DNA from: a virus | Length of the DNA stretch: 51,378 nt | Direction: 5' to 3' (one strand) | IMG/VR virus record: IMGVR_UViG_3300042463_001197 | Span: 1 to 51,378 of that record | Shown: positions 1 through 51,378 of the stretch, one piece after another | Numbering within the stretch: position 1 is the stretch's first letter | Layout of the letters: the number at the start of each line of letters is the position of its first letter | The notes under the pieces: model-generated | The model's input: only the letters and a program-made list of their open reading frames with translations | The model's database searches: none | What the model was told of the DNA's origin: nothing | Made by a program: the position numbers and the translations under genes

Positions 1-2
1 AA

Positions 3-383
3 ATTCAAGGATATCACTTCATTATCAATGTTGAGAAATCTCGCTTTGTTAAGGAAAAGTCGAAGATCCCGATCAGCGTAAGCTGGGAAGGTGGTATCCA
101 GAAGTGGTCTGGATTGCTTGATGTTGCGATTGATGGCGGATATGTTATTAAGCCAAAGAATGGTTGGTACATGGCAGTGAATAAGGCAACGGGAGAACCA
201 CTTACACAAAACCTACGAGCTGCGCAGACTATGACGGCTGACTTCTGGGGTAAGGTGTTTAACAACACCGACTTTGCCAAATACATTAAGGACAAGTATA
301 CGATTGGTCTACGTGACATGATCACTGAGACTGCATCTAAGGACTTGTCCGATGATGAAATCATTGAGCAGTACGAAGAGTAA
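3..383 (+). CDS. uvsX: UvsX/RecA-like recombinase, C-terminal part
   Basis: This is the C-terminal 126 residues of a RecA-family strand-exchange protein; the gene begins upstream of the window. The open frame runs from base 3 without a start, so internal ATGs are not the true start. Seen: the stretch NVEKSRFVKEKSKIPI followed by KWSGLLDVAIDGGYV and KPKNGWY, which resembles my memory of the C-terminal region of T4 UvsX. Known: UvsX forms filaments on single-stranded DNA and drives recombination-dependent replication with UvsY, gp32 and gp41. The stop overlaps the next ATG by one base (TAATG), so the next gene is probably translationally coupled. The following gp40-like and gp41 genes repeat the T4 order uvsX-40-41, which supports the call. 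Confidence 0.88.
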   Translation: MQGYHFIINVEKSRFVKEKSKIPISVSWEGGIQKWSGLLDVAIDGGYVIKPKNGWYMAVNKATGEPLTQNLRAAQTMTADFWGKVFNNTDFAKYIKDKYTIGLRDMITETASKDLSDDEIIEQYEE

Positions 384-682
384 TGAAAGAAGGAAAAGAC
401 TACTTGTTGGTCGAAGATGATTTACATCCAGACCAATTCCTGATACAATTAACAAGTAGCGGATATGCTGGTATCGTTTACCGTTATGGTAAAGTCAGTA
501 TAATTGAGGAAAAAAATCAGGCACGTTTGCGATTTATCTACAAAATCGAGAGCGTGCCTGATTCCCTCACACACCGCCGCGACATGCTAAAAGAAGATCC
601 CGAATTCAATAATCATATCGGTGATATCTTAGCTGACATTATTTCAAACAACGACTACATAATAGGAAGACCACATGACTGA
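383..682 (+). CDS. gp40-like head vertex assembly chaperone
   Basis: A 99-residue protein placed between uvsX and the gp41 helicase, the same place as T4 gene 40. Seen: an opening DYLLVEDDLHPDQFLIQL, then a short beta-rich stretch and a charged C-terminus with no membrane segment. Known: T4 gp40 is a small protein of about 110 residues that helps initiate head assembly at the portal vertex. The length, position and the acidic 'VEDDxHPDQF' opening fit that family, but I rely on memory of the family and on synteny. It starts inside the stop of uvsX and overlaps the helicase start by 8 nt, so the three genes look like one transcript. Confidence 0.6.
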   Translation: MKEGKDYLLVEDDLHPDQFLIQLTSSGYAGIVYRYGKVSIIEEKNQARLRFIYKIESVPDSLTHRRDMLKEDPEFNNHIGDILADIISNNDYIIGRPHD

Positions 683-2444
683 CGTTTCAATCGAATCACT
701 TATATTAAATAATCTTGTCAATAGCGAACCATACACGCGTAAGGCAATGCCTCACATTAAGCCTGAATACTTCACGGGCTCACAACGCGTAATTTATGAG
801 CTGATTCTCGACTTCATCAGTAAGTACAATAAGCTGCCAAACTCTAGCGTACTTGACATTGAATTCCAAAAAAGTAATGCTGCCGTCCGTCCAGACCGAC
901 ATGAGATTCTTCAGGCTATTCATGATTTTGCTACACCTCAGCCAGCCGAACATGATTGGCTTGTAGATAGCACCGAAAAGTGGTGTAAGGATCGCGCCGT
1001 TCATTTGGCTGTTATGGAAGCCATCTCGATCATTGATGGTAAAAGCGCCGATAAAGCCGAAGGAGCAATTCCAGAGATTTTGAACAAGGCGTTGAGCGTT
1101 ACGTTTGACACAAACGTAGGTCACGATTACCTTGAGAACGCAGATCGTCGATTTGATTTTTATCATCACGTTGAAGATAAGATCGAGTTTGACCTTGATA
1201 TGTTCAACCAAATTACCAATGGTGGTGTACCTCGCAAGACTCTGAATATCATCTTAGCTGGGTGTGTTCACCCTGATACTAAAATTGTTGTGAGGATAAC
1301 TTCGCTTGCGGTTGAAAAAGAAATTAAAATCGGTGAAGTGAAAGCTTTACTCGAAAACGGTTATACACTTGAAGTTTCATCTCCTGATGGTTGGGTTAAG
1401 ATATCGGATTTTATCGACAAAGGTCAATGGGATGAATACTCATTCAGTTGTAATGATAAGAATATTTCATGCAATGAAAATCATCTTTTCCAATCAACGT
1501 TAGGGTGGATGAGTGCGAAGGATATATTTAATGCTCAAGAAGTTACTTTATCAAAATTGCACTTTTTCTGTGATACTGGGCGATATGAACCTGGCACAGT
1601 CATAAAAACCGGAAAGAAGATTCCAATTGTTGATATTCACGTTGAGCATAATAACAACCGATACTACACAAATGGAATCTCCTCGCATAATACAGGCGTT
1701 GGTAAGAGTTTGGGTATGTGTCACCTTGCAGCGGCAGATCTTTCCATGGGGCGCGATGTTCTTTACATTACGATGGAAATGGCAGAAGAACGTATTGCTG
1801 AACGTATTGATGCTAACCTGCTTGACGTTCGTATTGATGAACTGAAGAACCTGTCACAAGCCACGTTCTCCTCCAAGATTAAGAACTTGTCAGACCGAAC
1901 AAAAGGTAAGATTGTCATTAAGGAATATCCAACTGCAAGCGCGCATGTCGGTCACTTCCGTGCATTGCTACATGAACTTAAACTGAAAAAGAAGTTCACG
2001 CCTGACGTCATCTACATCGACTATCTTAACATTTGCGCCAGCAGTCGTATCAAAGGTCTAAGCGGAAGTGTCAATACTTACAGTTTAATCAAGGCAATTG
2101 CTGAAGAACTGCGTGGTCTCGCTGTTGAATTTAATGTTCCGATTTGGAGTGCAACACAAACAAATCGCAATGGATATTGTTTAGATCCTTTAACTATTGT
2201 TGAAACGGAATATGGTAATAAACGCTTAAATGAAATTGTGGTTGGTGATTGTATAAAAAGCAATACTGGCTTTAATGAGGTGGTTACAGTGTTTCCTAAA
2301 ACAAAAAAGAAAGCATATCGTATTACGACTTCTTCAGGAAAGACTATTATTTGTAGCGCCGATCATAAATTCCCAGTCAATGATATTGATAAGTCAATTA
2401 ACTCTGGATTAAAAATTGGAGATTCTTTAGTGACGTTGAACTAA
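675..2444 (+). CDS. Replicative DNA helicase (gp41/DnaB), N-terminal piece with two intein segments
   Basis: This frame encodes most of a DnaB-family hexameric helicase, the T4 gp41 type that unwinds DNA 5'-3' at the fork and recruits primase. Residues 1-196 are the N-terminal and linker part. A cis intein fills residues 197-339, splitting the Walker A loop between ILAG and TGVGKS. Helicase sequence resumes with ITMEMAEERIAERI and IYIDYLN (Walker B). At residue 502 (Cys after ATQTNRNGY) an 88-residue split-intein N-half begins and the frame ends. The C-terminal 111 helicase residues are encoded at 3241-3573 behind the intein C-half. After both splicing events the helicase would be 469 residues, close to the 475 of T4 gp41. 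Without trans-splicing no active helicase forms, so the phage depends on it. Confidence 0.93.
   Translation: MTDVSIESLILNNLVNSEPYTRKAMPHIKPEYFTGSQRVIYELILDFISKYNKLPNSSVLDIEFQKSNAAVRPDRHEILQAIHDFATPQPAEHDWLVDSTEKWCKDRAVHLAVMEAISIIDGKSADKAEGAIPEILNKALSVTFDTNVGHDYLENADRRFDFYHHVEDKIEFDLDMFNQITNGGVPRKTLNIILAGCVHPDTKIVVRITSLAVEKEIKIGEVKALLENGYTLEVSSPDGWVKISDFIDKGQWDEYSFSCNDKNISCNENHLFQSTLGWMSAKDIFNAQEVTLSKLHFFCDTGRYEPGTVIKTGKKIPIVDIHVEHNNNRYYTNGISSHNTGVGKSLGMCHLAAADLSMGRDVLYITMEMAEERIAERIDANLLDVRIDELKNLSQATFSSKIKNLSDRTKGKIVIKEYPTASAHVGHFRALLHELKLKKKFTPDVIYIDYLNICASSRIKGLSGSVNTYSLIKAIAEELRGLAVEFNVPIWSATQTNRNGYCLDPLTIVETEYGNKRLNEIVVGDCIKSNTGFNEVVTVFPKTKKKAYRITTSSGKTIICSADHKFPVNDIDKSINSGLKIGDSLVTLN
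1263..1691 (+). other. Cis mini-intein in helicase P-loop (143 aa)
   Basis: Begins with Cys (CVHPDTKI, the intein block A pattern) directly after ILAG and ends with the block G pattern TNGISSHN, followed by Thr as +1 nucleophile of TGVGKS. The penultimate His and final Asn needed for branch resolution are present. At 143 residues it has no room for a homing endonuclease, so it is a mini-intein. The insertion point is inside the ATP-binding loop, the most conserved spot of the protein. Confidence 0.9.
2178..2441 (+). other. Split intein N-half (gp41-1 type, 88 aa)
   Basis: Starts with CLDPLTIVETEYGNKRLNEI and contains the block B-like ICSADHKFP; it ends with the stop at 2442-2444. The length of 88 residues, the flank NGY before the Cys and the internal SNTGFNEVVTVFPK match my recollection of the gp41-1 split intein found in marine metagenomes. 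It would splice in trans with the C-half at 3130-3240. Confidence 0.9.
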
Positions 2445-2451
2445 CACATAT

Positions 2452-2459
2452 TATAAATA
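2452..2459 (+). promoter_or_regulatory. T4-type late promoter box upstream of HNH gene
   Basis: TATAAATA five bases before the ATG at 2465. It would let the inserted endonuclease be made late and independently of the early helicase transcript. No Shine-Dalgarno sequence is seen before that ATG. Confidence 0.6.
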
Positions 2460-2464
2460 GTTAT

Positions 2465-3142
2465 ATGCCAAATAACTATAGAAAAATCTGGGAAGAACAT
2501 AATCATCAAAAAATTCCAGAAGGATATCACATACATCATATAGACGGAAATCATGATAATAATGATCCATTGAATTTAGAATGCTTAAGAGCTGAGGACC
2601 ACTGGCAAAGACATTATGAACAGGGAGATATTGTCGCAATAAACGGCAAATTTATTCAAGGTGCAAGTGAAGCGGGAAAAAAGGGTGGGGCAGCTGGTAA
2701 AGGGAAAACTAAAGATCATAGTAATGGAAAACTATCCAAAAGTTTAAAGGAATCATACATTAAAAGAGGCGGAAGTCCTCTTAAAGGACGCGTTTTGTCG
2801 GATGAACATATTAAAAACATTACATTAGCGGTCCAAGGCGAAAATAATCCAATGTTTGGTAAGAAGCACTCAGAAGAATCAATATCACTAATCCGAATAA
2901 ATAGAGGTTCTCTTGAAGGCGAAAATAATCCAATGTTTGGTAAAACGCAATCAGATGAAACTAAACAAAAAATATCAGATAAAGCAAAAGGGAGAAAATC
3001 GAAGATGAAAGGGCGGATTAACGAAACAACCCGATCAAGAAAATACAAATGGTATAATGATGGGGTAACTTCATTTTTTATGCCAGAAGGAACGCAGCCC
3101 GAAAATTATAAACTAGGAAGAATTAAAACATGGAAGAATTGA
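2465..3142 (+). CDS. HNH homing endonuclease between split-intein halves
   Basis: A 225-residue free-standing endonuclease gene sits exactly between the two halves of the split helicase gene. Seen: an HNH motif (HIHHIDGNHDNNDPLNLECL followed by DHWQRH), then repeated NUMOD3-type DNA-binding motifs NNPMFGKKHSEES and NNPMFGKTQSDET, and a basic stretch KAKGRKSKMKGR. Known: such nucleases cut intein- or intron-less alleles at the insertion site and spread the insert by homologous repair. The gene has its own late-type box and its last 13 nt overlap the start of the intein C-half gene. Probable target: the uninterrupted helicase gene around the NGY/SNSDV junction. The cut site is not known from sequence. 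Confidence 0.9.
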   Translation: MPNNYRKIWEEHNHQKIPEGYHIHHIDGNHDNNDPLNLECLRAEDHWQRHYEQGDIVAINGKFIQGASEAGKKGGAAGKGKTKDHSNGKLSKSLKESYIKRGGSPLKGRVLSDEHIKNITLAVQGENNPMFGKKHSEESISLIRINRGSLEGENNPMFGKTQSDETKQKISDKAKGRKSKMKGRINETTRSRKYKWYNDGVTSFFMPEGTQPENYKLGRIKTWKN

Positions 3143-3240
3143 TTACAAACATAGAAGAATTAGATTATGATATTGAAATGATTGATATTGAAGTAAATGG
3201 TAACCATTTATTTTTTGCTAATAATATACTTACACATAAT
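3130..3240 (+). other. Split intein C-half (37 aa)
   Basis: 37 residues ending in block G ILTHN, followed by Ser as the +1 nucleophile. The length equals what I recall for gp41-1 IntC, as does the core IDIEVxGNHLFxAN. Partner of the N-half at 2178-2441. Confidence 0.9.
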
Positions 3241-3576
3241 TCAAATAGCGATGTTGAACTTACTGATACATCTGAAAGCTTTGGTTTGCCTGCAACAGCA
3301 GACTTGATGATTGCATTCATCAGTACTGAGCAACTTGAAAAGATGAATCAGTTAATGATCAAACAGCTTAAGAATCGTTACAATGATGCCAATAACAACA
3401 AGCGATTTACGGTGGGTATTGATCGCGCTAAGATGAGGCTGTATGATGTTGCAGATCCAACCGCGAATATCATGAGCAATGACTCTTCTTCGGCTGCTCC
3501 AGTCGCGAATACGCCGTTTAGTCGAGGTGGTAATAACAATCAACGTGGTAAAACCTTTAGTGACTTTAAAGTATAA
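3130..3576 (+). CDS. Split-intein C-half plus C-terminal helicase piece
   Basis: Residues 1-37 are the C-half of the split intein and residues 38-148 the C-terminal domain of the gp41 helicase. Seen: IDIEVNGNHLFFANNILTHN, then Ser+1 and SNSDVELTDTSESFGLPATA, which matches the DnaB/gp41 segment after the ATQTN motif, including KNRYNDANNNKRFTVGIDR. The C-terminal tail is rich in Asn and Gly, as in phage helicases that bind gp59 or primase. A clear Shine-Dalgarno (AGGAAG, 3115-3120) lies 9 nt before the ATG, so this piece is translated on its own. It must be joined to the product of 675-2444 by protein trans-splicing to make a helicase. Confidence 0.93.
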   Translation: MEELITNIEELDYDIEMIDIEVNGNHLFFANNILTHNSNSDVELTDTSESFGLPATADLMIAFISTEQLEKMNQLMIKQLKNRYNDANNNKRFTVGIDRAKMRLYDVADPTANIMSNDSSSAAPVANTPFSRGGNNNQRGKTFSDFKV

Positions 3577-3579
3577 ATA
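3572..3579 (+). promoter_or_regulatory. Late promoter box upstream of AAA+ gene
   Basis: TATAAATA six bases before the ATG at 3586, overlapping the stop codon of the helicase piece. It marks the start of the late block. Confidence 0.6.
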
Positions 3580-3585
3580 GACTAT

Positions 3586-5136
3586 ATGTCTACAACACTT
3601 AGCTTCAAAGGATACCTAGCCGAGGCGATTTCCTCGTCCTCCGCTGATAAGGCCGCTTTCCTTATTGCTAAATACCTCAAGAAAAAGACGGGATATACTT
3701 TCTTTCGTTATCCAGGACTTGAGGCATTTAGAAATACAAAGGGAAAAGGATTTGGTTTGCGTTTTTACACTAGTAAGAAGAATCGCTCTATTCGTTTCAA
3801 CTGGATCAGTTCCACTGCCGTTGGCATGATTGGTCTAAATAGCATCGACTATTGGGACGGTATCTCCAATACACCTTACCGCATCGAATTTGATACCGAA
3901 GTTTCTCTAGTTAAGACACTGCCAATCATCGCATCCATCTTATCAAATACCAAACCTGAACTTGGTTCGTTCTACACTCTACCAGATGGCATTCCATTGG
4001 AAGAAGCCGGTGTTGTATCAGAATCCTCGATGATTCTTGAGGCAAAAGGTGGCGTTAGCGTTGAGGATATGCTTGATGGTATTCTTGACATGGTTACATT
4101 ACCAAACTTCTCAAAAGGTAAAGTATATAGCGCATACAAAGGCGCTGGCATGAAGATCTTTGATCAACTTGAAATGATGTACCCTTCATTGATTGTCAAG
4201 AGCGGTACAAAGTACAGCTGGAGCGGCGCACCGAAGGATCTGCAAAAGATCAAGAAGGACAAGTCCAAATTGCTTTCCGCAATTGGTAGCGTTGAAGCAA
4301 AGGTCACCAAAGGTGCGTCCAATGAAACATATGAGCCTACAGGTAACATTGCCGACATTGAAAACAATCGTGAGCGTCTTTCGTTTGAAAAGCAGTTGCT
4401 TGACCTTGAAAACTTGCTTAAGCTAACAATCAATGGTTCTGCAAACGCAATCTTCGTTTCAGGTAAAGGTGGTGTTGGTAAGACACACACAACCGAAAAG
4501 ATTCTTGCAAGCATGGGTCTGCGCGACGGTAACGGTTACTTCAAGAACACTGGTTCTGCATCAGCAGCTGGTATGTACTCGTTGTTGTTCCGTTATAAGA
4601 ACAGCATTATCTTCTTCGATGACTCTGACGATGCTCTTAAAGATCAAGAAAGCCGTAACTTGCTTAAGGCTGCAACTGATACCAAGAAGATTCGTAAGCT
4701 TGTTTGGAACAAGATGGGCAAGAACGTTGTTGATAACGAAGATATGACCGACGAAGAAATCCTTGACCAAGGGTTGATTCCACGTTTCTTCGAATTTACT
4801 GGTAAGGTAATCTTTATCTCTAACCTCGATCTTGACAAGTTGGATCCAGACGGCGCACTACGCACTCGCGCATTCATTGTAAACATCGACCCAACTGAAA
4901 TGGAAATCTATGACTTCATGGAAAAGATCGTTGGCGATATTGAACTTGAAGATGGTTTAAGTCTTGATCTTAAAGCACGTAAGCACGTTGTTGATCTACT
5001 ACGCAAAGGTAAGAGCAAGCAAAGCGCTAACCTTCGTAAGCTATCACGTGGACTATCCATGGCAGCAGGAGCAATTGCCGCAGGCGTTGAAGTTAGTGAT
5101 AGTGACCTACAACGCATGATTGAAACATACGCATAA
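3586..5136 (+). CDS. AAA+ ATPase with capsid-targeting-like leader
   Basis: A 516-residue protein with a P-loop ATPase domain in its second half. Seen: Walker A SGKGGVGKTHTTEKIL (about residue 289), Walker B IIFFDDSDD (about 341), a sensor-like VIFISNLDLD and an arginine-finger candidate ALRTRAF. The N-terminus reads LSFKGYLAEA, like the leader shared with the genes at 6737 and 8040. Known: T4 internal head proteins carry a leader MKTYQEFIAE that directs them into the prohead and is cut after Glu by the gp21 protease. Inference: this ATPase may be packaged and injected, or act in the core. The exact function is unknown; helicase-loader-like or chaperone roles are possible. It begins right after a late box. 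Confidence 0.7.
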   Translation: MSTTLSFKGYLAEAISSSSADKAAFLIAKYLKKKTGYTFFRYPGLEAFRNTKGKGFGLRFYTSKKNRSIRFNWISSTAVGMIGLNSIDYWDGISNTPYRIEFDTEVSLVKTLPIIASILSNTKPELGSFYTLPDGIPLEEAGVVSESSMILEAKGGVSVEDMLDGILDMVTLPNFSKGKVYSAYKGAGMKIFDQLEMMYPSLIVKSGTKYSWSGAPKDLQKIKKDKSKLLSAIGSVEAKVTKGASNETYEPTGNIADIENNRERLSFEKQLLDLENLLKLTINGSANAIFVSGKGGVGKTHTTEKILASMGLRDGNGYFKNTGSASAAGMYSLLFRYKNSIIFFDDSDDALKDQESRNLLKAATDTKKIRKLVWNKMGKNVVDNEDMTDEEILDQGLIPRFFEFTGKVIFISNLDLDKLDPDGALRTRAFIVNIDPTEMEIYDFMEKIVGDIELEDGLSLDLKARKHVVDLLRKGKSKQSANLRKLSRGLSMAAGAIAAGVEVSDSDLQRMIETYA

Positions 5137-5137
5137 G

Positions 5138-5401
5138 ATGAATAAATCTCTACTAGAAGCAGCCGCCGCCAGTCTAGACAATATTTGCGAAGATGAATCG
5201 TTTCAACGTTTACCAGGACACGTTGTTAAAAATGAATTGTACATGCTGAAAAAGAAATTTGATATGATGTACGACGCATTAAAGAGCGGAGCCGATTATG
5301 ATGATAAGCGTTTTACTTCTATCATCAAATCTTTGCAGGATATTCGTAAAGAGGCGAAGTCGTTTAAAGCAGGAGACGCTGTGCCTATTAGCTATAAGTA
5401 A
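5138..5401 (+). CDS. Small conserved phage protein, function unknown
   Basis: An 87-residue protein starting at the ATG one base after the stop of the AAA+ gene; an upstream in-frame ATG at 5120 lies inside the previous gene and is less likely. Seen: N-terminal Ala-rich MNKSLLEAAAASLDN followed by a charged helix pattern (KNELYMLKKKFDMMYDALK) that is probably coiled coil. No catalytic motif is visible. The opening S-L-L-E-A resembles the short leaders of neighbouring late proteins. It overlaps the next gene by one base (TAATG), so it is coupled to the metalloprotease-like gene. Confidence 0.6.
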   Translation: MNKSLLEAAAASLDNICEDESFQRLPGHVVKNELYMLKKKFDMMYDALKSGADYDDKRFTSIIKSLQDIRKEAKSFKAGDAVPISYK

Positions 5402-5832
5402 TGAAACTCATAAAAGTATACGGCTGCTCAAAAAGCCCCGCTCGTAAGGACCTAGTCCGCCGAGCAGCCGTATACTTTCTTAATGTTTTACTTCCACGTA
5501 AACGCAAGATTGAAATTGGTATTCGTGTTGAGGAAAATCTCATTAAGAATCATAGCATGTATGGATGTTGCTACCATATAACCAAGTCTCCATCAAAATA
5601 TAAGATTCTTCTTGATAACAGTATGTCAGATGAAATGCTTATAGGTACTCTCGCACATGAGTTTGTGCACGTGCGTCAATTTGACAATAATGAATTGGTT
5701 TTTATGAATAACCGTAGTCGCTGGCATGACAAATACTATTCAGATGATGAATTTGCTGTAACCGAGGAGCCGTGGGAAGTTGAACCACGTGAACGTGAAT
5801 CGGTCCTAGCCGCAGATTTCTTTGCACAATAA
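5401..5832 (+). CDS. SprT-like zinc metallopeptidase
   Basis: A 143-residue protein with the zinc-binding HExxH motif in TLAHEFVHVRQF (about residue 79). A possible third zinc ligand lies in the acidic stretch EEPWEVEPRERE about 40 residues later. The size and the position of the motif fit minimal SprT/IrrE-like metallopeptidase folds found in large phages. No signal peptide or membrane segment, so it acts in the cytoplasm or in the virion. The first 60 nt contain an inverted repeat in the coding sequence (ATACGGCTGCTC ... GAGCAGCCGTAT), which could form a strong hairpin in the mRNA just after the start codon and limit translation. Confidence 0.75.
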   Translation: MKLIKVYGCSKSPARKDLVRRAAVYFLNVLLPRKRKIEIGIRVEENLIKNHSMYGCCYHITKSPSKYKILLDNSMSDEMLIGTLAHEFVHVRQFDNNELVFMNNRSRWHDKYYSDDEFAVTEEPWEVEPRERESVLAADFFAQ

Positions 5833-5835
5833 ATA
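5828..5835 (+). promoter_or_regulatory. Late-type box (AATAAATA)
   Basis: AATAAATA five bases before the ATG at 5841, one mismatch from TATAAATA, at the same spacing as the other boxes. Confidence 0.4.
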
Positions 5836-5840
5836 CCATA

Positions 5841-6740
5841 ATGAATGGCACTGACATCGCAAACCTGCTTAAAAAGCTAAAAGGTGTCACCGTGAAGTCA
5901 TCAACTTCAACCTCAATTGTACTATTAGTAAATGGTAATCGTATTGAGGAAATGCACAGAGTTGCAAAATTTTTATCCACTCTTAATGCTGTTGTCGATT
6001 CTAATTTAAAAGGATCAAGCATTGGCGGAATTAAGGTTGGGAACGTCAAGATCCTAATCAAAGGCGCTGGGCGCACTGGCGGCCTTGACGTTGAATCGGC
6101 TGCAATCAGCGCTTTAGAATCCGCAGTGTTTGCGGCGGTTGCAGAAGCCGGAGGCCCTATTAAAATTAAATTAGGCGATGGCAAAATTATTCAAAAGGTA
6201 TCACGTGTCCTAAAAACAGCAGGAACACCAAAAAGTGATTTTAACTTAGCTGATGATTCAGGTAAGCCATTAATCCACATCAGCCATAAGAAAGGTAAAT
6301 CACCAAAGGATTTCCAACAATGGGGAGGATTAACAGAAGAACGAATTAAAAACCATAAAGAAACAAAGTCATTTATATTAAAATGTCAGGCTCTTTATGG
6401 AGATAAGATTCCTCCAAGTGAATCTGCATACGCTGTCATAAAAAGCAAAGATCTTAAAATGATGTCGGTATTTGGCGTTAATTTTGACAAAGGTTCAATT
6501 GACGAAAACCGAGTAGATGTTCTTATACAAGGAGATCCTGGTTTAAAGAAAATTTCAAAAGGAATATATGCGTTAACTGCCACCGGGCATATTCATTACC
6601 ACGGTGAAGTTCCAGATGCTGGATTTACTCCAGTGTTAGCCGTAATATATAAAGGAGACCGAGATCAATTTGATATTAAAGGTGCTCGTTTTTCGATTTA
6701 CCCTAAAGATGGTCGTTCATTCAAAACACACATACCATGA
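5841..6740 (+). CDS. Conserved phage protein, possible nuclease-like fold
   Basis: A 299-residue protein I do not recognise with certainty. Seen: an N-terminal half rich in beta strands (VTVKSSTSTSIVLLVNGNRI, KVGNVKILIKG) and a middle segment GKPLIHISHKKGKSPKDF followed by QQWGGLTEER. The spacing of Asp residues before I-x-x-S-H-K-K is reminiscent of the D...(D/E/S)xK core of restriction-endonuclease-like folds, but this is a weak inference. The stop overlaps the next start (ATGA at 6737-6740), so it is coupled to the leader-bearing gene at 6737. It carries no leader itself. Confidence 0.5.
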   Translation: MNGTDIANLLKKLKGVTVKSSTSTSIVLLVNGNRIEEMHRVAKFLSTLNAVVDSNLKGSSIGGIKVGNVKILIKGAGRTGGLDVESAAISALESAVFAAVAEAGGPIKIKLGDGKIIQKVSRVLKTAGTPKSDFNLADDSGKPLIHISHKKGKSPKDFQQWGGLTEERIKNHKETKSFILKCQALYGDKIPPSESAYAVIKSKDLKMMSVFGVNFDKGSIDENRVDVLIQGDPGLKKISKGIYALTATGHIHYHGEVPDAGFTPVLAVIYKGDRDQFDIKGARFSIYPKDGRSFKTHIP

Positions 6741-8038
6741 AATCATTTAGAACATTTTTAACCGAAGGAGCAAATCTTGCTCCAGCGGAACTTTACAAGT
6801 ACGATTGGCGTATTGAATTGTTTATTGACAAACTTAAAAGTGGTCTCCCGTTGACTCTTGTAAAAGGCGGTGAGATTTCATTACACTATGATGCTGACGC
6901 TGAGAGCCGTCTACGCGCTAAAAAAGATCCAGGTAAGATTCCTTTCCGAGGTTATGACAACGCTGTTTATTACCTAAAGGACTTTGCGAAGTCAAAAGAA
7001 TTTGGAGGAGGCGGTGGTTCTGGTGCTGGAGCCGATGTTACACAGTTAACCGAAAGTGCTCAGGCAGTTTATGCAGCTGCAAAATGGAACGGTGCTAAGA
7101 CATACAATACTGAGGAATTGGCAAAAGGTTATGCACACTCCGATGTAGACGATGACATTAATCGTATCTTAAATGATCTTCCGAAAGAATGGCGAGAATC
7201 ATGTATCCTTGGTGCTGAAGAATTATACAAGCTGTTACGCGGTAAAGCATATACATTCCATCGTGGCAGTGCATGGGTAAATAAACTTGAAAAGCATTTC
7301 AAGACTCTTAATTCTAAAGAAAAGGCATTCTCTAACTTGAATAAGTGGAGCCCTGCCGATATTTACTTGGTGTCGCCTGTAGGTAAAACTATTCATTTTG
7401 AAAATGCTCAAAGTATTGCTGAACTAAACAGCATGCTAACTGAAGCTCTAAAGAACAAAGATGTAATTGGTGTATCGCTCAAGCTGTTGAAAAAGAATGC
7501 TCATATTTCATACTACAACTTTGATTCCAAGAAGAAGGTCATCGAGTTTGATCGTTTCACTACAGGTAACAAAGGATTCTTTGGAGGTAAGGACGTCTAT
7601 ATGTACTTTACGTTAGACGGTAAGATTCAGTTCCGTACATTCCCTGAAACATTTCAAGGAGAAATTAAAGGTAAGAATGCTAACCAAGGTAAACTGAGTT
7701 ATGGTCCAATCCAAACAATTCTCCGTCATCTAAAATTACCACAGCTGATTGACATCAAAAAGCTACGTGCTGGATTACAAAAGAATGATCCTTCTCTGCT
7801 TAAGGAGTTTTACACAAACTATACACGTTATGCAAAGGATACCGAAAAGCTTTCATATGACGAGTTTGTCGAAAAGATAGCAGATCAAGGAGTTTCTTGG
7901 GCATTTAGTAAATTCCTTGGTTGTGAACTCATTGACATAATTTCAAAAAGCTCGCAAGAAGACGAGTTTATTACTGCGTGTATCAGCTATGCAAGTAGCA
8001 GCAGTGATCTTAGCGCACCATTCATTAAAGTAGAATAA
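6737..8038 (+). CDS. Leader-bearing late protein, possibly packaged
   Basis: A 433-residue protein with N-terminus MKSFRTFLTEG, matching the capsid-targeting-like leader seen in neighbours (S-F-R/K-x-F/Y-x-x-E). A Gly-rich linker (GGGGGSGAGA, about residue 93) separates an N-terminal module from the main domain. The main domain has KWSPADIYLVSPVGK and, later, VIGVSLKLLKKNAHISYY; the pattern D ... S-L-K resembles restriction-endonuclease-like cores, which is a weak inference. No membrane segment. Known for T4: leader proteins are packed in the head and enter the host with the DNA. If true here, this could be a nuclease or host-takeover factor delivered at infection. Confidence 0.5.
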   Translation: MKSFRTFLTEGANLAPAELYKYDWRIELFIDKLKSGLPLTLVKGGEISLHYDADAESRLRAKKDPGKIPFRGYDNAVYYLKDFAKSKEFGGGGGSGAGADVTQLTESAQAVYAAAKWNGAKTYNTEELAKGYAHSDVDDDINRILNDLPKEWRESCILGAEELYKLLRGKAYTFHRGSAWVNKLEKHFKTLNSKEKAFSNLNKWSPADIYLVSPVGKTIHFENAQSIAELNSMLTEALKNKDVIGVSLKLLKKNAHISYYNFDSKKKVIEFDRFTTGNKGFFGGKDVYMYFTLDGKIQFRTFPETFQGEIKGKNANQGKLSYGPIQTILRHLKLPQLIDIKKLRAGLQKNDPSLLKEFYTNYTRYAKDTEKLSYDEFVEKIADQGVSWAFSKFLGCELIDIISKSSQEDEFITACISYASSSSDLSAPFIKVE

Positions 8039-8039
8039 C

Positions 8040-9278
8040 ATGAAATCATTTAAGGAATACATTGCTGAAGCTTCAGCTGAAGGTAAGAACCTTCACATGA
8101 CGCATATCGAAGATCAGGTAATTTACGGAGGCGTTAAAGGAGCACGTGAAGCAATCCTTGCGCTACGTAGCCTACGTGATATGCTTGCGGGGAACGCTAA
8201 AACTTCAACTGACGTTACGGTAAAATGGGACGGTGCACCTGCAGTATTTGCAGGGATTGATCCATCGGATGGTCAGTTCTTCGTTGCTAAGAAAGGTATC
8301 TTCAACAAGAACCCAAAGATCTATAAGAGCGTATCTGACGTTCGCGCCGATACATCTGGAGACCTTGCTGATAAACTATCCATTGCTTTTAACGAATTGC
8401 AGAAGCTTGGGATTAAAGGAGTACTTCAAGGCGACATCATGTTTACTCAAAAGGATCTTAGCGTTGAAGACTATGATGGCGAAAAGTACATCACGTTCCA
8501 ACCTAACACAATCGTTTATGCAGTTCCAGCTGATAGCGATGTTGCAAAGAGTATCAAGAAAGCTAAGATTGGTGTAGTATTCCATACACGATACAGCGGA
8601 GCTACTCTTGAAACCATGAAAGCTTCTTATGACTTTGATCAGAGCGAACTTAAAAAGACTCCATCGGTTTGGTTCCAAGACGCAAAGGTTCATGACCTTT
8701 CGGGTAAAGCTACCTTTACGGCTGAAGAAACTGCTGAATTAACCGCAAGACTTTCGGTCGCAGGTAAGATATTCCAGAAGATCAACAGCTCAACACTTAA
8801 GGAAATTGAAGACAATCCTGACTTTGCACAAAGCCTTGAAACATTCAATAACACGTATGTACGTCGAGGCGAGGTTGTTTCTAACACAAAGGCACATGTT
8901 GATAATCTAATCAAATGGGCAACCGATCGTTTCAATAAAGATATTGAGTCCAAGAAGTCAGAGAAAGGTAAGGAAACAGCATCTGCTAAGCGTGATCAAT
9001 ATATGAAGTTCTTTTCGGATGAAAACAAAAAGAACCTTAACTTGGTTTATCAGTTGCAAAACGCGATTATTGATGCAAAGAGACTTATTATAAATAAACT
9101 CGATACTCTTAAAAAGTTAAGCACTTTTGTGCGAACATCAAGTGGATTCCGTGTTACAGGCCAAGAAGGTTTTGTTGCAATCGACCATCTATCAGGTGGA
9201 GCAGTGAAATTGGTTGACCGTATGGAATTCTCTAAGAATAACTTTTCGGCTGACATAATTAAAGGGTGGGATCGCTAA
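8040..9278 (+). CDS. Leader-bearing protein with ligase/nucleotidyltransferase-like motifs
   Basis: A 412-residue protein starting MKSFKEYIAEAS, the closest match in the window to the T4 internal-protein leader MKTYQEFIAE. After it come TVKWDGAPAVFAG, a K-x-D-G motif I of covalent nucleotidyltransferases, then GVLQGDIMF as a motif III candidate and, near the C-terminus, GFVAIDHLSGGAVKLVDR as a motif V candidate. Known: ATP-dependent DNA and RNA ligases use the motif I Lys to form an enzyme-AMP intermediate. The order and rough spacing fit, but the C-terminal part is long and helical, so the assignment is inference. It could be a DNA or RNA end-sealing enzyme carried in the head. It is one base apart from the neighbours on both sides. 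Confidence 0.6.
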   Translation: MKSFKEYIAEASAEGKNLHMTHIEDQVIYGGVKGAREAILALRSLRDMLAGNAKTSTDVTVKWDGAPAVFAGIDPSDGQFFVAKKGIFNKNPKIYKSVSDVRADTSGDLADKLSIAFNELQKLGIKGVLQGDIMFTQKDLSVEDYDGEKYITFQPNTIVYAVPADSDVAKSIKKAKIGVVFHTRYSGATLETMKASYDFDQSELKKTPSVWFQDAKVHDLSGKATFTAEETAELTARLSVAGKIFQKINSSTLKEIEDNPDFAQSLETFNNTYVRRGEVVSNTKAHVDNLIKWATDRFNKDIESKKSEKGKETASAKRDQYMKFFSDENKKNLNLVYQLQNAIIDAKRLIINKLDTLKKLSTFVRTSSGFRVTGQEGFVAIDHLSGGAVKLVDRMEFSKNNFSADIIKGWDR

Positions 9279-9279
9279 T

Positions 9280-10257
9280 ATGAAACAATCAGATACTACG
9301 ACTGCAAAGAAAGAACCTAAGAAGATTAGATTGAGAGATCTGATTCCAGTTGACTATACCGATGGCTCATGGCCCGAAGACGAACAAGGTGAGTTGACAT
9401 ACGATTATTGGAAGCGTGCTTCAGGAGTTCTTGATGAAGAAGAGATCGAAGAAAGTGGTTCGTGGATTGATGGTTATATTGACAAGTATACACAAATGGT
9501 ATACAAGCCTAAAGAAGAAATCTTAACACTAACTTGGAGAAATTACGAAAAATTTCCAAAGGATGTTAAGCTTGATAAAGCTTCATGGGAAATACTAAGT
9601 AAATCACAAAATCGTCCACGTGCCTTTAATCAGTTGTGGATGAGCGGAAAGATTAAGGCTATGAAAGAAGAAACCTCTCTCGATGAAGCATATGATACTG
9701 AACTCTCTAAGTATCAACTAAATGGAGAGCTTAATCGCGTTAACGGTCGTATTAAGTTTTTACAATCAGCACATCGTGGTTCCGCTTTACCCGCTGATGT
9801 TGCATCTGAACTAAAGAAGCTTCAAGACCTGCGTGATAGTATTCTCGCAATGCTTAAGGAAGAAGATATCCTCGACGACGTTGATGCAGACACCATAACT
9901 GAAGCTCTAAACATGCTGCAACGTATGAAGCGTCGTGCTATCATGCGTAGAAACAAATCTAAGATTCTCGCAGGTCGACGTCGCGCTCAACGCCGTCGTG
10001 CATCTACATCTGTTCTTCAACAGCGCGCTATGCGTGCAGCTCGTGCAGCACTTGCTCGTCGACTATTACGTAAAAACAAAGGTGAAGCCAGTTACGGAGA
10101 AAAAGTTCGTGTTGAAAAAATGCTCGCTTCTCGCCGCGGTGCAATTAAAAACATTGCTCGCCGCCTTCTTTCAAAAGTTCGCCAAAAGGAACGTATGCGT
10201 TTCCAAAAGCACGCCACTCCGCCAAAACCAATTCAATCCGTAAAGCCAAATAAGTAA
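9280..10257 (+). CDS. Basic late protein with DNA-binding-like C-terminus
   Basis: A 325-residue protein with an acidic N-terminal half (LDEEEIEESGSW) and an extremely Arg/Lys-rich C-terminal half (RMKRRAIMRRNKSKILAGRR, then RRAQRRRAS). The basic half looks like a rigid set of helices suited to bind packaged DNA or RNA. I recall similar basic tails in structural proteins of T4-like marine phages. The N-terminus has Lys-rich TTTAKKEPKKIRLRD and no capsid leader. The stop overlaps the next start (TAATG at 10255-10259). A head-internal nucleic-acid-binding role is the best guess; no enzyme motif is visible. Confidence 0.55.
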   Translation: MKQSDTTTAKKEPKKIRLRDLIPVDYTDGSWPEDEQGELTYDYWKRASGVLDEEEIEESGSWIDGYIDKYTQMVYKPKEEILTLTWRNYEKFPKDVKLDKASWEILSKSQNRPRAFNQLWMSGKIKAMKEETSLDEAYDTELSKYQLNGELNRVNGRIKFLQSAHRGSALPADVASELKKLQDLRDSILAMLKEEDILDDVDADTITEALNMLQRMKRRAIMRRNKSKILAGRRRAQRRRASTSVLQQRAMRAARAALARRLLRKNKGEASYGEKVRVEKMLASRRGAIKNIARRLLSKVRQKERMRFQKHATPPKPIQSVKPNK

Positions 10258-11495
10258 TGGGACTCAAATCATTCCGTACATATACTGAGGAATCAACTAA
10301 GGAATTAGTTGCCACCTTTGGTCGCTTTAATCCTCCGACAATTGGACATGAAAAATTGATCAATGCCGTCGCAAAAGAGGGTAAGGGTAAAACGTATCGT
10401 GTCTATGCTTCGCAAAGCGAAGATTCAAAAAAGAACCCGCTATCCTATGATGATAAGATCAAATTTATGCGCAAGATGTTTCCTCAATATGGTCGTAATA
10501 TCATATTGGATCGTAGCATCAAAAACGTGTTTAATGTCGCAGCGGCAGCACACGACGACGGCTTTACGAAATTCACATTAGTCGTTGGCAGTGATCGTGT
10601 TCCTGAATTTAAGACTTTACTTGCAAAGTACGATGGCGTAAAAGGTACACATGGTTACTACAAGTTTCGTGATGGTATTCAAGTAGTATCGGCAGGTGAA
10701 CGTGATCCAGATGCAGATGACGTTAGTGGAATGAGCGCGTCAAAGATGCGTGCCGCTGCAGCCGATAATGATCTTGATACTTTCGCAAAAGGATTGCCTA
10801 AAACATTTGGAGAAGTCAAGGAATTGTTCAATGCAGTGCGAAAGGGAATGGGACTAAAAGAAAGTCACAACTTCCGTAAGCACGTACAATTTCAACCTCT
10901 AAACGATATACGTGAACGCTATATCGCTGGAGAAATTTTCAATGTTGGAGATCAAGTTTATGCTGAATCTGAGAGTGGAATGATCTTAACCGTTGAATCA
11001 CGAGGACCAAACAATGTCACGTGTAAACTACCAAATGGAGAAACTAAACGTTTCTTCTTATCTGATCTTCATATAGTTGAAGGATCTTCTTACTATACCG
11101 GTTTGTCTAAATCAACCGCAGACAAACGCGAAAAGCATTTTGAAAAGAATGCTAAGAAAGACGATAACAATGACAGTGCATATGAGCCTGCACCAGGCGA
11201 TAAGACTGCTGTCACTAAGCCTTCAAAATACACCAAGGAGTATCAAAAAAGATTTGATGAAGAGGCTAGCCCAGCGTCTAAATCACTACGTAAAAAGTCT
11301 GAAGAATCTGGTATTGACTATGGTATACTTAAAGACGTTTATGATCGTGGACACGCTGCATGGCGAACAGGTCATCGTCCTGGAACAACTCCTGAACAAT
11401 GGGGATTGGCTAGAGTAAATAGTTTTATAGTTGGCGGCACTACACAAAAGACCACAGACGCCGACTTGTGGAAAAAACATAAATCAAATAAATAA
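10257..11495 (+). CDS. Nucleotidyltransferase (NMNAT/cytidylyltransferase fold) fused to phage C-terminal domains
   Basis: A 412-residue multidomain protein. Residues 1-10 (MGLKSFRTYTEE) resemble the capsid leader. Residues about 15-190 form a nucleotidyltransferase with ATFGRFNPPTIGHEKLINAV, the H-x-G-H-type motif (here TIGH), and SGMSASKMRAAA, which corresponds to the ISSTxIR motif of the NMNAT/cytidylyltransferase superfamily. A KOW-like beta segment (ESGMILTVESRGPNNVTCKL) follows, then a C-terminal domain with SGIDYGILKDVYDRGHAAWR and GHRPGTTPEQWGLARVNSF seen in many phage proteins. Likely reaction: transfer of AMP or CMP to a phosphorylated substrate, for example NMN to NAD. Which substrate is unknown. 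Packaging with the DNA is inference from the leader. Confidence 0.7.
   Translation: MGLKSFRTYTEESTKELVATFGRFNPPTIGHEKLINAVAKEGKGKTYRVYASQSEDSKKNPLSYDDKIKFMRKMFPQYGRNIILDRSIKNVFNVAAAAHDDGFTKFTLVVGSDRVPEFKTLLAKYDGVKGTHGYYKFRDGIQVVSAGERDPDADDVSGMSASKMRAAAADNDLDTFAKGLPKTFGEVKELFNAVRKGMGLKESHNFRKHVQFQPLNDIRERYIAGEIFNVGDQVYAESESGMILTVESRGPNNVTCKLPNGETKRFFLSDLHIVEGSSYYTGLSKSTADKREKHFEKNAKKDDNNDSAYEPAPGDKTAVTKPSKYTKEYQKRFDEEASPASKSLRKKSEESGIDYGILKDVYDRGHAAWRTGHRPGTTPEQWGLARVNSFIVGGTTQKTTDADLWKKHKSNK
11487..11494 (+). promoter_or_regulatory. Late-type box (AATAAATA)
   Basis: AATAAATA across the stop codon of the previous gene, five bases before the ATG at 11500. This spacing supports 11500 rather than the upstream ATG at 11431 as the start. 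Confidence 0.4.
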
Positions 11496-11499
11496 TCAT

Positions 11500-12696
11500 A
11501 TGAAGAAACTTTCGGATATTCTGCTTGAGGCTGAAACGCTAGAGCATGTAAAGACAATCGCAGAAGATGCTGCAACTGACAATAGCAACACAATCATTCC
11601 TCCAGTAACGTTGGTCACAGCAGACCGAGTCGGCGCTGCTTTGCAGAAGTTAGATCAAATCGGCGAAATGGTTGATGATCTATATAATACGTTTTCTCAT
11701 CTTGAGGAAATTGATGCAGAAGCTGATGCTGCTCTAACAGGTGCATATAATTCTATCGATGATCTATATGCAAAGATTGACGATAAGTATGACATCATCC
11801 CAGTTGATCTTGATGAATATGACATCGAAGAAGAACTTGAACTCTTTGCTGATGTTGAAACTATCGTTGAAAAGCTTTCGCCTGATGCTCCTGCGTCTGA
11901 ATGGATCGATGATTTCATTAAGAGCGATGCTCCACAATTCGAAGGTAAGTCCAAGAAGGAACGTATCAAGATGGCTCTAGGCGCATATTACGGTGCACAA
12001 CAGAACGAAGATCTTGAGCTTGAAGAAAGCTTCCGTCCTGGATATGATATGGTACCTGCTCCAATTGGTAAGGATACCTATCAAGCTGATGGACTACGTA
12101 AACTCTGGGGTATCAAAATGCGCGCTGGTAAGTGGGCTGATACCTTTGTAGCCATGTATGCTGACGGTAAGATTGGTATTGTTAATGATCAAGGCGTTAA
12201 CAAGTACTCAACCGTCGACGCTTTTGAAAAAGGATTTGAAAAGTACCGCAAGAGTGGCAATCTAGACGAAGCGGTGAATAAAGAAAAGGTGCGCGAGAAG
12301 CTTGCGTCTCTGAAGAAAGCATATCAAGATATTATTGACAAAAAGCAAGATAAGAATTACACCGATAAATATGATGCTCAAGATCGAATTTACCATGATC
12401 GTCGATTGAAAGAAATTCCAACTGAGTTAAAGAAGCTTCGAGCAAAGCTTTTAGGAGAAGATCTTGAGCTTGAAGAAAGTGTTAACCTTCCAAAAATCAA
12501 AGAGCTTGTATCACTTGCTCTAATTGATGAAAAAGATGTACCTGCTACAATCGCTGCATTGAAAGCAACTCAATCTGACAAGGCATTGACTCCTGCGCAA
12601 ACCAAATTGTTAGGTAACCTTGCTGTTATGTTGACCAACGTTATCCTTGGAGATACAAGCGCATTGTCAAGCGTTAAACGCGCTGCTAAGGAATAA
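11500..12696 (+). CDS. Acidic late protein, possibly packaged; function unknown
   Basis: A 398-residue protein starting MKKLSDILLEAETLEHVK; L-L-E-A fits the L/I-x-E cleavage pattern of T4-type prohead proteases. The first 150 residues are strongly acidic (EEIDAEADAALTGAYNSIDD, DEYDIEEELELFAD), the middle has a compact segment (GYDMVPAPIGKDTYQADGL) and the C-terminal part is helical. The tract EDLELEES occurs twice, at about residues 168 and 322. No catalytic motif. I chose the ATG at 11500, after the previous stop; an upstream in-frame ATG lies inside the previous gene. A terminator follows about 55 nt downstream, so it ends the transcript of the leader-protein block. Confidence 0.6.
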   Translation: MKKLSDILLEAETLEHVKTIAEDAATDNSNTIIPPVTLVTADRVGAALQKLDQIGEMVDDLYNTFSHLEEIDAEADAALTGAYNSIDDLYAKIDDKYDIIPVDLDEYDIEEELELFADVETIVEKLSPDAPASEWIDDFIKSDAPQFEGKSKKERIKMALGAYYGAQQNEDLELEESFRPGYDMVPAPIGKDTYQADGLRKLWGIKMRAGKWADTFVAMYADGKIGIVNDQGVNKYSTVDAFEKGFEKYRKSGNLDEAVNKEKVREKLASLKKAYQDIIDKKQDKNYTDKYDAQDRIYHDRRLKEIPTELKKLRAKLLGEDLELEESVNLPKIKELVSLALIDEKDVPATIAALKATQSDKALTPAQTKLLGNLAVMLTNVILGDTSALSSVKRAAKE

Positions 12697-12751
12697 CTCT
12701 ATTCCACCTTTCCAGCCATGAAGGATATTTTATGATCCCTTCGGGAACCTT

Positions 12752-12790
12752 CGGTTAATCTAGTTTCTTCTGGATTAACCGTTTGTTTTA
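12752..12790 (+). terminator. Rho-independent terminator after late block
   Basis: Perfect 9-bp stem CGGTTAATC/GATTAACCG (12752-12760 and 12773-12781) with a 12-nt loop, followed by TTTGTTTTA. A smaller hairpin with a TTCG loop precedes it. The rest of the 188-nt gap before the endolysin gene holds only the late-type box. Confidence 0.8.
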
Positions 12791-12871
12791 TTCAGCCATC
12801 CAACAGTTGTCGCAGAATGAATACTTAATTATTATAACATAGTCTGCGAAAATGTAAATAACAAAATTCAT

Positions 12872-12879
12872 AATAAATA
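12872..12879 (+). promoter_or_regulatory. Late-type box (AATAAATA) before endolysin
   Basis: AATAAATA (in TAATAAATAG) five bases before the ATG at 12885, after the terminator, so it starts a new late unit. Confidence 0.5.
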
Positions 12880-12884
12880 GAATT

Positions 12885-13667
12885 ATGGACTTCAACGGTA
12901 AAAAAGAATTAGTAAAACGAGTACAACACGCTCTAGGATTAGATGCGGATGGACTAGACGGACAAAAGACATGGGCCGGTATTGTCGATAAGATATGTCC
13001 GCTTCCAGCTGAAACACCAAAGCCAGTTGAATCTGCTGAACAGGCCGTTGCTCTATCGCCACGCGCTTTAAAGCTAATTCTTGATTATGAAGTTGGCGGC
13101 GGTGAAGGTTACTATAATGCCGCTTTAAAGAATCCATGCTATCCAGGCGGTCAAAGCGGAGTTACTATTGGAATCGGTTACGACCTGGGTTATAATACTG
13201 CAGCTCAATTTCAAGCGGATTGGGGTTCATTCATAAAGGAGGGTGACTATAATCGTTTAGTAAGTCATATCGGTAAAAAGCAATTTTCTGCAAAGGCTGC
13301 TATCCCTTCTGTTAAGGATATTGTAATTCCATGGGATGCTGCTCTTGCGGTGTTCAAGAAAAATACCGTTCCACGTTTTATTAAAGAAACTCTTCGCGCA
13401 TTCCCAGGCGCAAATAAACTACACAGCGACGCATTTGGCGCATTGGTATCCTTGGTGTTTAACCGAGGCGGATCTCTTAGTGGAAGCAGTCGTGTCGAGA
13501 TGCTAAATATCTCGAAAGCAATTAAAGGAGAAATTCAAACCGCAAACATTTATGGGTACATTGCTGACCAAATTATTTCTATGAAGCGTCTATGGGTTGG
13601 TAAAGGGCTTGATGGTTTACTACGCCGTCGTAATGAAGAAGCCGATATGATTCGCAAATGTAACTAA
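12885..13667 (+). CDS. Endolysin: peptidoglycan-binding domain plus lysozyme-like domain
   Basis: A 260-residue cell-wall hydrolase for lysis. Residues 1-45 are a peptidoglycan-binding domain (KRVQHALGLDADGLDGQKTW). The catalytic part starts at about residue 55 with LILDYEVGGGEGYYN, the catalytic Glu candidate, then GVTIGIGYDLGYNT, which corresponds to the Gly-x-Gly-x-D/T region of T4-lysozyme-like and pesticin-like muramidases. The C-terminal FGALVSLVFNRGGS is the usual helix with F-N-R. Known: such enzymes cut the glycan backbone between MurNAc and GlcNAc. There is no signal peptide, so export would need a holin; none is obvious nearby, although a one-span membrane protein lies at 19741. 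Its own late-type box precedes it. Confidence 0.8.
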   Translation: MDFNGKKELVKRVQHALGLDADGLDGQKTWAGIVDKICPLPAETPKPVESAEQAVALSPRALKLILDYEVGGGEGYYNAALKNPCYPGGQSGVTIGIGYDLGYNTAAQFQADWGSFIKEGDYNRLVSHIGKKQFSAKAAIPSVKDIVIPWDAALAVFKKNTVPRFIKETLRAFPGANKLHSDAFGALVSLVFNRGGSLSGSSRVEMLNISKAIKGEIQTANIYGYIADQIISMKRLWVGKGLDGLLRRRNEEADMIRKCN

Positions 13668-13676
13668 AACAAAAAT

Positions 13677-14948
13677 ATGCCTACTCAATACTTATCAGGA
13701 CCTAAAACATTAACGCGCGAACGCGCGCGCTATGAGGTCCACATGTTGGCCGACCAATTAACACCTGGCGGATCTTTAACGGATGCATTTGGTCGCCTAC
13801 GAACCAGCTCGCCATTTACTATATTCGACAGTCAGTATCGCTATGGTGATAATGGCAAGTGGGATACGCTAACAGCAACTAATGGCTCTGCCACGCATGT
13901 GACAACCGAAAACGTAATGGCGCTTGCGGTGACCAACGAGTCAGGTAGTAAGGTTATTCGTGAAACACGTCGAGTAATGCCGTATCAGCCTGGAAAAAGT
14001 TTGCTAATTCTTGCTAGTTTTTGTTTAGGAACTCTTAAGGCAAACGTACGTCAACGTGTTGGCTATTTTGGAAATGATGATGGTATATTTCTTGAAGCTG
14101 ATGGTGAAACCGTTTCATTAAAAATTCGTAGTCGCAGCCTTAATACTACGCTAACTGCGGCACGCACTGAATGGAATGGCGATAAGTTTGATGGGACGGG
14201 TTATAGCGGCCGCACAATTGATTTTAGTAAAGCTCAGATATTTTGGATGGATATTGAATGGTTGGGCGTAGGCGATGTTCGTTGCGGATTTGTCGTAGAT
14301 GGTCATTTAATTGTAGCTCATACATTCCACAATGATAACGTCCGAACAACGACATATATGTCAACGGCATGTTTGCCTATTCGTTATGAAATTGAAAACT
14401 TAGCCGCAACATCAGGCTCAACCACAATGAAGCAGGTTTGCTCGTCGGTAATATCCGAAGGTGGATATGAACCAATTACAAAACAGTGGGCTGCAACAAG
14501 AACTACTGCTATCGCAAGTACGTCAGTTGCAAATGGATATGCTCCGGTTGTATCGCTTCGTTTGAAAAGTGGATATACTGACTCTATAGTCCTCCCTTCA
14601 CAAGTTCATATTCTTGGCACTGGAAATGGAATCATTTATGAATATGCTCTTATACGAAACGCTTCTATTACTGGAGGAAGTTGGACAACGCATACTGGTA
14701 GTGGCTCAGTATTAGAATACAATATAAGCGCAACATCAATGACAGGCGGGATTGTTGAAGAAAGTGGACTATTTGAAAGTAGCAATCAATCTCGTCAAAT
14801 AATTAATGAAAATTTACAATATGCATTTGAACAGCAATTAGGCAGAACGATCGGTGGTGCTTCTGATACATTTACATTAGGAGTCCGCCACTTAAGCACT
14901 GGCGGCGGCAATGTTTATGGCACACTAAATTGGAATAGTATATTATAA
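13677..14948 (+). CDS. Virion structural protein (tail fibre or head decoration type)
   Basis: A 423-residue, beta-rich protein with few charged clusters, typical of fibre or capsid surface proteins. Seen: DAFGRLRTSSPFTIFDSQYR near residue 38, a motif I recall from many marine T4-like phage structural proteins, followed by repeated Gly/Ser/Thr-rich strands (ATSGSTTMKQVCSSVISEGG, TGSGSVLEYNISATSMTGG). No transmembrane segment or enzyme motif. It follows the endolysin by 9 nt and precedes a leader-bearing protein by one base, so it is part of the late unit. The exact place in the virion is unknown. Confidence 0.6.
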   Translation: MPTQYLSGPKTLTRERARYEVHMLADQLTPGGSLTDAFGRLRTSSPFTIFDSQYRYGDNGKWDTLTATNGSATHVTTENVMALAVTNESGSKVIRETRRVMPYQPGKSLLILASFCLGTLKANVRQRVGYFGNDDGIFLEADGETVSLKIRSRSLNTTLTAARTEWNGDKFDGTGYSGRTIDFSKAQIFWMDIEWLGVGDVRCGFVVDGHLIVAHTFHNDNVRTTTYMSTACLPIRYEIENLAATSGSTTMKQVCSSVISEGGYEPITKQWAATRTTAIASTSVANGYAPVVSLRLKSGYTDSIVLPSQVHILGTGNGIIYEYALIRNASITGGSWTTHTGSGSVLEYNISATSMTGGIVEESGLFESSNQSRQIINENLQYAFEQQLGRTIGGASDTFTLGVRHLSTGGGNVYGTLNWNSIL

Positions 14949-14949
14949 T

Positions 14950-15492
14950 ATGGAATCATTTAAAACATATGTAGAAAATTCTACAATCCCAAAGGCGCTT
15001 GAGTATCACATCATCAACGATATTCCATTAGCACAAAACGTTTTCCGCGCCCACACTCCAAACTATTATGCGCTGTTTGAGTATGCTCGACAAAACGTAG
15101 ATTCGGTTGATACTCTATCTGAGTTTGATCGTATGCTTATGGAAAGCGATATTGGTCAGTTAGCAACATACGAAGGAATTGAAGTTCCACTTGACCATCC
15201 GTTGATTGAAGAAGATGACAAGGATGTAGAACTAAATTCTCCAAAGCGTGGTGGCGCTAAGAAGTTCTACGTTTATGTTAAGAATGAAAAGGGTAACATC
15301 ATCAAAGTTCAGTTTGGTGACACAACTGGATTGACCGCAAAGATCGATGATCCTGCTGCTCGCAAATCGTTTGCGGCCCGACATAATTGTGATCAGAAAA
15401 ATGATAAGACTACTCCTGGCTATTGGTCGTGCCGCCTCCCAAAATACGCAAAGGAACTTGGCCTAAAAGGTGGAGGGTCGTTTTTTTGGTAA
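14950..15492 (+). CDS. Leader-bearing protein with virus-type C-terminal domain
   Basis: A 180-residue protein beginning MESFKTYVENS, again the S-F-K-x-Y-x-x-E/N type leader. The C-terminal part has KKFYVYVKNEKGNIIKVQFG, then DPAARKSFAARHNCDQKNDK and GYWSCRLPKYAKELG. I recall this combination (a short domain with RHNC ... YWSCR) from a family found in marine phages and large DNA viruses, without an assigned function. The two Cys and the His could bind zinc. Likely late and possibly packaged. It is followed after one base by the cupin gene. Confidence 0.6.
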   Translation: MESFKTYVENSTIPKALEYHIINDIPLAQNVFRAHTPNYYALFEYARQNVDSVDTLSEFDRMLMESDIGQLATYEGIEVPLDHPLIEEDDKDVELNSPKRGGAKKFYVYVKNEKGNIIKVQFGDTTGLTAKIDDPAARKSFAARHNCDQKNDKTTPGYWSCRLPKYAKELGLKGGGSFFW

Positions 15493-15493
15493 T

Positions 15494-15760
15494 ATGCAAC
15501 CATATCGCGACGGGAATAAAACAAACAACACTTGGGTTCGAGAATTTGAACCTAATACCGATAGTCATGAATTGGTTTGGCATCGTGACAAAAACGACCG
15601 AGCGGTTAAGGTATTGGAAGGTGAAGGTTGGGTATTCCAAATGGACGAACAATTACCACGTGAACTTAAGAAAGGTGATGTTCTAACCGTACCTAAAGAA
15701 ACATATCATCGATTATTTAAGGCGGGGCCCACAGTTTTAAGAATTGAAATTACTGAATAA
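15494..15760 (+). CDS. Cupin-fold protein
   Basis: An 88-residue protein with a single small beta-barrel cupin domain: HELVWHRDKNDRAVKVLEGE, WVFQMDEQLPRELKKGDVL and VPKETYHRLFKAGPTVLRIE. Known: cupins bind a metal or a small molecule; the His-x-n-Glu pattern typical of metal cupins is only partly kept (HR...E and the later YHR). I chose the ATG at 15494, one base after the previous stop, over an upstream ATG that overlaps the previous gene. Phages often carry such small cupins next to virion genes; the substrate is unknown. Confidence 0.65.
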   Translation: MQPYRDGNKTNNTWVREFEPNTDSHELVWHRDKNDRAVKVLEGEGWVFQMDEQLPRELKKGDVLTVPKETYHRLFKAGPTVLRIEITE

Positions 15761-15764
15761 CCGA

Positions 15765-16121
15765 ATGGAACTAACCGATAAAACTTTTCTAATCTTTGCG
15801 GCGCGGCATTATGTTAATCCATGTTGCATTGACGTAAAAGAATTTTACGAGGATATTTCGAGATTCAAATACCTTAAGAAACTTTTAAAGCGGTACAAAG
15901 ATAAAGGTGAACTCCAAGAACGCTTGATATTAAATCATATCATTATCATCCATAATACATTTGGGATCTCTGCAGGTGTCCGCATGTGTTTTTTCAAAAT
16001 ACCTGAGGAATATTGGCCGGCGCTAAAAACCTTCCTGTTATACCTAAACTACATTTACATAGAGGAACATATAAATATTCCTAGCGACATGTACGTTGTG
16101 CGTAGACTGCAGCAAATCTAA
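15765..16121 (+). CDS. Conserved T4-like phage protein, function unknown
   Basis: A 118-residue protein. Seen: MELTDKTFLIFAARHYVNPC, then RFKYLKKLLKRYKDKGELQE and RLILNHIIIIHNTFG, ending with PEEYWPALKTFLLYLNY. I recognise this as a small protein kept in many T4-like phages, without a known role. It is helical and basic in the middle, with no membrane segment despite the Ile-rich stretch. The start at 15765 (4 nt after the previous stop) matches the family's usual opening; the ATG at 15744 lies inside the cupin gene. Confidence 0.65.
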   Translation: MELTDKTFLIFAARHYVNPCCIDVKEFYEDISRFKYLKKLLKRYKDKGELQERLILNHIIIIHNTFGISAGVRMCFFKIPEEYWPALKTFLLYLNYIYIEEHINIPSDMYVVRRLQQI

Positions 16122-16133
16122 CACGAAAACAAT

Positions 16134-16718
16134 ATGGGATTACTTTCAAGAGCAACTGATACTTTTTATGCATTCCGCTTTTTGCGTTTGCTTACTACTC
16201 CATGGGAAAAAACTGGAGCTTATAAAGCAGGAATCATCGATGATAAAGGCAAGGTCATAAAGAAGCCAGAGACTTCTGATGAAAGGAGCGTCTATAATTA
16301 TTTCCATCGTTTAGTGTTTAATGTCAAGCGTATGTTAAACAAACTACCATTTGGGAAGACTACAATTGCAAGTTATCTTACTGCGTTGTTTCTTATTAAG
16401 GAACATACCGGATTGTCAAATTCGGCTCTCTCGGAAGCTTTGTATAAAATTACAGATGTAGACGTACACATCCCGTTTTTGCTTGAGAGCACTTGGTATC
16501 AAACTGATGATGGATATTTACGTGAAGGATCATATATACTACGTCATACCTTACCTTTGCCAAAAACCGGTGAAATGTTAGCTCTCCGAAATACTCGAGT
16601 ACTCGCTGAATCTGACACCAAGCCATCTGGAAATATCTTTGGAGCTCCAGTCTATAAGGTGCTCCACTTAAAGACTAACCAATACATTTACGTAAACCAA
16701 GCTGACCTAATCCAATGA
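16134..16718 (+). CDS. Conserved T4-like phage protein, possibly structural
   Basis: A 194-residue protein with AFRFLRLLTTPWEKTGAYKA, GIIDDKGKVIKK and YNYFHRLVFNVKRMLNKLP, all of which I recall as conserved in T4-like marine phages and vibriophages. The C-terminal half is beta-rich and lacks known motifs. It overlaps the next gene by four bases (ATGA), which suggests coupled translation. No function can be given from sequence. Confidence 0.6.
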   Translation: MGLLSRATDTFYAFRFLRLLTTPWEKTGAYKAGIIDDKGKVIKKPETSDERSVYNYFHRLVFNVKRMLNKLPFGKTTIASYLTALFLIKEHTGLSNSALSEALYKITDVDVHIPFLLESTWYQTDDGYLREGSYILRHTLPLPKTGEMLALRNTRVLAESDTKPSGNIFGAPVYKVLHLKTNQYIYVNQADLIQ

Positions 16719-17002
16719 CTAACGAAGATACGACAACCTCAAACGTAGCAATGCCGCCGTCTGACTATCCAAAGACAGGCGCAACCTGGAGACTCTTTAG
16801 TGTAAAACCCGATGTCTTTCGTAGGTTTGAAACCGGGCGTAATAAATTTGAGCGTTGGTCTAAGTACTTAGATTTGACTGACGACACTCATAAGGAGATC
16901 TTTGATTATGCTAAGAAGAACAAAGGTAAAAAGACCATCGTACTTCAGTGCAGCGAAACGGGTGCAATGCGCAGCATTAGAAAACGTGCCGTGAATGAAT
17001 AA
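16715..17002 (+). CDS. Small conserved phage protein
   Basis: A 95-residue, basic protein with RLFSVKPDVFRRFETGRNKF, ERWSKYLDLTDDTHKEIFDY and TGAMRSIRKRA. The same blocks occur, in my memory, in small proteins of T4-like phages upstream of the ribonucleotide reductase genes. The many Arg/Lys near both ends suggest nucleic-acid or protein binding. It ends the late-side cluster; a promoter follows at once. Confidence 0.55.
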   Translation: MTNEDTTTSNVAMPPSDYPKTGATWRLFSVKPDVFRRFETGRNKFERWSKYLDLTDDTHKEIFDYAKKNKGKKTIVLQCSETGAMRSIRKRAVNE

Positions 17003-17007
17003 AATTA

Positions 17008-17036
17008 TTTACATTTGACCTTTGCTGATATATAGT
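17008..17036 (+). promoter_or_regulatory. Early promoter before nrdB
   Basis: TTTACA (17008-17013), 17-bp spacer, TATAGT (17031-17036). It belongs to the set of strong sigma70-type promoters in this window, with one mismatch in the -10. Confidence 0.7.
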
Positions 17037-17051
17037 AAACTATAACAAGAA

Positions 17052-17076
17052 GGGCTACGTAATGTGGCCCGTTTTT
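17052..17076 (+). terminator. Hairpin plus T-run in nrdB leader
   Basis: Stem GGGCTAC/GTGGCCC (17052-17058, 17064-17070; one G-T pair) with a GTAAT loop, followed by GTTTTT. It lies 15 nt after the -10 box, so it either ends transcripts from upstream or attenuates the nrdBA transcript. Confidence 0.65.
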
Positions 17077-17092
17077 ATGTAAAAAAAATCAT

Positions 17093-18073
17093 ATGGATCA
17101 TAGCATTTTCGAAGAACAAGTATCACGTAAACCAAATCATTATTCATGGGCCGAACAATTCATTGAGGCTATGCATAATGGATTTTGGACTGACAAAGAA
17201 TTTACATTCAAACCTGACCTCCATGATTTCCGAACAATCCTCAATGACCAGGAACGCGAAATTGTAGTACGTACTCTTTCGGCAATTGGTCAGATTGAAG
17301 TTGCGGTTAAAACCTTCTGGGCAAAGCTTGGAGAAAACCTCCCGCATCCATCTTTACAAGATCTCGGATACGTAATGGCTAACACCGAGGTTATTCATAA
17401 TAATGCATATGAACGTCTGCTAACTGTACTTGATCTTGAAGATGTGTTTGAAGAAAACCTCAAGCTTGAGTGGATTCAAGGACGTGTCAAGTATTTACGT
17501 AAATACACTCATCGATTCTACAAGGACTCCAAGAAGCAATACCTATATGCTTTGATACTATTCACGCTACTCGTTGAAAACGTATCGCTCTTTAGTCAGT
17601 TCTATGTCATCAATTGGTTTGGAACATTCAAGAATGTTCTTAAGCACACTGATCAGCAAGTCAAGTATACACGTAATGAAGAAACGATTCATGCTCTTGT
17701 TGGAATTAAATTGATCAATACTATTCGTGAAGAACATCCCGAATTGTTTGACGCTGAACTTGAGGAAAGAATTTCGAAAGCTTTAACTGATGCATACCGC
17801 GCTGAAAGCACGATTGTTGATTGGATGGTAAATGGCATTGATGAAGAAAATTTAAGTGCTCCTATTCTAAAGGAACTTATCAAGCAACGCATCAACGATT
17901 CTGTTACTGAAATTGGCTTTGCTAAACCGTTTGAGATTGATGATGAACTGATCGGTAAGACCACGTGGTTCTATGAACAGATTCATGGCAACAACATGAC
18001 AGATTTTTTTCATTCGAAGCCCGTCGAATATTCTAAGAAGAATCAAAGCTTTGATGAGCAGGAACTGTTCTAA
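17093..18073 (+). CDS. nrdB: Ribonucleotide reductase, class I small subunit
   Basis: The 326-residue radical-generating subunit of class I ribonucleotide reductase, which with NrdA turns ribonucleotides into deoxynucleotides for phage DNA. Seen: E99-x-x-H102 followed by Y106 (TEVIHNNAYERL), the usual first metal-ligand motif and radical tyrosine; ENVSLFSQFY with another ligand Glu; and NEETIHALVG, the second E-x-x-H. Where most NrdB proteins have an Asp ligand upstream, this one reads QIEVAVKTFW, with a Glu. The C-terminal tail (DEQELF) fits the peptide that docks into NrdA. It is followed by nrdA after 18 nt, forming one operon from the promoter at 17008. Confidence 0.95.
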   Translation: MDHSIFEEQVSRKPNHYSWAEQFIEAMHNGFWTDKEFTFKPDLHDFRTILNDQEREIVVRTLSAIGQIEVAVKTFWAKLGENLPHPSLQDLGYVMANTEVIHNNAYERLLTVLDLEDVFEENLKLEWIQGRVKYLRKYTHRFYKDSKKQYLYALILFTLLVENVSLFSQFYVINWFGTFKNVLKHTDQQVKYTRNEETIHALVGIKLINTIREEHPELFDAELEERISKALTDAYRAESTIVDWMVNGIDEENLSAPILKELIKQRINDSVTEIGFAKPFEIDDELIGKTTWFYEQIHGNNMTDFFHSKPVEYSKKNQSFDEQELF

Positions 18074-18079
18074 TACGTG

Positions 18080-18087
18080 TATAAATT
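18080..18087 (+). promoter_or_regulatory. Late-type box (TATAAATT) before nrdA
   Basis: TATAAATT four bases before the ATG at 18092. It suggests a second, late transcript and supports 18092 over the GTG at 18077 as the start codon. Confidence 0.35.
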
Positions 18088-18091
18088 GATT

Positions 18092-19744
18092 ATGGAAACA
18101 AATTGTTATTGGCTCAATAAAGATAGCCGCAAATTTTTAAGTCGTGGCTATCTTCTTGAGGGAGAAACTGCTGAAGTGCGGATTCGCGATATTGCTGAAG
18201 GTGCCGAAAAGATTTTAGGAATCCCTGGATTTGCTGATAAGTTCGAGCGGTATATGCTTCTTGGATATTATTCGTTGTCTAGTCCTATTTGGTCTAACTT
18301 CGCGCGCACTCGGGGATTACCTATCAGTTGCTTTGGAAGTTATATTGAAGATACACTTGAGGCTATCACTGGATATAAGCTCGCGGAAATCAGCATGATG
18401 ACCAAAGGCGGCGGTGGTACAAGTGCATACTTTGGTGCGCTTCGTGGTCGCGGTGCTCCAATCGGCAGTGGCGGGCAGTCAACCGGAAGTGTTCACTTTA
18501 TGGAACTGTATGATAAGCTGATGAACGTTGTTTCACAAGGCAACGTTCGTCGTGGATCATTTGCAGCATACCTACCAATTGACCACCCTGATATTGAAGA
18601 GTTCCTTAAGATCCGCGGAGAAGGTAATTCAATCCAGGACATGTCTATTGGCGTTACGGTCAGTGATCAATGGATGCGTGAAATGGTCGATGGCGATAGT
18701 TCCAAGCGTAAGATTTGGGGACTCGTAATCAAGAAGCGTTTTGAGTCTGGGTATCCATACATATTCTTCAGCGACAACGCTAATAATAATGCGCCTGATG
18801 TTTACAAGCAGCAGGACATGAAGATACATGCAAGTAACCTTTGTACTGAGATCTTCCTTCCAACTACAAAGGATGAAAGCTTTGTATGCGATCTTAGCTC
18901 GATGAACCTTGAAAAGTGGGACGAGTTTTCTAAGACAGATGCAGTTGAAACACTGGTTTATTTCCTCGACGCTGTTATGACGGAGTTCATCAACAAGACC
19001 GAAGGCGTTCCATTTATGGAAGCTCCAAGAAAGTTTGCAATTCGCCACCGTGCTCTTGGTGTTGGCGTATTGGGTTGGCATAGCTTGCTACAGAAAAAGA
19101 TGATTCCGTTTGAAGGAATGGAAGCACAGTTCCTTAACATGGACATCTGGAAATTTATTCGTGAACGCGCTGATGCTGCAACGACTGAATTGGCCGGTCT
19201 CTATGGAGAGCCTGAAGTATGTAAGGGTTATGGCCGTCGCAATACAACCACTCTTGCAATTGCTCCAACAACTTCAAGTTCATTCATCCTCGGTCAAGTA
19301 TCTCCGTCGATTGAACCGCTTAACAGTAACTACTTTGTCAAGGATCTTGCAAAAGGAAAGTTCACTTATCGCAATCCATACCTAGCTGAACTGCTTAAGA
19401 CTAAGCAGCGCGACAACACTGAAGTGTGGAAGGATATCCTTGTTCATGGTGGAAGTGTACAACATCTTGACTTCTTGACTCCCGAAGAAAAGGCAGTGTT
19501 TAAGACCTTTGGTGAAATCTCGCAGAAGGAAATTGTTACACAAGCCGTTCAACGTCAGCGATATATAGATCAAGGGCAGAGTCTAAATCTTATGATTGGC
19601 CCGAAAGTCAAACCAAAAGAGGTTAATGAATTAATGATCTATGCGTGGGAAAACGGTATTAAAAGCTTATACTATCAACGCAGCGCAAATCCAGCACAGG
19701 AACTCGCGCGTAGCATCTTAACATGTAGCACATGTGAATCATGA
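18092..19744 (+). CDS. nrdA: Ribonucleotide reductase, class I large subunit (short form)
   Basis: The catalytic subunit, 550 residues from the ATG at 18092; a GTG at 18077 would add five. It lacks the N-terminal ATP-cone of E. coli NrdA (761 residues), so it should not show dATP inhibition through that domain. Seen: C80 in SCFGSY (redox Cys), N249-x-C251-x-E253 in NLCTE (radical Cys and its acid), C266 in CDLSSMNL (second redox Cys), GTSAYFGALRGRGAPI, SLYYQRS near the end (radical-transfer tyrosines) and the C-terminal CSTC pair that is re-reduced by a thioredoxin or glutaredoxin, possibly the small one at 31790. It overlaps the next gene by four bases. Confidence 0.95.
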   Translation: METNCYWLNKDSRKFLSRGYLLEGETAEVRIRDIAEGAEKILGIPGFADKFERYMLLGYYSLSSPIWSNFARTRGLPISCFGSYIEDTLEAITGYKLAEISMMTKGGGGTSAYFGALRGRGAPIGSGGQSTGSVHFMELYDKLMNVVSQGNVRRGSFAAYLPIDHPDIEEFLKIRGEGNSIQDMSIGVTVSDQWMREMVDGDSSKRKIWGLVIKKRFESGYPYIFFSDNANNNAPDVYKQQDMKIHASNLCTEIFLPTTKDESFVCDLSSMNLEKWDEFSKTDAVETLVYFLDAVMTEFINKTEGVPFMEAPRKFAIRHRALGVGVLGWHSLLQKKMIPFEGMEAQFLNMDIWKFIRERADAATTELAGLYGEPEVCKGYGRRNTTTLAIAPTTSSSFILGQVSPSIEPLNSNYFVKDLAKGKFTYRNPYLAELLKTKQRDNTEVWKDILVHGGSVQHLDFLTPEEKAVFKTFGEISQKEIVTQAVQRQRYIDQGQSLNLMIGPKVKPKEVNELMIYAWENGIKSLYYQRSANPAQELARSILTCSTCES

Positions 19745-19956
19745 AAGATTACGAAGACTCCTATATAACGACTCCAATCAAAAGCCCATTATTTGAATCT
19801 GTTGCATTATTGGTCGTGATGCCATTTATGATAATCGGATTAGCTTTGGCATTTATATTCATTTTGATTACTCTTTTGGTTATGTGGCCTATTGTGCCTT
19901 TCTTTGTTTATGCTGAACGTAAAAAAGAATTAACCGCAGATGATCGAGAAGAATAA
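19741..19956 (+). CDS. Small membrane protein
   Basis: A 71-residue protein with one long hydrophobic segment (about residues 19-52: ESVALLVVMPFMIIGLAL, then IFILITLLVMWPIV), enough for one or two passes, and a charged tail (YAERKKELTADDREE). The start overlaps the nrdA stop (ATGA). The function is unknown; phage membrane proteins of this size include holins and superinfection-exclusion proteins, but nothing here decides between them. Confidence 0.6.
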   Translation: MKDYEDSYITTPIKSPLFESVALLVVMPFMIIGLALAFIFILITLLVMWPIVPFFVYAERKKELTADDREE

Positions 19957-20149
19957 ATGTGCATGCTGTAAGAATGTTTATGAAATCATGTGGGACGATG
20001 ACACCGATGATTATTATTCAGACAGCATTGAAGATGATGATGACTCTATTTGTGAAGATGAACAATATCCTGAGTATTGTCCTTTTTGTGGAGTACATCG
20101 CGAGTATGGCGGTGAAGAAGATGGCTATGACTCATACAATGATAAATAG
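19940..20149 (+). CDS. Small acidic zinc-ribbon-like protein
   Basis: A 69-residue protein with two Cys pairs, CACC near residue 7 and CPFCG near residue 47, separated by a very acidic stretch (DDDTDDYYSDSIEDDDDS). Two CxxC knuckles of this spacing usually bind one zinc. The acidic linker suggests binding to a basic partner or mimicry of nucleic acid. It overlaps the end of the membrane protein gene by 17 nt. Confidence 0.55.
   Translation: MIEKNKCACCKNVYEIMWDDDTDDYYSDSIEDDDDSICEDEQYPEYCPFCGVHREYGGEEDGYDSYNDK
20141..20148 (+). promoter_or_regulatory. Late-type box (GATAAATA)
   Basis: GATAAATA six bases before the ATG at 20155, overlapping the preceding stop codon. Confidence 0.35.
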
Positions 20150-20154
20150 ATTGT

Positions 20155-20589
20155 ATGAGCCCATGGACATATCAAAACATTATCTTCGTTAAGGAAAACG
20201 CCGAACTAAAAATTGCCGAAGGCTGTATCGGATTCGTCTATGAAATTACAGATGTCTCAAACGGTAAAAAGTACATTGGTAAAAAGCTGCTAATCACCAA
20301 AAGAAAACGTCCTCCGCTTAAAGGTCAAAAGAGAAAACGTATTGACATTATTCAAAGCGATTGGGAAAAGTATTGCGGTAGTAGCGAAACAGTTAAGCTA
20401 CTGGTTAAGGATCGACCTGATGATTTCCGTCGTGAAATACTTGAGTTCTGTAAAGCAAAGGGTGAACTATCGTACATTGAAGCAAAGTGGCAATTTGCAA
20501 AAGAAGTGCTGCTAAGGGATGATTTCTATAACGAGTTTATCGGCTGTCGAATTAATGCCAGTCATTTGAAAAATCTTTGGAAAAAGTAA
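20155..20589 (+). CDS. GIY-YIG-type nuclease domain protein
   Basis: A 144-residue protein. Seen: GFVYEITDVSNGKKYIGKKL, a GIY-YIG-like motif pair (VYEIT and KYIGK), then SDWEKYCGSS, the catalytic-helix candidates DFRREILEFC and a Glu in SYIEAKWQFAKEVL. Known: GIY-YIG enzymes cut DNA using the two Tyr, an Arg and a Glu. I recall this as a conserved stand-alone protein of T4-like phages rather than a homing nuclease, since it lacks DNA-binding repeats such as NUMOD. A structural or DNA-repair role is possible. Confidence 0.7.
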   Translation: MSPWTYQNIIFVKENAELKIAEGCIGFVYEITDVSNGKKYIGKKLLITKRKRPPLKGQKRKRIDIIQSDWEKYCGSSETVKLLVKDRPDDFRREILEFCKAKGELSYIEAKWQFAKEVLLRDDFYNEFIGCRINASHLKNLWKK

Positions 20590-20618
20590 TTTACATTGCG
20601 TCCAATTTTGGTTATAAT
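20590..20618 (+). promoter_or_regulatory. Early promoter before RNase H
   Basis: TTTACA (20590-20595), 17 bp, TATAAT (20613-20618); both hexamers fit the window's consensus. Confidence 0.85.
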
Positions 20619-20640
20619 TTAAATCTAAAGAAACAATATT

Positions 20641-21513
20641 ATGTCTATTTTAGTTGACTACAGCGGAATCGCAATTGCGAGTATCTTTTCTCAGGTTAAG
20701 AACGACAAGATCGAAGAATCATTCATTCGCCACCTGATCCTAAATACTCTAAGAATGTATAATGTAAAGTACCGAGCCAAGTATGGTCAGATGGTATTGG
20801 CATGTGATGGGGGTTCCTGGCGGAAGACATACTACTCTTACTACAAAGCTTCGCGCCGCAAAGGTCGAGAAGAGTCGACCCTTGATTGGACTGAGATCTT
20901 TCGTATCCTCAATAAGGTTAAAGACGAGATTTCTACACATCTTCCTTATAAAGTCATTCAGACTGATGGCGCAGAGGCGGACGATATCATTGGCACTCTT
21001 GTTGCCAATACTCAAGAGTTTGGTCAGTATGAGCCAGTTATGATTATTAGCGCTGACAAGGACTTCATTCAGCTGCAGCGTTATGACAATGTTCAACAGT
21101 TCAGCCCTATGACTAAGAAGTTGCTAACTGATAAGAATCCGCATCGTTACCTCTTTGAGCATATCATAAAAGGAGACGGTGGTGACGGCATCCCAAACAT
21201 TCTTTCAGCTGACGAAGTATTTGTTACTGAAGGCATGCGTCAGACTCCAGTTCGTTCGACTAAAATCGAGGATTGGTATGCTGCATATAAGAATGGTACT
21301 ATTGAATCTGTTCTTGGCGAAAATACATATCGTAACTATGTTCGCAACCGCACTCTAATTGATCTTGAATGTACTCCATCGGATTTACGCGATGTTATCA
21401 TTAATACATACAATGAGGCGCCTGTTGTTGGTAACTCAAAGGTGCTTAACTATCTGATTAGCAACCGATGCAATATGCTTATAGCCTGCGCTGAAGAATT
21501 TTTCATCAAATAA
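20641..21513 (+). CDS. rnh: RNase H / 5'-3' exonuclease (T4 Rnh type)
   Basis: A 290-residue FEN-1-family nuclease, close to the 305 residues of T4 RNase H, which removes RNA primers from lagging-strand fragments. Seen: metal-binding acids in ILVDYSGIA and MVLACDGGSWRKTYY, TDGAEADDIIGTL and MIISADKDFIQLQ, and the helix-hairpin-like IIKGDGGDGIPNILSADEVF. These are the ordered motifs of the 5'-nuclease family. It stands behind its own early promoter with a 22-nt leader and heads a cluster of small conserved genes. Early expression fits a replication role. Confidence 0.92.
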   Translation: MSILVDYSGIAIASIFSQVKNDKIEESFIRHLILNTLRMYNVKYRAKYGQMVLACDGGSWRKTYYSYYKASRRKGREESTLDWTEIFRILNKVKDEISTHLPYKVIQTDGAEADDIIGTLVANTQEFGQYEPVMIISADKDFIQLQRYDNVQQFSPMTKKLLTDKNPHRYLFEHIIKGDGGDGIPNILSADEVFVTEGMRQTPVRSTKIEDWYAAYKNGTIESVLGENTYRNYVRNRTLIDLECTPSDLRDVIINTYNEAPVVGNSKVLNYLISNRCNMLIACAEEFFIK

Positions 21514-21516
21514 GCC

Positions 21517-21975
21517 ATGCATAAATTAAATCGTAAACTACCACATGAGGTATTTGACCTCGTTCAACAAGCGACAAATGTCAATGAACGTGTTCGCATT
21601 CTTCAGGAAAACAATACATTCGAAATTCAGACAATTTTACAAGGAGGATTTCATCCCGGTGTTATTTTCGATCTCCCAGAGGGAGCACCTCCATACACAC
21701 CTGATACTGCGGTGCCTGGACTTCAACCAACCCCGCTACACAAGCAGATTGGTTTCTTAGTCAACTGTGTAAAAGGTAAAGGAAGGTTTGACGAGAAAGA
21801 TCGTTACACACGAATGCGCCGCGAGGCCCAGTTCATCAAGATCCTTGAAATTGCATACTCTAAGGATGCTGAAATTCTAATCGCCATGAAAGATAAAAAG
21901 CTTCATAAGCTGTATCCTTCATTGACGGCGTCGGTTGTTCGTAAGGCATTTCCAAATATTCTACCGAGCAAATGA
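21517..21975 (+). CDS. Conserved T4-like phage protein (DUF6433-like)
   Basis: A 152-residue protein with KLPHEVFDLVQQATN, TILQGGFHPGVIFDLPEGAP and PYTPD, then LVNCVKGKGRFDE and LIAMKDKKLHKLYPSLTASV. I recall these blocks as a widespread phage family without a known function, usually placed near replication genes. The invariant MKDKKLHKLYP segment looks like a binding site for DNA or a protein partner. It starts 3 nt after the RNase H stop and overlaps the zinc-ribbon gene by four bases, so it is co-translated with both. Confidence 0.7.
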   Translation: MHKLNRKLPHEVFDLVQQATNVNERVRILQENNTFEIQTILQGGFHPGVIFDLPEGAPPYTPDTAVPGLQPTPLHKQIGFLVNCVKGKGRFDEKDRYTRMRREAQFIKILEIAYSKDAEILIAMKDKKLHKLYPSLTASVVRKAFPNILPSK

Positions 21976-22232
21976 CATACACTTACCGTTGCAGCGCATG
22001 TAATACACAATGGGAAGATCGGCATCCTATGTCGGAACGTGATGCCCCAACAACAAAGAAATGCCCTCATTGTGAATCTGAAAATACTGTAAAACGCATC
22101 ATCGACTTTGCACCTCGTGTAAGCTATGATGGAGCGAAGACCGTATTACAGCGAGCTGGGTCTGGTTGGAATGACGTGCTAAATAAGATCAAGAAGAGTA
22201 GCGGCCGACATACAAATATAGAAACCCGGTAA
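21972..22232 (+). CDS. Zinc-ribbon protein (FmdB-like)
   Basis: An 86-residue protein with an N-terminal zinc ribbon: YRCSACNTQWEDRHPM and KCPHCESENTVKRII, two CxxC pairs about 28 residues apart. The rest (GAGSGWNDVLNKIKKSSGRH-like tail) is basic and unstructured. The layout matches the FmdB-type regulatory ribbons seen in many phages. Probably binds nucleic acid or RNA polymerase; this is inference from the fold. Confidence 0.7.
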   Translation: MTYTYRCSACNTQWEDRHPMSERDAPTTKKCPHCESENTVKRIIDFAPRVSYDGAKTVLQRAGSGWNDVLNKIKKSSGRHTNIETR

Positions 22233-22236
22233 GACT

Positions 22237-22389
22237 ATGGGTAAGAGTAAAAATAATCGCGATAAGGATAAACGTTCTTACTATAAAGATTATGCATATG
22301 ATTGTCATAATCACAAACCTCGCAAAAAACGCAACCCTGACAATCATAACTCTCCATCGCGTAAGTTTGATCGGACTAAAAGCGTATAA
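22237..22389 (+). CDS. Small basic protein
   Basis: A 50-residue ORF with the start MGKSKNNRDKDKRSYYKDYA and a tail PSRKFDRTKSV; about one third of the residues are Lys or Arg. It fills the space between two conserved genes with 4-nt and 7-nt gaps, so it is likely real. Its charge suggests nucleic-acid binding. I do not recognise it. Confidence 0.55.
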   Translation: MGKSKNNRDKDKRSYYKDYAYDCHNHKPRKKRNPDNHNSPSRKFDRTKSV

Positions 22390-22396
22390 TTAAAAT

Positions 22397-22738
22397 ATGG
22401 GACAAATTACAATACCGTGTAGGTCTGGGGAAGTATCTGATGGTTATCACACCTTTGATGAACTTTACGATCATCGCAGCGCTCTATACATGGCTTTTCT
22501 AAAAGGCCGTCCGCAACACTCATGGATGAGCAAAAGACACTGCGATGATGCCTTATGGGATGGCTGGTTTATTGCTGGCACAACCCTTCCATCGGGTGAC
22601 ATTACATATCATCTTAACGTTAAGTTTTGGGACTCCTTAAAGAAGGCTGGTTTATCTGTTTTAGACAGAGCTCCAAAGTGGGATCGTCATACAAGTAAGG
22701 ATGTCTATAATCGAATCATTGAATACGTTGAAAAATAA
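22397..22738 (+). CDS. Conserved phage protein, function unknown
   Basis: A 113-residue protein with DGYHTFDELYDHRSALYMAF, HSWMSKRHCDDALWDGWFIA and ITYHLNVKFWD, ending APKWDRHTSKDVYNRIIEY. I recall this family from many phages infecting different hosts, without a function. The conserved His, Asp and Trp residues could form a ligand pocket. The stop overlaps the next ATG (TAATG). Confidence 0.65.
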   Translation: MGQITIPCRSGEVSDGYHTFDELYDHRSALYMAFLKGRPQHSWMSKRHCDDALWDGWFIAGTTLPSGDITYHLNVKFWDSLKKAGLSVLDRAPKWDRHTSKDVYNRIIEYVEK

Positions 22739-23367
22739 TGTCGTTTCTTAATCATAATATACCAGTCATCAGATGTATGATTAGAAACGAATTTCTATTC
22801 AATCATACAAAAGGACATAAATTATTTACAAACTGCGATGTTCATACTGTGACGTCGATGGAAGGCAAGTCACCTCTGTTTGAATCGTTTTTAGAAAATG
22901 GTGTAAATTGGACAAGGCGTCCATTGCATGCTTTTGCTTGGAAGGAAGATGCGCCGGTTCGTAAATTAACAGACCATGTTTATTGGGATTGCTTTTCTAG
23001 TTATGTAGACGTTTCTATTAGACATCGCTTACAAGGTCTTAGAGCACAATTGGTTTTACCTTCAAATGAAAAGCTTGAGGGACAATACCTATTTACTATA
23101 GATTGGTCTTTTGAAAATAAAGGCATTTGTGATTATGGATTTTCTGAAGTATCAGAACATAAATGCGCACATGTATTTAAGATGGACGAAGGAAACTTTT
23201 TTGCATATCCAAACAATCGTATAATTTGGTATGATAAGGCATGGACCTATAATAGAATTCAGTCTAACCCTGGGTACATTATTGATTCTGAAATTTACAG
23301 TGTTGAAGGATCTGCTAAATTGGAATCTACACACGAATATATGACTAATTTTAATGAAGTTAAATAA
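22738..23367 (+). CDS. Hypothetical phage protein
   Basis: A 209-residue protein. Seen: FNHTKGHKLFTNCDVHTVTS, AFAWKEDAPVRKLTDHVYWD and a C-terminal part rich in aromatic residues (FFAYPNNRIIWYDKAWTYNR). There is no known motif, signal or membrane segment. The codon use looks like that of its neighbours. It overlaps the nuclease gene downstream by 14 nt, so the two are translated together. Confidence 0.5.
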   Translation: MSFLNHNIPVIRCMIRNEFLFNHTKGHKLFTNCDVHTVTSMEGKSPLFESFLENGVNWTRRPLHAFAWKEDAPVRKLTDHVYWDCFSSYVDVSIRHRLQGLRAQLVLPSNEKLEGQYLFTIDWSFENKGICDYGFSEVSEHKCAHVFKMDEGNFFAYPNNRIIWYDKAWTYNRIQSNPGYIIDSEIYSVEGSAKLESTHEYMTNFNEVK

Positions 23368-24061
23368 AGATCGTAAATTCTTTGTTCATGATCCTATTGA
23401 TCTTGGGTATGATAACCTAAAGGACAACACCAGTTCTTCAGGCCGAACATACATTACTCCTGAAGGCAAGAAGTATCCAAGCATCACGACCGTACTTGGT
23501 GTACGCTCTAAGGAAGCTATTATGGAATGGCGTAGACGAGTTGGTGAAGAAGAAGCAAATCGCGTATCACGTCATGCAGCTGCTCGTGGAACTGCATTGC
23601 ATACGGTTGCTGAAAACTACATCAACAATGACGTTGAGTATTTTCCGTCTAACACGATGCCACATGTTCGTGCATTGTTCAAAAGCGTAAAGCCAATCAT
23701 CGACACTTACGTCGGTACGGTGGTTCTTCAGGAAAAGCCACTCTATTCTGACCATCTTGGTATTGCTGGTCGTGTTGACCTTGTTGCCGAATTTAACGGC
23801 AAGCTATCAATTGTTGACTTTAAAACGTCTAAGCGCCGCAAAAAACGTGAAGACATTACGAATTACTTTGCACAAGCTACCGCTTATTCAATTATGTTTG
23901 AGGAACGCACTGGAATTCCAGTCCCTCAGTTAGTTATAATTATGGCTGTCGACGATGATCCAAAACCTATTGTGTTTGTTGAAAAACGTAATTCGTGGGT
24001 AGAAGAACTCCAAGGCGCGATTCTCGAGTACAACAAATCAATCCTATTTGGACATGCATAA
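23354..24061 (+). CDS. PD-(D/E)XK exonuclease (Cas4/RecB-like, MGME1 type)
   Basis: A 235-residue nuclease. Seen: ARGTALHTVAENYI, the helix with a metal-binding His, then GIAGRVDLVAEFNGKLSIVD followed by FKTSK, which together make the D ... D-x-K core, and YFAQATAYSIMFEERTG, the QxxxY motif. This order defines RecB-family single-strand exonucleases such as Cas4 and mitochondrial MGME1. It probably processes DNA ends in replication, recombination or host DNA breakdown. It overlaps the ClpP-like gene by 8 nt. Confidence 0.85.
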   Translation: MKLNKDRKFFVHDPIDLGYDNLKDNTSSSGRTYITPEGKKYPSITTVLGVRSKEAIMEWRRRVGEEEANRVSRHAAARGTALHTVAENYINNDVEYFPSNTMPHVRALFKSVKPIIDTYVGTVVLQEKPLYSDHLGIAGRVDLVAEFNGKLSIVDFKTSKRRKKREDITNYFAQATAYSIMFEERTGIPVPQLVIIMAVDDDPKPIVFVEKRNSWVEELQGAILEYNKSILFGHA

Positions 24062-24710
24062 CCAAACACTATTACGTAACGGCAAAGGTCTATTAGACCT
24101 TATTAAAGGATCATCACAGTCAGAATCATTTAGCGCAGACTATGGCTGCATTAAGGATTATTACTTATCAGATGAAATTGGAAGTCCAGATGATTATACA
24201 CAAATGATACAGGATATTCGTTCATCGCGTCAAACCGATGTAGTTAAGCTTCATATCAATTGTCCAGGTGGTAACCTATTTACGACCATTCAGATTCTTC
24301 AAGCAATGGCCGAAAGTGAGGCGCATATTGTCGCAAGTGTCGAAGGAGCATGCATGAGTGCCGCAACTCTCATCTTCTTATGTGCCGATGAATGCATGAT
24401 TACCAACCACAGCATGTTCTTGTTCCACAATTATAGCGGCGGAACATTTGGTAAAGGCGGCGAAATGTACCATGGTGTAATCCACGAACGTAAATGGAGT
24501 GAAGGTTTAATGCGCGACTTATACGGAGACTTTCTGACAAATGACGAAATCACTGAACTCATCAATGATAAGGATATTTGGATGGACGCAAGCCAAGTAC
24601 TTGAACGTCTTGAAAAGCGCGGAAAACTGCACGAGAAGAAAACGAAAGCTGCTGAGAAGGTAAATAACCGAGGAAAAAAGACAAAGGAAGCCACTCTTTT
24701 GACCGAATGA
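24054..24710 (+). CDS. ClpP-like serine protease
   Basis: A 218-residue protein of the ClpP/crotonase fold. Seen: VKLHINCPGGNLFTTIQILQ (the Gly-rich oxyanion region), Ser102 in EGACMSAATLIFL, the nucleophile, and His125 in SMFLFHNYSGG. I start at the ATG at 24054; a TTG six bases upstream is also possible. The Lys-rich C-terminal tail (KKTKAAEKVNNRGKKTK) is unusual for ClpP and may bind DNA, RNA or a partner. Known: T4-like phages use either a gp21 prohead protease or ClpP-like forms; a head protease role is possible, but so is disposal of proteins tagged by the phage tmRNA at 38763. Confidence 0.82.
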   Translation: MHNQTLLRNGKGLLDLIKGSSQSESFSADYGCIKDYYLSDEIGSPDDYTQMIQDIRSSRQTDVVKLHINCPGGNLFTTIQILQAMAESEAHIVASVEGACMSAATLIFLCADECMITNHSMFLFHNYSGGTFGKGGEMYHGVIHERKWSEGLMRDLYGDFLTNDEITELINDKDIWMDASQVLERLEKRGKLHEKKTKAAEKVNNRGKKTKEATLLTE

Positions 24711-24742
24711 CCTAATTTTCACCGAAAACACCCGATTTGGTA

Positions 24743-24782
24743 AAATGCGCAACTTGTTGGTTTTCAACGGTTGCGCATTTTT
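24743..24782 (+). terminator. Rho-independent terminator
   Basis: 11-bp stem AAATGCGCAAC/GTTGCGCATTT (24743-24753, 24770-24780) with a T-run, after the ClpP-like gene. Confidence 0.85.
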
Positions 24783-24816
24783 AATGAAAAAAGGTGAAAA
24801 TTTATGAAAAAAGTTA

Positions 24817-24845
24817 TTTACATCCAGGGAGTTTCCGTTTATAAT
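24817..24845 (+). promoter_or_regulatory. Early promoter
   Basis: TTTACA (24817-24822), 17 bp, TATAAT (24840-24845), followed by GATTCTGTA, a downstream string also found at other early promoters here. Confidence 0.85.
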
Positions 24846-24867
24846 GATTCTGTAACGAAACTACCAC

Positions 24868-25233
24868 ATGCAAATCAATCTTGATATTACCACTCTTATC
24901 GGACAAACCGTAATCAAAGTTAAAAATGACCTTGGTGGTCATGAAACGATCGCTGACCTTCGCCGTCAGGCTCGCGCCGAAAACTGCAAGCAGCGCGCCA
25001 AAGCATTGCTTGATCCGTCCTACATTCCAGTCTTCGTGCGAGTCGTATTCTTTGGCCGTCTTGGCGAGAACAGCCCACATTCATGGATTTATCGTTCACG
25101 TAATAAAGGCTTCCGTAACGGATACCAACGCATTGATACTCAACACGCGGCTGAACTCGCCGTTTACATCAACCCTATGTCCAAGAGTAATTGGGGTCTC
25201 CATCAAACCTCTATTTTCAAATTCGTCAAATGA
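24868..25233 (+). CDS. Hypothetical early protein
   Basis: A 121-residue, basic protein from a strong early promoter. Seen: ADLRRQARAENCKQRAKALL and VRVVFFGRLGENSPHSWIYR, then SRNKGFRNGYQRIDTQ. The base composition is richer in G+C than the late genes. I do not recognise a domain. It overlaps the HNH gene by four bases (ATGA), and a host-takeover or DNA-binding role would fit its time of expression and charge, but this is only inference. Confidence 0.55.
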   Translation: MQINLDITTLIGQTVIKVKNDLGGHETIADLRRQARAENCKQRAKALLDPSYIPVFVRVVFFGRLGENSPHSWIYRSRNKGFRNGYQRIDTQHAAELAVYINPMSKSNWGLHQTSIFKFVK

Positions 25234-25823
25234 CTCCAGTCCCTCCAACACGTAAGACGACTCTTGTTCTTACGGCCGCATTTCAACCTTGTGGATTTTT
25301 CTCCGCACGCAGCGCAATCCGAAACCTCATGGTCGGCGGCGTAAAGGCATATGACACTCATGGCAACATCCATGACTGGAAAAGCTGGATCGCCAACGAC
25401 AATGGCTTGGAACCCGATCATCCTTCACTACGCAGTGTTAATGCTGACTGGGCAATTCCGACAATCGTCGTGATCCCAGGTTACTTCGGCAATCACAAGC
25501 GCCGTGGTAAGCGTCGCAGCCGAACGATTAACCTCCGTCAGCTGTATCACGTCTATGATGGTCAGTGTCAATACTGCCTGAAGAAGATTCCTTACACGCA
25601 TGCGACTCGTGATCACCTTCTTCCGCGCAGTAAGGGTGGAGGCAACCAGGATGACAACATTGTTCTGAGCTGTAAGAAGTGCAACACCAAGAAGTCTAAC
25701 CACTTTCCATACTTCAACGCGCATGGCAGTGAAGTCAAGCCCAAGATCTTATCTGACATTGACTTCACTGCACTGTCTGAAAAGGTTCAGCGTCGTCCAG
25801 AGTGGAATACTTTCCTTGGATAG
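25230..25823 (+). CDS. HNH endonuclease
   Basis: A 197-residue protein with a complete HNH domain: CQYCLKKIPYTHATRDHLLP, then SKGGGNQDDNIVLSCKKCNT, so two zinc-binding CxxC pairs frame the catalytic H-N region, followed by KKSNHFPY. Arg/Lys-rich stretches (KRRGKRRSRTINLRQ) precede it. I chose the ATG at 25230 that overlaps the previous stop; the ATG at 25191 lies within the previous gene. It may cut host DNA or be a free-standing mobile nuclease. Unlike the nucleases in the tRNA array it comes from an early promoter. Confidence 0.85.
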   Translation: MTPVPPTRKTTLVLTAAFQPCGFFSARSAIRNLMVGGVKAYDTHGNIHDWKSWIANDNGLEPDHPSLRSVNADWAIPTIVVIPGYFGNHKRRGKRRSRTINLRQLYHVYDGQCQYCLKKIPYTHATRDHLLPRSKGGGNQDDNIVLSCKKCNTKKSNHFPYFNAHGSEVKPKILSDIDFTALSEKVQRRPEWNTFLG

Positions 25824-25876
25824 AGTGAAAGTATTTCATAATGTGAAGATTTTGTGCTTTTTAAGATCTCTTGAAG

Positions 25877-25884
25877 TATAAATA
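25877..25884 (+). promoter_or_regulatory. Late promoter box
   Basis: TATAAATA six bases before the ATG at 25891. Confidence 0.5.
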
Positions 25885-25890
25885 AAGTAG

Positions 25891-26022
25891 ATGGCAAATA
25901 ACGGTCATACATATACCACAGCATGGACACGACCTCTCAACGCGGTTGCCGAATCCTTATGCTCAGGCATTGCTATGAATGTAGGATTTAATGGACAAAA
26001 AGATCCAAGACTCCAACGATAA
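25891..26022 (+). CDS. Small late ORF
   Basis: A 43-residue ORF (starts MANNGHTYTTAWTRPLNAVA, ends KDPRLQR) directly behind a late box, with a terminator about 24 nt after its stop. Box, ORF and terminator form a complete small unit, which is the main reason to accept it. No domain is seen. Confidence 0.45.
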   Translation: MANNGHTYTTAWTRPLNAVAESLCSGIAMNVGFNGQKDPRLQR

Positions 26023-26045
26023 GCCAGAAGAAATTTTCCTCCCTG

Positions 26046-26083
26046 AAAACCTTCGTTCTGGCAACCCCAAACGAAGGTTTTTT
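26046..26083 (+). terminator. Rho-independent terminator
   Basis: Stem AACCTTCGTT/AACGAAGGTT (26048-26057, 26070-26079) followed by TTTTTT-like run; it closes the small late unit before the tRNA promoters. Confidence 0.85.
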
Positions 26084-26104
26084 ATTACCCAAAGAAAAAA
26101 GTTA

Positions 26105-26133
26105 TTTACATACACCCATTTTCCGTATAGAAT
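26105..26133 (+). promoter_or_regulatory. tRNA-array early promoter 1
   Basis: TTTACA, 17 bp, TAGAAT (26128-26133). Confidence 0.75.
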
Positions 26134-26200
26134 AAATTCACGATCGGCAACGGCAAACAAAAACCAATTCCGATCGCGAAGAAAAAGTTGAAAAAAGTTA

Positions 26201-26229
26201 TTTACTTTCCAAGCTTTTCTGTATAGAAT
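26201..26229 (+). promoter_or_regulatory. tRNA-array early promoter 2
   Basis: TTTACT, 17 bp, TAGAAT (26224-26229). Confidence 0.75.
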
Positions 26230-26297
26230 AAATTCACGATCGGCAACGGCAAACAAAAACCGAAGCTGATCCGATCAAAAAAAGTTGAAAAAAGTTA

Positions 26298-26326
26298 TTT
26301 ACTTTCCAAGCTTTTCCGATTATAAT
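26298..26326 (+). promoter_or_regulatory. tRNA-array early promoter 3
   Basis: TTTACT, 17 bp, TATAAT (26321-26326). Confidence 0.8.
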
Positions 26327-26334
26327 AGTTCAAC

Positions 26335-26589
26335 AATCAACGGCAGCTGTTACAACCTGCCGCTGAACATCAAAAAGCCAACCAAGTGCAAAAGAAACTT
26401 GGGAACGACCGTGGATGTACGGCTTGGAACCTGAAGAAGGTTGCGATGACAATAAGTTAAGAAGCAGGAGCACTCAGTCCCTGCGTAAAAAGACATAGCT
26501 GATGAACAGTTTTGGTTGTAGCGCCGCACGTTGCGGGGTCACGCTCCCATTGCTTTCAGAAGAAAGCCAAAACTATGTCAACTGAGAAA
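26335..26589 (+). ncRNA. Structured leader of the first tRNA operon
   Basis: About 250 nt with no credible ORF. Visible hairpins: CGGCAG/CTGCCG (26341-26363), GCAGG/CCTGC (26463-26483), CCGCA/TGCGG (26524-26536) and GCTTTC-AGAA-GAAAGC (26551-26566). An outer helix pairs GACATAG (26492) and GTTTTGG (26509) with CCAAAAC and CTATGTC (about 26567-26579), enclosing several of these. It ends in TATGTCAACTGAGAAATTTTCAT, which is nearly repeated before the second tRNA operon. Confidence 0.5.
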
Positions 26590-26596
26590 TTTTCAT

Positions 26597-26683
26597 GCGT
26601 CAGTAAAGCAAGCGGCTCTTGCAGCGAGACTGTAAATCTCGTCCCTTCATTGGGGAGTGGATCGACACCACACTGGCGCACCA
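26597..26683 (+). tRNA. tRNA-Tyr(GTA), copy 1
   Basis: Acceptor GCGTCAG/CTGGCGC, anticodon arm CGAGA-CTGTAAA-TCTCG, long variable arm, T-arm GTGG-ATCGACA-CCAC, A73 and encoded CCA. Confidence 0.92.
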
Positions 26684-26690
26684 TTTTCAT

Positions 26691-26777
26691 GCGTCAGTAA
26701 AGCAAGCGGCTCTTGCAGCGAGACTGTAAATCTCGTCCCTTCATTGGGGAGTGGATCGACACCACACTGGCGCACCA
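26691..26777 (+). tRNA. tRNA-Tyr(GTA), copy 2
   Basis: Identical to the copy at 26597-26683. Confidence 0.92.
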
Positions 26778-26786
26778 TTTTCTTAT

Positions 26787-26866
26787 CCTCCAGTAGCTCA
26801 GTTGTGGTTAGAGCACCTGCCTTATAAGCGGGAGGTCGTGGGTTCGAGCCCCCACCTGGCGGACCA
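26787..26866 (+). tRNA. tRNA-Ile(TAT)
   Basis: Acceptor CCTCCAG/CTGGCGG (one T-C mismatch), anticodon arm CCTGC-CTTATAA-GCGGG, T-arm GTGGG/CCCAC with one extra loop base, A73 and CCA. It reads the rare ATA codon. Confidence 0.85.
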
Positions 26867-26915
26867 AATAATTTGGTTTCTACATGGTAACTTGCATACC
26901 TAATGAAATCATTAG

Positions 26916-27011
26916 GCAGCATAATATGATAGCTCAAATGATAAAGAGCTCTCCTTTGCAATACAGGAGACGATGGATTGGTAATCGGAATCCTCATATA
27001 TGCTGCTAACA
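26916..27011 (+). pseudogene. Degenerate tRNA-like gene
   Basis: Acceptor-like GCAGCAT/ATGCTGC, D-arm AGCTC/GAGCT and an enlarged anticodon-like loop CTCC-TTTGCAATACA-GGAG; the T-arm GGATT/AATCC has a 9-nt loop without TTCG, and the 3' end is TAACA, not NCCA. A perfect hairpin CCTAATGA/TCATTAGG overlaps its 5' side. Confidence 0.4.
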
Positions 27012-27021
27012 ATTTTCATAA

Positions 27022-27096
27022 CCACCTGTAGCTCAGAGGCAGAGCAATCGGTCGATAACCGATAGGTCGTGATATCGTAATTCACCAGGTGGACCA
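27022..27096 (+). tRNA. tRNA-Ile(GAT)
   Basis: Acceptor CCACCTG/CAGGTGG, anticodon arm ATCGG-TCGATAA-CCGAT, A73 CCA. The T-arm GTGAT-ATCGTAA-TTCAC has a T-T closing pair and A in place of T54. Confidence 0.88.
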
Positions 27097-27105
27097 TTTC
27101 ATAAT

Positions 27106-27180
27106 GCGGGTTTGGTGTAATGGCTAACACGCCTTCCTTCCAAGTAGGAGCCAAGGGTTCGATTCCCTTATCCCGCACCA
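27106..27180 (+). tRNA. tRNA-Gly(TCC)
   Basis: Acceptor GCGGGTT/ATCCCGC (one T-T), anticodon loop CTTCCAA, T-arm AAGGG-TTCGATT-CCCTT, A73 CCA. Confidence 0.88.
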
Positions 27181-27188
27181 ATTTAATT

Positions 27189-27264
27189 GGGCGCAAAGCA
27201 TTGATGGCTGATGCACTCGGCTCTTACCCGAGAGAAGCCGGCTCGAGTCCGGATGCACCCACCA
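27189..27264 (+). tRNA. tRNA-Lys(CTT)
   Basis: Acceptor GGGCGCA/TGCACCC (one mismatch), anticodon arm CTCGG-CTCTTAC-CCGAG, T-loop CTCGAGT, A73 CCA. Confidence 0.85.
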
Positions 27265-27275
27265 ATTTCAAATAA

Positions 27276-27374
27276 CGTCGCGTGTCCGAGTTTGGTTAAA
27301 GGAACTCCGCTTGGAACGGAGTGCGAGCAGCATGGGGCTGTTTGCCGTGGGTTCGAATCCCACCGCGGCGACCA
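27276..27374 (+). tRNA. tRNA-Pro(TGG) with a long variable arm
   Basis: Acceptor CGTCGCG/CGCGGCG with the C1-G72 pair and A73 expected for bacterial tRNA-Pro; anticodon arm CTCCG-CTTGGAA-CGGAG. The variable region folds as a 9-bp stem GCGAGCAGC/GCTGTTTGC, normal only for Ser, Leu and Tyr tRNAs. T-arm GTGGG-TTCGAAT-CCCAC, CCA. Confidence 0.78.
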
Positions 27375-27390
27375 ATTTCAAAAATCTAAA

Positions 27391-27459
27391 TCGAGTGCTG
27401 AAGAATACGGTTACTTCACTTATAAACGAAAAACCCACCGTGTTCGTTTGTTGCCTCGA
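27391..27459 (+). ncRNA. Structured RNA family, copy A
   Basis: A 69-nt segment closed by TCGAG/CTCGA, with an inner helix TGAAG/CTTCA and AAACGAA/TTCGTTT. It is clearly related to copy B at 28366-28440; the closing helix differs by a compensatory pair change (G-C to A-T). It is not a tRNA: no CCA or T-arm. Confidence 0.6.
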
Positions 27460-27463
27460 ATAT

Positions 27464-27539
27464 GCCACGTTAGGAGACCGGTAATCCGCCTGCCTGCAAA
27501 GCATGGAGATAGTCTGTTCGATTCAGACACGTGGCTCCA
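27464..27539 (+). tRNA. tRNA-Cys(GCA)
   Basis: Acceptor GCCACGT/ACGTGGC with T73, the Cys identity base, anticodon loop CTGCAAA, T-arm GTCTG-TTCGATT-CAGAC, CCA. Confidence 0.9.
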
Positions 27540-27617
27540 ATTTTCAAATCTAAATCGAGTGTTGAATGCAGGCCGACCACTAAAGGTTTGTGTTATTCTG
27601 ATGAAGTAAAATATCGG

Positions 27618-27707
27618 ATGTCGCTTATTAAAAAAGAACTTTATAAAGATCCTACTAAGAATCCGATGTATGGTAGGAAAAAGGTGTTTGATGTAAAGGA
27701 AGCATAA
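27618..27707 (+). pseudogene. Remnant of a NUMOD3 homing endonuclease gene
   Basis: A 29-residue ORF (MSLIKKELYKDPTKNPMYGR, then KKVFDVKEA) whose NPMYGRK matches the NUMOD3 repeats of the HNH gene at 2465. Its last 26 nt overlap the 5' part of the Trp tRNA gene, the same geometry as the intact nuclease genes at 29932 and 34910. The rest of the gene is missing. Confidence 0.5.
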
Positions 27708-27755
27708 CGGTCTCCAAAACCGTTTGTAGGATATCGTAATTCCTAGCACCTGCCA
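27682..27755 (+). tRNA. tRNA-Trp(CCA)
   Basis: Acceptor AGGTGTT/AGCACCT, G73, anticodon arm ACGGT-CTCCAAA-ACCGT, T-arm AGGAT-ATCGTAA-TTCCT (T-T closing pair, A54), CCA. Confidence 0.88.
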
Positions 27756-27770
27756 ATTTCAATTTCAAAC

Positions 27771-27847
27771 ATGCGCGTGTAGCTCAGAGGCAGAGCAGCT
27801 CCTTTACACGGAGAAGGCCGGGGTTTCGATATCCTCCATGCGTACCA
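27771..27847 (+). tRNA. tRNA-Val(TAC)
   Basis: Acceptor ATGCGCG/CATGCGT (imperfect), anticodon loop TTTACAC, T-arm GGGGT-TTCGATA-TCCTC with T-T closing pair, A73 CCA. Confidence 0.82.
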
Positions 27848-27856
27848 CTTTCAAAT

Positions 27857-27930
27857 CGCGGGGTAGAGTAGCGGCAACTCAACGGTCTCATAAGCCGTGC
27901 ACGTGGGTTCGAATCCCACCCCCGCAACCA
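27857..27930 (+). tRNA. Initiator-type tRNA-Met(CAT) 1
   Basis: Acceptor CGCGGGG/CCCCGCA with the C1-A72 mismatch of bacterial initiator tRNA and the same acceptor sequence as E. coli tRNA-fMet. Anticodon arm ACGGT-CTCATAA-GCCGT lacks the three G-C pairs normally needed in the initiator. T-arm GTGGG-TTCGAAT-CCCAC, A73 CCA. Confidence 0.85.
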
Positions 27931-27940
27931 ATTTCAATAT

Positions 27941-28016
27941 GCACACGTACTTTCAATGGCAGATGGTTTGATTGTCAATCAAACGGATGCAGGATCGGTA
28001 CCTGTCGTGTGCGCCA
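27941..28016 (+). tRNA. tRNA-Asp(GTC) 1
   Basis: Acceptor GCACACG/CGTGTGC, G73, anticodon arm TTTGA-TTGTCAA-TCAAA, T-loop ATCGGTA, CCA. Confidence 0.88.
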
Positions 28017-28025
28017 CTTTCAAAT

Positions 28026-28102
28026 AGAGCCGTAGCTCAGTTGGTCAGAGCGCTTGCCTGTCAAGCAAGAGGTCGCGGGTTCAAGCCCCGTCGGTTCTGC
28101 CA
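28026..28102 (+). tRNA. tRNA-Asp(GTC) 2
   Basis: Acceptor AGAGCCG/CGGTTCT, G73, anticodon arm CTTGC-CTGTCAA-GCAAG, T-loop TTCAAGC, CCA. Confidence 0.92.
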
Positions 28103-28111
28103 CTTTAATAT

Positions 28112-28187
28112 AGACATGAACGCACCACGGTTGGGCGGTCCGGTTGTTACCCGGTTGAATTTGGTTCGATCCCAAGCATGTCTGCCA
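28112..28187 (+). tRNA. tRNA-Asn(GTT) 1
   Basis: Acceptor AGACATG/CATGTCT, G73, anticodon arm CCGG-TTGTTAC-CCGG, T-arm TTGG-TTCGATC-CCAA, CCA. Confidence 0.9.
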
Positions 28188-28195
28188 AGTTTAAT

Positions 28196-28272
28196 GCCGC
28201 AGTAACCGAATTGGTATAGGTACTTGCCTTAGAAGCAAGGTTTTGTGGGTTCGAGTCCCACCTGCGGTACCA
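28196..28272 (+). tRNA. tRNA-Leu(TAG) with a short variable loop
   Basis: Acceptor GCCGCAG/CTGCGGT, anticodon arm CTTGC-CTTAGAA-GCAAG, A73, CCA. The variable region is only GTTTT, whereas bacterial Leu tRNAs have a long arm. Confidence 0.85.
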
Positions 28273-28286
28273 ATTTAATTCTTAAC

Positions 28287-28361
28287 CCACCGGTAGCTGA
28301 GACGGATTAGCGCTAGCCTGAAGAGCCTGAGAGATTGGATCGTTACCAATCCGGTGGACCA
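28287..28361 (+). tRNA. tRNA-Phe(GAA)
   Basis: Acceptor CCACCGG/CCGGTGG, loop CTGAAGA, A73 CCA, T-arm ATTGG-ATCGTTA-CCAAT. The anticodon stem CTAGC/GCCTG has two mismatches, which makes function less certain. Confidence 0.7.
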
Positions 28362-28365
28362 TTTT

Positions 28366-28440
28366 ATCAAGTGCTGAAGAACAGTGTTACTTCACATGAA
28401 ACGAAACCCAAACCCAACATTGTTCGCCTATTGCCTTGAT
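28366..28440 (+). ncRNA. Structured RNA family, copy B
   Basis: A 75-nt relative of copy A: shared AGTGCTGAAGAA, GTTACTTCAC and TTGTTCG blocks; closing helix ATCAAG/CTTGAT. It lies between two tRNAs and has no CCA. Confidence 0.6.
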
Positions 28441-28452
28441 ACTTTCTTTAAC

Positions 28453-28529
28453 GGGACATTCGACAAGTGGCCTAAGTCAGAACTCTCATAAGGTTCCATC
28501 CGTTGGTTCGAATCCAACATGTCCTACCA
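28453..28529 (+). tRNA. tRNA-Met or tRNA-Ile2 (CAT)
   Basis: Acceptor GGGACAT/ATGTCCT, anticodon arm GAACT-CTCATAA-GGTTC, T-arm GTTGG-TTCGAAT-CCAAC, A73 CCA. A paired 1-72 argues against an initiator; whether C34 is lysidinylated cannot be seen. Confidence 0.88.
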
Positions 28530-28550
28530 ATTTAGACGTAATGTTGAACA

Positions 28551-28618
28551 TAGCATAGATGATAATGCGCCTCTGATTTGCAGAGGAGAAGGTGCTTAGA
28601 CCACATGATACATAAGTC
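28551..28618 (+). pseudogene. tRNA-like fragment
   Basis: D-arm GCAT/ATGC and anticodon-like arm CCTCT-GATTTGC-AGAGG resemble the truncated tRNA-Thr at 29848, but there is no T-arm or CCA. A hairpin CTTCAG/CTGAAG (about 28619-28642) follows; nothing else is seen up to 28669. Confidence 0.35.
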
Positions 28619-28669
28619 CTTCAGAATTTCGGTGATCTGAAGAGAAAGAAAACACCGTACATTTTCAAA

Positions 28670-28755
28670 TCCCAAGTAATTCAATGGTAGAATGCAGCGC
28701 TGTTAACGCTGAGGCCCTTATAAGGTTAATGTAGGTTCGACCCCTACCTTGGGAG
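28670..28755 (+). tRNA. tRNA-Asn(GTT) 2 with an enlarged variable region
   Basis: Acceptor TCCCAAG/CTTGGGA, G73, anticodon arm CAGCG-CTGTTAA-CGCTG, T-arm GTAGG-TTCGACC-CCTAC. A 19-nt variable region holds CCTTATAAGG. No CCA is encoded (GCTTT follows). Confidence 0.78.
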
Positions 28756-28782
28756 CTTTCCCCATGTTAGGATATGAACTAT

Positions 28783-28790
28783 TATAAATA
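28783..28790 (+). promoter_or_regulatory. Late promoter box before GIY-YIG gene
   Basis: TATAAATA four bases before the ATG at 28795. Confidence 0.55.
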
Positions 28791-28794
28791 GTTT

Positions 28795-29469
28795 ATGTTC
28801 TATACGGTTTACAAGATAACTAATTTAATCAACGAAAAGATTTACATTGGAGTTCATAAGACAGATGATCTCAATGATTCATACATGGGTTCTGGTCTCT
28901 TAATTAAGCATGCTATTTCAAAATATGGCATTCAAAATTTCGTAAAGGAATACATTGCAATTTTTAATAATCCTGAAGAAATGTTTAGTATGGAGTCCGA
29001 ACTCGTTAATGAGGAGCTGATAAAGTCTGGACATTCTTATAATCTAAAAGAAGGCGGATCTGGTGGTTGGGATTATGTAAACTCTTCAGAAAAAAACATT
29101 TATGGTCTAAATGGAAAGACGCCAGATGCCATTGCTAATTTAGCTAAAGGATTAGAAACTCAAAGATATCTTAGAAAGAACGATCCTGAGTGGGCTGCAC
29201 GTGTTCATGAAAACCAGTCTATTGCCGCAGTGAATAGAAATAAAAAGTATGGCAATGGTTTCAAAGGTAAGTCACACACAGAGCAAACAAAAGCTAAATT
29301 ACGAAAGCCACGTCCAGCATCCGCTGGAGATAAAAATTCTCAGTTTGGGACGATGTGGATAACTAATAAGATTTTGAACAAAAAGATTTTGAAAACCGAT
29401 CCAATCCCAGATGGTTGGATGAAAGGTATGACTCCGAAACAATTAGTGACGGAAAATAAATTTAGATGA
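28795..29469 (+). CDS. GIY-YIG homing endonuclease
   Basis: A 224-residue nuclease inside the tRNA array. Seen: YTVYKITNLINEKIYIGVHK, the GIY-YIG pair, then DSYMGSGLLIKHAISKYG and FVKEYIAIF and an acid in MESELVNEELI. C-terminal NUMOD-type motifs follow (GFKGKSHTEQTKAKL), and a module DKNSQFGTMWITNKIL, KTDPIPDGWMKGM that is also present in the HNH nucleases at 29932 and 34910, so DNA-binding modules have been shuffled between nuclease types. Its own late box drives it. It follows a tRNA-Asn gene that lacks its CCA end; the insertion target may be that tRNA. Confidence 0.88.
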   Translation: MFYTVYKITNLINEKIYIGVHKTDDLNDSYMGSGLLIKHAISKYGIQNFVKEYIAIFNNPEEMFSMESELVNEELIKSGHSYNLKEGGSGGWDYVNSSEKNIYGLNGKTPDAIANLAKGLETQRYLRKNDPEWAARVHENQSIAAVNRNKKYGNGFKGKSHTEQTKAKLRKPRPASAGDKNSQFGTMWITNKILNKKILKTDPIPDGWMKGMTPKQLVTENKFR

Positions 29470-29681
29470 CGGCGTGGAAAGCAGACACGCAGGAACAACG
29501 ACTGGCCGAAACCCTAGGCGGAGATGCACCAAGATGCGCTAGGTTAGTAATCCGGTCGTGACCGTAGAGAAGAGCCGTGCATGGCAAGTAAACAGAAAGC
29601 AAACCGACTTTGAATCGAGAGGCTTGTCCTGTTGATCGGGGTACCCGATGTCAAATCCGAGTAGCGACGGATTCATCTAAT
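29470..29681 (+). ncRNA. Unclassified structured RNA
   Basis: About 210 nt between the GIY-YIG gene and tRNA-Val. Helices read by eye: GCGTG/CACGC, ACGACTGG/CCGGTCGT enclosing CCTAG/CTAGG, ATCGGG-GTA-CCCGAT and AATCCG/CGGATT. No ORF and no tRNA signature. Confidence 0.5.
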
Positions 29682-29756
29682 TGCTCTGTAGCTCAAAGGA
29701 AGAGCGCTTGCCTGACGTGCAAGAGGTTTGGGTATCGTGATCCCACAGAGCAACCA
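29682..29756 (+). tRNA. tRNA-Val(GAC)
   Basis: Acceptor TGCTCTG/CAGAGCA, anticodon arm CTTGC-CTGACGT-GCAAG, T-arm TGGGT-ATCGTGA-TCCCA (T-T closing pair), A73 CCA. Confidence 0.88.
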
Positions 29757-29764
29757 TTTTTAAT

Positions 29765-29839
29765 GCCGGCATAGCTCAGAGGCAGAGCAGTTACCTTGTA
29801 AGTAACAGGTCGAGATTTCGAAATTCTCTGTCGGCTCCA
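29765..29839 (+). tRNA. tRNA-Thr(TGT) 1
   Basis: Acceptor GCCGGCA/TGTCGGC, T73, anticodon arm GTTAC-CTTGTAA-GTAAC, T-arm GAGAT-TTCGAAA-TTCTC (T-T closing pair), CCA. Confidence 0.9.
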
Positions 29840-29847
29840 CTTTCAAC

Positions 29848-29903
29848 GCTCCTTAAGCATAGATGGCGATGCGCTGATTTCGTACATCAGAAAGGACGGC
29901 TCG
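29848..29903 (+). pseudogene. Truncated tRNA-Thr(CGT), cut in the T-loop
   Basis: GCTCCTT acceptor strand, D-arm, anticodon arm CTGAT-TTCGTAC-ATCAG and the start of the T-arm (GACGG-CTCG) are present; then the sequence changes to TAAGCTCGATATTTG, the left end of the nuclease element. No acceptor 3' strand or CCA follows. Confidence 0.7.
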
Positions 29904-29918
29904 TAAGCTCGATATTTG

Positions 29919-29926
29919 TATAAATA
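29919..29926 (+). promoter_or_regulatory. Late promoter box of the HNH element
   Basis: TATAAATA five bases before the ATG at 29932. Confidence 0.6.
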
Positions 29927-29931
29927 CTTTC

Positions 29932-30555
29932 ATGGATTACAAACGCATCTATGATGAGCTTATAGCATTTAGAAAGGTTAACATTCCTTCAGGATATGTT
30001 GAGCGACATCATATAATCATGACCTCACTAGGAGGCAGTGATGATGCTGATAATTTAGTTAAGCTAACTGGCCGCGAGCATTGGATTGCTCATCTTTTAC
30101 TTCACCAGATCTATCAACGATCTGAAACCGCATATGCTTGTCATATGATGGCAATGCGATGTGAAGAGCGTGAAATACCATGTATCAAAAGTTCGCGGGT
30201 CTATGAAAAGATACGAAAGGAATGTGCTAAATTAACCTCAAAGACAATGAAATTTCATCAAGCTGGTGAAAGAAATTCGCAATTTGGAACCCGCTACATA
30301 TGTAATCTTGATCTTAAACAAAATAAAAAGATTAAGAAGACAGACAATATTCCTGAAGGATGGATTGCCGGTCGTAATAGATGGAATATTGAGTCCAAAG
30401 TATCTAAGCCTAAGTATGTACATACTGAAGAGCATAAACGTAACATATCTGTTTCTAATAAAGGGAAACCAAAAACGGAAGAATGGAGAACACAGATTTC
30501 AAACATTCAACGTGGTAAGATTCGAGGACCTTACAAAAAAGCTAACGTCGCATAG
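29932..30555 (+). CDS. HNH homing endonuclease in the tRNA-Thr locus
   Basis: A 207-residue nuclease. Seen: GYVERHHIIMTSLGGSDDAD, then NLVKLTGREHWIAHLLLHQI, an HNH core; a linker module ERNSQFGTRYICNLDLKQNK, IPEGWIAG; and a C-terminal NUMOD3-type stretch EEHKRNISVSNKGKPKTEEW. The N-terminal 150 residues are closely similar to the nuclease at 34910, so the two are paralogues that settled in different tRNA genes. The last 15 nt (KANVA and stop) are also the first 15 nt of an intact tRNA-Thr(CGT). The upstream neighbour is a tRNA-Thr(CGT) broken in its T-loop. Its likely target is therefore a Thr tRNA gene. Confidence 0.88.
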   Translation: MDYKRIYDELIAFRKVNIPSGYVERHHIIMTSLGGSDDADNLVKLTGREHWIAHLLLHQIYQRSETAYACHMMAMRCEEREIPCIKSSRVYEKIRKECAKLTSKTMKFHQAGERNSQFGTRYICNLDLKQNKKIKKTDNIPEGWIAGRNRWNIESKVSKPKYVHTEEHKRNISVSNKGKPKTEEWRTQISNIQRGKIRGPYKKANVA

Positions 30556-30619
30556 CTGGCCAATTGCACATGTTTCGTAATCATGTTTTTCGTGAGTTCA
30601 AATCTCACCGTTAGCTCCA
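30541..30619 (+). tRNA. tRNA-Thr(CGT), intact, overlapping nuclease gene
   Basis: Acceptor GCTAACG/CGTTAGC, T73, loop TTCGTAA in a stem CATGT/TCATG with one T-T pair, T-arm GTGAG-TTCAAAT-CTCAC, CCA. Its body differs from that of the broken Thr(CGT) copy upstream. Confidence 0.85.
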
Positions 30620-30626
30620 CTTTTAT

Positions 30627-30704
30627 CGGGTATTAGCGTAGCCTGGCTAGCGCGCCTCATTTGGATTGAGGAGGTCGTAGGTTCGAATCCTACATACCCG
30701 ACCA
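30627..30704 (+). tRNA. tRNA-Pro(TGG) 2
   Basis: Acceptor CGGGTAT/ATACCCG, anticodon arm CCTCA-TTTGGAT-TGAGG, T-arm GTAGG-TTCGAAT-CCTAC, A73 CCA. Confidence 0.92.
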
Positions 30705-30708
30705 CTTT

Positions 30709-30794
30709 ACAGTAAGTCGAAGGCGGATTACTCCACCCAGCCAATTTAGTTGGGACTGTATGAATACATTGAATAAACACTCCCTTCTTACTGT
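30709..30794 (+). ncRNA. tRNA-sized structured RNA without CCA
   Basis: 86 nt closed by ACAGTAAG/CTTACTGT with inner CCAA/TTGG and TGTAT/ATACA hairpins, sitting between two tRNAs with the usual short spacers. No cloverleaf could be built. Confidence 0.5.
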
Positions 30795-30799
30795 TTTAT

Positions 30800-30890
30800 G
30801 GAGCGGGCCCAGGCTGGCCGATGGAACATACCTGGAAAGTATGTGGACCCTACAAAGGTCTCAGGAGTTCGAATCTCCTCTGCTCCGCCA
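30800..30890 (+). tRNA. tRNA-Ser(GGA)
   Basis: Acceptor GGAGCGG/CTGCTCC, G73, anticodon arm CATAC-CTGGAAA-GTATG, long variable arm, T-loop TTCGAAT, CCA. Confidence 0.92.
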
Positions 30891-30897
30891 CTTTAAT

Positions 30898-30971
30898 TGA
30901 GGATTAGCATAATGGTAATGCTCGCGACTTTGACTCGCGCTATAAGAGTTCGATTCTCTTATCCTCTGCCA
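30898..30971 (+). tRNA. tRNA-Gln(TTG)
   Basis: Acceptor TGAGGAT/ATCCTCT with an unpaired T1-T72, G73, anticodon arm CGCGA-CTTTGAC-TCGCG, T-loop TTCGATT, CCA. Confidence 0.9.
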
Positions 30972-31189
30972 ACTTTAATAGTGTAATGGCAGCACGCCTT
31001 GATAGGGTTGTTGAGGTTCGATTCCTCTTGAATATGGTAACGTAAATCCGCACAGGGAAGAGCGGTTCGATTCCGATTTCTTTGGGTATGATGTAGTGAT
31101 AGCATGACACCTTCCAGGTTGAGAGGCACTTGCTTCTCTTTATGATAAAGTCAGCGTACGTTTGATTCGTGCTGCCCAACAATTTTCAC
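30972..31189 (+). pseudogene. Run of decayed tRNA-like sequences
   Basis: Two T-arm remnants (GAGG-TTCGATT-CCTC near 31015 and GCGG-TTCGATT-CCG near 31065) without matching acceptors. A third segment, about 31083-31189, has acceptor TTGGGTA/TGCCCAA and T-arm GTACG-TTTGATT-CGTGC around a TCC-containing arm and an enlarged middle, but ends ACA instead of CCA. Confidence 0.45.
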
Positions 31190-31690
31190 AATGACTGTTA
31201 CATGTCGATACGTAGGGCATGGACGACCGACGGGGATGCTGGTAGGTGTGCGTCGGCCTTAACTCGCGCGTTACGTGAGGTAAAGGGGACCAGCATAATA
31301 TGTCAAAACTGAAACTGCCGAGGGCACGGCTGTAAAACGGTGAAACTCCGATGTTCCAATTTTCACAATGTGTTGGCCGTGATGATGTAATTTACGAGGC
31401 CACAAGAATAGATGACTGCGAGTGCGAATGACGAAGTAAGTCTTTTAGACCGAAACAAAACAATATCTCGACAAGACCGGATACTTGAACAAATTTCTAC
31501 TATTCAAACTTCATCGTAAACACATTGTTTTGCTCGTAGGTGATTCTATGATTCGTTCATTGTTGCCTACGAGTTCTAAAATTTACCTAAACGGGCTCAT
31601 GAAGCGTAGGGACGGGCTCTTCCAACAGCGTGATGGCTGAAGTCTTCGGACGAAGAGTATGTATATCTTGCAATAAGCGCTTTAATACTT
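31190..31690 (+). ncRNA. Large structured non-coding RNA region
   Basis: About 500 nt without a credible ORF. Strong helices by eye: ATGCTGGT/ACCAGCAT (31236-31243, 31289-31296) enclosing CTCGCG/CGTGAG; CCGACG/CGTCGG; a perfect 10-bp long-range helix ACAATGTGTT/AACACATTGT (31366-31375, 31519-31528); CTCGTAGG/CCTACGAG (31533-31540, 31566-31573). It could be one or two large RNAs. I cannot match it to a family; GOLLD RNAs are known beside phage tRNAs, but I do not recall their sequence well enough to compare. Confidence 0.5.
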
Positions 31691-31695
31691 TCAAA

Positions 31696-31770
31696 CGGGG
31701 TGAAGCTTTAATGGTGAAGCAGCAGGCTTTTAACTTGCAGAACTGGGATCGTTACCCAGCGCCCTGACCA
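31696..31770 (+). tRNA. tRNA-Lys(TTT) 1
   Basis: Acceptor CGGGGTG/CGCCCTG, anticodon arm GCAGG-CTTTTAA-CTTGC, T-arm CTGGG-ATCGTTA-CCCAG, A73 CCA. Confidence 0.9.
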
Positions 31771-31789
31771 CTTTCAATATAATTAAACC

Positions 31790-32002
31790 ATGAAGCCAAT
31801 ACTTGCTACAAGTCAATTCTGCGGTCCTTGCAAACTGCTTAAAGACCGCCTTGATCCGAACTCTTATGAGGTTCGAGACATGGAAAAAGACCGTGATTTT
31901 TTCATCGAAAACGGCATCCGTGCTGTTCCTATGCTCATCATAGGAACCGTGAAAATCACAGGAATGGACAAAATCATCGCATATTTCGACGAAAACCCAT
32001 AA
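31790..32002 (+). CDS. Small thioredoxin/glutaredoxin-like protein
   Basis: A 70-residue protein with the redox motif CGPC in ATSQFCGPCKLLKDRL, then NGIRAVPMLIIGTVKITGMD, which contains the cis-Pro (VP) and the Gly pair of the glutaredoxin fold. It is shorter than host glutaredoxins (about 85) but like phage NrdH/NrdC forms. Known: these proteins reduce the C-terminal Cys pair of NrdA, which here is CSTC. It is the only recognisable enzyme gene inside the RNA island and lies between a tRNA and the promoter of the second tRNA operon. Confidence 0.82.
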   Translation: MKPILATSQFCGPCKLLKDRLDPNSYEVRDMEKDRDFFIENGIRAVPMLIIGTVKITGMDKIIAYFDENP

Positions 32003-32054
32003 CCCATTGGTTTTCAACGGAATGAAAAAAAGTGAAAAAAAGTGAATTTTTTTG

Positions 32055-32083
32055 TTTACATTTGACCAAATTTGGTTTATAAT
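32055..32083 (+). promoter_or_regulatory. Early promoter of the second tRNA operon
   Basis: TTTACA, 17 bp, TATAAT (32078-32083), preceded by an A/T-rich tract that could act as an UP element, followed by AATTCTGTAAG. Confidence 0.85.
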
Positions 32084-32087
32084 AATT

Positions 32088-32394
32088 CTGTAAGGCAACC
32101 CTCGAAGATTCCGACAGACAACTGACAACAGTTCCTGAAAAAATCCAAAAGAAAACCCTTTACAAGCTGACAGAAACCTGTTAGTATTAAACATAATCAA
32201 TTCGGTGGTTCGTTCCGCTAAGTTGGTTACCTTCAGAAAAGAGTTTCTGATTGTATCCGTTCTTTGACATTTTCTAACTTTGAAAGGAGCACTTCGGTCC
32301 CTTTCACCATACAAGACTACAATGCAAATTGTGTCTGATTAGTACGGCCCGGGACGGGTTGGGAACATCAGTATGTCAACCGATAAATTTTCAT
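32088..32394 (+). ncRNA. Structured leader of the second tRNA operon
   Basis: About 300 nt without ORF. Hairpins TCAGAAA-AGAG-TTTCTGA (about 32234-32251) and GAAAGG/CCTTTC around ACTTCGGT (about 32281-32305). It ends with TATGTCAACCGATAAATTTTCAT, nearly the same as the end of the first leader, so this string may be a processing signal. Confidence 0.5.
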
Positions 32395-32501
32395 GGTGCC
32401 GCCTCGCGAAGTCGGTGGTTAAATGTACGAAGAGAGCAGCCATTATTTTTTTGAGTCGAGTTTAGAACGCGAAGAGGTCAAGTGTGCAACGGTAAAATCT
32501 A
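32395..32501 (+). other. Unassigned stretch after leader
   Basis: A hairpin near 32398-32415 (CCGCCT-CGCGA-AGTCGG) and a T-run at 32447-32452 that could act as a weak terminator. Nothing else is recognised. Confidence 0.3.
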
Positions 32502-32578
32502 GAGAGTAACCCTGCATGCGAGCGTAACCTTCCCTACATCGCATAGGGCGCAACAGGTGCGATTCCTGTAGACTCTCA
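32502..32578 (+). pseudogene. Atypical tRNA-like gene
   Basis: Short acceptor GAGAGT/ACTCTC, anticodon-like arm CCCTA-CATCGCA-TAGGG, T-arm ACAGG-TGCGATT-CCTGT. No T33, no CCA (CTCTCAA). Anticodon not assignable (TCG or CGC). Confidence 0.4.
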
Positions 32579-32587
32579 ATTTTCAAT

Positions 32588-32698
32588 AAGAAGGTGGAAA
32601 CAAAAAGCTGGCGACGGTCAGTGAACAAAGCCAAGCGGTATGGCATCGGACTAATTACTCCGATTTCTTCAAGGGTTCAAATCCCTTTCTTCTTTCCA
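32588..32698 (+). tRNA. Atypical tRNA with insertion between acceptor and D-arm
   Basis: Acceptor AAGAAGG/TCTTCTT, T73, D-arm GCC-AAGCGGTAT-GGC, T-arm AAGGG-TTCAAAT-CCCTT and CCA are present, but about 33 extra nt follow the acceptor strand, and the anticodon loop CTAATTAC has 8 nt (AAT or ATT). Confidence 0.45.
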
Positions 32699-32707
32699 AT
32701 TTCAAAT

Positions 32708-32784
32708 GGGGCGCACAATCCAAAGTGCCTACGTTGTAACTCAACGCAGAGGGCAAGCCGATTGGGTGTCGGGCCGCTCCACCA
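32708..32784 (+). tRNA. Atypical tRNA, anticodon unclear
   Basis: 77 nt with GGGGCG/CGCTCC, A73 and CCA; stem CGTTG/CAACG and T-arm-like CCGA-TTGGGTG-TCGG. The T-loop lacks C56. Confidence 0.4.
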
Positions 32785-32801
32785 ATTTACAACCGGGCTC
32801 G

Positions 32802-32880
32802 GTATGAATGGCGATGTTCTCAGTGGGATTAAGTTCCCGCCTTCGGGTTGCTGAGGTTGTATGCCTGCCAAAGTTCATAC
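32802..32880 (+). ncRNA. tRNA-sized structured RNA without CCA
   Basis: Closed by GTATGAA/TTCATAC extended by TGGC/GCCA (AAG bulge), with CTCAG/CTGAG and a CCCG-CCTT-CGGG hairpin inside. The flanking tRNAs are separated by normal spacers. Confidence 0.5.
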
Positions 32881-32885
32881 ACAAT

Positions 32886-32960
32886 GCTGCTATCGTCTAT
32901 CGGTTAGGACAAATGGTTTTCAACCATTAGAGCGGGGTTCAACTCCCCGTAGCAGTACCA
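32886..32960 (+). tRNA. tRNA-Glu(TTC) 1
   Basis: Acceptor GCTGCTA/TAGCAGT, anticodon arm AATGG-TTTTCAA-CCATT, T-arm CGGGG-TTCAACT-CCCCG, A73 CCA. Confidence 0.92.
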
Positions 32961-33003
32961 ATTTTCAACTGAATCGGAGATTAGAGGTAAGTTGAGTAAC
33001 AAC

Positions 33004-33116
33004 GCCCCGCTAGGTTAATAGGCAAACCGGCATGCTTCTGTAAGTGCTCGAGCTAAAGGAAGCCATGTGTGTACAGCATGAAAACGCAGTTCTGGGTTCG
33101 ATCCCCAGGCGGGGCT
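33004..33116 (+). tRNA. tRNA with large internal insertion
   Basis: Perfect acceptor GCCCCGC/GCGGGGC, D-arm GGTT/AACC and T-arm CTGGG-TTCGATC-CCCAG, but about 40 nt stand between CATGC and GCATG of the anticodon stem. The insert can itself fold as CATG-CTTC/GAAGC-CATG. T73, no CCA. Anticodon TCT or CTG are both possible. Confidence 0.5.
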
Positions 33117-33171
33117 GCTCTAATAAACAACGAGGCGTCATTCCACGCCTACAAGATTCGGAAATTTTCAA

Positions 33172-33246
33172 CAGGATGTGGCTTGACTGGGAAGCGCTTA
33201 GTTTGGGGCTAAGAATATGAAGGTTCGAATCCTTTCATCCTGACCA
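33172..33246 (+). tRNA. tRNA-Pro(TGG) 3
   Basis: Acceptor CAGGATG/CATCCTG, anticodon arm CTTAG-TTTGGGG-CTAAG, T-loop TTCGAAT, A73 CCA. Confidence 0.92.
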
Positions 33247-33253
33247 ATTTCAT

Positions 33254-33338
33254 GGGCTGGTGTGGCCGAGCTGAGCTGGCGATCATCATGATAGTTCGAA
33301 AGAACCTTAAGGAAGTTTGAATCTTCCACTGTCCACCA
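33254..33338 (+). pseudogene. Decayed class II tRNA
   Basis: D-arm GCC/GGC, a GAAA-capped variable arm GTTC/GAAC, T-arm GGAAG-TTTGAAT-CTTCC and CCA are present, but the anticodon arm is collapsed to ATC-ATCAT-GAT. Confidence 0.45.
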
Positions 33339-33349
33339 ATTTTTCATAT

Positions 33350-33435
33350 GGGTAGGTATACCGTTAAGGAGACGGTTCGGACTGTAAATCCGACGCTTTC
33401 GAGCTCGCTGGGATCGTTCCCCAGACTGCCCACCA
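33350..33435 (+). tRNA. tRNA-Tyr(GTA) 3
   Basis: Acceptor GGGTAGG/ACTGCCC, anticodon arm TCGGA-CTGTAAA-TCCGA, long variable arm, T-arm CTGGG-ATCGTTC-CCCAG, A73 CCA. Confidence 0.88.
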
Positions 33436-33528
33436 TTTTATAAATTCGTTCACGTGGTGGTGACGACTACAGGAGCCTAGGTCCCTACAGCAATGCTAAT
33501 GCATGCAACCTTTAATTTTCAAAACAAT
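33436..33528 (+). other. Unassigned spacer
   Basis: Between two tRNAs; short self-complementary parts (GGA-GCCTAGG-TCC) but no clear tRNA, ORF or promoter. Confidence 0.25.
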
Positions 33529-33613
33529 GCGTGTGTGGGCCAATGGTCGGTCATCTGACTCTTAATCAGCGGAAGAAATTCCTATGCAGGTTCGAATCCT
33601 GTCGCACGTACCA
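33529..33613 (+). tRNA. tRNA-Lys(CTT) 2 with extra variable arm
   Basis: Acceptor GCGTGTG/CGCACGT, anticodon loop CTCTTAA, A73 CCA, T-arm GCAGG-TTCGAAT-CCTGT. The variable region has a hairpin GGAA-GAAA-TTCC, unusual for Lys. Confidence 0.78.
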
Positions 33614-33621
33614 ATTTCAAT

Positions 33622-33696
33622 GGGCTGTTAGTATAACGGATAATACGCTGCGCTACGAACGCAGAGATCCAGGTTCGATTCCTGGGCGGCCTACCA
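33622..33696 (+). tRNA. tRNA-Arg(ACG)
   Basis: Acceptor GGGCTGT/GCGGCCT, anticodon arm CTGCG-CTACGAA-CGCAG, T-arm CCAGG-TTCGATT-CCTGG, A73 CCA. A34 would need deamination to inosine by TadA. Confidence 0.92.
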
Positions 33697-33706
33697 ATTT
33701 CAATAT

Positions 33707-33783
33707 CCGAGAGTAGCTTTAATTGGTAAAAGCCCTCCCTGTGAAGGAGCACAATGTGGGTTCGAGTCCCACCTCGCGGACCA
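33707..33783 (+). tRNA. tRNA-His(GTG)
   Basis: Acceptor CCGAGAG/CTCGCGG, anticodon arm CTCC-CTGTGAA-GGAG, T-arm GTGGG-TTCGAGT-CCCAC, CCA. It has A73 and no encoded G-1, whereas bacterial tRNA-His has G-1 opposite C73. Confidence 0.82.
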
Positions 33784-34062
33784 ATTTAGCTGACATATAC
33801 GTCATGACGGTATGTTGGCAATTTACACCAGTGAAGCGGGCAGAGATGCCAGCGAAGTATTCGTCACCAGTGAAAGTCGGTTTAACGGTGTAGATCATTT
33901 TCTCGATGTGGTTTGCAGACTGCATCGGACAAGTAAGCGAACATAAGAACGCATGATGCTGCAACTGATTGCAAGTAAGGTGAGGTAATCGTCTAATAGA
34001 AGGACACCAGCTAGAAAAGCTGGGAACATTGGTGCAAATCCAATTTACTTTTTGTCGCTTAC
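33784..34062 (+). ncRNA. Structured RNA region with a tRNA-like part
   Basis: Hairpins ACATA..CGTCATGACG..TATGT near 33794, GGCA-GAGA-TGCC near 33840; long-range TTACACC/GGTGTAG and GTAAGCGA/TCGCTTAC (about 33934 and 34054). Inside lies a degenerate Phe-like tRNA (about 33970-34045) with CCAGC-TAGAAAA-GCTGG and T-arm ATTGG-TGCAAAT-CCAAT but no CCA. Confidence 0.45.
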
Positions 34063-34075
34063 AAGTTTTTCAAAT

Positions 34076-34157
34076 GGGGCGCGGTAAAGCGTAAGGCAGG
34101 GTTTTTGTAATTGATTCATTTCAAGCCCGGGAGGTTAGATTCCTCTGCGCTCCACCA
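34076..34157 (+). tRNA. Atypical tRNA, anticodon unclear
   Basis: Acceptor GGGGCGC/GCGCTCC, T-arm GAGG-TTAGATT-CCTC, A73 CCA. The middle part GGG...CCC is enlarged and contains TTTGTAA, which would be a Thr(TGT) loop. Confidence 0.45.
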
Positions 34158-34169
34158 ATTTTTCTTTAT

Positions 34170-34245
34170 GGGCTCGCATGTTCCTCGGGGGCGAGAAGCA
34201 CTTGCAATGCATCTGTGGCCGGTTCGATTCCGGTCGGGTCCACCA
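34170..34245 (+). tRNA. tRNA-Ala(TGC) 1
   Basis: Acceptor GGGCTCG/CGGGTCC, anticodon arm AAGCA-CTTGCAA-TGCAT, T-arm with TTCGATT, A73 CCA. Position 3-70 is G-T, the Ala identity pair. Confidence 0.85.
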
Positions 34246-34258
34246 ATTTTCAAATGTG

Positions 34259-34342
34259 GTTCATCGGAAGCAGTCTTTAGGTGGGCTGAGGTGACTGTCG
34301 GTAAAACTGTTAAACACCCTATGCCAGTCCCTCCCGATGAAC
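34259..34342 (+). ncRNA. tRNA-sized structured RNA without CCA
   Basis: Closed by a perfect 9-bp helix GTTCATCGG/CCGATGAAC with an inner GACTG/CAGTC helix. A T-arm remnant GAAGG-TTCGATT-CCTTC lies just downstream (about 34374-34390) and another, TTGGG-TTCAACT-CCCAA, near 34433-34449. Confidence 0.45.
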
Positions 34343-34472
34343 TACGCCTTTTGGGTATAGCAGCGGTGCGGAAGAAGGTTCGATTCCTTCATGATTCATT
34401 GAATCAACATGGTGTTGCGGCGACGGCCACCTTGGGTTCAACTCCCAATATATCCACCTTTTCTTAGTTAAT

Positions 34473-34547
34473 GCTGGCATCGTCTAATGGTCAGGACATC
34501 TGGTTTTCAACCAGCAGATCGGAGTTCAATTCTCCGTGCCAGTACCA
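34473..34547 (+). tRNA. tRNA-Glu(TTC) 2
   Basis: Acceptor GCTGGCA/TGCCAGT, anticodon arm CTGG-TTTTCAA-CCAG, T-arm CGGAG-TTCAATT-CTCCG, A73 CCA. Confidence 0.92.
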
Positions 34548-34637
34548 ATTTAGAGCGGCTCTTGTGTCTAGGAAGAGTCTCCAAAGAGTCAAGGATATGA
34601 CTTGCTGCCGTTAACTCGGAACGGATTCCAATTTTAT
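34548..34637 (+). pseudogene. Decayed tRNA-like sequence
   Basis: Contains CTCCAAA (a Trp-type loop) without a paired stem, a hairpin GTCA/TGAC and a T-arm-like CCGTT-AACTCGG-AACGG followed by ATTCCA. Confidence 0.35.
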
Positions 34638-34728
34638 GGAGGTATGACAGAGCGGTAACTGTGTCTGTTTGCTAAACAGAAGCCACCCTTGATCGGGTGC
34701 GTCGGTTCGATCCCGGCTACCTCCGCCA
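34638..34728 (+). tRNA. tRNA-Ser(GCT)
   Basis: Acceptor GGAGGTA/TACCTCC, G73, anticodon arm TCTGT-TTGCTAA-ACAGA, long variable arm, T-loop TTCGATC, CCA. Confidence 0.93.
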
Positions 34729-34736
34729 ATTTCAAT

Positions 34737-34813
34737 CGCGGGTTCGACAGGAGGTGGTTCCTGCCGGGTTTCATAAGCCTAGTACGTCGGTTCGAGTCCG
34801 ACACCCGCAACCA
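34737..34813 (+). tRNA. Initiator-type tRNA-Met(CAT) 2
   Basis: Acceptor CGCGGGT/ACCCGCA with C1-A72 mismatch, loop TTCATAA, T-arm GTCGG-TTCGAGT-CCGAC, A73 CCA. The anticodon stem CGGGT/GCCTA is imperfect but has two G-C pairs next to the loop side. Confidence 0.8.
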
Positions 34814-34825
34814 ATTTTCTAACAT

Positions 34826-34881
34826 GGCCCGTTCGTTTAATGGATAGGACTGCTCCCTTCTAAGGAGACAATAGAGGTTCG
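34826..34881 (+). pseudogene. Truncated tRNA-Arg(TCT), cut in the T-loop
   Basis: GGCCCGT acceptor strand, D-arm GTTTAATGGATAGGAC, anticodon arm TCCC-TTCTAA-GGAG region and GAGG-TTCG are intact; the sequence then changes to TAAGTTCGGTATTTG, the left end of the nuclease element. Confidence 0.7.
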
Positions 34882-34896
34882 TAAGTTCGGTATTTG

Positions 34897-34904
34897 TATA
34901 AATA
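34897..34904 (+). promoter_or_regulatory. Late promoter box of the HNH element
   Basis: TATAAATA five bases before the ATG at 34910. Confidence 0.6.
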
Positions 34905-34909
34905 CTTTC

Positions 34910-35593
34910 ATGGATTACAAACGTATCTATGATGAACTTATTGCTTTTAGACAAGCTAACATTCCGTCCGGTTATGTTGAGCGTCATCATATTATCATGC
35001 GTTCTCTCGGTGGTTTGGATGATTCTATAAATCTTGTCGCATTAACTGGACGAGAGCATTGGATTGCTCATTTACTTCTTCATAAGATATATCGACGTTC
35101 TGAAACTGCTCATGCATGTAATATGATGGCAATGCGGTGTGAAGAACGCGGCATTGGATACATTAAGAATTCTAGAATGTATGAAAAGATTCGTAAGGAA
35201 TGTGCGAAGCTAACTTCGATTAGAAATTCAGCTTCTCAATCTGGAGAACGCAATTCCCAACACGGTACACGTTGGATATGCAATATTGACCTTAAAGAAA
35301 ACAAGAAGATTCTAAAGACTGATGCGATACCCGAAGGATGGATTGCTGGACGCGATCATTGGAATCGTTTTATTGAAAAACAATGTTTGAAGTGTAAAAC
35401 GATTTTCTTTGGTAAGCGCCTTGTCAAATATTGTTCTTCGGCATGCAGATCTCGTAAGTTAACGGACGAAGAAAAACATCATTTATCCAGGCAAGCTTTG
35501 CTATCAGGAAGAAATTCCGGTAAAAACAATGGCATGCATAAATCAAAACTTTCTCGATTGGCCTCGGTATCGGAACGTGCTTCTAACGCGTAG
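34910..35593 (+). CDS. HNH homing endonuclease in the tRNA-Arg locus
   Basis: A 227-residue nuclease whose N-terminal 150 residues closely follow the one at 29932: GYVERHHIIMRSLGGLDDSI, NLVALTGREHWIAHLLLHKI and ERNSQHGTRWICNIDLKENK. Its C-terminus is different: a zinc-finger-like CLKCKTIFFGKRLVKYC, SSACRSRK and a basic tail. Different DNA-binding tails on a common HNH body fit two different tRNA targets (Thr and Arg). The last 33 nt are shared with the following tRNA-Arg(TCT). Confidence 0.88.
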   Translation: MDYKRIYDELIAFRQANIPSGYVERHHIIMRSLGGLDDSINLVALTGREHWIAHLLLHKIYRRSETAHACNMMAMRCEERGIGYIKNSRMYEKIRKECAKLTSIRNSASQSGERNSQHGTRWICNIDLKENKKILKTDAIPEGWIAGRDHWNRFIEKQCLKCKTIFFGKRLVKYCSSACRSRKLTDEEKHHLSRQALLSGRNSGKNNGMHKSKLSRLASVSERASNA

Positions 35594-35638
35594 AACCGTA
35601 ATGGAACGATGTAGGTTCGATTCCTACTCGAGGCGCCA
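35561..35638 (+). tRNA. tRNA-Arg(TCT) 1, intact, overlapping nuclease gene
   Basis: Acceptor GCCTCGG/TCGAGGC, G73, anticodon arm ACGTG-CTTCTAA-CGCGT, T-arm GTAGG-TTCGATT-CCTAC, CCA. Its body differs from the broken Arg(TCT) copy at 34826. Confidence 0.88.
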
Positions 35639-35678
35639 CTTTCTGTAATAAGAGACCTGATCAGAACTAATTTTCAAT

Positions 35679-35756
35679 GGCCGTGTAGCCCAATCGGCAG
35701 TAGGCAACAGACTTAAAATCTGTAAAGTGTGGGTTCGAGTCCCACCACGGCTACCA
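35679..35756 (+). tRNA. tRNA-Leu(TAA) with a short variable loop
   Basis: Acceptor GGCCGTG/CACGGCT, anticodon arm ACAGA-CTTAAAA-TCTGT, T-arm GTGGG-TTCGAGT-CCCAC, A73 CCA. Variable loop is AAAGT only. Confidence 0.87.
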
Positions 35757-35763
35757 ATTTAAT

Positions 35764-35839
35764 TGGGGTGAGGCTTAATGGTATCAGCTCCCGACTCATA
35801 ATCGGTGGATAGCGGGTTCGATTCCCGTCGCCCCTACCA
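35764..35839 (+). tRNA. tRNA with CAT anticodon (Met or Ile2)
   Basis: Acceptor TGGGGTG/CGCCCCT with T1-T72, anticodon arm CCGA-CTCATAA-TCGG, T-arm GCGGG-TTCGATT-CCCGT, A73 CCA. Confidence 0.85.
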
Positions 35840-35958
35840 AACATCTTAGCAGTAGAGAGGGAAAAGCAACCATGATGGTTGCCGGCGTCCCTCAGAGGGA
35901 GTCGTGTTCCTCTTAGTGTAAATGTCAAGACACGAACAAAGCACACTGCAAAATTTCA
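35840..35958 (+). other. Unassigned spacer with hairpins
   Basis: GCAACCAT/ATGGTTGC (about 35867-35883), CCCTC-AGA-GAGGG-like arm after it, and AGTGT/ACACT. No ORF or tRNA. Confidence 0.3.
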
Positions 35959-35993
35959 AATCCTGAGTAGCTCAGTGGTAGTAGCGGGAGCCA
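35959..35993 (+). pseudogene. tRNA remnant
   Basis: TCCTGAGTAGCTCAGTGGTA plus AGTAGC, then GGGAGCCA: a 5' half joined to a 3' end, with the centre deleted. Confidence 0.5.
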
Positions 35994-36002
35994 ATTTTTA
36001 AT

Positions 36003-36079
36003 TGTGGGAAGCTAATTGCAGCGATAGACGATTTCTGATCGGACGTCTATGAGAGGTTTAAGTCCCTGTCTCACAGCCC
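36003..36079 (+). tRNA. tRNA-Gln(CTG) 1 with extended anticodon arm
   Basis: Acceptor TGTGGGA/TCTCACA, G73, loop TTCTGAT as in E. coli tRNA-Gln(CTG), but the stem is lengthened (ATAGAC/GTCTAT plus GAT/ATC). 3' end GCCC, not CCA. Confidence 0.6.
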
Positions 36080-36087
36080 TTTCTTAT

Positions 36088-36174
36088 GCCGCAGTCGCAT
36101 AGTGGTCGATTGCACCGGTTTTGTAAACCGGATTGGAAACAACTCCGTCGGTTCGAATCCGACCTGCGGCTCCA
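36088..36174 (+). tRNA. tRNA-Thr(TGT) 2 with enlarged variable loop
   Basis: Acceptor GCCGCAG/CTGCGGC, T73, anticodon arm CCGGT-TTTGTAA-ACCGG, T-arm GTCGG-TTCGAAT-CCGAC, CCA. Variable region of about 15 nt. Confidence 0.85.
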
Positions 36175-36180
36175 AACTTT

Positions 36181-36267
36181 ATGAAGCGACACTCTTGTGT
36201 CTAACGGCGGACGTTCAGTTAGTCCGATGATGGCCATCCTGTTGCAAGCAAACTATATGTGCTTCAT
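36181..36267 (+). ncRNA. tRNA-sized multi-hairpin RNA without CCA
   Basis: Closed by ATGAAGC/GCTTCAT; inside GACAC-TCTT-GTGTC, CGGAC/GTCCG and GATGGCCATC. It has an acceptor-like 7-bp stem and three arms but no tRNA consensus bases. Confidence 0.5.
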
Positions 36268-36274
36268 AATTCTT

Positions 36275-36435
36275 TTCGTGGTGATATATGACAGTTCCTT
36301 CTATTGTTACAGATGAGGTGGAGGTTCGAATCCTTCTGCTGCTGCAAAGTGCATACCTAAACCGAATGCATTTCGTAGCGGTATAGCTTAATGGTTAGAG
36401 CGCGAAAAATACTGTCGTAGCCAGTTCCCGAAACA
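36275..36435 (+). pseudogene. Two tRNA remnants
   Basis: A T-arm GGAGG-TTCGAAT-CCTTC with a TCT-containing loop upstream (about 36275-36345), and a 5' tRNA half GCGGTATAGCTTAATGGTTA (about 36378-36415) that lacks its 3' half. Confidence 0.4.
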
Positions 36436-36436
36436 T

Positions 36437-36512
36437 GCATCTGTAGCTCAGTGGTTAGAGCACCTCCTTGATAAGGTGGGGGTCGTTGGTTCAAGTCCAA
36501 CCAGGTGTACCA
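36437..36512 (+). tRNA. tRNA-Ile(GAT) 2
   Basis: Acceptor GCATCTG/CAGGTGT, anticodon arm CCTCC-TTGATAA-GGTGG (one T-T), T-arm GTTGG-TTCAAGT-CCAAC, A73 CCA. Confidence 0.9.
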
Positions 36513-36523
36513 ATTTTCAATAT

Positions 36524-36598
36524 CGGCGCTAAGCTTTAATGGTGAAGCATCAGGTTTTTACCCTGAGGAACTCGGATCGTTACCGAGAGCGCTGACCA
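36524..36598 (+). tRNA. tRNA-Lys(TTT) 2
   Basis: Acceptor CGGCGCT/AGCGCTG, anticodon arm TCAGG-TTTTTAC-CCTGA, T-arm CTCGG-ATCGTTA-CCGAG, A73 CCA. Confidence 0.9.
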
Positions 36599-36605
36599 CT
36601 TTAAT

Positions 36606-36680
36606 GCTTGTGTAGCTCAACGGTAGAGCACGGAATTCTAACCTCCTGTGGTATGGGTTCAAATCCCATCATAAGCACCA
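36606..36680 (+). tRNA. tRNA-Arg(TCT) 2
   Basis: Acceptor GCTTGTG/CATAAGC, loop TTCTAAC in a bulged stem CGGA/TCC-T-G, T-arm ATGGG-TTCAAAT-CCCAT, A73 CCA. Confidence 0.75.
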
Positions 36681-36688
36681 CTCTCAAA

Positions 36689-36696
36689 GATAAATA
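36689..36696 (+). promoter_or_regulatory. Late-type box (GATAAATA)
   Basis: GATAAATA five bases before an ATG at 36702 that is in frame with the HD gene. Confidence 0.45.
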
Positions 36697-36740
36697 CAAA
36701 TATGAAAACAAACGCATAGGTACAGAATGTTCTTGATGAC

Positions 36741-37322
36741 ATGTCGAGAACTCAACAGACGGAAACACAAACGATATTGGATCATGGCTTAAGTGTGTGG
36801 TCTTTCTCAGAACGAATCTTGAGGAAGGATACCGATGGCATGAAGATACCAACTTGGTTCACTGATCATTATGGTTTTATACTTGACAATTTGCATAACG
36901 TTGAGATCATCAAAGAATACAACGTAATGCATGATTGTGGCAAGCCATACTGTTTAGAGATTGACGAGAATGGTAAAAGACATTTTCCTAATCATGCTGC
37001 TGTTTCCGAAAGAACTTATCGCGCTTTACCAGATTCCAAAGATGAGGTTGCACGCCTAATTGGTCTTGATATGTTGTTGCATACTGCAACCGCCGAAGAG
37101 GTCAATGCGCTCCGCCTAAGCATCGCTGATGCATTTACTTTGCTCCTAACTGCTTTCGCTGAAGTTCATTCAAACGCAAGTATGTTTGGAGGTACCGATA
37201 GCATATCCTTTAAGTCAAAGTGGAAGAAACTTGACCGAAGAGGTAAGATGTTAGTTTTAGATTTTTATGGAAGTCGCCCGGATGGACGAGGACACTGTCT
37301 TGAAAACAGCTGGGGCCTATAA
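36741..37322 (+). CDS. HD-domain phosphohydrolase
   Basis: A 193-residue protein with an HD metal-binding pattern: H in DHGLSVWSF, the HD pair in YNVMHDCGKPY, and a later H in FPNHAAVSER, followed by a helical domain (LLTAFAEVHSNASMFGGTDS). Known: HD proteins of phages hydrolyse nucleotides or cyclic phosphates. The open frame upstream of 36741 contains a TAG at 36717, and before it an ATG at 36702 behind a late-type box, so the original start may be 36702 with an amber codon at position 6. The last 54 nt overlap the 5' part of tRNA-Ser(TGA), so the two RNAs cannot both be mature from one transcript molecule. Confidence 0.75.
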   Translation: MSRTQQTETQTILDHGLSVWSFSERILRKDTDGMKIPTWFTDHYGFILDNLHNVEIIKEYNVMHDCGKPYCLEIDENGKRHFPNHAAVSERTYRALPDSKDEVARLIGLDMLLHTATAEEVNALRLSIADAFTLLLTAFAEVHSNASMFGGTDSISFKSKWKKLDRRGKMLVLDFYGSRPDGRGHCLENSWGL

Positions 37323-37357
37323 AGCCCTCGTGGGTTCGAACCCCACGGCTTCCGCCA
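37269..37357 (+). tRNA. tRNA-Ser(TGA)
   Basis: Acceptor GGAAGTC/GGCTTCC, G73, loop CTTGAAA in stem ACTGT/ACAGC, variable arm GGGGCCTATAAAGCCCTC, T-arm GTGGG-TTCGAAC-CCCAC, CCA. It begins inside the HD gene. Confidence 0.9.
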
Positions 37358-37362
37358 ATTTT

Positions 37363-37451
37363 GGGTGTTGCTGAGGTTGGCTCCTCAAACGATTTCGAAA
37401 ATCGTAGTGACCCTATGAAGGTCAGCGGTTCGATGCCGCCCTCACCCGCCA
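37363..37451 (+). tRNA. tRNA-Ser(CGA)
   Basis: Acceptor GGGTG/CACCC, G73, anticodon arm ACGAT-TTCGAAA-ATCGT, long variable arm, T-loop TTCGATG, CCA. Confidence 0.9.
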
Positions 37452-37463
37452 CTTCTCTAAAAT

Positions 37464-37530
37464 GAGGAAATCCCGGACTTTACGGGTAAATATCCGCATA
37501 GGCGGCAAATTTTCCCCGAATTTCCTCTTT
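37464..37530 (+). terminator. Branched hairpin at the end of a tRNA operon
   Basis: Outer stem GAGGAAAT/ATTTCCTC (37464-37471, 37520-37527) around CCCG/CGGG and CCGC/GCGG hairpins, followed by TTT. Probable terminator. Confidence 0.55.
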
Positions 37531-37582
37531 ACGGCCATTTTTCCGCATTTTGAAACTTTTTTCACGTTTGTGAATTTTCTTG

Positions 37583-37611
37583 TTTACATTTGCCGCAATT
37601 TGGTGTATAAT
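37583..37611 (+). promoter_or_regulatory. Early promoter
   Basis: TTTACA, 17 bp, TATAAT (37606-37611). The ATG of the next gene is only 9 nt after the -10, so translation may be leaderless or nearly so. Confidence 0.85.
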
Positions 37612-37619
37612 GGCGCTGT

Positions 37620-37952
37620 ATGGAACCGCTAAACATGAAAACGCTAGCCGATCAGGTTGCGCGCATTCAGGCGATTTTCGACACGCTTACGCCACATGCG
37701 CGTATAAGCACCGATTATGCGCCTGCCGATGACGGGTACCTGTCAATCCCTATCTTCATTGAGGGAGCTGATCTTGATTACCCAGCATACATTGAATTGG
37801 CTCCGCCAGATGATTATGATGAAACAGCTGCGCTTGGCATTGACGCGCAAAACGTATTTGAGAAATTTCAATATTCCGCAAATGCGCTGAAGGGCATCAA
37901 AGAAAAGCACGCTCGACGCCTGCTTGATTTGGCCGCCGATTATATGCTGTAA
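37620..37952 (+). CDS. Hypothetical early protein
   Basis: A 110-residue acidic protein (HARISTDYAPADDGYLSIPI, ELAPPDDYDETAALG) with a C-terminal helix IKEKHARRLLDLAADYML. I do not recognise it. It stands in the middle of the tRNA island behind its own strong promoter and has higher G+C than the surrounding genes, as does its downstream partner, which suggests a shared and separate origin. A small acidic early protein could be an inhibitor, but nothing proves it. Confidence 0.55.
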   Translation: MEPLNMKTLADQVARIQAIFDTLTPHARISTDYAPADDGYLSIPIFIEGADLDYPAYIELAPPDDYDETAALGIDAQNVFEKFQYSANALKGIKEKHARRLLDLAADYML

Positions 37953-37964
37953 TTGAAAACACAC

Positions 37965-38642
37965 ATGGCAAAAAATATCACAAAAATCATTGATGATTGC
38001 GGGAACATTCGTGTCACCCTCAATCAGGTGCATTGGCGCCGTATGCATTGCATTCAGCGTACATATGCTAGGCTGTTCGGCATTTCCGTAAAGGTGGCCG
38101 CTGGCTTGAATCAGTATTTCCATTACAAAGGTGGCGGGTACCCTCGTGAAAATTCACCGCCTCGTTATGCTGATGCTGCTGACAAGCTTGCAAACATGTT
38201 CATTGGCGCTGATTACATTGGTGAAGGCCATGTAATTAACAAGTACCTTGAGCGTAATTTCGGGCTTAAGTTGGTGCGCACAAAGGCTGCTCCGCCGCTG
38301 AAAATGCGCAAAATCACAAAGGACCTTAACAAGAACTTTGTGGCAGGCAAGCTTGAGCACCTTAAGGGTATTACCGATCCTCAAGAAATGTTCATTGCAC
38401 TGTTGCATGAAATGGACGCTACACAAGGCACCATTTGTCAAATGTCCGATCAAATCAAGTACACTGGCTTTGCCAATGCTTCAAGCCAAATGAAAAGCGG
38501 CAAGCTTAAGAAAAGCTCGTTCTTGAAAATCGTTGGCACAAAGGCAGCTGCAATACGCTCGACAATTAAAGGCACGCAGCGTAAGCGTGATTCAATTGAC
38601 GACGCAGTGCTGATGTGCGACACGCTTAAGGACTGTGTATAA
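37965..38642 (+). CDS. Hypothetical early protein, basic
   Basis: A 225-residue protein from the ATG at 37965; a TTG at 37953, just after the previous stop, is a possible alternative. Seen: RRMHCIQRTYARLFGISVKV, GGGYPRENSPPRYADAADKL and a Lys-rich C-terminus (KKSSFLKIVGTKAAAIRSTI). No known motif and no membrane segment. It forms a pair with the acidic protein upstream, and the acidic/basic pairing in one operon invites the guess that the two bind each other. The stop is part of a TATAAATA box that would serve the following tRNA and tmRNA. Confidence 0.55.
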   Translation: MAKNITKIIDDCGNIRVTLNQVHWRRMHCIQRTYARLFGISVKVAAGLNQYFHYKGGGYPRENSPPRYADAADKLANMFIGADYIGEGHVINKYLERNFGLKLVRTKAAPPLKMRKITKDLNKNFVAGKLEHLKGITDPQEMFIALLHEMDATQGTICQMSDQIKYTGFANASSQMKSGKLKKSSFLKIVGTKAAAIRSTIKGTQRKRDSIDDAVLMCDTLKDCV

Positions 38643-38645
38643 ATA
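38638..38645 (+). promoter_or_regulatory. Late promoter box before tRNA-Ala and tmRNA
   Basis: TATAAATA with no ORF behind it; the next genes are tRNA-Ala at 38681 and the tmRNA, which could therefore be made late. Confidence 0.45.
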
Positions 38646-38654
38646 AATTTCAAC

Positions 38655-38672
38655 GCGGGGCGCAAGCCCCGC
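38655..38672 (+). other. Perfect GCAA-tetraloop hairpin
   Basis: GCGGGGC-GCAA-GCCCCGC. There is no T-run, so it may protect or process the RNA rather than end transcription. Confidence 0.6.
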
Positions 38673-38680
38673 TGCATTAT

Positions 38681-38756
<76 letters not shown>

Positions 38757-38762
38757 CTTTAT

Positions 38763-39099
38763 GGGGATGTTTTGGTTTCGACATAATCGGAGAAACAGCA
38801 TCTGCAATCAAAGGTCTGCACGACCTCTTAAGTGCAAAACAACAAAAGGCGAAAATACCTTAGCTCTCGCTGCTTAAGCCGCGATCGTTTGTCAATGACT
38901 CCTCTATTTGATAAGCGAACGACAGAGGATATCATGCATAGAGAAATTATGCTACGAAGTGTATAAGAGATGATACACTCGGGCGCTGTTCCGTTATGCA
39001 GATAGTCAGTAAGATGACAATAAACTCTTAATATGATTGTAGGACAGATGCTGATGCACTGGTTGTGGACGCTGGGTTCAACTCCCGCCATCTCCACCA
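38763..39099 (+). ncRNA. ssrA: Phage-encoded tmRNA (SsrA)
   Basis: A 337-nt gene of tmRNA length. The 5' end GGGGATG pairs with CATCTCC, followed by A73 and CCA; the 3' end GGGTTCAACTCCCGCC is nearly the bacterial tmRNA T-arm, and the 5' part TTTTGGTTTCGAC matches the tmRNA D-loop region. A tag reading frame ends ...GGC GAA AAT ACC TTA GCT CTC GCT GCT TAA (38848-38877), that is GENTLALAA, with the ALAA degron of bacterial tags; the resume codon is uncertain (TGC 38833, AAA 38836). Known: with SmpB it frees stalled ribosomes and tags proteins for ClpXP. There is no smpB in the window. Confidence 0.93.
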
Positions 39100-39110
39100 A
39101 TTTCTATAAT

Positions 39111-39185
39111 GCGGGTATGGTCTAATGGCTATGACGCGACCTTGCCAAGGTTGAGATGAGGTTTCAATTACCTCTACCCGTACCA
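39111..39185 (+). tRNA. tRNA-Gly(GCC)
   Basis: Acceptor GCGGGTA/TACCCGT, anticodon arm CGACC-TTGCCAA-GGTTG, T-arm GAGGT-TTCAATT-ACCTC, A73 CCA. Confidence 0.92.
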
Positions 39186-39193
39186 CTTTTAAT

Positions 39194-39267
39194 TGCCCAT
39201 TAGCCTATTGGTAAGGCACATGTCTCTGAAACATGGGAAGAATGTTCGATTCATTCATGGGCTGCCA
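39194..39267 (+). tRNA. tRNA-Gln(CTG) 2
   Basis: Acceptor TGCCCAT/ATGGGCT with T1-T72, G73, anticodon arm CATGT-CTCTGAA-ACATG, T-loop TTCGATT, CCA. Confidence 0.92.
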
Positions 39268-39275
39268 TTTTATTT

Positions 39276-39396
39276 GCTCCTATAGCTCAGAGGAAGAGCG
39301 CATCCTTTTGATAAATATAATTGATGAAAACTTCAATATGTGAAATATGTTTGAGTATGGATGAGGCCGAGATTTCAAAATTCTCTAGGAGCTCCA
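39276..39396 (+). tRNA. Thr-type tRNA interrupted in the anticodon loop
   Basis: Acceptor GCTCCTA/TAGGAGC, T73, D-arm GCTC/GAGC, T-arm GAGAT-TTCAAAA-TTCTC as in tRNA-Thr(TGT) at 29765, CCA. Between CATCC and GGATG of the anticodon stem are about 53 nt instead of 7, so there is an insert of about 46 nt. The insert contains GATAAATA and an ATG six bases later, which looks like the start of a lost nuclease gene or a small intron. Confidence 0.6.
39310..39317 (+). promoter_or_regulatory. Late-type box inside the interrupted tRNA
   Basis: GATAAATA six bases before an ATG at 39324 that opens a 30-codon frame ending at 39416. The frame is probably a remnant, not a gene. Confidence 0.3.
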
Positions 39397-39402
39397 CTTT
39401 CG

Positions 39403-39434
39403 TGCATGTGGTGTAATGGTAATTACATCTATTT
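39403..39434 (+). pseudogene. Truncated tRNA-Leu, cut in the anticodon arm
   Basis: GTGGTGTAATGGTAAT matches the D-arm region of the intact tRNA-Leu(GAG) at 39753; the anticodon arm begins ATCTATTTAAT and then runs into the box AATAAATA of the next gene. Confidence 0.5.
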
Positions 39435-39442
39435 AATAAATA
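39435..39442 (+). promoter_or_regulatory. Late-type box (AATAAATA)
   Basis: AATAAATA six bases before the ATG at 39449. Confidence 0.4.
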
Positions 39443-39448
39443 ACAGAT

Positions 39449-39748
39449 ATGCATCACAAACCAAACTCAATATTTGAAGCTGCTTCGCAAATTCTATTTT
39501 CTGAAAATCAAGAACAAAAATTTCATCAAGTTCGAATTAAAGAAATTAAGAAGACTATTGCTTCAACTGAAGCAGATAAGAAATCTCTTGAATCGATGAT
39601 TTCCAAAATGGAGAAATCTTTAGCTAAGCTTGTCTCTAATCATGACAAGCTTAAGGCTAAACTTGATAAGTATAAGACACTTCTAGTCGCTGTTGAAGAC
39701 GATCCAAATTACAAATTAACTGGGAGTCTCGATGCTCTTAAGTTTTAA
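39449..39748 (+). CDS. Coiled-coil protein inserted in a tRNA-Leu locus
   Basis: A 99-residue protein with a heptad-type coiled coil (residues about 30-80: KKTIASTEADKKSLESMISK, KMEKSLAKLVSNHDKLKAKL). The N-terminus SIFEAASQILFSENQ resembles the opening of the protein at 40070 (YAAAAAILEGKQ), so both may share a signal for the same compartment, perhaps the head. It carries no nuclease motif, yet its position copies that of the nuclease genes: a broken tRNA-Leu before it, a late-type box, and an intact tRNA-Leu only 4 nt after its stop. Confidence 0.6.
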   Translation: MHHKPNSIFEAASQILFSENQEQKFHQVRIKEIKKTIASTEADKKSLESMISKMEKSLAKLVSNHDKLKAKLDKYKTLLVAVEDDPNYKLTGSLDALKF

Positions 39749-39752
39749 TTTT

Positions 39753-39840
39753 GCGCTTGTGGTGTAATGGTAAACACGTCATCTTGAGAAGGTGATGCGG
39801 CATGTTCCGCGTGTGGGTTCAAGTCCCACCATGCGCACCA
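39753..39840 (+). tRNA. tRNA-Leu(GAG)
   Basis: Acceptor GCGCTTG/CATGCGC (one T-T), anticodon arm TCATC-TTGAGAA-GGTGA, long variable arm with GCGG/CCGC, T-arm GTGGG-TTCAAGT-CCCAC, A73 CCA. Confidence 0.9.
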
Positions 39841-39911
39841 AGATCTTATAGAACAAATTATAGAAAAGTTCTATATGAGTACATGATAAATGATAGTATA
39901 TGATATAATAA

Positions 39912-39993
39912 GGGGACGATCTATTCTGTCGTTGACGGAGTGTAGGCCACACTCTACGAGGCAGCTCTGGATACAGCACGCGTGCCGTCCCGC
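39912..39993 (+). pseudogene. Atypical tRNA-like RNA
   Basis: GGGACG/CGTCCC acceptor, arm GAGTG-TAGGCCA-CACTC (GGC would be Ala), but no normal T-arm and an end GCA instead of CCA. The 70 nt before it (39841-39911) are A/T-rich with nothing recognised. Confidence 0.4.
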
Positions 39994-40033
39994 AATTTTC
40001 CAAATTCTTAGCTTATTGTCAAATTAGAAGTAA

Positions 40034-40041
40034 TATAAATA
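40034..40041 (+). promoter_or_regulatory. Late promoter box
   Basis: TATAAATA 28 nt before the ATG at 40070, the one case here that leaves room for a leader. Confidence 0.6.
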
Positions 40042-40069
40042 CAATACAACTACTTCCTAAATAAACAAA

Positions 40070-40693
40070 ATGAGCAACTTTACTCACTATAACGGCGATC
40101 CTCTATATGCAGCAGCTGCAGCAATTCTTGAGGGCAAACAAATCGAAACTCCATCTGAACTTGAAGAAGGCGTTGAAGAAATCAAGAAGAAAGCTGAAGG
40201 ACTAAAGGTTGGTGATAAAACTAACTTTGGTGCTGTTGTTTCTATCGACAGCAATTCAATTACCTTCAAGGCTAAGGATCTTCCAAAGACAAAGATCTCC
40301 TTCAATCAACGCAAGATGGGTTCAAGAGATTTTGTTCTTGACCGTCTAATGAAGCTTAAGGAAGATGTTACCGAAGCATACAAAAAATCACCAGCAGATG
40401 ATTATGATTTAGAAATGGATAACCTTGAGCGTGATAAGAAGATTATAAAAAAGCTTGATAAAAAAGCTATAACTTCTCTTTTAAAGTATTATGGTGCAGA
40501 CGCTTCAAAAACAAAAATGTCAGCTTATAGCGGATTGACAACATATAAGGCTTATATGAATGCGTTTAATAAACGCGCCATTGAATTAGGTATTAAGGAA
40601 AGCGCTGCGCTTGAAGAATTATTGGGCGGAGACATTCCACAACTTGACGAAGATTTCATTAAGAAAGTTAACGATGCACTTTCTAATCGTTAA
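40070..40693 (+). CDS. Late protein, possibly virion-associated
   Basis: A 207-residue, charged protein. Seen: an Ala-rich opening (DPLYAAAAAILEGKQIETPS), a small beta segment (VGDKTNFGAVVSIDSNSITF) and a helical C-terminal half (RDKKIIKKLDKKAITSLLKY). I-L-E-G fits the L/I-x-E pattern of T4-type prohead protease sites, so the first 20 residues might be a leader. There is no enzyme motif. A strong terminator follows about 30 nt after the stop, so it is a single-gene late unit at the border of the tRNA island. Confidence 0.55.
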   Translation: MSNFTHYNGDPLYAAAAAILEGKQIETPSELEEGVEEIKKKAEGLKVGDKTNFGAVVSIDSNSITFKAKDLPKTKISFNQRKMGSRDFVLDRLMKLKEDVTEAYKKSPADDYDLEMDNLERDKKIIKKLDKKAITSLLKYYGADASKTKMSAYSGLTTYKAYMNAFNKRAIELGIKESAALEELLGGDIPQLDEDFIKKVNDALSNR

Positions 40694-40723
40694 AGATATT
40701 CATAATTATTTACGGTAATCATA

Positions 40724-40757
40724 AAATCCCTGCTAGGTTTTCTTAGCAGGGATTTTT
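40724..40757 (+). terminator. Rho-independent terminator
   Basis: AAATCCCTGCTA-GGTTTTCT-TAGCAGGGATTT followed by TT; a long perfect stem. Confidence 0.9.
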
Positions 40758-40813
40758 GTCGTATATATAGATTTGTATTAAAAATTCATTTAATACATAA
40801 CACACAAACAAAC

Positions 40814-41002
40814 ATGAATAAAAACGCGTACGAAATTAGATTAGACGTCCTGGGAATTGCACATTCGGATTTGATGCATGCATACTATGAAGCAATCAAT
40901 CTTGAAGCTGACCCGGTTGAAAAGCAAAAGTTACTTAATAAGTTGCCAACCACTGACGAGATCATCAATAGAGCAAATCTACTGTATCAGTTCATCAACT
41001 AA
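40814..41002 (+). CDS. Small conserved T4-like phage protein
   Basis: A 62-residue protein: NKNAYEIRLDVLGIAHSDLM, then LPTTDEIINRANLLYQFIN. I recall these blocks from short proteins in many T4-like phages, where they have no function. It is all-helical and acidic. It sits between two strong terminators and has no visible promoter, so its expression is unclear. Confidence 0.6.
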   Translation: MNKNAYEIRLDVLGIAHSDLMHAYYEAINLEADPVEKQKLLNKLPTTDEIINRANLLYQFIN

Positions 41003-41020
41003 TCACCTCAAAACACAAGC

Positions 41021-41058
41021 ACTCCGCTAGGAATCTTTTTTCTAGCGGAGAATTTTTT
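41021..41058 (+). terminator. Rho-independent terminator
   Basis: CTCCGCTAG/CTAGCGGAG (41021-41029, 41041-41049) followed by AATTTTTTT. Confidence 0.92.
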
Positions 41059-41059
41059 T

Positions 41060-41088
41060 GTTTACATTCCGTGAATTTTTGATTATAA
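41060..41088 (+). promoter_or_regulatory. Early promoter
   Basis: TTTACA, 17 bp, TATAAT (41083-41088), directly after the terminator T-run. Confidence 0.87.
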
Positions 41089-41112
41089 TAATATCATAAT
41101 CAAACGGACCAT

Positions 41113-41367
41113 ATGCAAGTTACCGCACAGCAAATTCTCAAGGTTGAAATTGGTAAAGAAGAGCAACGTCGTATTGCGATTCAAACAATTAGAAACGCCG
41201 CAAAGTGGGTCTCTGGCAATTTCGTTTCAGATGGCAAATTGATGCTCCGTGAAAATTATGCCACTTCGCATAGTTGGTCCGAAGATCTTGTTGTCCGTGA
41301 CGCAACTCCGCTTGATCTTGCAACTGATCTATTGATTAAACATATTCTTTCTTCACAATCTGTATGA
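41113..41367 (+). CDS. Hypothetical early protein
   Basis: An 84-residue protein: QQILKVEIGKEEQRRIAIQT, AAKWVSGNFVSDGKLMLREN and ATPLDLATDLLIKHILSSQ. It looks like a compact alpha/beta domain without known motif. It overlaps the phosphoesterase gene by four bases (ATGA), so the two are co-translated from the promoter at 41060. Confidence 0.55.
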   Translation: MQVTAQQILKVEIGKEEQRRIAIQTIRNAAKWVSGNFVSDGKLMLRENYATSHSWSEDLVVRDATPLDLATDLLIKHILSSQSV

Positions 41368-41882
41368 GCGTATATTTTATAGGAGATCCGCATCTAGGGC
41401 ATAAGAACATCGCTAAGTTCAGACCTTGGGTCAAAAGCACGGCACATAACACCGAACTCTTTACGAGCGAATGGGAACGCATGATTAACAAGCGTGACGT
41501 TGTTTACATGATGGGCGACGTTGCATTTGATTACCCATCACTTGATCTGATTGGTAACCTGCCAGGACGTAAGATTCTGATTAAAGGTAATCATGATGAC
41601 TTTGTACTAACCTCTCGACAGTGCGATGTTTTTGAAGAAATTCATGGCATGCTTAAGTACAAAGGGATGTGGCTTACGCATGCGCCCATACATCCAGACG
41701 AAATGCGTGCACGCAAATGTAACATTCATGGTCACGTTCATAACGCAACAATCATGCGTGGATGGGGTCCTTGGCGCAAGCCTGACCCTCGGTACATCAA
41801 CACGTGCGTAGATGTCCTATGGCCACAACGTAACTCTTTCTTCATCTCACTGGATGAAATCAAGAAAATGACAGGTTGTTAA
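41364..41882 (+). CDS. Calcineurin-like metallophosphoesterase
   Basis: A 172-residue enzyme with all five metal-site motifs in order: GDPHLGHKN (D-x-H), MMGDVAFD (G-D-x-x), IKGNHDDF (G-N-H-D), LTHAPIH (H) and IHGHVHN (G-H-x-H). Length and motifs match small single-domain phosphoesterases common in large phages. The natural substrate is unknown: a phosphodiester, a cyclic nucleotide or an RNA end are all possible. Early expression favours a role in host takeover or RNA metabolism. Confidence 0.92.
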   Translation: MSVYFIGDPHLGHKNIAKFRPWVKSTAHNTELFTSEWERMINKRDVVYMMGDVAFDYPSLDLIGNLPGRKILIKGNHDDFVLTSRQCDVFEEIHGMLKYKGMWLTHAPIHPDEMRARKCNIHGHVHNATIMRGWGPWRKPDPRYINTCVDVLWPQRNSFFISLDEIKKMTGC

Positions 41883-41890
41883 TTTTCTCA

Positions 41891-41919
41891 TTTACATCTG
41901 ACTTATTTTTGATTATAAT
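41891..41919 (+). promoter_or_regulatory. Early promoter
   Basis: TTTACA, 17 bp, TATAAT (41914-41919). Confidence 0.87.
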
Positions 41920-42093
41920 AAACGTATGAAATTGGAAATCAATTCCATTTGACAATTTAATGCCGTGGTGCATGATTCGGTTGCATCAATATAAGAAAAA
42001 CAACTAGCTGGCAGTGTAACTAAAACCATCTGTCAGCAAAAACAAACCTCCGACTCAGACTATTCCCGGCACAACTTCTATTAACCAAACACT
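41920..42093 (+). other. Structured 5' leader of the vWA-PurA operon
   Basis: About 165 nt. It holds a tiny ORF (MKLEINSI, 41926-41952) and a hairpin GCTGGCAG/CTGTCAGC (about 42008-42039). It could control translation; no riboswitch class is recognised. Confidence 0.4.
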
Positions 42094-42459
42094 ATGACTG
42101 AAACTGATACCAACATTAGCGAGATTGATGATAATGACCTTAAAGGCGCATTCTTCGACAATCTCAATCGTAATAACCGTAGCATCAAGCGCGATCGTGC
42201 AGTTGCTATTACTGAGGATGCTAAGCTTCTTTACAAGCGTAACATCGAAGACCTGGAAATGCAGATGAAGAAGCTTGCGCGTGAACGTGTCAACATGCTT
42301 GACCTTTCTCCGACAAGTGCCGATTCGCTGATCCTTGCATCTGACTTTGATGCACCCGCCTTCGTCAAGAAGGATATTGAGCTTGGTGTCAAGATTCGTA
42401 CTCTTCAGATTACGCTTGACATTGCTAAGGAAAGCTACGGTAAACTGTTCGGAGAATAA
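42094..42459 (+). CDS. Coiled-coil protein upstream of vWA protein
   Basis: A 121-residue, mainly helical protein (RDRAVAITEDAKLLYKRNIE, DLEMQMKKLARERVNMLDLS) with an acidic start. It has the look of an adaptor or scaffold. The gene is 4 nt upstream of the vWA gene and shares its promoter, so the two probably work together. No catalytic residue is visible. Confidence 0.6.
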   Translation: MTETDTNISEIDDNDLKGAFFDNLNRNNRSIKRDRAVAITEDAKLLYKRNIEDLEMQMKKLARERVNMLDLSPTSADSLILASDFDAPAFVKKDIELGVKIRTLQITLDIAKESYGKLFGE

Positions 42460-42463
42460 TATC

Positions 42464-43351
42464 ATGGGTTGGACTTCTTACTCTACCGACGCACGTACTC
42501 TACGTGCAACCGCTGCTTGTTATGCCAGTGCTCCCGTTGACGTAACATTTACGCAGCAACGCGAACGTCGTGTTCATGAACAAATGGATTCGACTAAGGT
42601 TGTGTTCCGTGAAGCACGTGATAGTGAAGCTCATCCAAACAGCTTCCCAATCATTCTTGCTCTTGACGTGACTGGTTCCATGGGCGCTATTCCTCGAATG
42701 CTTATTGCTGATGGTCTGCCAAAGATCATGGGTCGTATCATTCAAAACGGATGTCCTGATGCTGCTCTTTGCTTCCTTGCAATCGGCGACCACGAATGTG
42801 ACCGCTATCCTGTCCAAGCTGCGCAGTTCGAAAGCGGAGACTCCGAACTTGACATGTGGCTTACTCGCACTTACCTTGAAGGTGGCGGCGGAGGCAATGC
42901 AGGTGAAAGCTATCCACTTGCATGGGACTTTGCGGCAAATCGTGTTCAAACTGACTCATGGGATAAGCGCAAGGAAAAGGGTCTGCTCTTCACAATTGGT
43001 GACGAACCGTTCCTGAAGAACTTTCCAGCAAATGCGTTTAATGGAATCTACGGCTCTAATGGTCTGCATCAAAAGACTGTGACCGCTGAAGAACTGTTCC
43101 AAGCTGCATCTGAAAAGTTTGACATCTATCACCTTAGCTTGGATCACGGCTATCGCAGAACCGACTCTGCATGGGTACAGTTGCTTGGTCCTAACTGTGT
43201 GATTCTGAATGATCACAATGAAGTTCCAAATACGATTGCACAAATTGTCGAGCAGCGTATGCAAGGTAAAACCGTTCAAACTTCTGAACGTAAGCGTGAA
43301 TCCGTGACGGTTCCTAGTGAGGATAGCGATGCGGTATCTCCGTTGCTGTAA
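42464..43351 (+). CDS. von Willebrand factor A domain protein
   Basis: A 295-residue protein with one vWA domain. Seen: the metal-ion-dependent adhesion site D68-V-T-G-S in LALDVTGSMGAIP, an internal Gly-rich loop EGGGGGNAGESYPLAWDF and KGLLFTIGDEPFLKNF. Known: vWA domains bind protein partners through a metal, often in complexes with ATPases or RNA-binding proteins. I start at the ATG at 42464 (ATGGGTTGGACTTCT), because the upstream open frame overlaps the previous gene. It is followed by the PurA-family gene after 3 nt. Confidence 0.85.
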   Translation: MGWTSYSTDARTLRATAACYASAPVDVTFTQQRERRVHEQMDSTKVVFREARDSEAHPNSFPIILALDVTGSMGAIPRMLIADGLPKIMGRIIQNGCPDAALCFLAIGDHECDRYPVQAAQFESGDSELDMWLTRTYLEGGGGGNAGESYPLAWDFAANRVQTDSWDKRKEKGLLFTIGDEPFLKNFPANAFNGIYGSNGLHQKTVTAEELFQAASEKFDIYHLSLDHGYRRTDSAWVQLLGPNCVILNDHNEVPNTIAQIVEQRMQGKTVQTSERKRESVTVPSEDSDAVSPLL

Positions 43352-43354
43352 AGC

Positions 43355-44539
43355 ATGAAAGCGCAAATTGTAATTGACACCTCTTTTGGTGATGGTGGTA
43401 AAGGCCTGACGGTGGATAATCTCTGCCGTCAGGCCGTCCTCCGCGGCGAGTCTGTAGCAGTTGTTCGCTTTAGTGGCGGTCAGCAATGCGGTCATACTGT
43501 TATCCGCGAAGGGATTAAGCATGTCTTTTCTACGTATGGTTCCGGAACTCTTCAAGGTATTCCTACCTATTATACTGAACATGCGACGATGAGTCTGCAG
43601 GCAACACTGACAGAGTATTTTGCTCTGCGTGAAAAGTGTATAGAGCCAAAGCTGTATTTCCATCCTCAGACACGTCTCACTACACCATATGATGTTGCTT
43701 ACAATCGTGCAAAAGAAAGTGCTGCTTACTCTGGCGGTCGTGCAGGTGATGTACGACATGGGAGCTGTGGCATGGGAGTTGGCGCTACTCTAAAGCGTCA
43801 TGACGAAACACCATACAAGATTTATGTAAGCGATTTGCTTTATCCTCAACTATTAAGACAAAAGCTCGACGGCATTAAAATGTACTATGCACGTAAAGTT
43901 CATTCTGAAGCTCTTAATGATAGTGACGGTCTTGGACACGGTCAATCGTTTTACAGTGCTTTTCATTCTGAAGTAAACGAGCAACTTGAATCTTTCGAAG
44001 CAGCTCTTGAACTAAGCAAAGAACATGTCGCGTTTGAAATTGCTAACCTTTACCCAAACCAATTTCGCAATTTGATCTATGAAGGTTCTCAGGGAGTTCT
44101 TCTTGACATGGATCATGGTATCTTTCCAAACGTAACTTACGGTAATACGACGTGCAAGAACGCAATTGAACATGCGTCGCGCTTGGGTATTCGTGACATC
44201 GAATTATTCTATGTGTCGCGTTGCTATCTCACACGTCATGGTCGCGGATGGATGCCAAATGAAACTGAAATCAAATTGGTCAATACCGATGAAGAGATTA
44301 ATGTTACTAATCCCTGGCAAGAACATTTACGAATTGGAGAACTTGACTATGATTTGATTGACTATGCCTTGACGGTTGACAATGGATATCATCGTGATTC
44401 CTATCGTCGTAACATGGTGATTACTTGTCTTGATCAACGTCCTGATTGGAAACTTGACACCACTCGTCTTCCATACTACATTCAAGGAGTCTACACAAAT
44501 GCATCTCCGCAAGCTGACTCTTGGGTGCTTGCGAAATAA
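43355..44539 (+). CDS. Adenylosuccinate synthetase family enzyme (PurA/PurZ-like)
   Basis: A 394-residue GTP-dependent ligase related to PurA, shorter than host PurA (about 430). Seen: FGDGGKG where PurA has WGDEGKG, SGGQQCGHT where PurA has GGHNAGHT, YEGSQGVLLDMDHGIFPNVT (the GAQG..LD.DHGTYPxVT block) and CYLTRHGRGWMPNE. In the aspartate-binding region it has NPWQEHLRIGELD instead of the PurA TGRxRRxGW.D. Known: phage PurZ enzymes make the 2-aminoadenine precursor from dGMP and aspartate. The altered residues make a PurZ-like or other non-PurA substrate plausible, but this is inference. Confidence 0.82.
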   Translation: MKAQIVIDTSFGDGGKGLTVDNLCRQAVLRGESVAVVRFSGGQQCGHTVIREGIKHVFSTYGSGTLQGIPTYYTEHATMSLQATLTEYFALREKCIEPKLYFHPQTRLTTPYDVAYNRAKESAAYSGGRAGDVRHGSCGMGVGATLKRHDETPYKIYVSDLLYPQLLRQKLDGIKMYYARKVHSEALNDSDGLGHGQSFYSAFHSEVNEQLESFEAALELSKEHVAFEIANLYPNQFRNLIYEGSQGVLLDMDHGIFPNVTYGNTTCKNAIEHASRLGIRDIELFYVSRCYLTRHGRGWMPNETEIKLVNTDEEINVTNPWQEHLRIGELDYDLIDYALTVDNGYHRDSYRRNMVITCLDQRPDWKLDTTRLPYYIQGVYTNASPQADSWVLAK

Positions 44540-44562
44540 ATTACATCAGTCATAAATTTTTA

Positions 44563-44591
44563 TTTACATCTGTCACATTTTTGATTATAAT
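44563..44591 (+). promoter_or_regulatory. Early promoter before TROVE gene
   Basis: TTTACA, 17 bp, TATAAT (44586-44591); the ATG follows after 6 nt, so the mRNA is leaderless or nearly so. Confidence 0.87.
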
Positions 44592-44597
44592 AAACAC

Positions 44598-45905
44598 ATG
44601 AAAACAAACATTAAGAATACTCCGAAGAACTTCACCCACGAAGGCGCGGTTGCGAAAAACATCAATGCAAAGCAAGAATTGCGACGCACCGTTATGTCGT
44701 GTTTGCTGTGGGAAAATAGTTTCTATGAAAGCGGTGTCGATATCGCTTCACGCATCGCAGATCTTGTTCCACGCGTAAGCGGTAAGGAAGCAATGGAGAT
44801 TGCAATTGAATGTCGATCCTCAATGAAGCTGCGTCATACGCCGCTTTACATTGCTCGACTTATGGCACAAAACGCGCATCAGCGCGAGTATGTTGCACAG
44901 ACGTTGTATGCAGTCATCCAGCGTGCAGACGAACTCTCTGAGTTCCTTTCTCTCTACTGGAAGAATGGCCGTGTCCCAATTGCTAAGCAGGTCAAGAAAG
45001 GTCTTGCGTCGGCGTTCACCAAGTTCAATGAATATGCTCTTGCAAAGTATAATCGTGATGGTGCAATCAAGCTGCGTGACGTCTTGTTCATGGTACACGC
45101 TAAGCCAAAGGATGCCGAACAGGCTGCTCTTTGGAAGCGCCTTGTCAACGACGAATTGAAGACTCCAGATACCTGGGAAGTTGAATTGTCGGCTTCGTCT
45201 GACAAGAAGGCTTCTTGGACTCGTCTGTTGTCCGAAAATAAGTTGGGTGCATTGGCGCTGTTGCGTAACCTTCGTAACATGAAGAACGCTGGTGTGGACG
45301 ACATGCTAATTCGTGACGCATTGCGTAATATCAATGCAGATCGTGTTCTTCCATTTCGTTTCATCAGTGCTGCGCGTCATGCACCAAGTCTTGAAGCTGA
45401 ACTTGAAGCTGGTATGTTTAAGTGTTTGGAGGGACACGCTAAGTTGCCAGGTAAGACTGTAGTGTTGATCGACGTCTCTGGTTCGATGATTTGGAAGATC
45501 AGCGACAAGAGTGACATCAACCGTATTGACACTGCATGTGGACTTGCTATGCTGCTACGTGAAATTTGTGATACCGTCGAGGTTCATACTTTCTCAACTG
45601 CAGTTCGTGAAGTTGCACCACGTCGTGGTTTTGCACTCGCCGAAGCTATCAATCGTTCTCAGCCATACGGCGGAACTGATCTTGGGCATGCGGTTAAAAC
45701 GGTCAATGGAATCAACTGTGATCGTCTAATCGTTATCACCGACGAACAGAGCTCGACACGAGTTCCAGATCCAGTGTGCAAGAAGAGCTACATGATCAAC
45801 GTTGCTTCTTACAAGAACGGTGTTGGTTATGGCCCTTGGACTCATATTGACGGTTGGAGCGATTCAATCGTTACTTACATCCAGGCGCTCGAAAACACGC
45901 ATTGA
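44598..45905 (+). CDS. Ro60-like TROVE-vWA protein
   Basis: A 435-residue orthologue of Ro60/Rsr. Residues 1-280 form the TROVE ring: FTHEGAVAKNINAKQELRRT, LLWENSFYESGVDIASRI, QVKKGLASAFTKFNEYALAK and TPDTWEVELS, then LALLRNLRNMKNAGVDDML. Residues 285-435 are a vWA domain with a MIDAS site D292-V-S-G-S, T360 in GGTDLGH and D382 in ITDEQSS. Known: Ro60 rings bind misfolded RNA ends and Y RNAs; bacterial Y RNAs contain tRNA-like modules and link Ro60 to nucleases. In this phage the natural ligands may be the tRNA-like RNAs of the island at 26-40 kb. Confidence 0.93.
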   Translation: MKTNIKNTPKNFTHEGAVAKNINAKQELRRTVMSCLLWENSFYESGVDIASRIADLVPRVSGKEAMEIAIECRSSMKLRHTPLYIARLMAQNAHQREYVAQTLYAVIQRADELSEFLSLYWKNGRVPIAKQVKKGLASAFTKFNEYALAKYNRDGAIKLRDVLFMVHAKPKDAEQAALWKRLVNDELKTPDTWEVELSASSDKKASWTRLLSENKLGALALLRNLRNMKNAGVDDMLIRDALRNINADRVLPFRFISAARHAPSLEAELEAGMFKCLEGHAKLPGKTVVLIDVSGSMIWKISDKSDINRIDTACGLAMLLREICDTVEVHTFSTAVREVAPRRGFALAEAINRSQPYGGTDLGHAVKTVNGINCDRLIVITDEQSSTRVPDPVCKKSYMINVASYKNGVGYGPWTHIDGWSDSIVTYIQALENTH

Positions 45906-45924
45906 GAACCTACGGCATATAGGT

Positions 45925-46134
45925 ATGAGTAAGCGGCAAAGAACATGCGGAAATTGCAAACATTTTATCCGAGTCAAAACTTGGGAAAAGGGGCGCAATG
46001 GTATGTGTGATAAGCTTGACTACAACTGTCATTCTGACAGTCGTTACGCTCGCCGCTGCTCATACTATCAAGCCGAAAAGTATACTCGTCTACGACAATC
46101 TCTTTTGACATTCCAACTCCGATCTTTTGGATAA
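45925..46134 (+). CDS. Small Cys-rich zinc-binding protein
   Basis: A 69-residue basic protein: RTCGNCKHFIRVKTWEKGRN, GMCDKLDYNC and RRCSYYQAEKY, that is a C-x-x-C-K-H-F opening and three more Cys. This pattern is common in small phage zinc proteins. I start at the ATG at 45925 because the upstream frame lies inside the TROVE gene. Another frame overlapping it (45998-46199) encodes a possible membrane protein. Confidence 0.6.
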   Translation: MSKRQRTCGNCKHFIRVKTWEKGRNGMCDKLDYNCHSDSRYARRCSYYQAEKYTRLRQSLLTFQLRSFG

Positions 46135-46199
46135 CCGCTACAATCATTGCGATCATTTTATTGAATGCGCTGATGAATTTAATCTATCCTGACAATTAA
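45998..46199 (+). CDS. Two-span membrane protein requiring a +1 frameshift
   Basis: A 36-residue frame (starts MVCVISLTTTVILTVVTLAA, ends YDNLF) stops at TGA 46106-46108. In the +1 frame the sequence continues as DIPTPIFWITATIIAIILLN to a TAA at 46197-46199. Joined, they give a 66-residue protein with two hydrophobic segments and a short basic loop, a normal small phage membrane protein. The junction reads CTC TTT TGA C; slipping one base forward on TTT-T gives Phe-Asp. A good ribosome site (AAGGGG) precedes the ATG. Either a programmed +1 shift, like that of the release factor 2 gene, or a one-base insertion in a T run. Confidence 0.5.
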
Positions 46200-47005
46200 A
46201 GCGTGTCTAACTTGTAACATTTCAGCGGCACATCATACAACCAGTGAGCACAATTGCTGAAGGTTGATCCCCAGTTATGCACTGAAAATTGGTGTATAGC
46301 TTTTGCGGTTTTTAGAAGGAAGAAGTCAACGAGTGTGTCGGTCACTCCAGACGTATCATCTACTTCAACTATGTTCATATGAACCGATCTTGCGGCGGTA
46401 GGATGGACATTACATACAGACGTAAGCTCTTTTTTGACTGCATCTGAATCACACATAATAATCAGCTTATTGCTAGTCTGCGATGAAATTTCATTGATCT
46501 TATCAATAATGTATTTCATCATGCTGTCACGATCAACATCAACTGTAAAATTGATTGCGGTGGAATATGCTAGCTTATCTCCAGTTCTCACGTGAATCAC
46601 TTCATATGGCTCGGTTGGAGTCACTTCATCAATCATGCTTTGCAGTTTATCATTAGGAGTAAATGCATGACTAACGAATAACTTAGTATGTCGATTCAAA
46701 GGGAATGATGGGAATGTATTACAATGAACTCCGATTGTTGGATGTCTACCTCGAAGTCGACTTCTAAATTCAGACAGCTTAGCGCGCAAGTCCGTTAAAC
46801 GATTACATTGATTGTTTAAGTTATTGATGTGTACATCTGGCACGCTTCCGCGAGGTATGATAAACTCGCCGATTGGATGATCTTTAAATGTTATGACATA
46901 CGGTGTTCGGCCAGATGTGCATAGTTGATGGCATGCTAATGAGCCTCTTAGGAAGTCTCCAAGACCCATGCCGCCTGGTGTTTGTATGTATGAATGTACT
47001 ATCAT
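46196..47005 (-). CDS. Fucosyltransferase-like glycosyltransferase
   Basis: A 269-residue protein on the minus strand. Seen: a Gly-rich N-terminal loop TPGGMGLGDFLRGSLACHQL, then YEVIHVRTGDKLAY, which matches the H-x-R-x-G-D donor-binding motif of alpha-1,2/1,6-fucosyltransferase-type enzymes, and a C-terminal SVHNWGSTFSNCA that resembles the late S-x-F-S motif. It probably moves a deoxyhexose onto a glycan. The gene is 4 nt downstream of the FkbM fusion gene and oriented with it, convergent with the early genes to its left. It may alter host surface sugars or decorate phage proteins or DNA. Confidence 0.7.
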   Translation of the reverse strand: MIVHSYIQTPGGMGLGDFLRGSLACHQLCTSGRTPYVITFKDHPIGEFIIPRGSVPDVHINNLNNQCNRLTDLRAKLSEFRSRLRGRHPTIGVHCNTFPSFPLNRHTKLFVSHAFTPNDKLQSMIDEVTPTEPYEVIHVRTGDKLAYSTAINFTVDVDRDSMMKYIIDKINEISSQTSNKLIIMCDSDAVKKELTSVCNVHPTAARSVHMNIVEVDDTSGVTDTLVDFFLLKTAKAIHQFSVHNWGSTFSNCAHWLYDVPLKCYKLDTL

Positions 47006-47009
47006 ATTA

Positions 47010-48335
47010 TTAAAATGCTAAGATGTCTAATTGTGGATCGCTGATAACTGAATTTATTGGGTATGTGATAATGTTTTTGTAACCTGCGGATTTAACAAAA
47101 TTTAGAATGTCATCTGCGGTATGACCGTTTTGTGATAATGCTCCATGATTTATTTCAATGAAAAGCATCGGCTTATGCGTATTGATACTATCTTGCATAC
47201 CTTGCAATGCATGGATTTCCCAGCCTTCAACATCTATTTTAATGAAGTCTGGTTTTGGCAGATCAAGCGTATCGAGTTTGACGGCCTTCACCTTTATTTC
47301 TCCATTCTCAGATATGCGACTTGCTCCTACATTGGCTAATGTTTCAAATGTAAGCTCGTCATCCTTTGAGTTTGCAGCTAGGTTATAGTTATGAGAGTCT
47401 GGACAGTTATGACATAAACATTCATATGCTAATGGATTAGGTTCAAATGCATAAACCGTCTTACCCATGTCTAAGTATGCACGTGTATGGTCTCCAATGT
47501 TTGCTCCAATGTCCCAGACGCACTGTGCCTTATCAAGATATGGTTTTAAGAATTTGAACAAGTATGGATCGGTTATAATGTTGCGGTGCTCCTTTGCCCA
47601 AGTGCTAAGATGTGTATCATTGGACAAAATCATTTGTCCGTTTTGTAAAAATTCAAAGTTTGGATTTTCCAGTATCTGTTTAATTTCTTCAAGGTTCTCA
47701 TCAGCAGTATCACCCCATATCTTAAACTGCCTCACCGGTGCATCACCGATACCATCATCTGTGTTAATCCACGTGAATGCATCGCGATGATACAACCAAC
47801 AATAAAAACCAAGAACATTCCATTCAGTGAATACTCCTTTGTCAAGCGGATATTGTTTAAGCGATTTCCCATGAGTTTTTAAGCAATATTGTTGAATATC
47901 CTTTAGAACATAACGTGGAAACATGAAAGGCTGACGTCTCATAAATTCAAACGGCGACTCAATTCCACAAAAATCATACATTGACTTACTCCAATGATTT
48001 AAAGTGTTGCGATTATTAGCAGGTAACGATTCGTCATTGAATATAGTGCTAAACGGAGTCATGTACCAAATCGGTTTTCCATCAGCCATAAATGATTCAG
48101 GTGTCACTGGCTCATTAAACAGTGTATCGGAATCAGTGACCAATATGAAGTCAGCATCAGTGTATTCGTCTGCATGCATCTTTATGACTTGCTGATAGAT
48201 GTATCCGTTTTCATGCTCGCCTTCAACTACAACGGTGTTTCTAAATCCAGTGCAATACTTTTTAATGGACTGTAGGCAATACTCGTGATATTGCTTATCG
48301 TGATTGCATGTCTTAATAAAAATATCAGTAATCAT
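47010..48335 (-). CDS. Glycosyltransferase fused to an FkbM methyltransferase
   Basis: A 441-residue, two-domain protein from the ATG at 48335; upstream in-frame ATGs at 48353 and 48380 run into the divergent gene. N-terminal part: ITDIFIKTCNHDKQYHEYCL and DFILVTDSDTLFNEP with a D-x-D sugar-nucleotide site. C-terminal part (about residue 275 on): VWDIGANIGDHTRAYLDMGK, VYAFEPNPLAYECL and FIKIDVEGWEIHALQGM, the S-adenosylmethionine-binding motifs of FkbM family enzymes, which methylate sugar hydroxyls. The fusion suggests that one protein adds a sugar and methylates it. Divergent from the gene at 48355, with only 19 nt between the starts. Confidence 0.82.
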   Translation of the reverse strand: MITDIFIKTCNHDKQYHEYCLQSIKKYCTGFRNTVVVEGEHENGYIYQQVIKMHADEYTDADFILVTDSDTLFNEPVTPESFMADGKPIWYMTPFSTIFNDESLPANNRNTLNHWSKSMYDFCGIESPFEFMRRQPFMFPRYVLKDIQQYCLKTHGKSLKQYPLDKGVFTEWNVLGFYCWLYHRDAFTWINTDDGIGDAPVRQFKIWGDTADENLEEIKQILENPNFEFLQNGQMILSNDTHLSTWAKEHRNIITDPYLFKFLKPYLDKAQCVWDIGANIGDHTRAYLDMGKTVYAFEPNPLAYECLCHNCPDSHNYNLAANSKDDELTFETLANVGASRISENGEIKVKAVKLDTLDLPKPDFIKIDVEGWEIHALQGMQDSINTHKPMLFIEINHGALSQNGHTADDILNFVKSAGYKNIITYPINSVISDPQLDILAF

Positions 48336-48339
48336 ATTA

Positions 48340-48351
48340 ACTATATATAAC
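48340..48351. promoter_or_regulatory. Bidirectional A/T promoter region
   Basis: ACTATATATAAC lies between the two divergent starts (48335 minus, 48355 plus). TATATATA on both strands is one mismatch from the late box and lies 4-6 nt from each ATG. Confidence 0.45.
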
Positions 48352-48354
48352 ATT

Positions 48355-49001
48355 ATGTTTAAGGACTTTACTATATGCACGTCAGATTATTTAGAAATGT
48401 CCTACCAACTGCAACTTGCAATTTTAGAACAATGCGGTGTTCAATTAGAAATTGTGCAATGTGATTTACCTTCGGGTGATTTTATGACTTCGCACTTTTA
48501 CGATGTCGTAAAGTTTAAGATACAAACACTCCTAAAAAATCTCGAGGCCACTTCGTGTTCAATGGTTGCTTACTTTGATAGCGACATTGTCATAAGAGGT
48601 GACGCCGTATCGGCTATGCGCAAATCTATAGGAGAACATGACATATGTTTTCAACGTGATCGAGGAGATTTTTGTAGCGGAATGTTCATTGCTAAAAATA
48701 ACGAGAAAATCATTTCATTCTTCACCGAAGTATTAAATCGTCTTAATCATCTAAAGGGCGAATATGTTCATACTGCAGCCGATCAGACTGTCATAAATAA
48801 CATGCTACATACTGAAGAAATTGATTTAGATTTTGGGTTTCTTGACGATTCATTCACTACATACGGAAACATAAACTCCGAAGTTGAACGTTGGGAGGTG
48901 AAGAATTCTTATTAGAAGACAACGTTGTCGCGTTTCATGCAAATTTTACTATAGGAGTGCAATCAAAGCTTAAACTGATGGATTACGTTAAATCAAAATG
49001 A
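48355..49001 (+). pseudogene. Glycosyltransferase gene with an apparent frameshift
   Basis: The first frame (48355-48915, 186 residues) has VAYFDSDIVIRGDAVSAMRK, a D-x-D glycosyltransferase site, and DRGDFCSGMFIAKNNEKIIS, then stops at TAG. A second frame picks up at about 48890 (LGGEEFLLEDNVVAFHANFT, then IGVQSKLKLMDYVKSK) and ends at 48999-49001, overlapping the next ATG in ATGA fashion. Enzymes of this family normally end with such an A/V-F-H-A-N segment, so both frames belong to one gene. A one-base loss near CGTTGGGAGG (48886-48895) would explain it; sequencing error or a -1 shift are alternatives. I start at 48355, next to the promoter. Confidence 0.65.
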
Positions 49002-49624
49002 TTGGAATAATACTTGCTCATGGAAAAGCACAAAAGATGTTCGACTTACATCTACCAAATTGGGAAGCTGTCTTTGACAAAATATGCGTGGTGTGTCCAT
49101 TAGACGACATTGTTGAATACCACAGTGAGGTACATTCGCTCGGTCTATCTGAACATCATGGATACTGGAATTGTGAACGTATGCGTTATGCATGCCAAAT
49201 TGCAAGTTCATACGCAGACGCATGCATAGTTGAATATGATACGTTAATTTACAACCTACCATATACCGATGATACTTTACGTGGATGTGGACCAATGTAT
49301 GACTATGAGCCAAATTTTGTAGCACCATGGTTTACTCATAGTCCGTGGATGACAACGAGGGAGAACTTCAATGCGATTTCAAAGTATGAGGTACTTGAAG
49401 GTAAGCATGAATACTGTGATCGTTGGTTAGCTGAAGCATGTGTCGTTCTTGGTATAAAGCCGTCAAATTTAGAGTCTTACTACACTCCATGTTGCGGATA
49501 CATACGCGATGCAAATGAATGGAAGAACATGGTGACATCTGCGCATTCTAAGAATCTAAGCGCGATTCATGGAATTAAAGAGGAATTTCTCTCAAAAACT
49601 ATTTCTGCAATACGTAAGATTTAG
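48998..49624 (+). CDS. Protein of the sugar-modification island, function unknown
   Basis: A 208-residue protein: GIILAHGKAQKMFDLHLPNW, YWNCERMRYACQIASSYADA and CIVEYDTLIYNLPY, with E-Y-D in a place that could be a sugar-nucleotide site (D-x-D-like). It follows the glycosyltransferase gene with a four-base overlap, so it is probably part of the same pathway. I do not recognise the family with certainty. A glycosyltransferase-like fold is the best guess. Confidence 0.5.
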   Translation: MIGIILAHGKAQKMFDLHLPNWEAVFDKICVVCPLDDIVEYHSEVHSLGLSEHHGYWNCERMRYACQIASSYADACIVEYDTLIYNLPYTDDTLRGCGPMYDYEPNFVAPWFTHSPWMTTRENFNAISKYEVLEGKHEYCDRWLAEACVVLGIKPSNLESYYTPCCGYIRDANEWKNMVTSAHSKNLSAIHGIKEEFLSKTISAIRKI

Positions 49625-49625
49625 A

Positions 49626-49654
49626 TTTACATTCCGTCATAACTGTGGTATAAT
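49626..49654 (+). promoter_or_regulatory. Early promoter before UvdE gene
   Basis: TTTACA, 17 bp, TATAAT (49649-49654). The ATG follows after 5 nt. Confidence 0.87.
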
Positions 49655-49659
49655 TTGGC

Positions 49660-50586
49660 ATGCGCCAATTACGCCTCGGTCTTGTTTGTATTTCTGAAGT
49701 TCTTAAGAATAGCCGCAAGGTTGCTTTTAAGACAATGACACGCAAGCAGTACCTAAGTATGCCACGCGAGCGCGCGCTGCAAATCTTAAGCGCTCGTACA
49801 TTGCATAATGCGTCCACTATTCGATGCGATATCTTGCCACATCTATCAGCGGTTGGTATTTCTCATTACCGCGTCAGCAGCTCAATGTTCCCACTAGTCA
49901 CCGATAAGACTCTCGGACTGTGTTATGATGATCTTCCAGACATGCAACTTATTCGCGACAATCTTGCGGCTGCTGGACAGTTTGCACGCGTAAACAATAT
50001 CAGCATCAGTTGTCATCCAGATCAGTATAATGTACTTGCTTCTTACAGCGAGGATGTTGTCATCAATTCAATTAATGAGCTGAATCATCAGAGCAATGTT
50101 CTTGACATGATGGGGTTGCCTCAGGACCTTTCTTCGTCCATGTGCTTGCATCTAAACGCTAGTCCAAAGTTTAAGATTGAAGACTGCCTTGGTTATCGTC
50201 AACGGTTCATCGACAATCTTGCGCGTTGTAATGACGGTGTACGTGCACGCCTTGTTCTTGAGAATGAGGACAAAGGATTTTGGAATTGCGACAACCTTTA
50301 CGCTTTCTTCCACGACGTTCGTCCGCTTGTTTTTGACAATCTGCATAACGCATGCAATCCGTCTGAGTATGTTGAAGACGTGTATGCAATTATGTTTTCT
50401 TCTACTTGGCGGCAACATCGACCAATTTTCCACTGGAGCGAAGGTATTGACGGTACGTCGAAGCATGCTCGTCGCGCATCGCATATCCCGGAAATCGTCA
50501 AAAACAACGGCGACATATGCACCTGGGAAGTCGAACTGAAAGACAAAGACTATGCAATTTTGGAGATTTTGGAGAAATTTTCATAA
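49660..50586 (+). CDS. uvsE: UV damage endonuclease (UvdE/UvsE)
   Basis: A 308-residue TIM-barrel endonuclease that nicks DNA 5' to UV photoproducts with metal ions. Seen in family order: LRLGLVCISEVL at the N-terminus, HYRVSSSMFPL, ISISCHPDQYNVL, ARLVLENEDKGFW and RPIFHWSEGIDG, with the metal-binding His, Glu and Asp residues in place. The length equals the catalytic domain of bacterial UvdE. Unlike T4 DenV this enzyme works on several lesions. It comes from its own early promoter with a very short leader. Confidence 0.93.
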   Translation: MRQLRLGLVCISEVLKNSRKVAFKTMTRKQYLSMPRERALQILSARTLHNASTIRCDILPHLSAVGISHYRVSSSMFPLVTDKTLGLCYDDLPDMQLIRDNLAAAGQFARVNNISISCHPDQYNVLASYSEDVVINSINELNHQSNVLDMMGLPQDLSSSMCLHLNASPKFKIEDCLGYRQRFIDNLARCNDGVRARLVLENEDKGFWNCDNLYAFFHDVRPLVFDNLHNACNPSEYVEDVYAIMFSSTWRQHRPIFHWSEGIDGTSKHARRASHIPEIVKNNGDICTWEVELKDKDYAILEILEKFS

Positions 50587-50612
50587 AAAGTGAAAATTTA
50601 TGAATTTTCTTG

Positions 50613-50641
50613 TTTACATCGGTCGGTTTTCCGTTTATAAT
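50613..50641 (+). promoter_or_regulatory. Early promoter
   Basis: TTTACA, 17 bp, TATAAT (50636-50641), followed by GATCTTGTA. Confidence 0.87.
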
Positions 50642-50666
50642 GATCTTGTAAGCAAACCACCACAAT

Positions 50667-50972
50667 ATGAGCCTCGACAAAGCAATCAAAAGCGGTAAGG
50701 AACACCGCAAAGAATACCGCGATTCTCGCCGATGTGACTACACTTGCCGCAATCATGGCAGCTGCAGCTATTGTGAAAGAAACCGAACAATCTTCGACAA
50801 GCGTGCTCGCACCCGCGCTGAAGGACAGGTCGACGAATACTTCGGCTATTGGTTTATGCCTGATCCGTATGATGCGATGCAGGCTGCAGCTGAGGAGAAT
50901 TACCGTAAGATGGGCATCGATCCTAATGATTGGGATACGCTCGTCGAACTTGGAGAACTAATCAAAGGATAA
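50667..50972 (+). CDS. Conserved phage protein with Cys-rich motif
   Basis: A 101-residue protein: SGKEHRKEYRDSRRCDYTCR, NHGSCSYCERNRTIFDKRA and a C-terminal acidic helix (AAAEENYRKMGIDPNDWDTL). The block RNHGSC-x-YC-x-x-NR is one I recall from a widespread family of small phage proteins with unknown role; the Cys probably bind zinc. It heads an early operon of tiny genes with 3-nt gaps. Confidence 0.65.
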   Translation: MSLDKAIKSGKEHRKEYRDSRRCDYTCRNHGSCSYCERNRTIFDKRARTRAEGQVDEYFGYWFMPDPYDAMQAAAEENYRKMGIDPNDWDTLVELGELIKG

Positions 50973-50975
50973 TAC

Positions 50976-51119
50976 ATGGACCGTTACGAATCATTAAAAG
51001 AAATTGAAGACGAAATTGCTGAATGGGAAGCTGACGATGTATATCCTGGTGATCGCGGTTTTCAACGATTGCTTGAACGTCGCAATGAGATTCTAGAAGA
51101 ACTTGACGAAGAAGAATAA
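50976..51119 (+). CDS. Small acidic early protein
   Basis: A 47-residue ORF (MDRYESLKEIEDEIAEWEAD, ends ILEELDEEE), 3 nt after the previous gene. It is highly acidic and helical. No domain is known; the position in the operon supports it. Confidence 0.55.
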   Translation: MDRYESLKEIEDEIAEWEADDVYPGDRGFQRLLERRNEILEELDEEE

Positions 51120-51122
51120 TTT

Positions 51123-51281
51123 ATGGATGCTAAACAACTACTTTCATTGCTAACAACACAAGACTTTGAGGATTGGTATCGAACTGATCTTGAGGACTAC
51201 ATCCGTGGCGAAGAAAACGCAAAGACAACCGAACAAATGCTCGCCGATCTCCAGAACTTTATCAATCAACAATCACGATGA
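51123..51281 (+). CDS. Small early protein
   Basis: A 52-residue ORF (MDAKQLLSLLTTQDFEDWYR, ends NFINQQSR), 3 nt after the previous gene and overlapping the next start by four bases (ATGA). Helical; function unknown. Confidence 0.55.
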   Translation: MDAKQLLSLLTTQDFEDWYRTDLEDYIRGEENAKTTEQMLADLQNFINQQSR

Positions 51282-51378
51282 CTAATCATTCAATTACTAC
51301 CCACCCTTCCTTCGAAAAATGCCGCGGCCGTTTGCTCTGCGAACTTATCGGCGGATCTACTCTTTATGGTCTCAATAC
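51278..51378 (+). CDS. Predicted nucleotidyltransferase, N-terminal part
   Basis: Cut by the window end after 33 residues: MTNHSITTHPSFEKCRGRLL, CELIGGSTLYGLN. The G-S-T-x-Y-G-L-N string is the start of the pol-beta-type nucleotidyltransferases (YcgL/COG3541-like) found in many phages, where it is followed by T-P-x-S-D-x-D. The catalytic Asp residues lie beyond the window, so the call rests on one motif. Confidence 0.55.
   Translation, partial: MTNHSITTHPSFEKCRGRLLCELIGGSTLYGLN

Follow-up and report, generated by a model that had tools for sequence, protein, structure and literature searches.

The window analysed here is the whole 51,378-nucleotide stretch of the IMG/VR virus record IMGVR_UViG_3300042463_001197, a phage contig carrying about 40 tRNA genes. 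An initial annotation of positions 29848-30619 (henceforth element 1), made by reading the sequence, described a T-loop-truncated tRNA-Thr(CGT) followed by a left end, a late box, an HNH nuclease gene and an intact, different tRNA-Thr(CGT) whose first 15 nt lie within the nuclease gene. All of these features were borne out (see table below). Neither ARAGORN nor Rfam recognised the upstream fragment as a tRNA; it scored 11.8 in a scan for 5' parts of tRNAs that recovers 31 of 32 known tRNAs and for which shuffled sequences gave 95% and 99% levels of 7.1 and 8.8. It ends inside the T-loop, where GGACGGCTC is followed directly by GTAAG. The left end of the element, TCGTAAGCTCGATATTTGTATAAATAC, contains a T-loop-like stretch (GTAAGCTCG), and the HNH gene comes with a start and a late box of its own. 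The 15 nt shared with the downstream tRNA are the last codons and the stop of this gene. Comparison of the two tRNA-Thr bodies gave only 56% identity across the length of the fragment, with the same anticodon.

The description was thus correct, and it was also understated, as a second unit of the same design, absent from that annotation, lies 5 kb downstream. The sequence TCGTAAGCTCGATATTTGTATAAATAC has one further copy in the window, with 2 mismatches and a chance expectation of 0, and this copy is the left end of a unit built around tRNA-Arg(TCT) (element 2). Here the 5' 33 nt of the replacement tRNA are common to the HNH gene; ARAGORN misses this tRNA, and its anticodon loop (CTTCTAA) was read by eye.

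Features of the two tRNA-associated units, in window coordinates.
Feature	Position	Strand	Evidence
Element 1: 5' fragment of resident tRNA-Thr(CGT)	29848..29902	+	55/55 nt match to intact L039 tRNA-Thr(CGT) 6929-7003
Element 1: left end	29901..29927	+	25/27 nt shared with element 2 left end
Element 1: T4-type late promoter box TATAAATA	29919..29926	+	sequence
Element 1: HNH (Mob-like) homing endonuclease gene, 207 aa	29932..30555	+	PHROG 655, E 7.6e-39
Element 1: replacement (cargo) tRNA-Thr(CGT), intact	30541..30619	+	ARAGORN; Rfam RF00005 48.8 bits
Element 2: 5' fragment of resident tRNA-Arg(TCT), cut in T-loop	34826..34881	+	80% over 55 nt to intact L039 tRNA-Arg(TCT) 12284-12359
Element 2: left end	34879..34905	+	25/27 nt shared with element 1; late box TATAAATA at 34897-34904
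Element 2: HNH (Mob-like) homing endonuclease gene, 227 aa	34910..35593	+	PHROG 655, E 9e-34
Element 2: replacement tRNA-Arg(TCT)	35561..35638	+	Rfam RF00005 34.3 bits, cut-off 29

The nuclease has four invariant residues (H26, H27, N41 and H50) and a predicted strand-strand-helix core (pLDDT >90 for the element 1 protein); a fold search against the PDB gave no significant match. The Pfam HNH model matched 10 of 13 members and stayed below threshold in the element 1 protein itself, in which NUMOD3 was found above cut-off within the variable C-terminal part. No intron family was detected in positions 26700-40000 of the window at E values up to 0.5 (no RF00028). Together with the nuclease domain, the absence of an intron or intein around it and the element-free alleles described below, this gives the profile of a putative free-standing homing endonuclease of the HNH/Mob type. 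The nucleases of elements 1 and 2 are sisters (support 99/99) with different targets and cargoes. They have the N-terminal nuclease part and the left end in common, while the C-terminal part and the cargo differ together, so target and cargo were switched together. This suggests that the C-terminal specificity domain and the tRNA form one module.

The initial annotation had proposed looking for the empty site in related phages, a check that could have gone against it. Through a neighbouring gene we found IMG/VR contig 3300012348_000136 (henceforth L039), which is syntenic with the window. At the element 1 site it holds a whole, single-copy tRNA-Thr(CGT), identical to the window fragment over its entire length, so the fragment was formerly a whole gene. 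The two sequences part within the T-loop, where GGACGGCTC continues with AAGT in L039. Likewise, L039 has one intact tRNA-Arg(TCT) at the element 2 site, flanked in both contigs by tRNA-Met and tRNA-Leu(TAA); it is much closer to the window fragment than to the window cargo (53%). It follows from these empty sites that the fragments are what is left of broken resident genes and that the intact tRNAs were imported, which supports the earlier proposal that the element supplies another tRNA for the one it breaks. L039 carries an element of its own at a Gly(GCC) tRNA. The HNH-free window allele there is closer to the cargo (73%) than to the fragment (61%), and so this site cannot be polarised.

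To this pair of contigs we added homologues of the nuclease sampled from viral contigs and isolates, many of them uncurated metagenome contigs. A large group of these homologues sits in tRNA arrays, and nearly all tRNA-associated members have TATAAATA or a variant upstream of the HNH start. The cargo 5' end forms part of the nuclease coding sequence in most of them. The join lies in the T-loop in the branch that includes the window, and also in L071, L072 and L090, and in the anticodon loop elsewhere; in four members of the anticodon-loop branch (L061, L063, L124 and L126) a short anticodon-like left end remains without a fragment. A scan of viral contigs with a left-end DNA pattern (58 stretches) returned only elements that were already known and chance matches.

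Combining the 5'-part scan with reading of the sequences, fragment and downstream tRNA have the same anticodon in 16 of 17 readable distinct elements, which cover 11 anticodons. Thr(CGT), Arg(TCT), Gly(GCC), Tyr(GTA), Ser(GCT), Gly(TCC) and Gln(CTG) occur once each, Arg(ACG) three times, and Val(TAC), Trp(CCA) and Thr(TGT) twice, one of the Thr(TGT) pairs being in the anticodon-loop branch. The sole mismatch is L003, with a Phe(GAA) fragment and a Gly(TCC) cargo. A strict automatic pairing rule gave a match in 7 of 7 elements, this low number being due to ARAGORN and a simple T-arm rule missing unusual tRNAs (for example that of the Arg(TCT) cargo); the remaining pairs of the 17 were assigned by eye, which may favour matches, and for this reason both counts are stated. 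By comparison, adjacent tRNAs otherwise have the same anticodon in 8 of 432 cases and random pairs in 3.7%; none of 100,000 permutations gave more than 9 matches out of 17. Two further elements of the anticodon-loop branch, with Lys(CTT) (L064) and Pro(TGG) (L058), also match by eye and were left out of the 17. Some members have unusual tRNAs. The cargo tRNA-Arg(ACG) of two distant elements (L011 4200-4300 and L090 2220-2330) has no normal D-arm and shows a D-loop-like stretch 3' of the anticodon arm; neither ARAGORN nor Rfam calls it. In L065 (6468-6730), downstream of an HNH gene of the anticodon-loop branch, a tRNA-Thr(TGT) contains a group I intron (Rfam, 75.9 bits).

When the window was compared with isolate phages by BLASTN, there was no close relative and the matches were at tRNA level only. 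Among cultured phages we found three states at one Vibrio phage locus, with flanks 94-100% identical. Vibrio phage pv27 is element-free and has a resident tRNA-Thr(TGT). In VB_VaC_SRILMA the locus has a fragment cut in the anticodon loop (95% to the pv27 tRNA), an HNH gene and a cargo tRNA-Thr(TGT) that is 68% identical to the pv27 tRNA. Finally, phiKT1024, phiTY18 and Va1 are without the HNH gene and have a tRNA 93% identical to the SRILMA cargo, the changes in the acceptor stem preserving pairing. At one Rhizobium phage locus, LG08 and IC12 carry an HNH gene with tRNA-Asn(GTT), while OLIVR5 and IG49 have another tRNA-Asn(GTT) and no HNH gene. These same-locus series in cultured phages of Vibrio and Rhizobium/Agrobacterium make the model directly testable.

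Remnants of such units can also be recognised. In L039 (12979-13071), the last 31 residues of an HNH protein of the L022 type (81%) run into a tRNA-Thr(TGT) with 86/86 identity to the L022 cargo. Similarly, window positions 27567-27683 encode the end of an HNH protein of the Trp type (56% over 39 residues), which overlaps tRNA-Trp(CCA) at 27682-27755; at the same place, between tRNA-Cys and tRNA-Val, L039 has a different tRNA-Trp, of the kind broken in L012 (88%). These HNH tails fused to intact tRNAs show cargo tRNAs that have outlived their nuclease, and it is from them that the putative polarity of the loss step is taken. That the tRNA is kept intact after the death of the nuclease suggests that it is under selection. 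The HNH-free window tRNA that corresponds to the Thr(TGT) site of L020 is 92% identical to the L020 downstream tRNA and 62% to the L020 fragment; at this site (window 36088) the fragment and nuclease seem to have been deleted, leaving the cargo cleanly behind.

The tRNA array as a whole has the appearance of a patchwork. When tRNAs at matching positions of the window (26787-39840) and L039 are compared, about 17 of 37 are at least 84% identical and about 14 are at most 70% identical. The diverged ones (50-70%) have the same anticodon, and their flanks are well conserved where checked (e.g. tRNA-Ala at 38681), which points to in-place swaps. Across the family, the insertion point, the empty sites, the same-anticodon cargoes and the stages of loss can all be read from the sequences.

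We consider it very probable that these units are free-standing homing elements that break tRNA genes and carry a substitute isoacceptor. The nuclease would cut or nick the tRNA gene of an element-free phage at the junction, in the T-loop or, in the related branch, in the anticodon loop. Repair from an element-bearing phage, homing being the presumed route, would then join the resident 5' part to the left end of the element and copy in the nuclease gene along with the tRNA fused to its 3' end, which is complete, divergent and equal in anticodon to the resident. Short homology might be provided on the left by the T-loop-like or anticodon-loop-like left end, and on the right by the tRNA 3' end or the downstream sequence. 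The cargo would have to escape its own nuclease and its sequence differs strongly from the target, at 40-50% of 5' positions, which is suggestive of resistance and only that. If the cargo tRNA is functional, as we infer, the resident tRNA would be destroyed with decoding kept, making invasion cheap for the phage. A later deletion of nuclease and fragment, for example between short repeats at both tRNA starts (such as ATGCCG in L020), could leave the imported tRNA alone.

Several other histories could produce a broken and a whole tRNA on either side of a nuclease gene. The ancestor might have had two adjacent tRNAs with the same anticodon, an ordinary HNH gene having hit the first while the second is a mere neighbour. 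Such pairs do occur in arrays, at the low rate given above, and phage homing endonuclease genes often insert near tRNAs; but the empty sites carry one tRNA and not two (Thr and Arg in L039; pv27 and phiKT1024), 16 of 17 matches stand against a base rate of 2%, and in most members the 5' end of the cargo lies within the nuclease coding sequence. We regard this origin as very unlikely. Still less credible is a group I intron or split tRNA, with the fragment and a downstream 3' half joined as RNA. Phage and bacterial tRNAs do hold group I introns with homing endonuclease genes, and the L065 locus of this family has one in its downstream tRNA. However, the intron search of window positions 26700-40000 was negative, and the downstream tRNA is a complete one; the 5' strand of the fragment (GCTCCTT) and the 3' acceptor strand of this tRNA (CGTTAGC) do not pair.

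The polarity could also be the reverse, a foreign fragment with its HNH gene having been placed upstream of a pre-existing resident tRNA, so that nothing is paid back. The L020 site described above would fit, and so would phiKT1024 compared with SRILMA, as in both the HNH-free tRNA is nearer to the downstream tRNA. For Thr(CGT) (100%) and Arg(TCT) (80%) of the window and for pv27 compared with SRILMA (95%), it is the fragment, rather than the downstream tRNA, that agrees with the HNH-free allele, and the HNH tail fused to the cargo-type tRNA-Thr(TGT) of L039 marks that tRNA as a left-over and no naive resident, for which reasons we give this order of events little credence. Harder to tell apart from the homing reading is a form of marker exclusion like that of T4 SegF or SegB, in which the nuclease gene lies beside a resistant allele of its target and the two are co-converted, the fragment being a by-product of sloppy repair at the left end and selection for pay-back unneeded. 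Free-standing T4 homing endonucleases do cut the neighbouring gene and co-convert flanks (PMC2988022), and SegB cuts within tRNA genes (PMC13096335). Yet a broken gene accompanied by a divergent, complete copy is not what T4 homing endonucleases as a rule leave behind, and wherever the join can be read it is in the T-loop or the anticodon loop, so we judge this explanation improbable, if worth keeping in mind.

Of the known systems, the closest by nuclease are the Mob proteins of T4 (MobA-E), which nick DNA and, like other free-standing homing endonucleases, co-convert flanks (PMC2988022). The window nuclease is their homologue (about 36% identity to many T4-like Mob proteins), and both are free-standing, have distinct C-terminal regions and are present in only some relatives at a site; in contrast, the reviewed Mob genes lie between protein genes, and no Mob gene there is said to split a tRNA and bring along a substitute for it (PMC2988022). 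SegB of T4 and T6 also sits in a tRNA array and cuts tRNA genes (PMC13096335), and is reported to drive the inheritance of the tRNA region (PMC2330249 as cited in PMC6409571), but it belongs to another nuclease fold (GIY-YIG), and no tRNA fragment or matching substitute tRNA is described for it. In logic, the phage units are akin to the mORF elements of fungal mitochondria, known from atp6 of Allomyces and atp6, atp9, cox2 and nad3 of Glomus (PMC3630166), where an endonuclease element breaks a gene, foreign sequence restores its function and the native part is displaced. A foreign C-terminus is there fused in frame upstream of the nuclease in a protein gene (PMC3630166), whereas the phage elements supply a whole tRNA gene downstream and the native 5' part becomes debris. 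In both, a foreign sequence would substitute for the broken gene, as the 16 of 17 readable elements suggest for the phage units.

A known type of mobile element that targets tRNA genes is the integrase-driven one. Such integrases use the T-loop or anticodon loop as the insertion point and the tRNA stays functional; site-specific recombination gives the same tRNA its 3' end back. This type was ruled out here, since there is no integrase in the unit and the downstream tRNA is complete and a different one, only 56% identical. A search of open-licence papers found no description of a tRNA-replacing homing element. What appears to be new is the tRNA-replacing strategy, the free-standing HNH/Mob homing endonuclease being of a known kind.

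Selfish elements carrying a substitute for the gene that they ruin are seldom observed in nature and have been engineered as cleave-and-rescue drives. Synthetic Cleave-and-Rescue and home-and-rescue drives (e.g. PMC7951863) likewise combine a nuclease with a recoded copy of its target that keeps the function; unlike the phage elements they are engineered, Cas9-based and made for insects, and the resistance of the cargo is designed there, whereas we infer it here. On balance we lean towards seeing the dispersed phage homing elements as natural cleave-and-rescue drives, with anticodon-specific, cleavage-resistant cargoes and arrays rebuilt by invasion and loss. The substitution here would concern a non-coding gene and at least 11 anticodons, and it gives a tangible reason why phage tRNA genes form a patchwork. 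If this is true, tRNA bodies would be swapped in place with their anticodons kept, and the sensitivity to tRNA-cutting host defences could change.

Other features of the window deserve mention. A GIY-YIG gene (28795-29469, in a unit spanning 28670-29469) lies directly 3' of an intact tRNA-Asn(GTT) that is 53% identical to the L039 tRNA-Asn at that place. We tried it as a third element and did not count it, as the upstream tRNA-Asn is intact and non-orthologous and there is no readable fragment; possibly the pair is a mirror-image replacement element. At 39276-39396, a tRNA-Thr(GGT) that is intact in L039 (17699-17773) is split in the anticodon loop by about 45 nt, including a TAAATATA box and an ATG; the window has no second tRNA called as Thr(GGT), so that here the broken tRNA was not replaced. 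Positions 39402-39840 comprise a 5' fragment of a tRNA-Leu, a 99-aa non-nuclease ORF (39449-39748) and an intact tRNA-Leu(GAG), which may be either a unit of this layout built around another gene or the outcome of a duplication. An amber-reading tRNA (anticodon CTA) is present in the array at 36606-36680 and conserved in L039 (88%), and in L062 (744-1550) an HNH element apparently has a tRNA with this anticodon as its cargo. Lastly, a DnaB-like helicase ORF at 675-3142 is seemingly interrupted by an intein, with another HNH gene after it.

What the first reader, a model, noticed from the sequence alone, without database searches (positions are those of the whole stretch)
34826..35638. Same element plan repeated at a tRNA-Arg(TCT) gene
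The left ends at 29904 and 34882 are both 28 nt long, differ at two bases and start at the same place in the T-loop (after TCG). The nuclease bodies are paralogous but the C-terminal DNA-binding parts differ, and here the carried tRNA is Arg(TCT), matching the broken Arg(TCT). Two independent cases with matched anticodons make chance unlikely. This could be an undescribed class of self-compensating homing element.
Basis: partly seen in the sequence, partly recalled or inferred. Interest (0 to 1): 0.9.

Follow-up and report, generated by a model that had tools for sequence, protein, structure and literature searches.

The report
Phage homing elements carrying replacement tRNAs
In many phages a DNA-cutting gene has inserted itself into a transfer-RNA gene and brought along a different, intact tRNA gene that reads the same codon, so the host phage loses a tRNA and gets an equivalent one back, much like an engineered 'home-and-rescue' gene drive.

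Summary
At 34826-35638 the 5' part of a tRNA-Arg(TCT) ends in the T-loop, followed by a T4-type late promoter, an HNH nuclease gene, and an intact, different tRNA-Arg(TCT) into which the gene's 3' end runs. tRNA-Thr(CGT) at 29848-30619 has the same plan. Profile searches found dozens of relatives. Read by eye, 31 of 35 readable cases have the same anticodon in the broken and carried tRNA (20 anticodons). A blind caller gave 19 of 31 (shuffles average 1.2, maximum 8 of 50,000). Ordinary neighbouring tRNAs share an anticodon in 2%. An unrelated nuclease family does the same at tRNA-Glu(TTC), and some copies keep both halves of the broken tRNA around [nuclease + intact tRNA]. Cultured Vibrio phages show three alleles at one locus: intact tRNA A (pv27), A-fragment/HNH/tRNA B (SRILMA), B alone (phiKT1024). 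The HNH C-terminus tracks the target tRNA; the catalytic part does not. Best explanation: a homing endonuclease that cuts a tRNA gene and carries a divergent, presumably uncuttable isoacceptor that restores function. Insertion and replacement are shown by sequence; cutting, drive and rescue are inferred.

The parts
34826..34881 (+). 5' fragment of the resident tRNA-Arg(TCT), 'A', cut in the T-loop after TTCG; 3' part lost
   Evidence: Orthologous intact tRNA-Arg(TCT) at the same place in L022 7172-7247 (44/55 identical) and L013 2168-2242; not recognised as tRNA by Rfam
34882..34909 (+). Leader of the element with T4-type late promoter TATAAATA (34897-34904), five bases before the ATG
   Evidence: same promoter motif in most related elements
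34910..35593 (+). HNH homing endonuclease gene (227 aa); stop codon lies inside the carried tRNA
   Evidence: phrog_655 E=9e-34; invariant H26 H27 N41 H50; AlphaFold pLDDT 95-97 over residues 1-60; pN far below pS against its paralogue
35561..35638 (+). Carried intact tRNA-Arg(TCT), 'B', divergent from A; lacks a clear D-arm
   Evidence: Rfam tRNA 34.3 bits; ARAGORN with relaxed threshold Arg(tct)
29848..29903 (+). 5' fragment of the resident tRNA-Thr(CGT), cut in the T-loop
   Evidence: 55/55 identical to the intact tRNA-Thr(CGT) of L022 starting at 1817, up to window base 29902
29904..29931 (+). Leader of the second element with TATAAATA (29919-29926)
29932..30555 (+). Paralogous HNH homing endonuclease gene (207 aa) with a different C-terminal part; stop inside the carried tRNA
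   Evidence: phrog_655 E=8e-39
30541..30619 (+). Carried intact tRNA-Thr(CGT)
   Evidence: ARAGORN; Rfam 48.8 bits

Best explanation
[quoted passage not shown] The nuclease, through its exchangeable C-terminal part, recognises one tRNA gene (A) and cuts it in the T-loop or anticodon region. Repair of the break from an element-bearing phage inserts nuclease plus tRNA B, usually destroying A and leaving its 5' piece as a scar. B has the same anticodon but a divergent sequence, so it replaces A's function and should not be cut. Later the nuclease decays or is deleted and B remains as the resident tRNA. Shown by sequence: insertion into A, loss of A, the physical nuclease-B unit, anticodon match across about 20 anticodons, the three allelic states, and C-terminus/target association. 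Inferred: cutting, homing in mixed infection, immunity of B, and functional rescue.
For: Anticodon match: 19 of 31 by a blind caller against a shuffle mean of 1.2; second set 3 of 9, p=0.004; 31 of 35 readable cases by eye, 20 anticodons. Null for arrays: adjacent intact tRNA pairs share an anticodon in 10 of 467. Empty sites: intact Thr(CGT) and Arg(TCT) in L022/L013. Three alleles at one Vibrio locus with near-identical flanks: pv27 A, SRILMA A5'-HNH-B, phiKT1024/phiTY18 B. Agrobacterium phages: OLIVR5/IG49 intact Asn(GTT); IC12/LG08 anticodon-loop fragment + HNH + another Asn(GTT). Both halves of A around nuclease+B in L109, L110, L113, L146 and in L042/L043, read by eye. Unrelated nuclease family at tRNA-Glu(TTC). 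C-terminal similarity follows the target (0 of 5000 shuffles reach it) while the N-terminal does not (p=0.37). Decay stage: HNH tail fused to Thr(TGT) in L022. 25 of 34 nuclease stop codons lie inside the carried tRNA.
Against: No cleavage, inheritance or tRNA-function data. The window's own B (Arg) lacks a recognisable D-arm and may work poorly. Exceptions: L033 (broken piece reads Phe, carried Gly), L064 and L152 (Asn fragment, Thr downstream), L070 (Tyr fragment, Asp downstream), L101 (no broken piece). In L136, L064, L070 and Synechococcus phage S-CBWM1 an intact isoacceptor lies upstream instead. The B-alone allele could also arise without this element.
Confidence: 0.75

Rival explanations
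1. Classical intronless homing with marker exclusion: the nuclease simply sits beside the donor's own allele of the target tRNA, cuts the recipient's allele, and co-conversion brings nuclease plus donor allele; the 5' piece is a recombination scar. The match exists because A and B are alleles, not because B evolved as cargo.
For: T4 Seg/Mob enzymes cut a neighbouring gene in recipients and co-convert flanks (PMC2988022). In Vibrio phages A and B occupy the same locus. The carried tRNA lies downstream of the nuclease as a neighbour would.
Against: A and B are very different tRNAs (52 of 81, 52 of 83 and 49 of 79 alignment columns identical). In L109, L110, L113, L146 both halves of A flank nuclease+B, so the pair inserted as a cassette; L042/L043 look the same by eye. 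Nuclease reading frames run into B in 25 of 34. Paralogous nucleases with swapped C-termini sit in different tRNAs, each with its own matched B.
Confidence: 0.2
2. An ordinary homing endonuclease landed in tandem isoacceptor tRNAs that were already side by side; the match is pre-existing duplication.
For: tRNA arrays do contain repeated isoacceptors (10 of 467 adjacent pairs).
Against: That is only 2.1% of adjacent intact pairs. Empty sites hold one tRNA, not two (L022 Thr, pv27 Thr, OLIVR5 Asn).
Confidence: 0.03
3. The interruption is removed at RNA level (group I intron or trans-splicing) so the broken tRNA is functional.
For: Homing endonucleases often sit in introns, and group I introns occur in tRNA genes (general knowledge; PMC3984707 abstract).
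Against: No intron family match in 34700-35800 or 29700-30720. In the window A's 3' part is missing, so splicing could not restore it; the downstream tRNA is complete with its own acceptor pairing.
Confidence: 0.02

Closest known systems
Free-standing T4-type homing endonucleases, especially SegB in tRNA regions (PMC2988022; PMC13096335; Brok-Volchanskaya 2008)
   Same: Nuclease gene outside introns, phage tRNA regions, late promoters, spread of nuclease with flanking tRNAs.
   Different: T4 SegB is listed as lying between tRNA-Arg and tRNA-Ile with its target in a tRNA intergenic region, and the 2026 paper concerns amplification of tRNA segments; a text search of it found no 'truncated tRNA' or 'isoacceptor'. 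Here the gene lies inside a tRNA and carries a matched isoacceptor.
Fungal mitochondrial mobile ORFs that carry a replacement gene end (Allomyces atp6; Glomus atp6/atp9/cox2/nad3; PMC3630166)
   Same: A homing endonuclease inserts into a gene and supplies a divergent replacement for what it disrupts.
   Different: There a 3' coding part is supplied and a hybrid reading frame results; here a whole independent tRNA gene is supplied. Phage, HNH or PD-(D/E)XK-like, many targets.
Synthetic home-and-rescue / cleave-and-rescue gene drives (PMC7968924)
   Same: Logic: nuclease targets a needed gene and carries a cut-resistant rescue copy.
   Different: Engineered CRISPR systems in insects; here natural and protein-guided.
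tRNA-targeting integrative elements (phage and island integrases)
   Same: Use tRNA genes as target and keep the tRNA function (general knowledge).
   Different: No integrase here; the tRNA is not restored by an identical repeat but replaced by a different tRNA.

Membership tests
Free-standing homing endonuclease | Known nuclease fold/motif | tested here: met
   phrog_655 homing endonuclease E 9e-34 and 8e-39; invariant HH-N-H residues. Structure search gave no significant match.
Free-standing homing endonuclease | Present/absent polymorphism at otherwise syntenic loci | tested here: met
   pv27, phiKT1024, OLIVR5, IG49, L022 lack it with conserved flanks
Free-standing homing endonuclease | Not embedded in intron or intein | tested here: met
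   No intron family match
Free-standing homing endonuclease | Cuts cognate site lacking the gene and is inherited preferentially | not testable with these tools
   Needs biochemistry and phage crosses
Free-standing homing endonuclease (usual T4 Seg/Mob pattern) | Inserted between genes without destroying them | tested here: not met
   Insertion destroys a tRNA gene, which a carried tRNA replaces
Group I intron-encoded endonuclease in tRNA | Self-splicing intron around the gene | tested here: not met
   No Rfam intron hit; A 3' part absent in the window
Fungal mitochondrial mORF with replacement gene end | Nuclease insertion plus divergent duplicate of what it disrupts | tested here: met
   Met in kind, with a whole tRNA instead of a gene part:
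Fungal mitochondrial mORF with replacement gene end | Hybrid gene formed in frame with native 5' part | tested here: not met
   B is complete with its own acceptor pairing
Home-and-rescue drive (as a mode of action) | Rescue copy differs from target | tested here: met
   A versus B about 62-70% of alignment columns identical for full-length pairs, up to 78% for one Asn pair
Home-and-rescue drive (as a mode of action) | Rescue copy resists cleavage and inheritance is biased | not testable with these tools
   Cleavage assay and crosses needed
tRNA-integrating element with integrase | Site-specific recombinase and restoring repeat | tested here: not met
   Only an HNH gene lies between the two tRNAs; no restored copy of A's 3' end

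The most novel reading that the evidence does not exclude
A widespread natural class of home-and-rescue gene drives in phages: at least two unrelated nuclease families evolved to destroy tRNA genes while carrying a recoded isoacceptor, and so drive continual replacement of tRNA genes in phage tRNA arrays.
Probability: 0.65. Interest if true: 0.88.

Novelty: new variant of a known kind. Interest (0 to 1): 0.82.

Why it matters
Why large phages carry many tRNAs, and why these turn over, is an open question usually answered by codon usage or host tRNA-cutting defences. This gives a third, selfish answer: some tRNA genes in arrays may be there because a homing nuclease destroyed the previous one and brought its own. 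It is also a natural counterpart of engineered home-and-rescue drives, with cultured Vibrio and Agrobacterium phages already showing with- and without-element alleles, so it can be tested directly. The swap of the C-terminal part with the target gives a natural series of nucleases against many tRNA genes.

Tried and rejected
Chance: rejected by shuffles and by the 2% background. Counting the IMG/VR copies of the same phage as independent: rejected; L001, L002, L003 have the window's elements. Assembly artefact: rejected, same plan in separate contigs and cultured isolates. Intron: no hit. GIY-YIG gene at 28795-29469 as a third case: rejected, it follows an intact tRNA-Asn and does not run into a tRNA. 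Aeromonas phiA8-29 HNH: lies between intact tRNAs without overlap, not counted. RB32 relative: ordinary intergenic insertion beside gene 2. Structure search gave no significant match, best EcoKMcrA HNH at E=0.43. A strict shared 7-base loop test was weaker but still above chance, 14 against 2.3 expected. Scan with a third nuclease (Ile element of L025) found only itself. Scan of bacterial genomes gave six loci, one (L229) with the same plan at Asn(GTT). Literature search found no description of the class; bioRxiv and most subscription journals are not in the library.

Full report
WHAT IS THERE. The window is a phage contig (a virus record of 51,378 bases) with a dense tRNA array. At 34826-34881 lies the 5' part of a tRNA-Arg with anticodon TCT: acceptor strand, D-arm, anticodon arm and the 5' T-stem, ending in the T-loop at TTCG. 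There follow 28 bases with the T4-type late promoter TATAAATA, an ATG, a 227-residue HNH nuclease gene (34910-35593), and a complete tRNA-Arg(TCT) at 35561-35638 whose first 33 bases are also the nuclease's last codons. The same plan stands at 29848-30619 with tRNA-Thr(CGT). The two left ends differ at two of 28 bases. Both nucleases match phrog_655, homing endonuclease, and share invariant HH...N...H residues with their relatives. Between the two, synonymous change far exceeds amino-acid change (pS 0.72, pN 0.11), so they have been under selection as proteins. Rfam recognises the carried tRNAs (34.3 and 48.8 bits) and neither broken piece.

EMPTY SITES. A related contig (L022, IMG/VR 3300012348_000136) carries the intact tRNA-Thr(CGT): the window fragment is identical to it for 55 of 55 bases up to the cut in the T-loop. 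The same contig and L013 carry intact tRNA-Arg(TCT) where the window has the second element. At the Arg site sequence like L022's resumes just after the CCA end of the carried tRNA. So the element replaced the 3' end of A.

HOW GENERAL. A profile of the nuclease brought 80 loci from viral contigs; 36 of 81 with a full reading frame (counting named isolates) had a tRNA at or near the nuclease's 3' end. Upstream of the start codon of most of these lies a truncated tRNA, cut either in the T-loop or at the anticodon loop. By eye, over this and a second scan, 31 of 35 readable cases have the same anticodon in the broken and carried tRNA, over 20 anticodons including an amber-reading CTA.

STATISTICS. 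To avoid bias I trained a simple anticodon-arm scorer on 439 ordinary tRNAs and applied it separately to upstream and downstream stretches: 19 of 31 non-redundant loci gave the same anticodon, shuffles 1.2 on average, at most 8 in 50,000. Loci new in the second scan gave 3 of 9, p=0.004, with six by eye. Adjacent intact tRNA pairs in the same loci share an anticodon in only 10 of 467.

A SECOND NUCLEASE FAMILY. In the related contig L025 a nuclease of another kind (PD-(D/E)XK-like, my reading of its motifs; no Pfam match) sits in a broken tRNA-Glu and runs into an intact tRNA-Glu(TTC). Its relatives (41 loci) show a Glu-type 5' piece and a carried Glu(TTC) in most cases. In L109, L110, L113 and L146 the 3' half of the broken tRNA is kept after the carried tRNA and its acceptor strand pairs with that of the 5' half. 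The HNH loci L042/L043 (Pro TGG) look the same by eye. These cases fix the content of the element: nuclease plus one complete tRNA.

THREE ALLELES IN CULTURED PHAGES. At one locus with near-identical flanks (305 of 313 and 94 of 100 columns for SRILMA against pv27), Vibrio phage pv27 has intact tRNA-Thr(TGT) A; SRILMA and TDDLMA have A cut right after the anticodon loop, HNH, and a different tRNA-Thr(TGT) B; phiKT1024 and phiTY18 have B alone, and Va1 has B alone with a changed right flank. Agrobacterium phages OLIVR5 and IG49 have intact tRNA-Asn(GTT); IC12 and LG08 have there an anticodon-loop fragment, HNH and another tRNA-Asn(GTT). In L022 a decayed HNH tail is still fused to tRNA-Thr(TGT). 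This gives the series A, then A-fragment/nuclease/B, then B. A fragment of A can only come from an A-bearing ancestor, so the first step is certain; the second is supported by the decay case but could have other routes.

TARGET CHOICE. Over 35 nucleases, C-terminal similarity is higher between those in the same tRNA (0.205 against 0.089 expected; 0 of 5000 shuffles) while similarity of the first 110 residues is not (p=0.37). The window pair shows it directly: 0.79 in the catalytic part, 0.08 in the C-terminal part. I infer that the C-terminal part recognises the tRNA gene and is swapped when the element changes target. L033, whose broken piece reads Phe but whose C-terminal part is like that of the Gly(TCC) elements and whose cargo is Gly(TCC), fits this.

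MECHANISM. Most likely the nuclease cuts A, repair copies nuclease plus B from an element-bearing genome, and B restores decoding while escaping cleavage because its sequence differs (52 of 81, 52 of 83 and 49 of 79 columns identical to A in the Vibrio, Thr and Arg pairs). Cutting, biased inheritance, immunity and rescue are inference. The main rival is plain intronless homing in which B is just the donor's allele; the cassette insertions, the strong divergence of A and B and the fusion of nuclease to B speak against it as the whole story. A weak point is that the window's own Arg B lacks a clear D-arm.

REGULATION. Elements cut at the anticodon loop usually have the reverse complement of that loop piece ending 1-5 bases before the ATG, with a TAAATA promoter-like motif between the two in most. 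In read-through RNA this would hide the start codon, while RNA started at the late promoter would not. This is inference.

COMPARISON. Free-standing endonucleases near phage tRNAs are known (SegB; PMC2988022, PMC13096335). Fungal mitochondrial endonucleases carrying a replacement gene end are the nearest analogue (PMC3630166). Engineered home-and-rescue drives have the same logic (PMC7968924). No paper found describes nuclease-tRNA cassettes inside tRNA genes with matched anticodons, but the library is incomplete.

Noticed in passing
L047, L048, L051, L060, L064, L070, L153, L174, L219, L229, L007, L235, L042, L045: leaders before the ATG: Inverted repeat: one arm is the anticodon-loop piece of the broken tRNA, the other its reverse complement ending 1-5 bases before the start codon, with a TAAATA-type late promoter between them in most. 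Possible start-codon-hiding hairpin or operator.
   Followed up: partly
window 35561-35638: The carried tRNA-Arg(TCT) has no recognisable D-arm and a long variable region, perhaps a cost of sharing bases with the nuclease gene.
   Followed up: partly
window 30627-30799: After the carried tRNA-Thr the window has an extra tRNA-Pro(TGG) and spacer that L022 lacks between Thr and Ser(GGA); it may have come with the element.
   Followed up: no
L136, L064, L152, L070 and Synechococcus phage S-CBWM1 (L236): Nuclease and loop fragment present, but an intact isoacceptor (or, in L152, its 3' half) lies upstream instead of downstream. A different arrangement of the same element or a later rearrangement.
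   Followed up: partly
window 36606-36680; L045 1461-1534: tRNA with anticodon CTA (ARAGORN 'Pyl'), probably an amber suppressor; in L045 such a tRNA is itself the target and the cargo.
   Followed up: no
window 38763-39100: Sequence much like the tmRNA gene that ARAGORN calls in the related contig L012 (2568-2903), not called in the window.
   Followed up: no
window 28795-29469: GIY-YIG homing endonuclease gene (phrog_314) directly after an intact tRNA-Asn, with TATAAATA before its start; a different, ordinary insertion.
   Followed up: partly
L025 3050-3694: A third nuclease type, found in one contig only, sits in a broken tRNA-Ile(GAT) and runs into another tRNA-Ile(GAT); the target identity rests on orthology with window 27022-27096.
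   Followed up: yes
window 31790-32002: Small thioredoxin- or glutaredoxin-like reading frame (CGPC motif) inside the tRNA array; no Pfam match.
   Followed up: no

Follow-up and report, generated by a model that had tools for sequence, protein, structure and literature searches.

tmRNA frees stuck bacterial ribosomes and marks unfinished proteins for destruction. Phages that carry a gene for it numbered ten in 2014 (PMC4131195), 402 such phages were counted among 18,146 genomes, i.e. about 2% (PMC9004378), and huge phages are known with both tmRNA and SmpB (PMC7162821). The preliminary description of the locus presented here held that tmRNA genes are rare in phages and cited some mycobacteriophages; they are indeed uncommon, but the figure of 402 genomes shows that they are not limited to a few mycobacteriophages. 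Complete phage tmRNAs occur in large genomes, often beside many tRNAs (PMC4131195, PMC5764925, PMC8928761), as in the mycobacteriophage Bxz1 group, Bacillus phage G, the Streptomyces BE1 phages and Stenotrophomonas phage Marzo. Two other arrangements have been described: the two-piece permuted tmRNA, found in phage Melnitz and the pelagiphages, which are T4-like and aquatic (PMC9004378), and the tRNA-like tmRNA of mycobacteriophage DS6A, which is without the tag part.

The DNA analysed in this study (the window) is a linear IMG/VR virus record of 51,378 bases. We showed that it encodes a one-piece tmRNA with a complete and conserved tag part, in a phage lineage that differs from the Bxz1 group, phage G, the BE1 phages and Marzo. 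The gene matches RF00023 from end to end (cmscan, Rfam; model positions 1-374 of 374, 117.3 bits, gathering score 47, E 2.9e-45). This covariance search had been proposed in the preliminary description, and the alignment over all 374 model positions confirmed exactly the span given there. Both tRNA-like ends, the CCA (39097-39099) and the GENTLALAA-stop frame were likewise found in the sequence as claimed (Table 1). The folding energy of the RNA lies 3 s.d. below that of dinucleotide shuffles, with 0 of 100 shuffles as low. A match of 51 bits to the two-piece permuted tmRNA (RF04321; 38695-38877) was rejected because the true 3′ half of the tmRNA lies downstream; this match is a composite of the 3′ half of a tRNA-Ala and the 5′ half of the tmRNA, and composites of this type can mislead annotation.

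Table 1. Features of the tmRNA locus and of the ClpP-like gene in the window.
Feature	Coordinates	Strand	Evidence and remarks
ClpP-like serine peptidase	24048..24710	+	PF00574, 39.4 bits (cut-off 20.2); phrog_1827
tRNA-Ala(TGC)	38681..38756	+	ARAGORN; RF00005, 72.5 bits; 6 nt upstream of tmRNA
One-piece tmRNA gene of 337 nt with encoded CCA	38763..39099	+	RF00023, full model length
Acceptor stem, 5′ strand GGGGATG (includes G3 of G3.U70)	38763..38769	+	partner 39089-39095
Helix H2, 5′ strand	38782..38790	+	partner 39059-39067; 6 of 9 pairs changed on both sides across the family
PK1 (S1 AGGTC/GACCT, S2 TGCAC/GTGCA)	38812..38836	+	gene nt 50-74
Tag frame GENTLALAA-stop	38848..38877	+	resume codon GGC 38848-38850, stop codon TAA 38875-38877
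Second conserved helix	38900..38929	+	TCCTCT 38900-38905 with AGAGGA 38924-38929
T arm; U 39073 bulged	39071..39088	+	cousin G003 without this U
Acceptor stem, 3′ strand CATCTCC, discriminator A, CCA	39089..39099	+	sequence
tRNA-Gly(GCC)	39111..39185	+	ARAGORN; RF00005, 60.2 bits; 11 nt downstream of tmRNA

Relatives of the gene were collected by pattern scans of viral contigs followed by Rfam checks; many matches of the scan GTTTCGACRTRA...YTGCAAY were due to chance and were removed by a filter on T arm and tag. This yielded nine distinct members, i.e. the window and eight more, all from metagenomic viral contigs: the window (=G001), G003, G010=G011, L173, L174=L176, L170, L194=L232, L195=L196=L214=L222 and L202. 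Their tags read GENTLALAA, GENNLALAA, GENQLALAA, GINNLALAA, GKNTLALAA or GNNTLALAA, always with GGC as the first codon and TAA as the stop (9/9). Residues vary at positions 2 and 4 of the tag, and positions 5-9 (LALAA) show synonymous codon changes only. Between the window and G003, 19 of 337 positions differ, none of them in the tag frame. A virion protein of the window has relatives with 93% identity in G002, 55% in G082, G083 and G085, and 47% in G080; several of these contigs, whose records are fragments, are therefore kin. The gene thus persists in related phages. Besides its intact tmRNA, contig L232 carries (from 8912, + strand) a second, truncated copy, a relic in which the 5′ part extends as far as the tag start and tRNA-like sequence follows. 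A longer tmRNA of 405 nt with a frame ending VFALA-stop (L118:9894-10298) was observed, together with a ROOL RNA (3739-4329), on a 174-kb phage contig.

The structure of the nine members is under selection. In a MAFFT alignment with an RNAalifold consensus structure, 95.4% of cells are paired, and at 17 of 41 pairs both partners have changed. None of 500 shuffles did as well, and pairing fell to 42-49% when the partners were slid by 1-3 columns. Since the structure was derived from the same nine sequences, the latter control is biased in its favour and the compensatory changes weigh more. Of the further pseudoknots of the model (PK2-PK4), one covarying helix came out clearly; this second conserved helix, which is probably part of a downstream pseudoknot, shows changes on both sides at 3 of its 6 pairs and pairing in 98% of cells. 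G3.U70, the wobble pair that is read by AlaRS and confers alanine identity, is kept in all nine members, while acceptor pairs 2, 4, 5 and 7 covary; in L174 pairs 2, 4 and 5 have been replaced with G3.U70 retained. These comparisons are evidence that structure and tag of the phage copies are maintained by selection and that the copies are not relics. The covariance-model match, the covariation and the conserved tag frame together bear out the original proposal of a tmRNA that is encoded by the phage and whose tag ends in ALAA.

The same comparison settled where the tag begins. The tag frame (GGC GAA AAT ACC TTA GCT CTC GCT GCT TAA) is the sole frame that persists across relatives, and its GGC lies 11 nt from the end of PK1 in the window and 10-12 nt from it in all nine members; at most 1 of 300 shuffled sequences per member equalled the best PK1. 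The spacing between PK1 and the resume codon is about the same in Escherichia coli. In an ssrA tag the initial alanine is supplied by the charged tmRNA, and the resume codon need not encode Ala; on this reading of the sequence the full tag is (A)GENTLALAA. The resume codon, which had been called unclear because an expected GCA for Ala was out of frame with the ALAA end, is therefore GGC, and the difficulty arose from a misreading: the GCA in question (38834-38836, gene nt 72-74) is implausible as a resume codon because it is paired within stem 2 of PK1, and its frame is not conserved. ARAGORN read GENTLALAA for G010 and G011. The tags AKTQKAKIP and AQQQKALIT that it gave for G003 and L194 depend on the same choice of a GCA in the PK1 stem, again in an unconserved frame, and were rejected.

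The family resembles bacterial one-piece tmRNA (ssrA), notably that of Bacteroidota, with which it shares the G3.U70 acceptor stem, the T arm, H2, PK1 and a nine-residue tag ending in ALAA. The Bacteroidota tags GENTFALAA and GENNYALAA are one or two residues from the family tag, and GEYNYALAA is alike in length and ends. However, the phage genes are shorter (320-337 nt vs about 350-405 nt), their 5′ and internal sequences differ, the tag has Leu in place of Tyr/Phe, and the window copy has, in addition, an irregular T stem. The tags compared were those of Bacteroidota, and their likeness may be taken as a weak lead to the host. No match to the tmRNA of L195 was found in the isolate phage collection; when isolate phages were searched with the window locus, coverage of the query stayed below 80% in every record, and among the matches listed all fell on tRNA-Ala. 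Phage tmRNA is a known kind of gene, to which these data add a coherent family, recovered here from metagenomes only.

The gene lies within an array of about 40 tRNAs (approximately 26.8-39.8 kb). The window encodes proteins matching DnaB/gp41 helicase, ribonucleotide reductase and T4-type RNase H, and its virion protein has relatives in T4-like cyanophages and in phage HMO-2011, so the virus is probably a T4-like phage; its first 25 kb gave no match to phages by megablast. Several other features of the window were observed. A tRNA gene at 39276-39396 (possibly also at 33004-33116) is interrupted by about 46 nt, precisely at its anticodon; its intact cousin in G003 is a tRNA-Thr(GGT) (L236:684-758), excision of the 46 nt in the window would give an AGT (Thr) anticodon, and the interruption could be an intron, a relic or an inactivating insert. 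The tRNA at 36606-36680 has the anticodon CTA (amber suppressor type). The TAG recoding at which it hints left no sign in the stop codons of 28 long ORFs (TAA 20, TGA 6, TAG 2). The gp41-type helicase (675-3576) occupies two ORFs (675-2444 and 3130-3576), the first ending in an intein-like N half, with a free-standing HNH/NUMOD3 endonuclease (2465-3142) between them, and looks like a split-intein fractured gene. This phage with its large tRNA array also encodes a Ro60/TROVE-domain RNA-binding protein (44598-45905), as well as a relative of adenylosuccinate synthetase (43355-44539) that matches a PHROG for 2-aminoadenine (PurZ-like) synthesis and may point to modified-base DNA.

We consider that the RNA probably serves ordinary trans-translation during infection. 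It would be transcribed and processed together with the adjoining tRNAs, and the neighbouring tRNA-Ala and tRNA-Gly probably share its precursor. Host AlaRS would charge it via G3.U70, and host SmpB and EF-Tu would deliver it to ribosomes that have stalled because the mRNA is broken or lacks a stop codon; a host SmpB is presumed because a search of eight records for SmpB (PF01668) found none. Translation would then restart at GGC 38848 and append the tag. Recognition by ClpX, as suggested in the preliminary description, is predicted from the LAA end, which would route the tagged product to ClpXP.

The main doubt about the window copy is its T arm, GACGC-T-GGG TTCAACT CCCGC. Five pairs can form around the loop TTCAACT, with U 39073 bulged; G003 lacks the extra U (GACAC-GGG TTCAACT CCCGT). 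Other T arms are also odd (a 6-bp stem is possible in L202, about four pairs in L174, and in L170 the T loop is altered and CCA is absent) and, with the truncated copy of L232 and the lack of a detected SmpB, they too count against an ordinary role. The bulge may lower the efficiency of the window copy. A stronger version of this argument, i.e. that the family works while the window gene is starting to decay, the inserted U weakening its handling by EF-Tu, SmpB or AlaRS so that the copy is inactive or poor, seems to us unlikely. It gains from the restriction of the bulge among members to the window and G001 (separate records, but perhaps not independent samples) and from decay seen nearby in the clade, namely the truncated L232 tmRNA and the interrupted tRNA-Thr of the window. 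Yet the outer pair of the T stem, beside the bulge, is still compensated (G-C in the window vs A-U in G003), the tag is unchanged, the remainder of the RNA pairs well, and T stems of four and six pairs are tolerated in other members.

Two further explanations concern the role of the RNA. That the tmRNA competes with host trans-translation by titrating SmpB, in the manner of DS6A, is very improbable: phage tmRNA-like RNAs with such an effect exist (PMC4131195, PMC11915505) and the failure to find a phage SmpB would suit this reading, but the tag, stop codon, PK1 and resume spacing, all needless for a decoy, are conserved here, whereas DS6A has lost the tag part. It is harder still to believe that the gene is a host ssrA acquired at an attachment site and serving no phage role. 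Integrases often use ssrA, and the Bacteroidota-like tmRNAs (GENNYALAA type) that we found on viral contigs L165-L168, L171, L172, L175 and L177 might be such acquisitions. The window gene, however, is complete and sits in mid-array among the tRNA genes of a T4-like phage, the scanned proteins included no integrase, and its sequence is far from the Bacteroidota-like copies and belongs to a gene family shared by several related contigs. Most likely, the phage tmRNA supplements host trans-translation during infection; the likely benefit would be that ribosome recycling is kept up while mRNAs are cut and host tmRNA is in short supply.

The T arm may also bear on how such genes are found. ARAGORN reported 40 tRNAs and no tmRNA in the window. 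It detected five of the nine members, with the wrong tag frame in two of them; Infernal detected all nine. The four that it missed (the window, L202, L174 and L170) are those with deviant T arms, and we infer that their T arms are the reason; in the window this is probably the bulged U. Earlier surveys of phage tmRNAs used ARAGORN (PMC9004378, PMC7162821), and their counts are probably low, because this program misses or misreads phage tmRNAs.

A possible partner of the tmRNA pathway is the ClpP-like peptidase encoded in the window. Its catalytic Ser, His and Asp positions and the motifs ACMSAATL, FLFHNYS and KDIW are conserved in orthologs on kin contigs, several of which carry the gene at 54-83% identity; it lies outside the head genes, and ClpP is also found in the T4-like Vibrio phages KVP40 and nt-1. 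That the peptidase and the tmRNA are linked is conjecture. One could imagine that the clade has its own tag-and-destroy set, consisting of the tmRNA with its clade-specific GxNxLALAA tag and the peptidase, in which rescued peptides would go to a phage-modified Clp protease and the change of the tag from Tyr/Phe, as in bacteria, would serve to fit this protease or to evade the RNases by which host tmRNA is cut; we regard this scenario as improbable. The presence of a ClpP-like gene on a tmRNA contig makes a phage-run pathway of tagging and degradation a testable idea.
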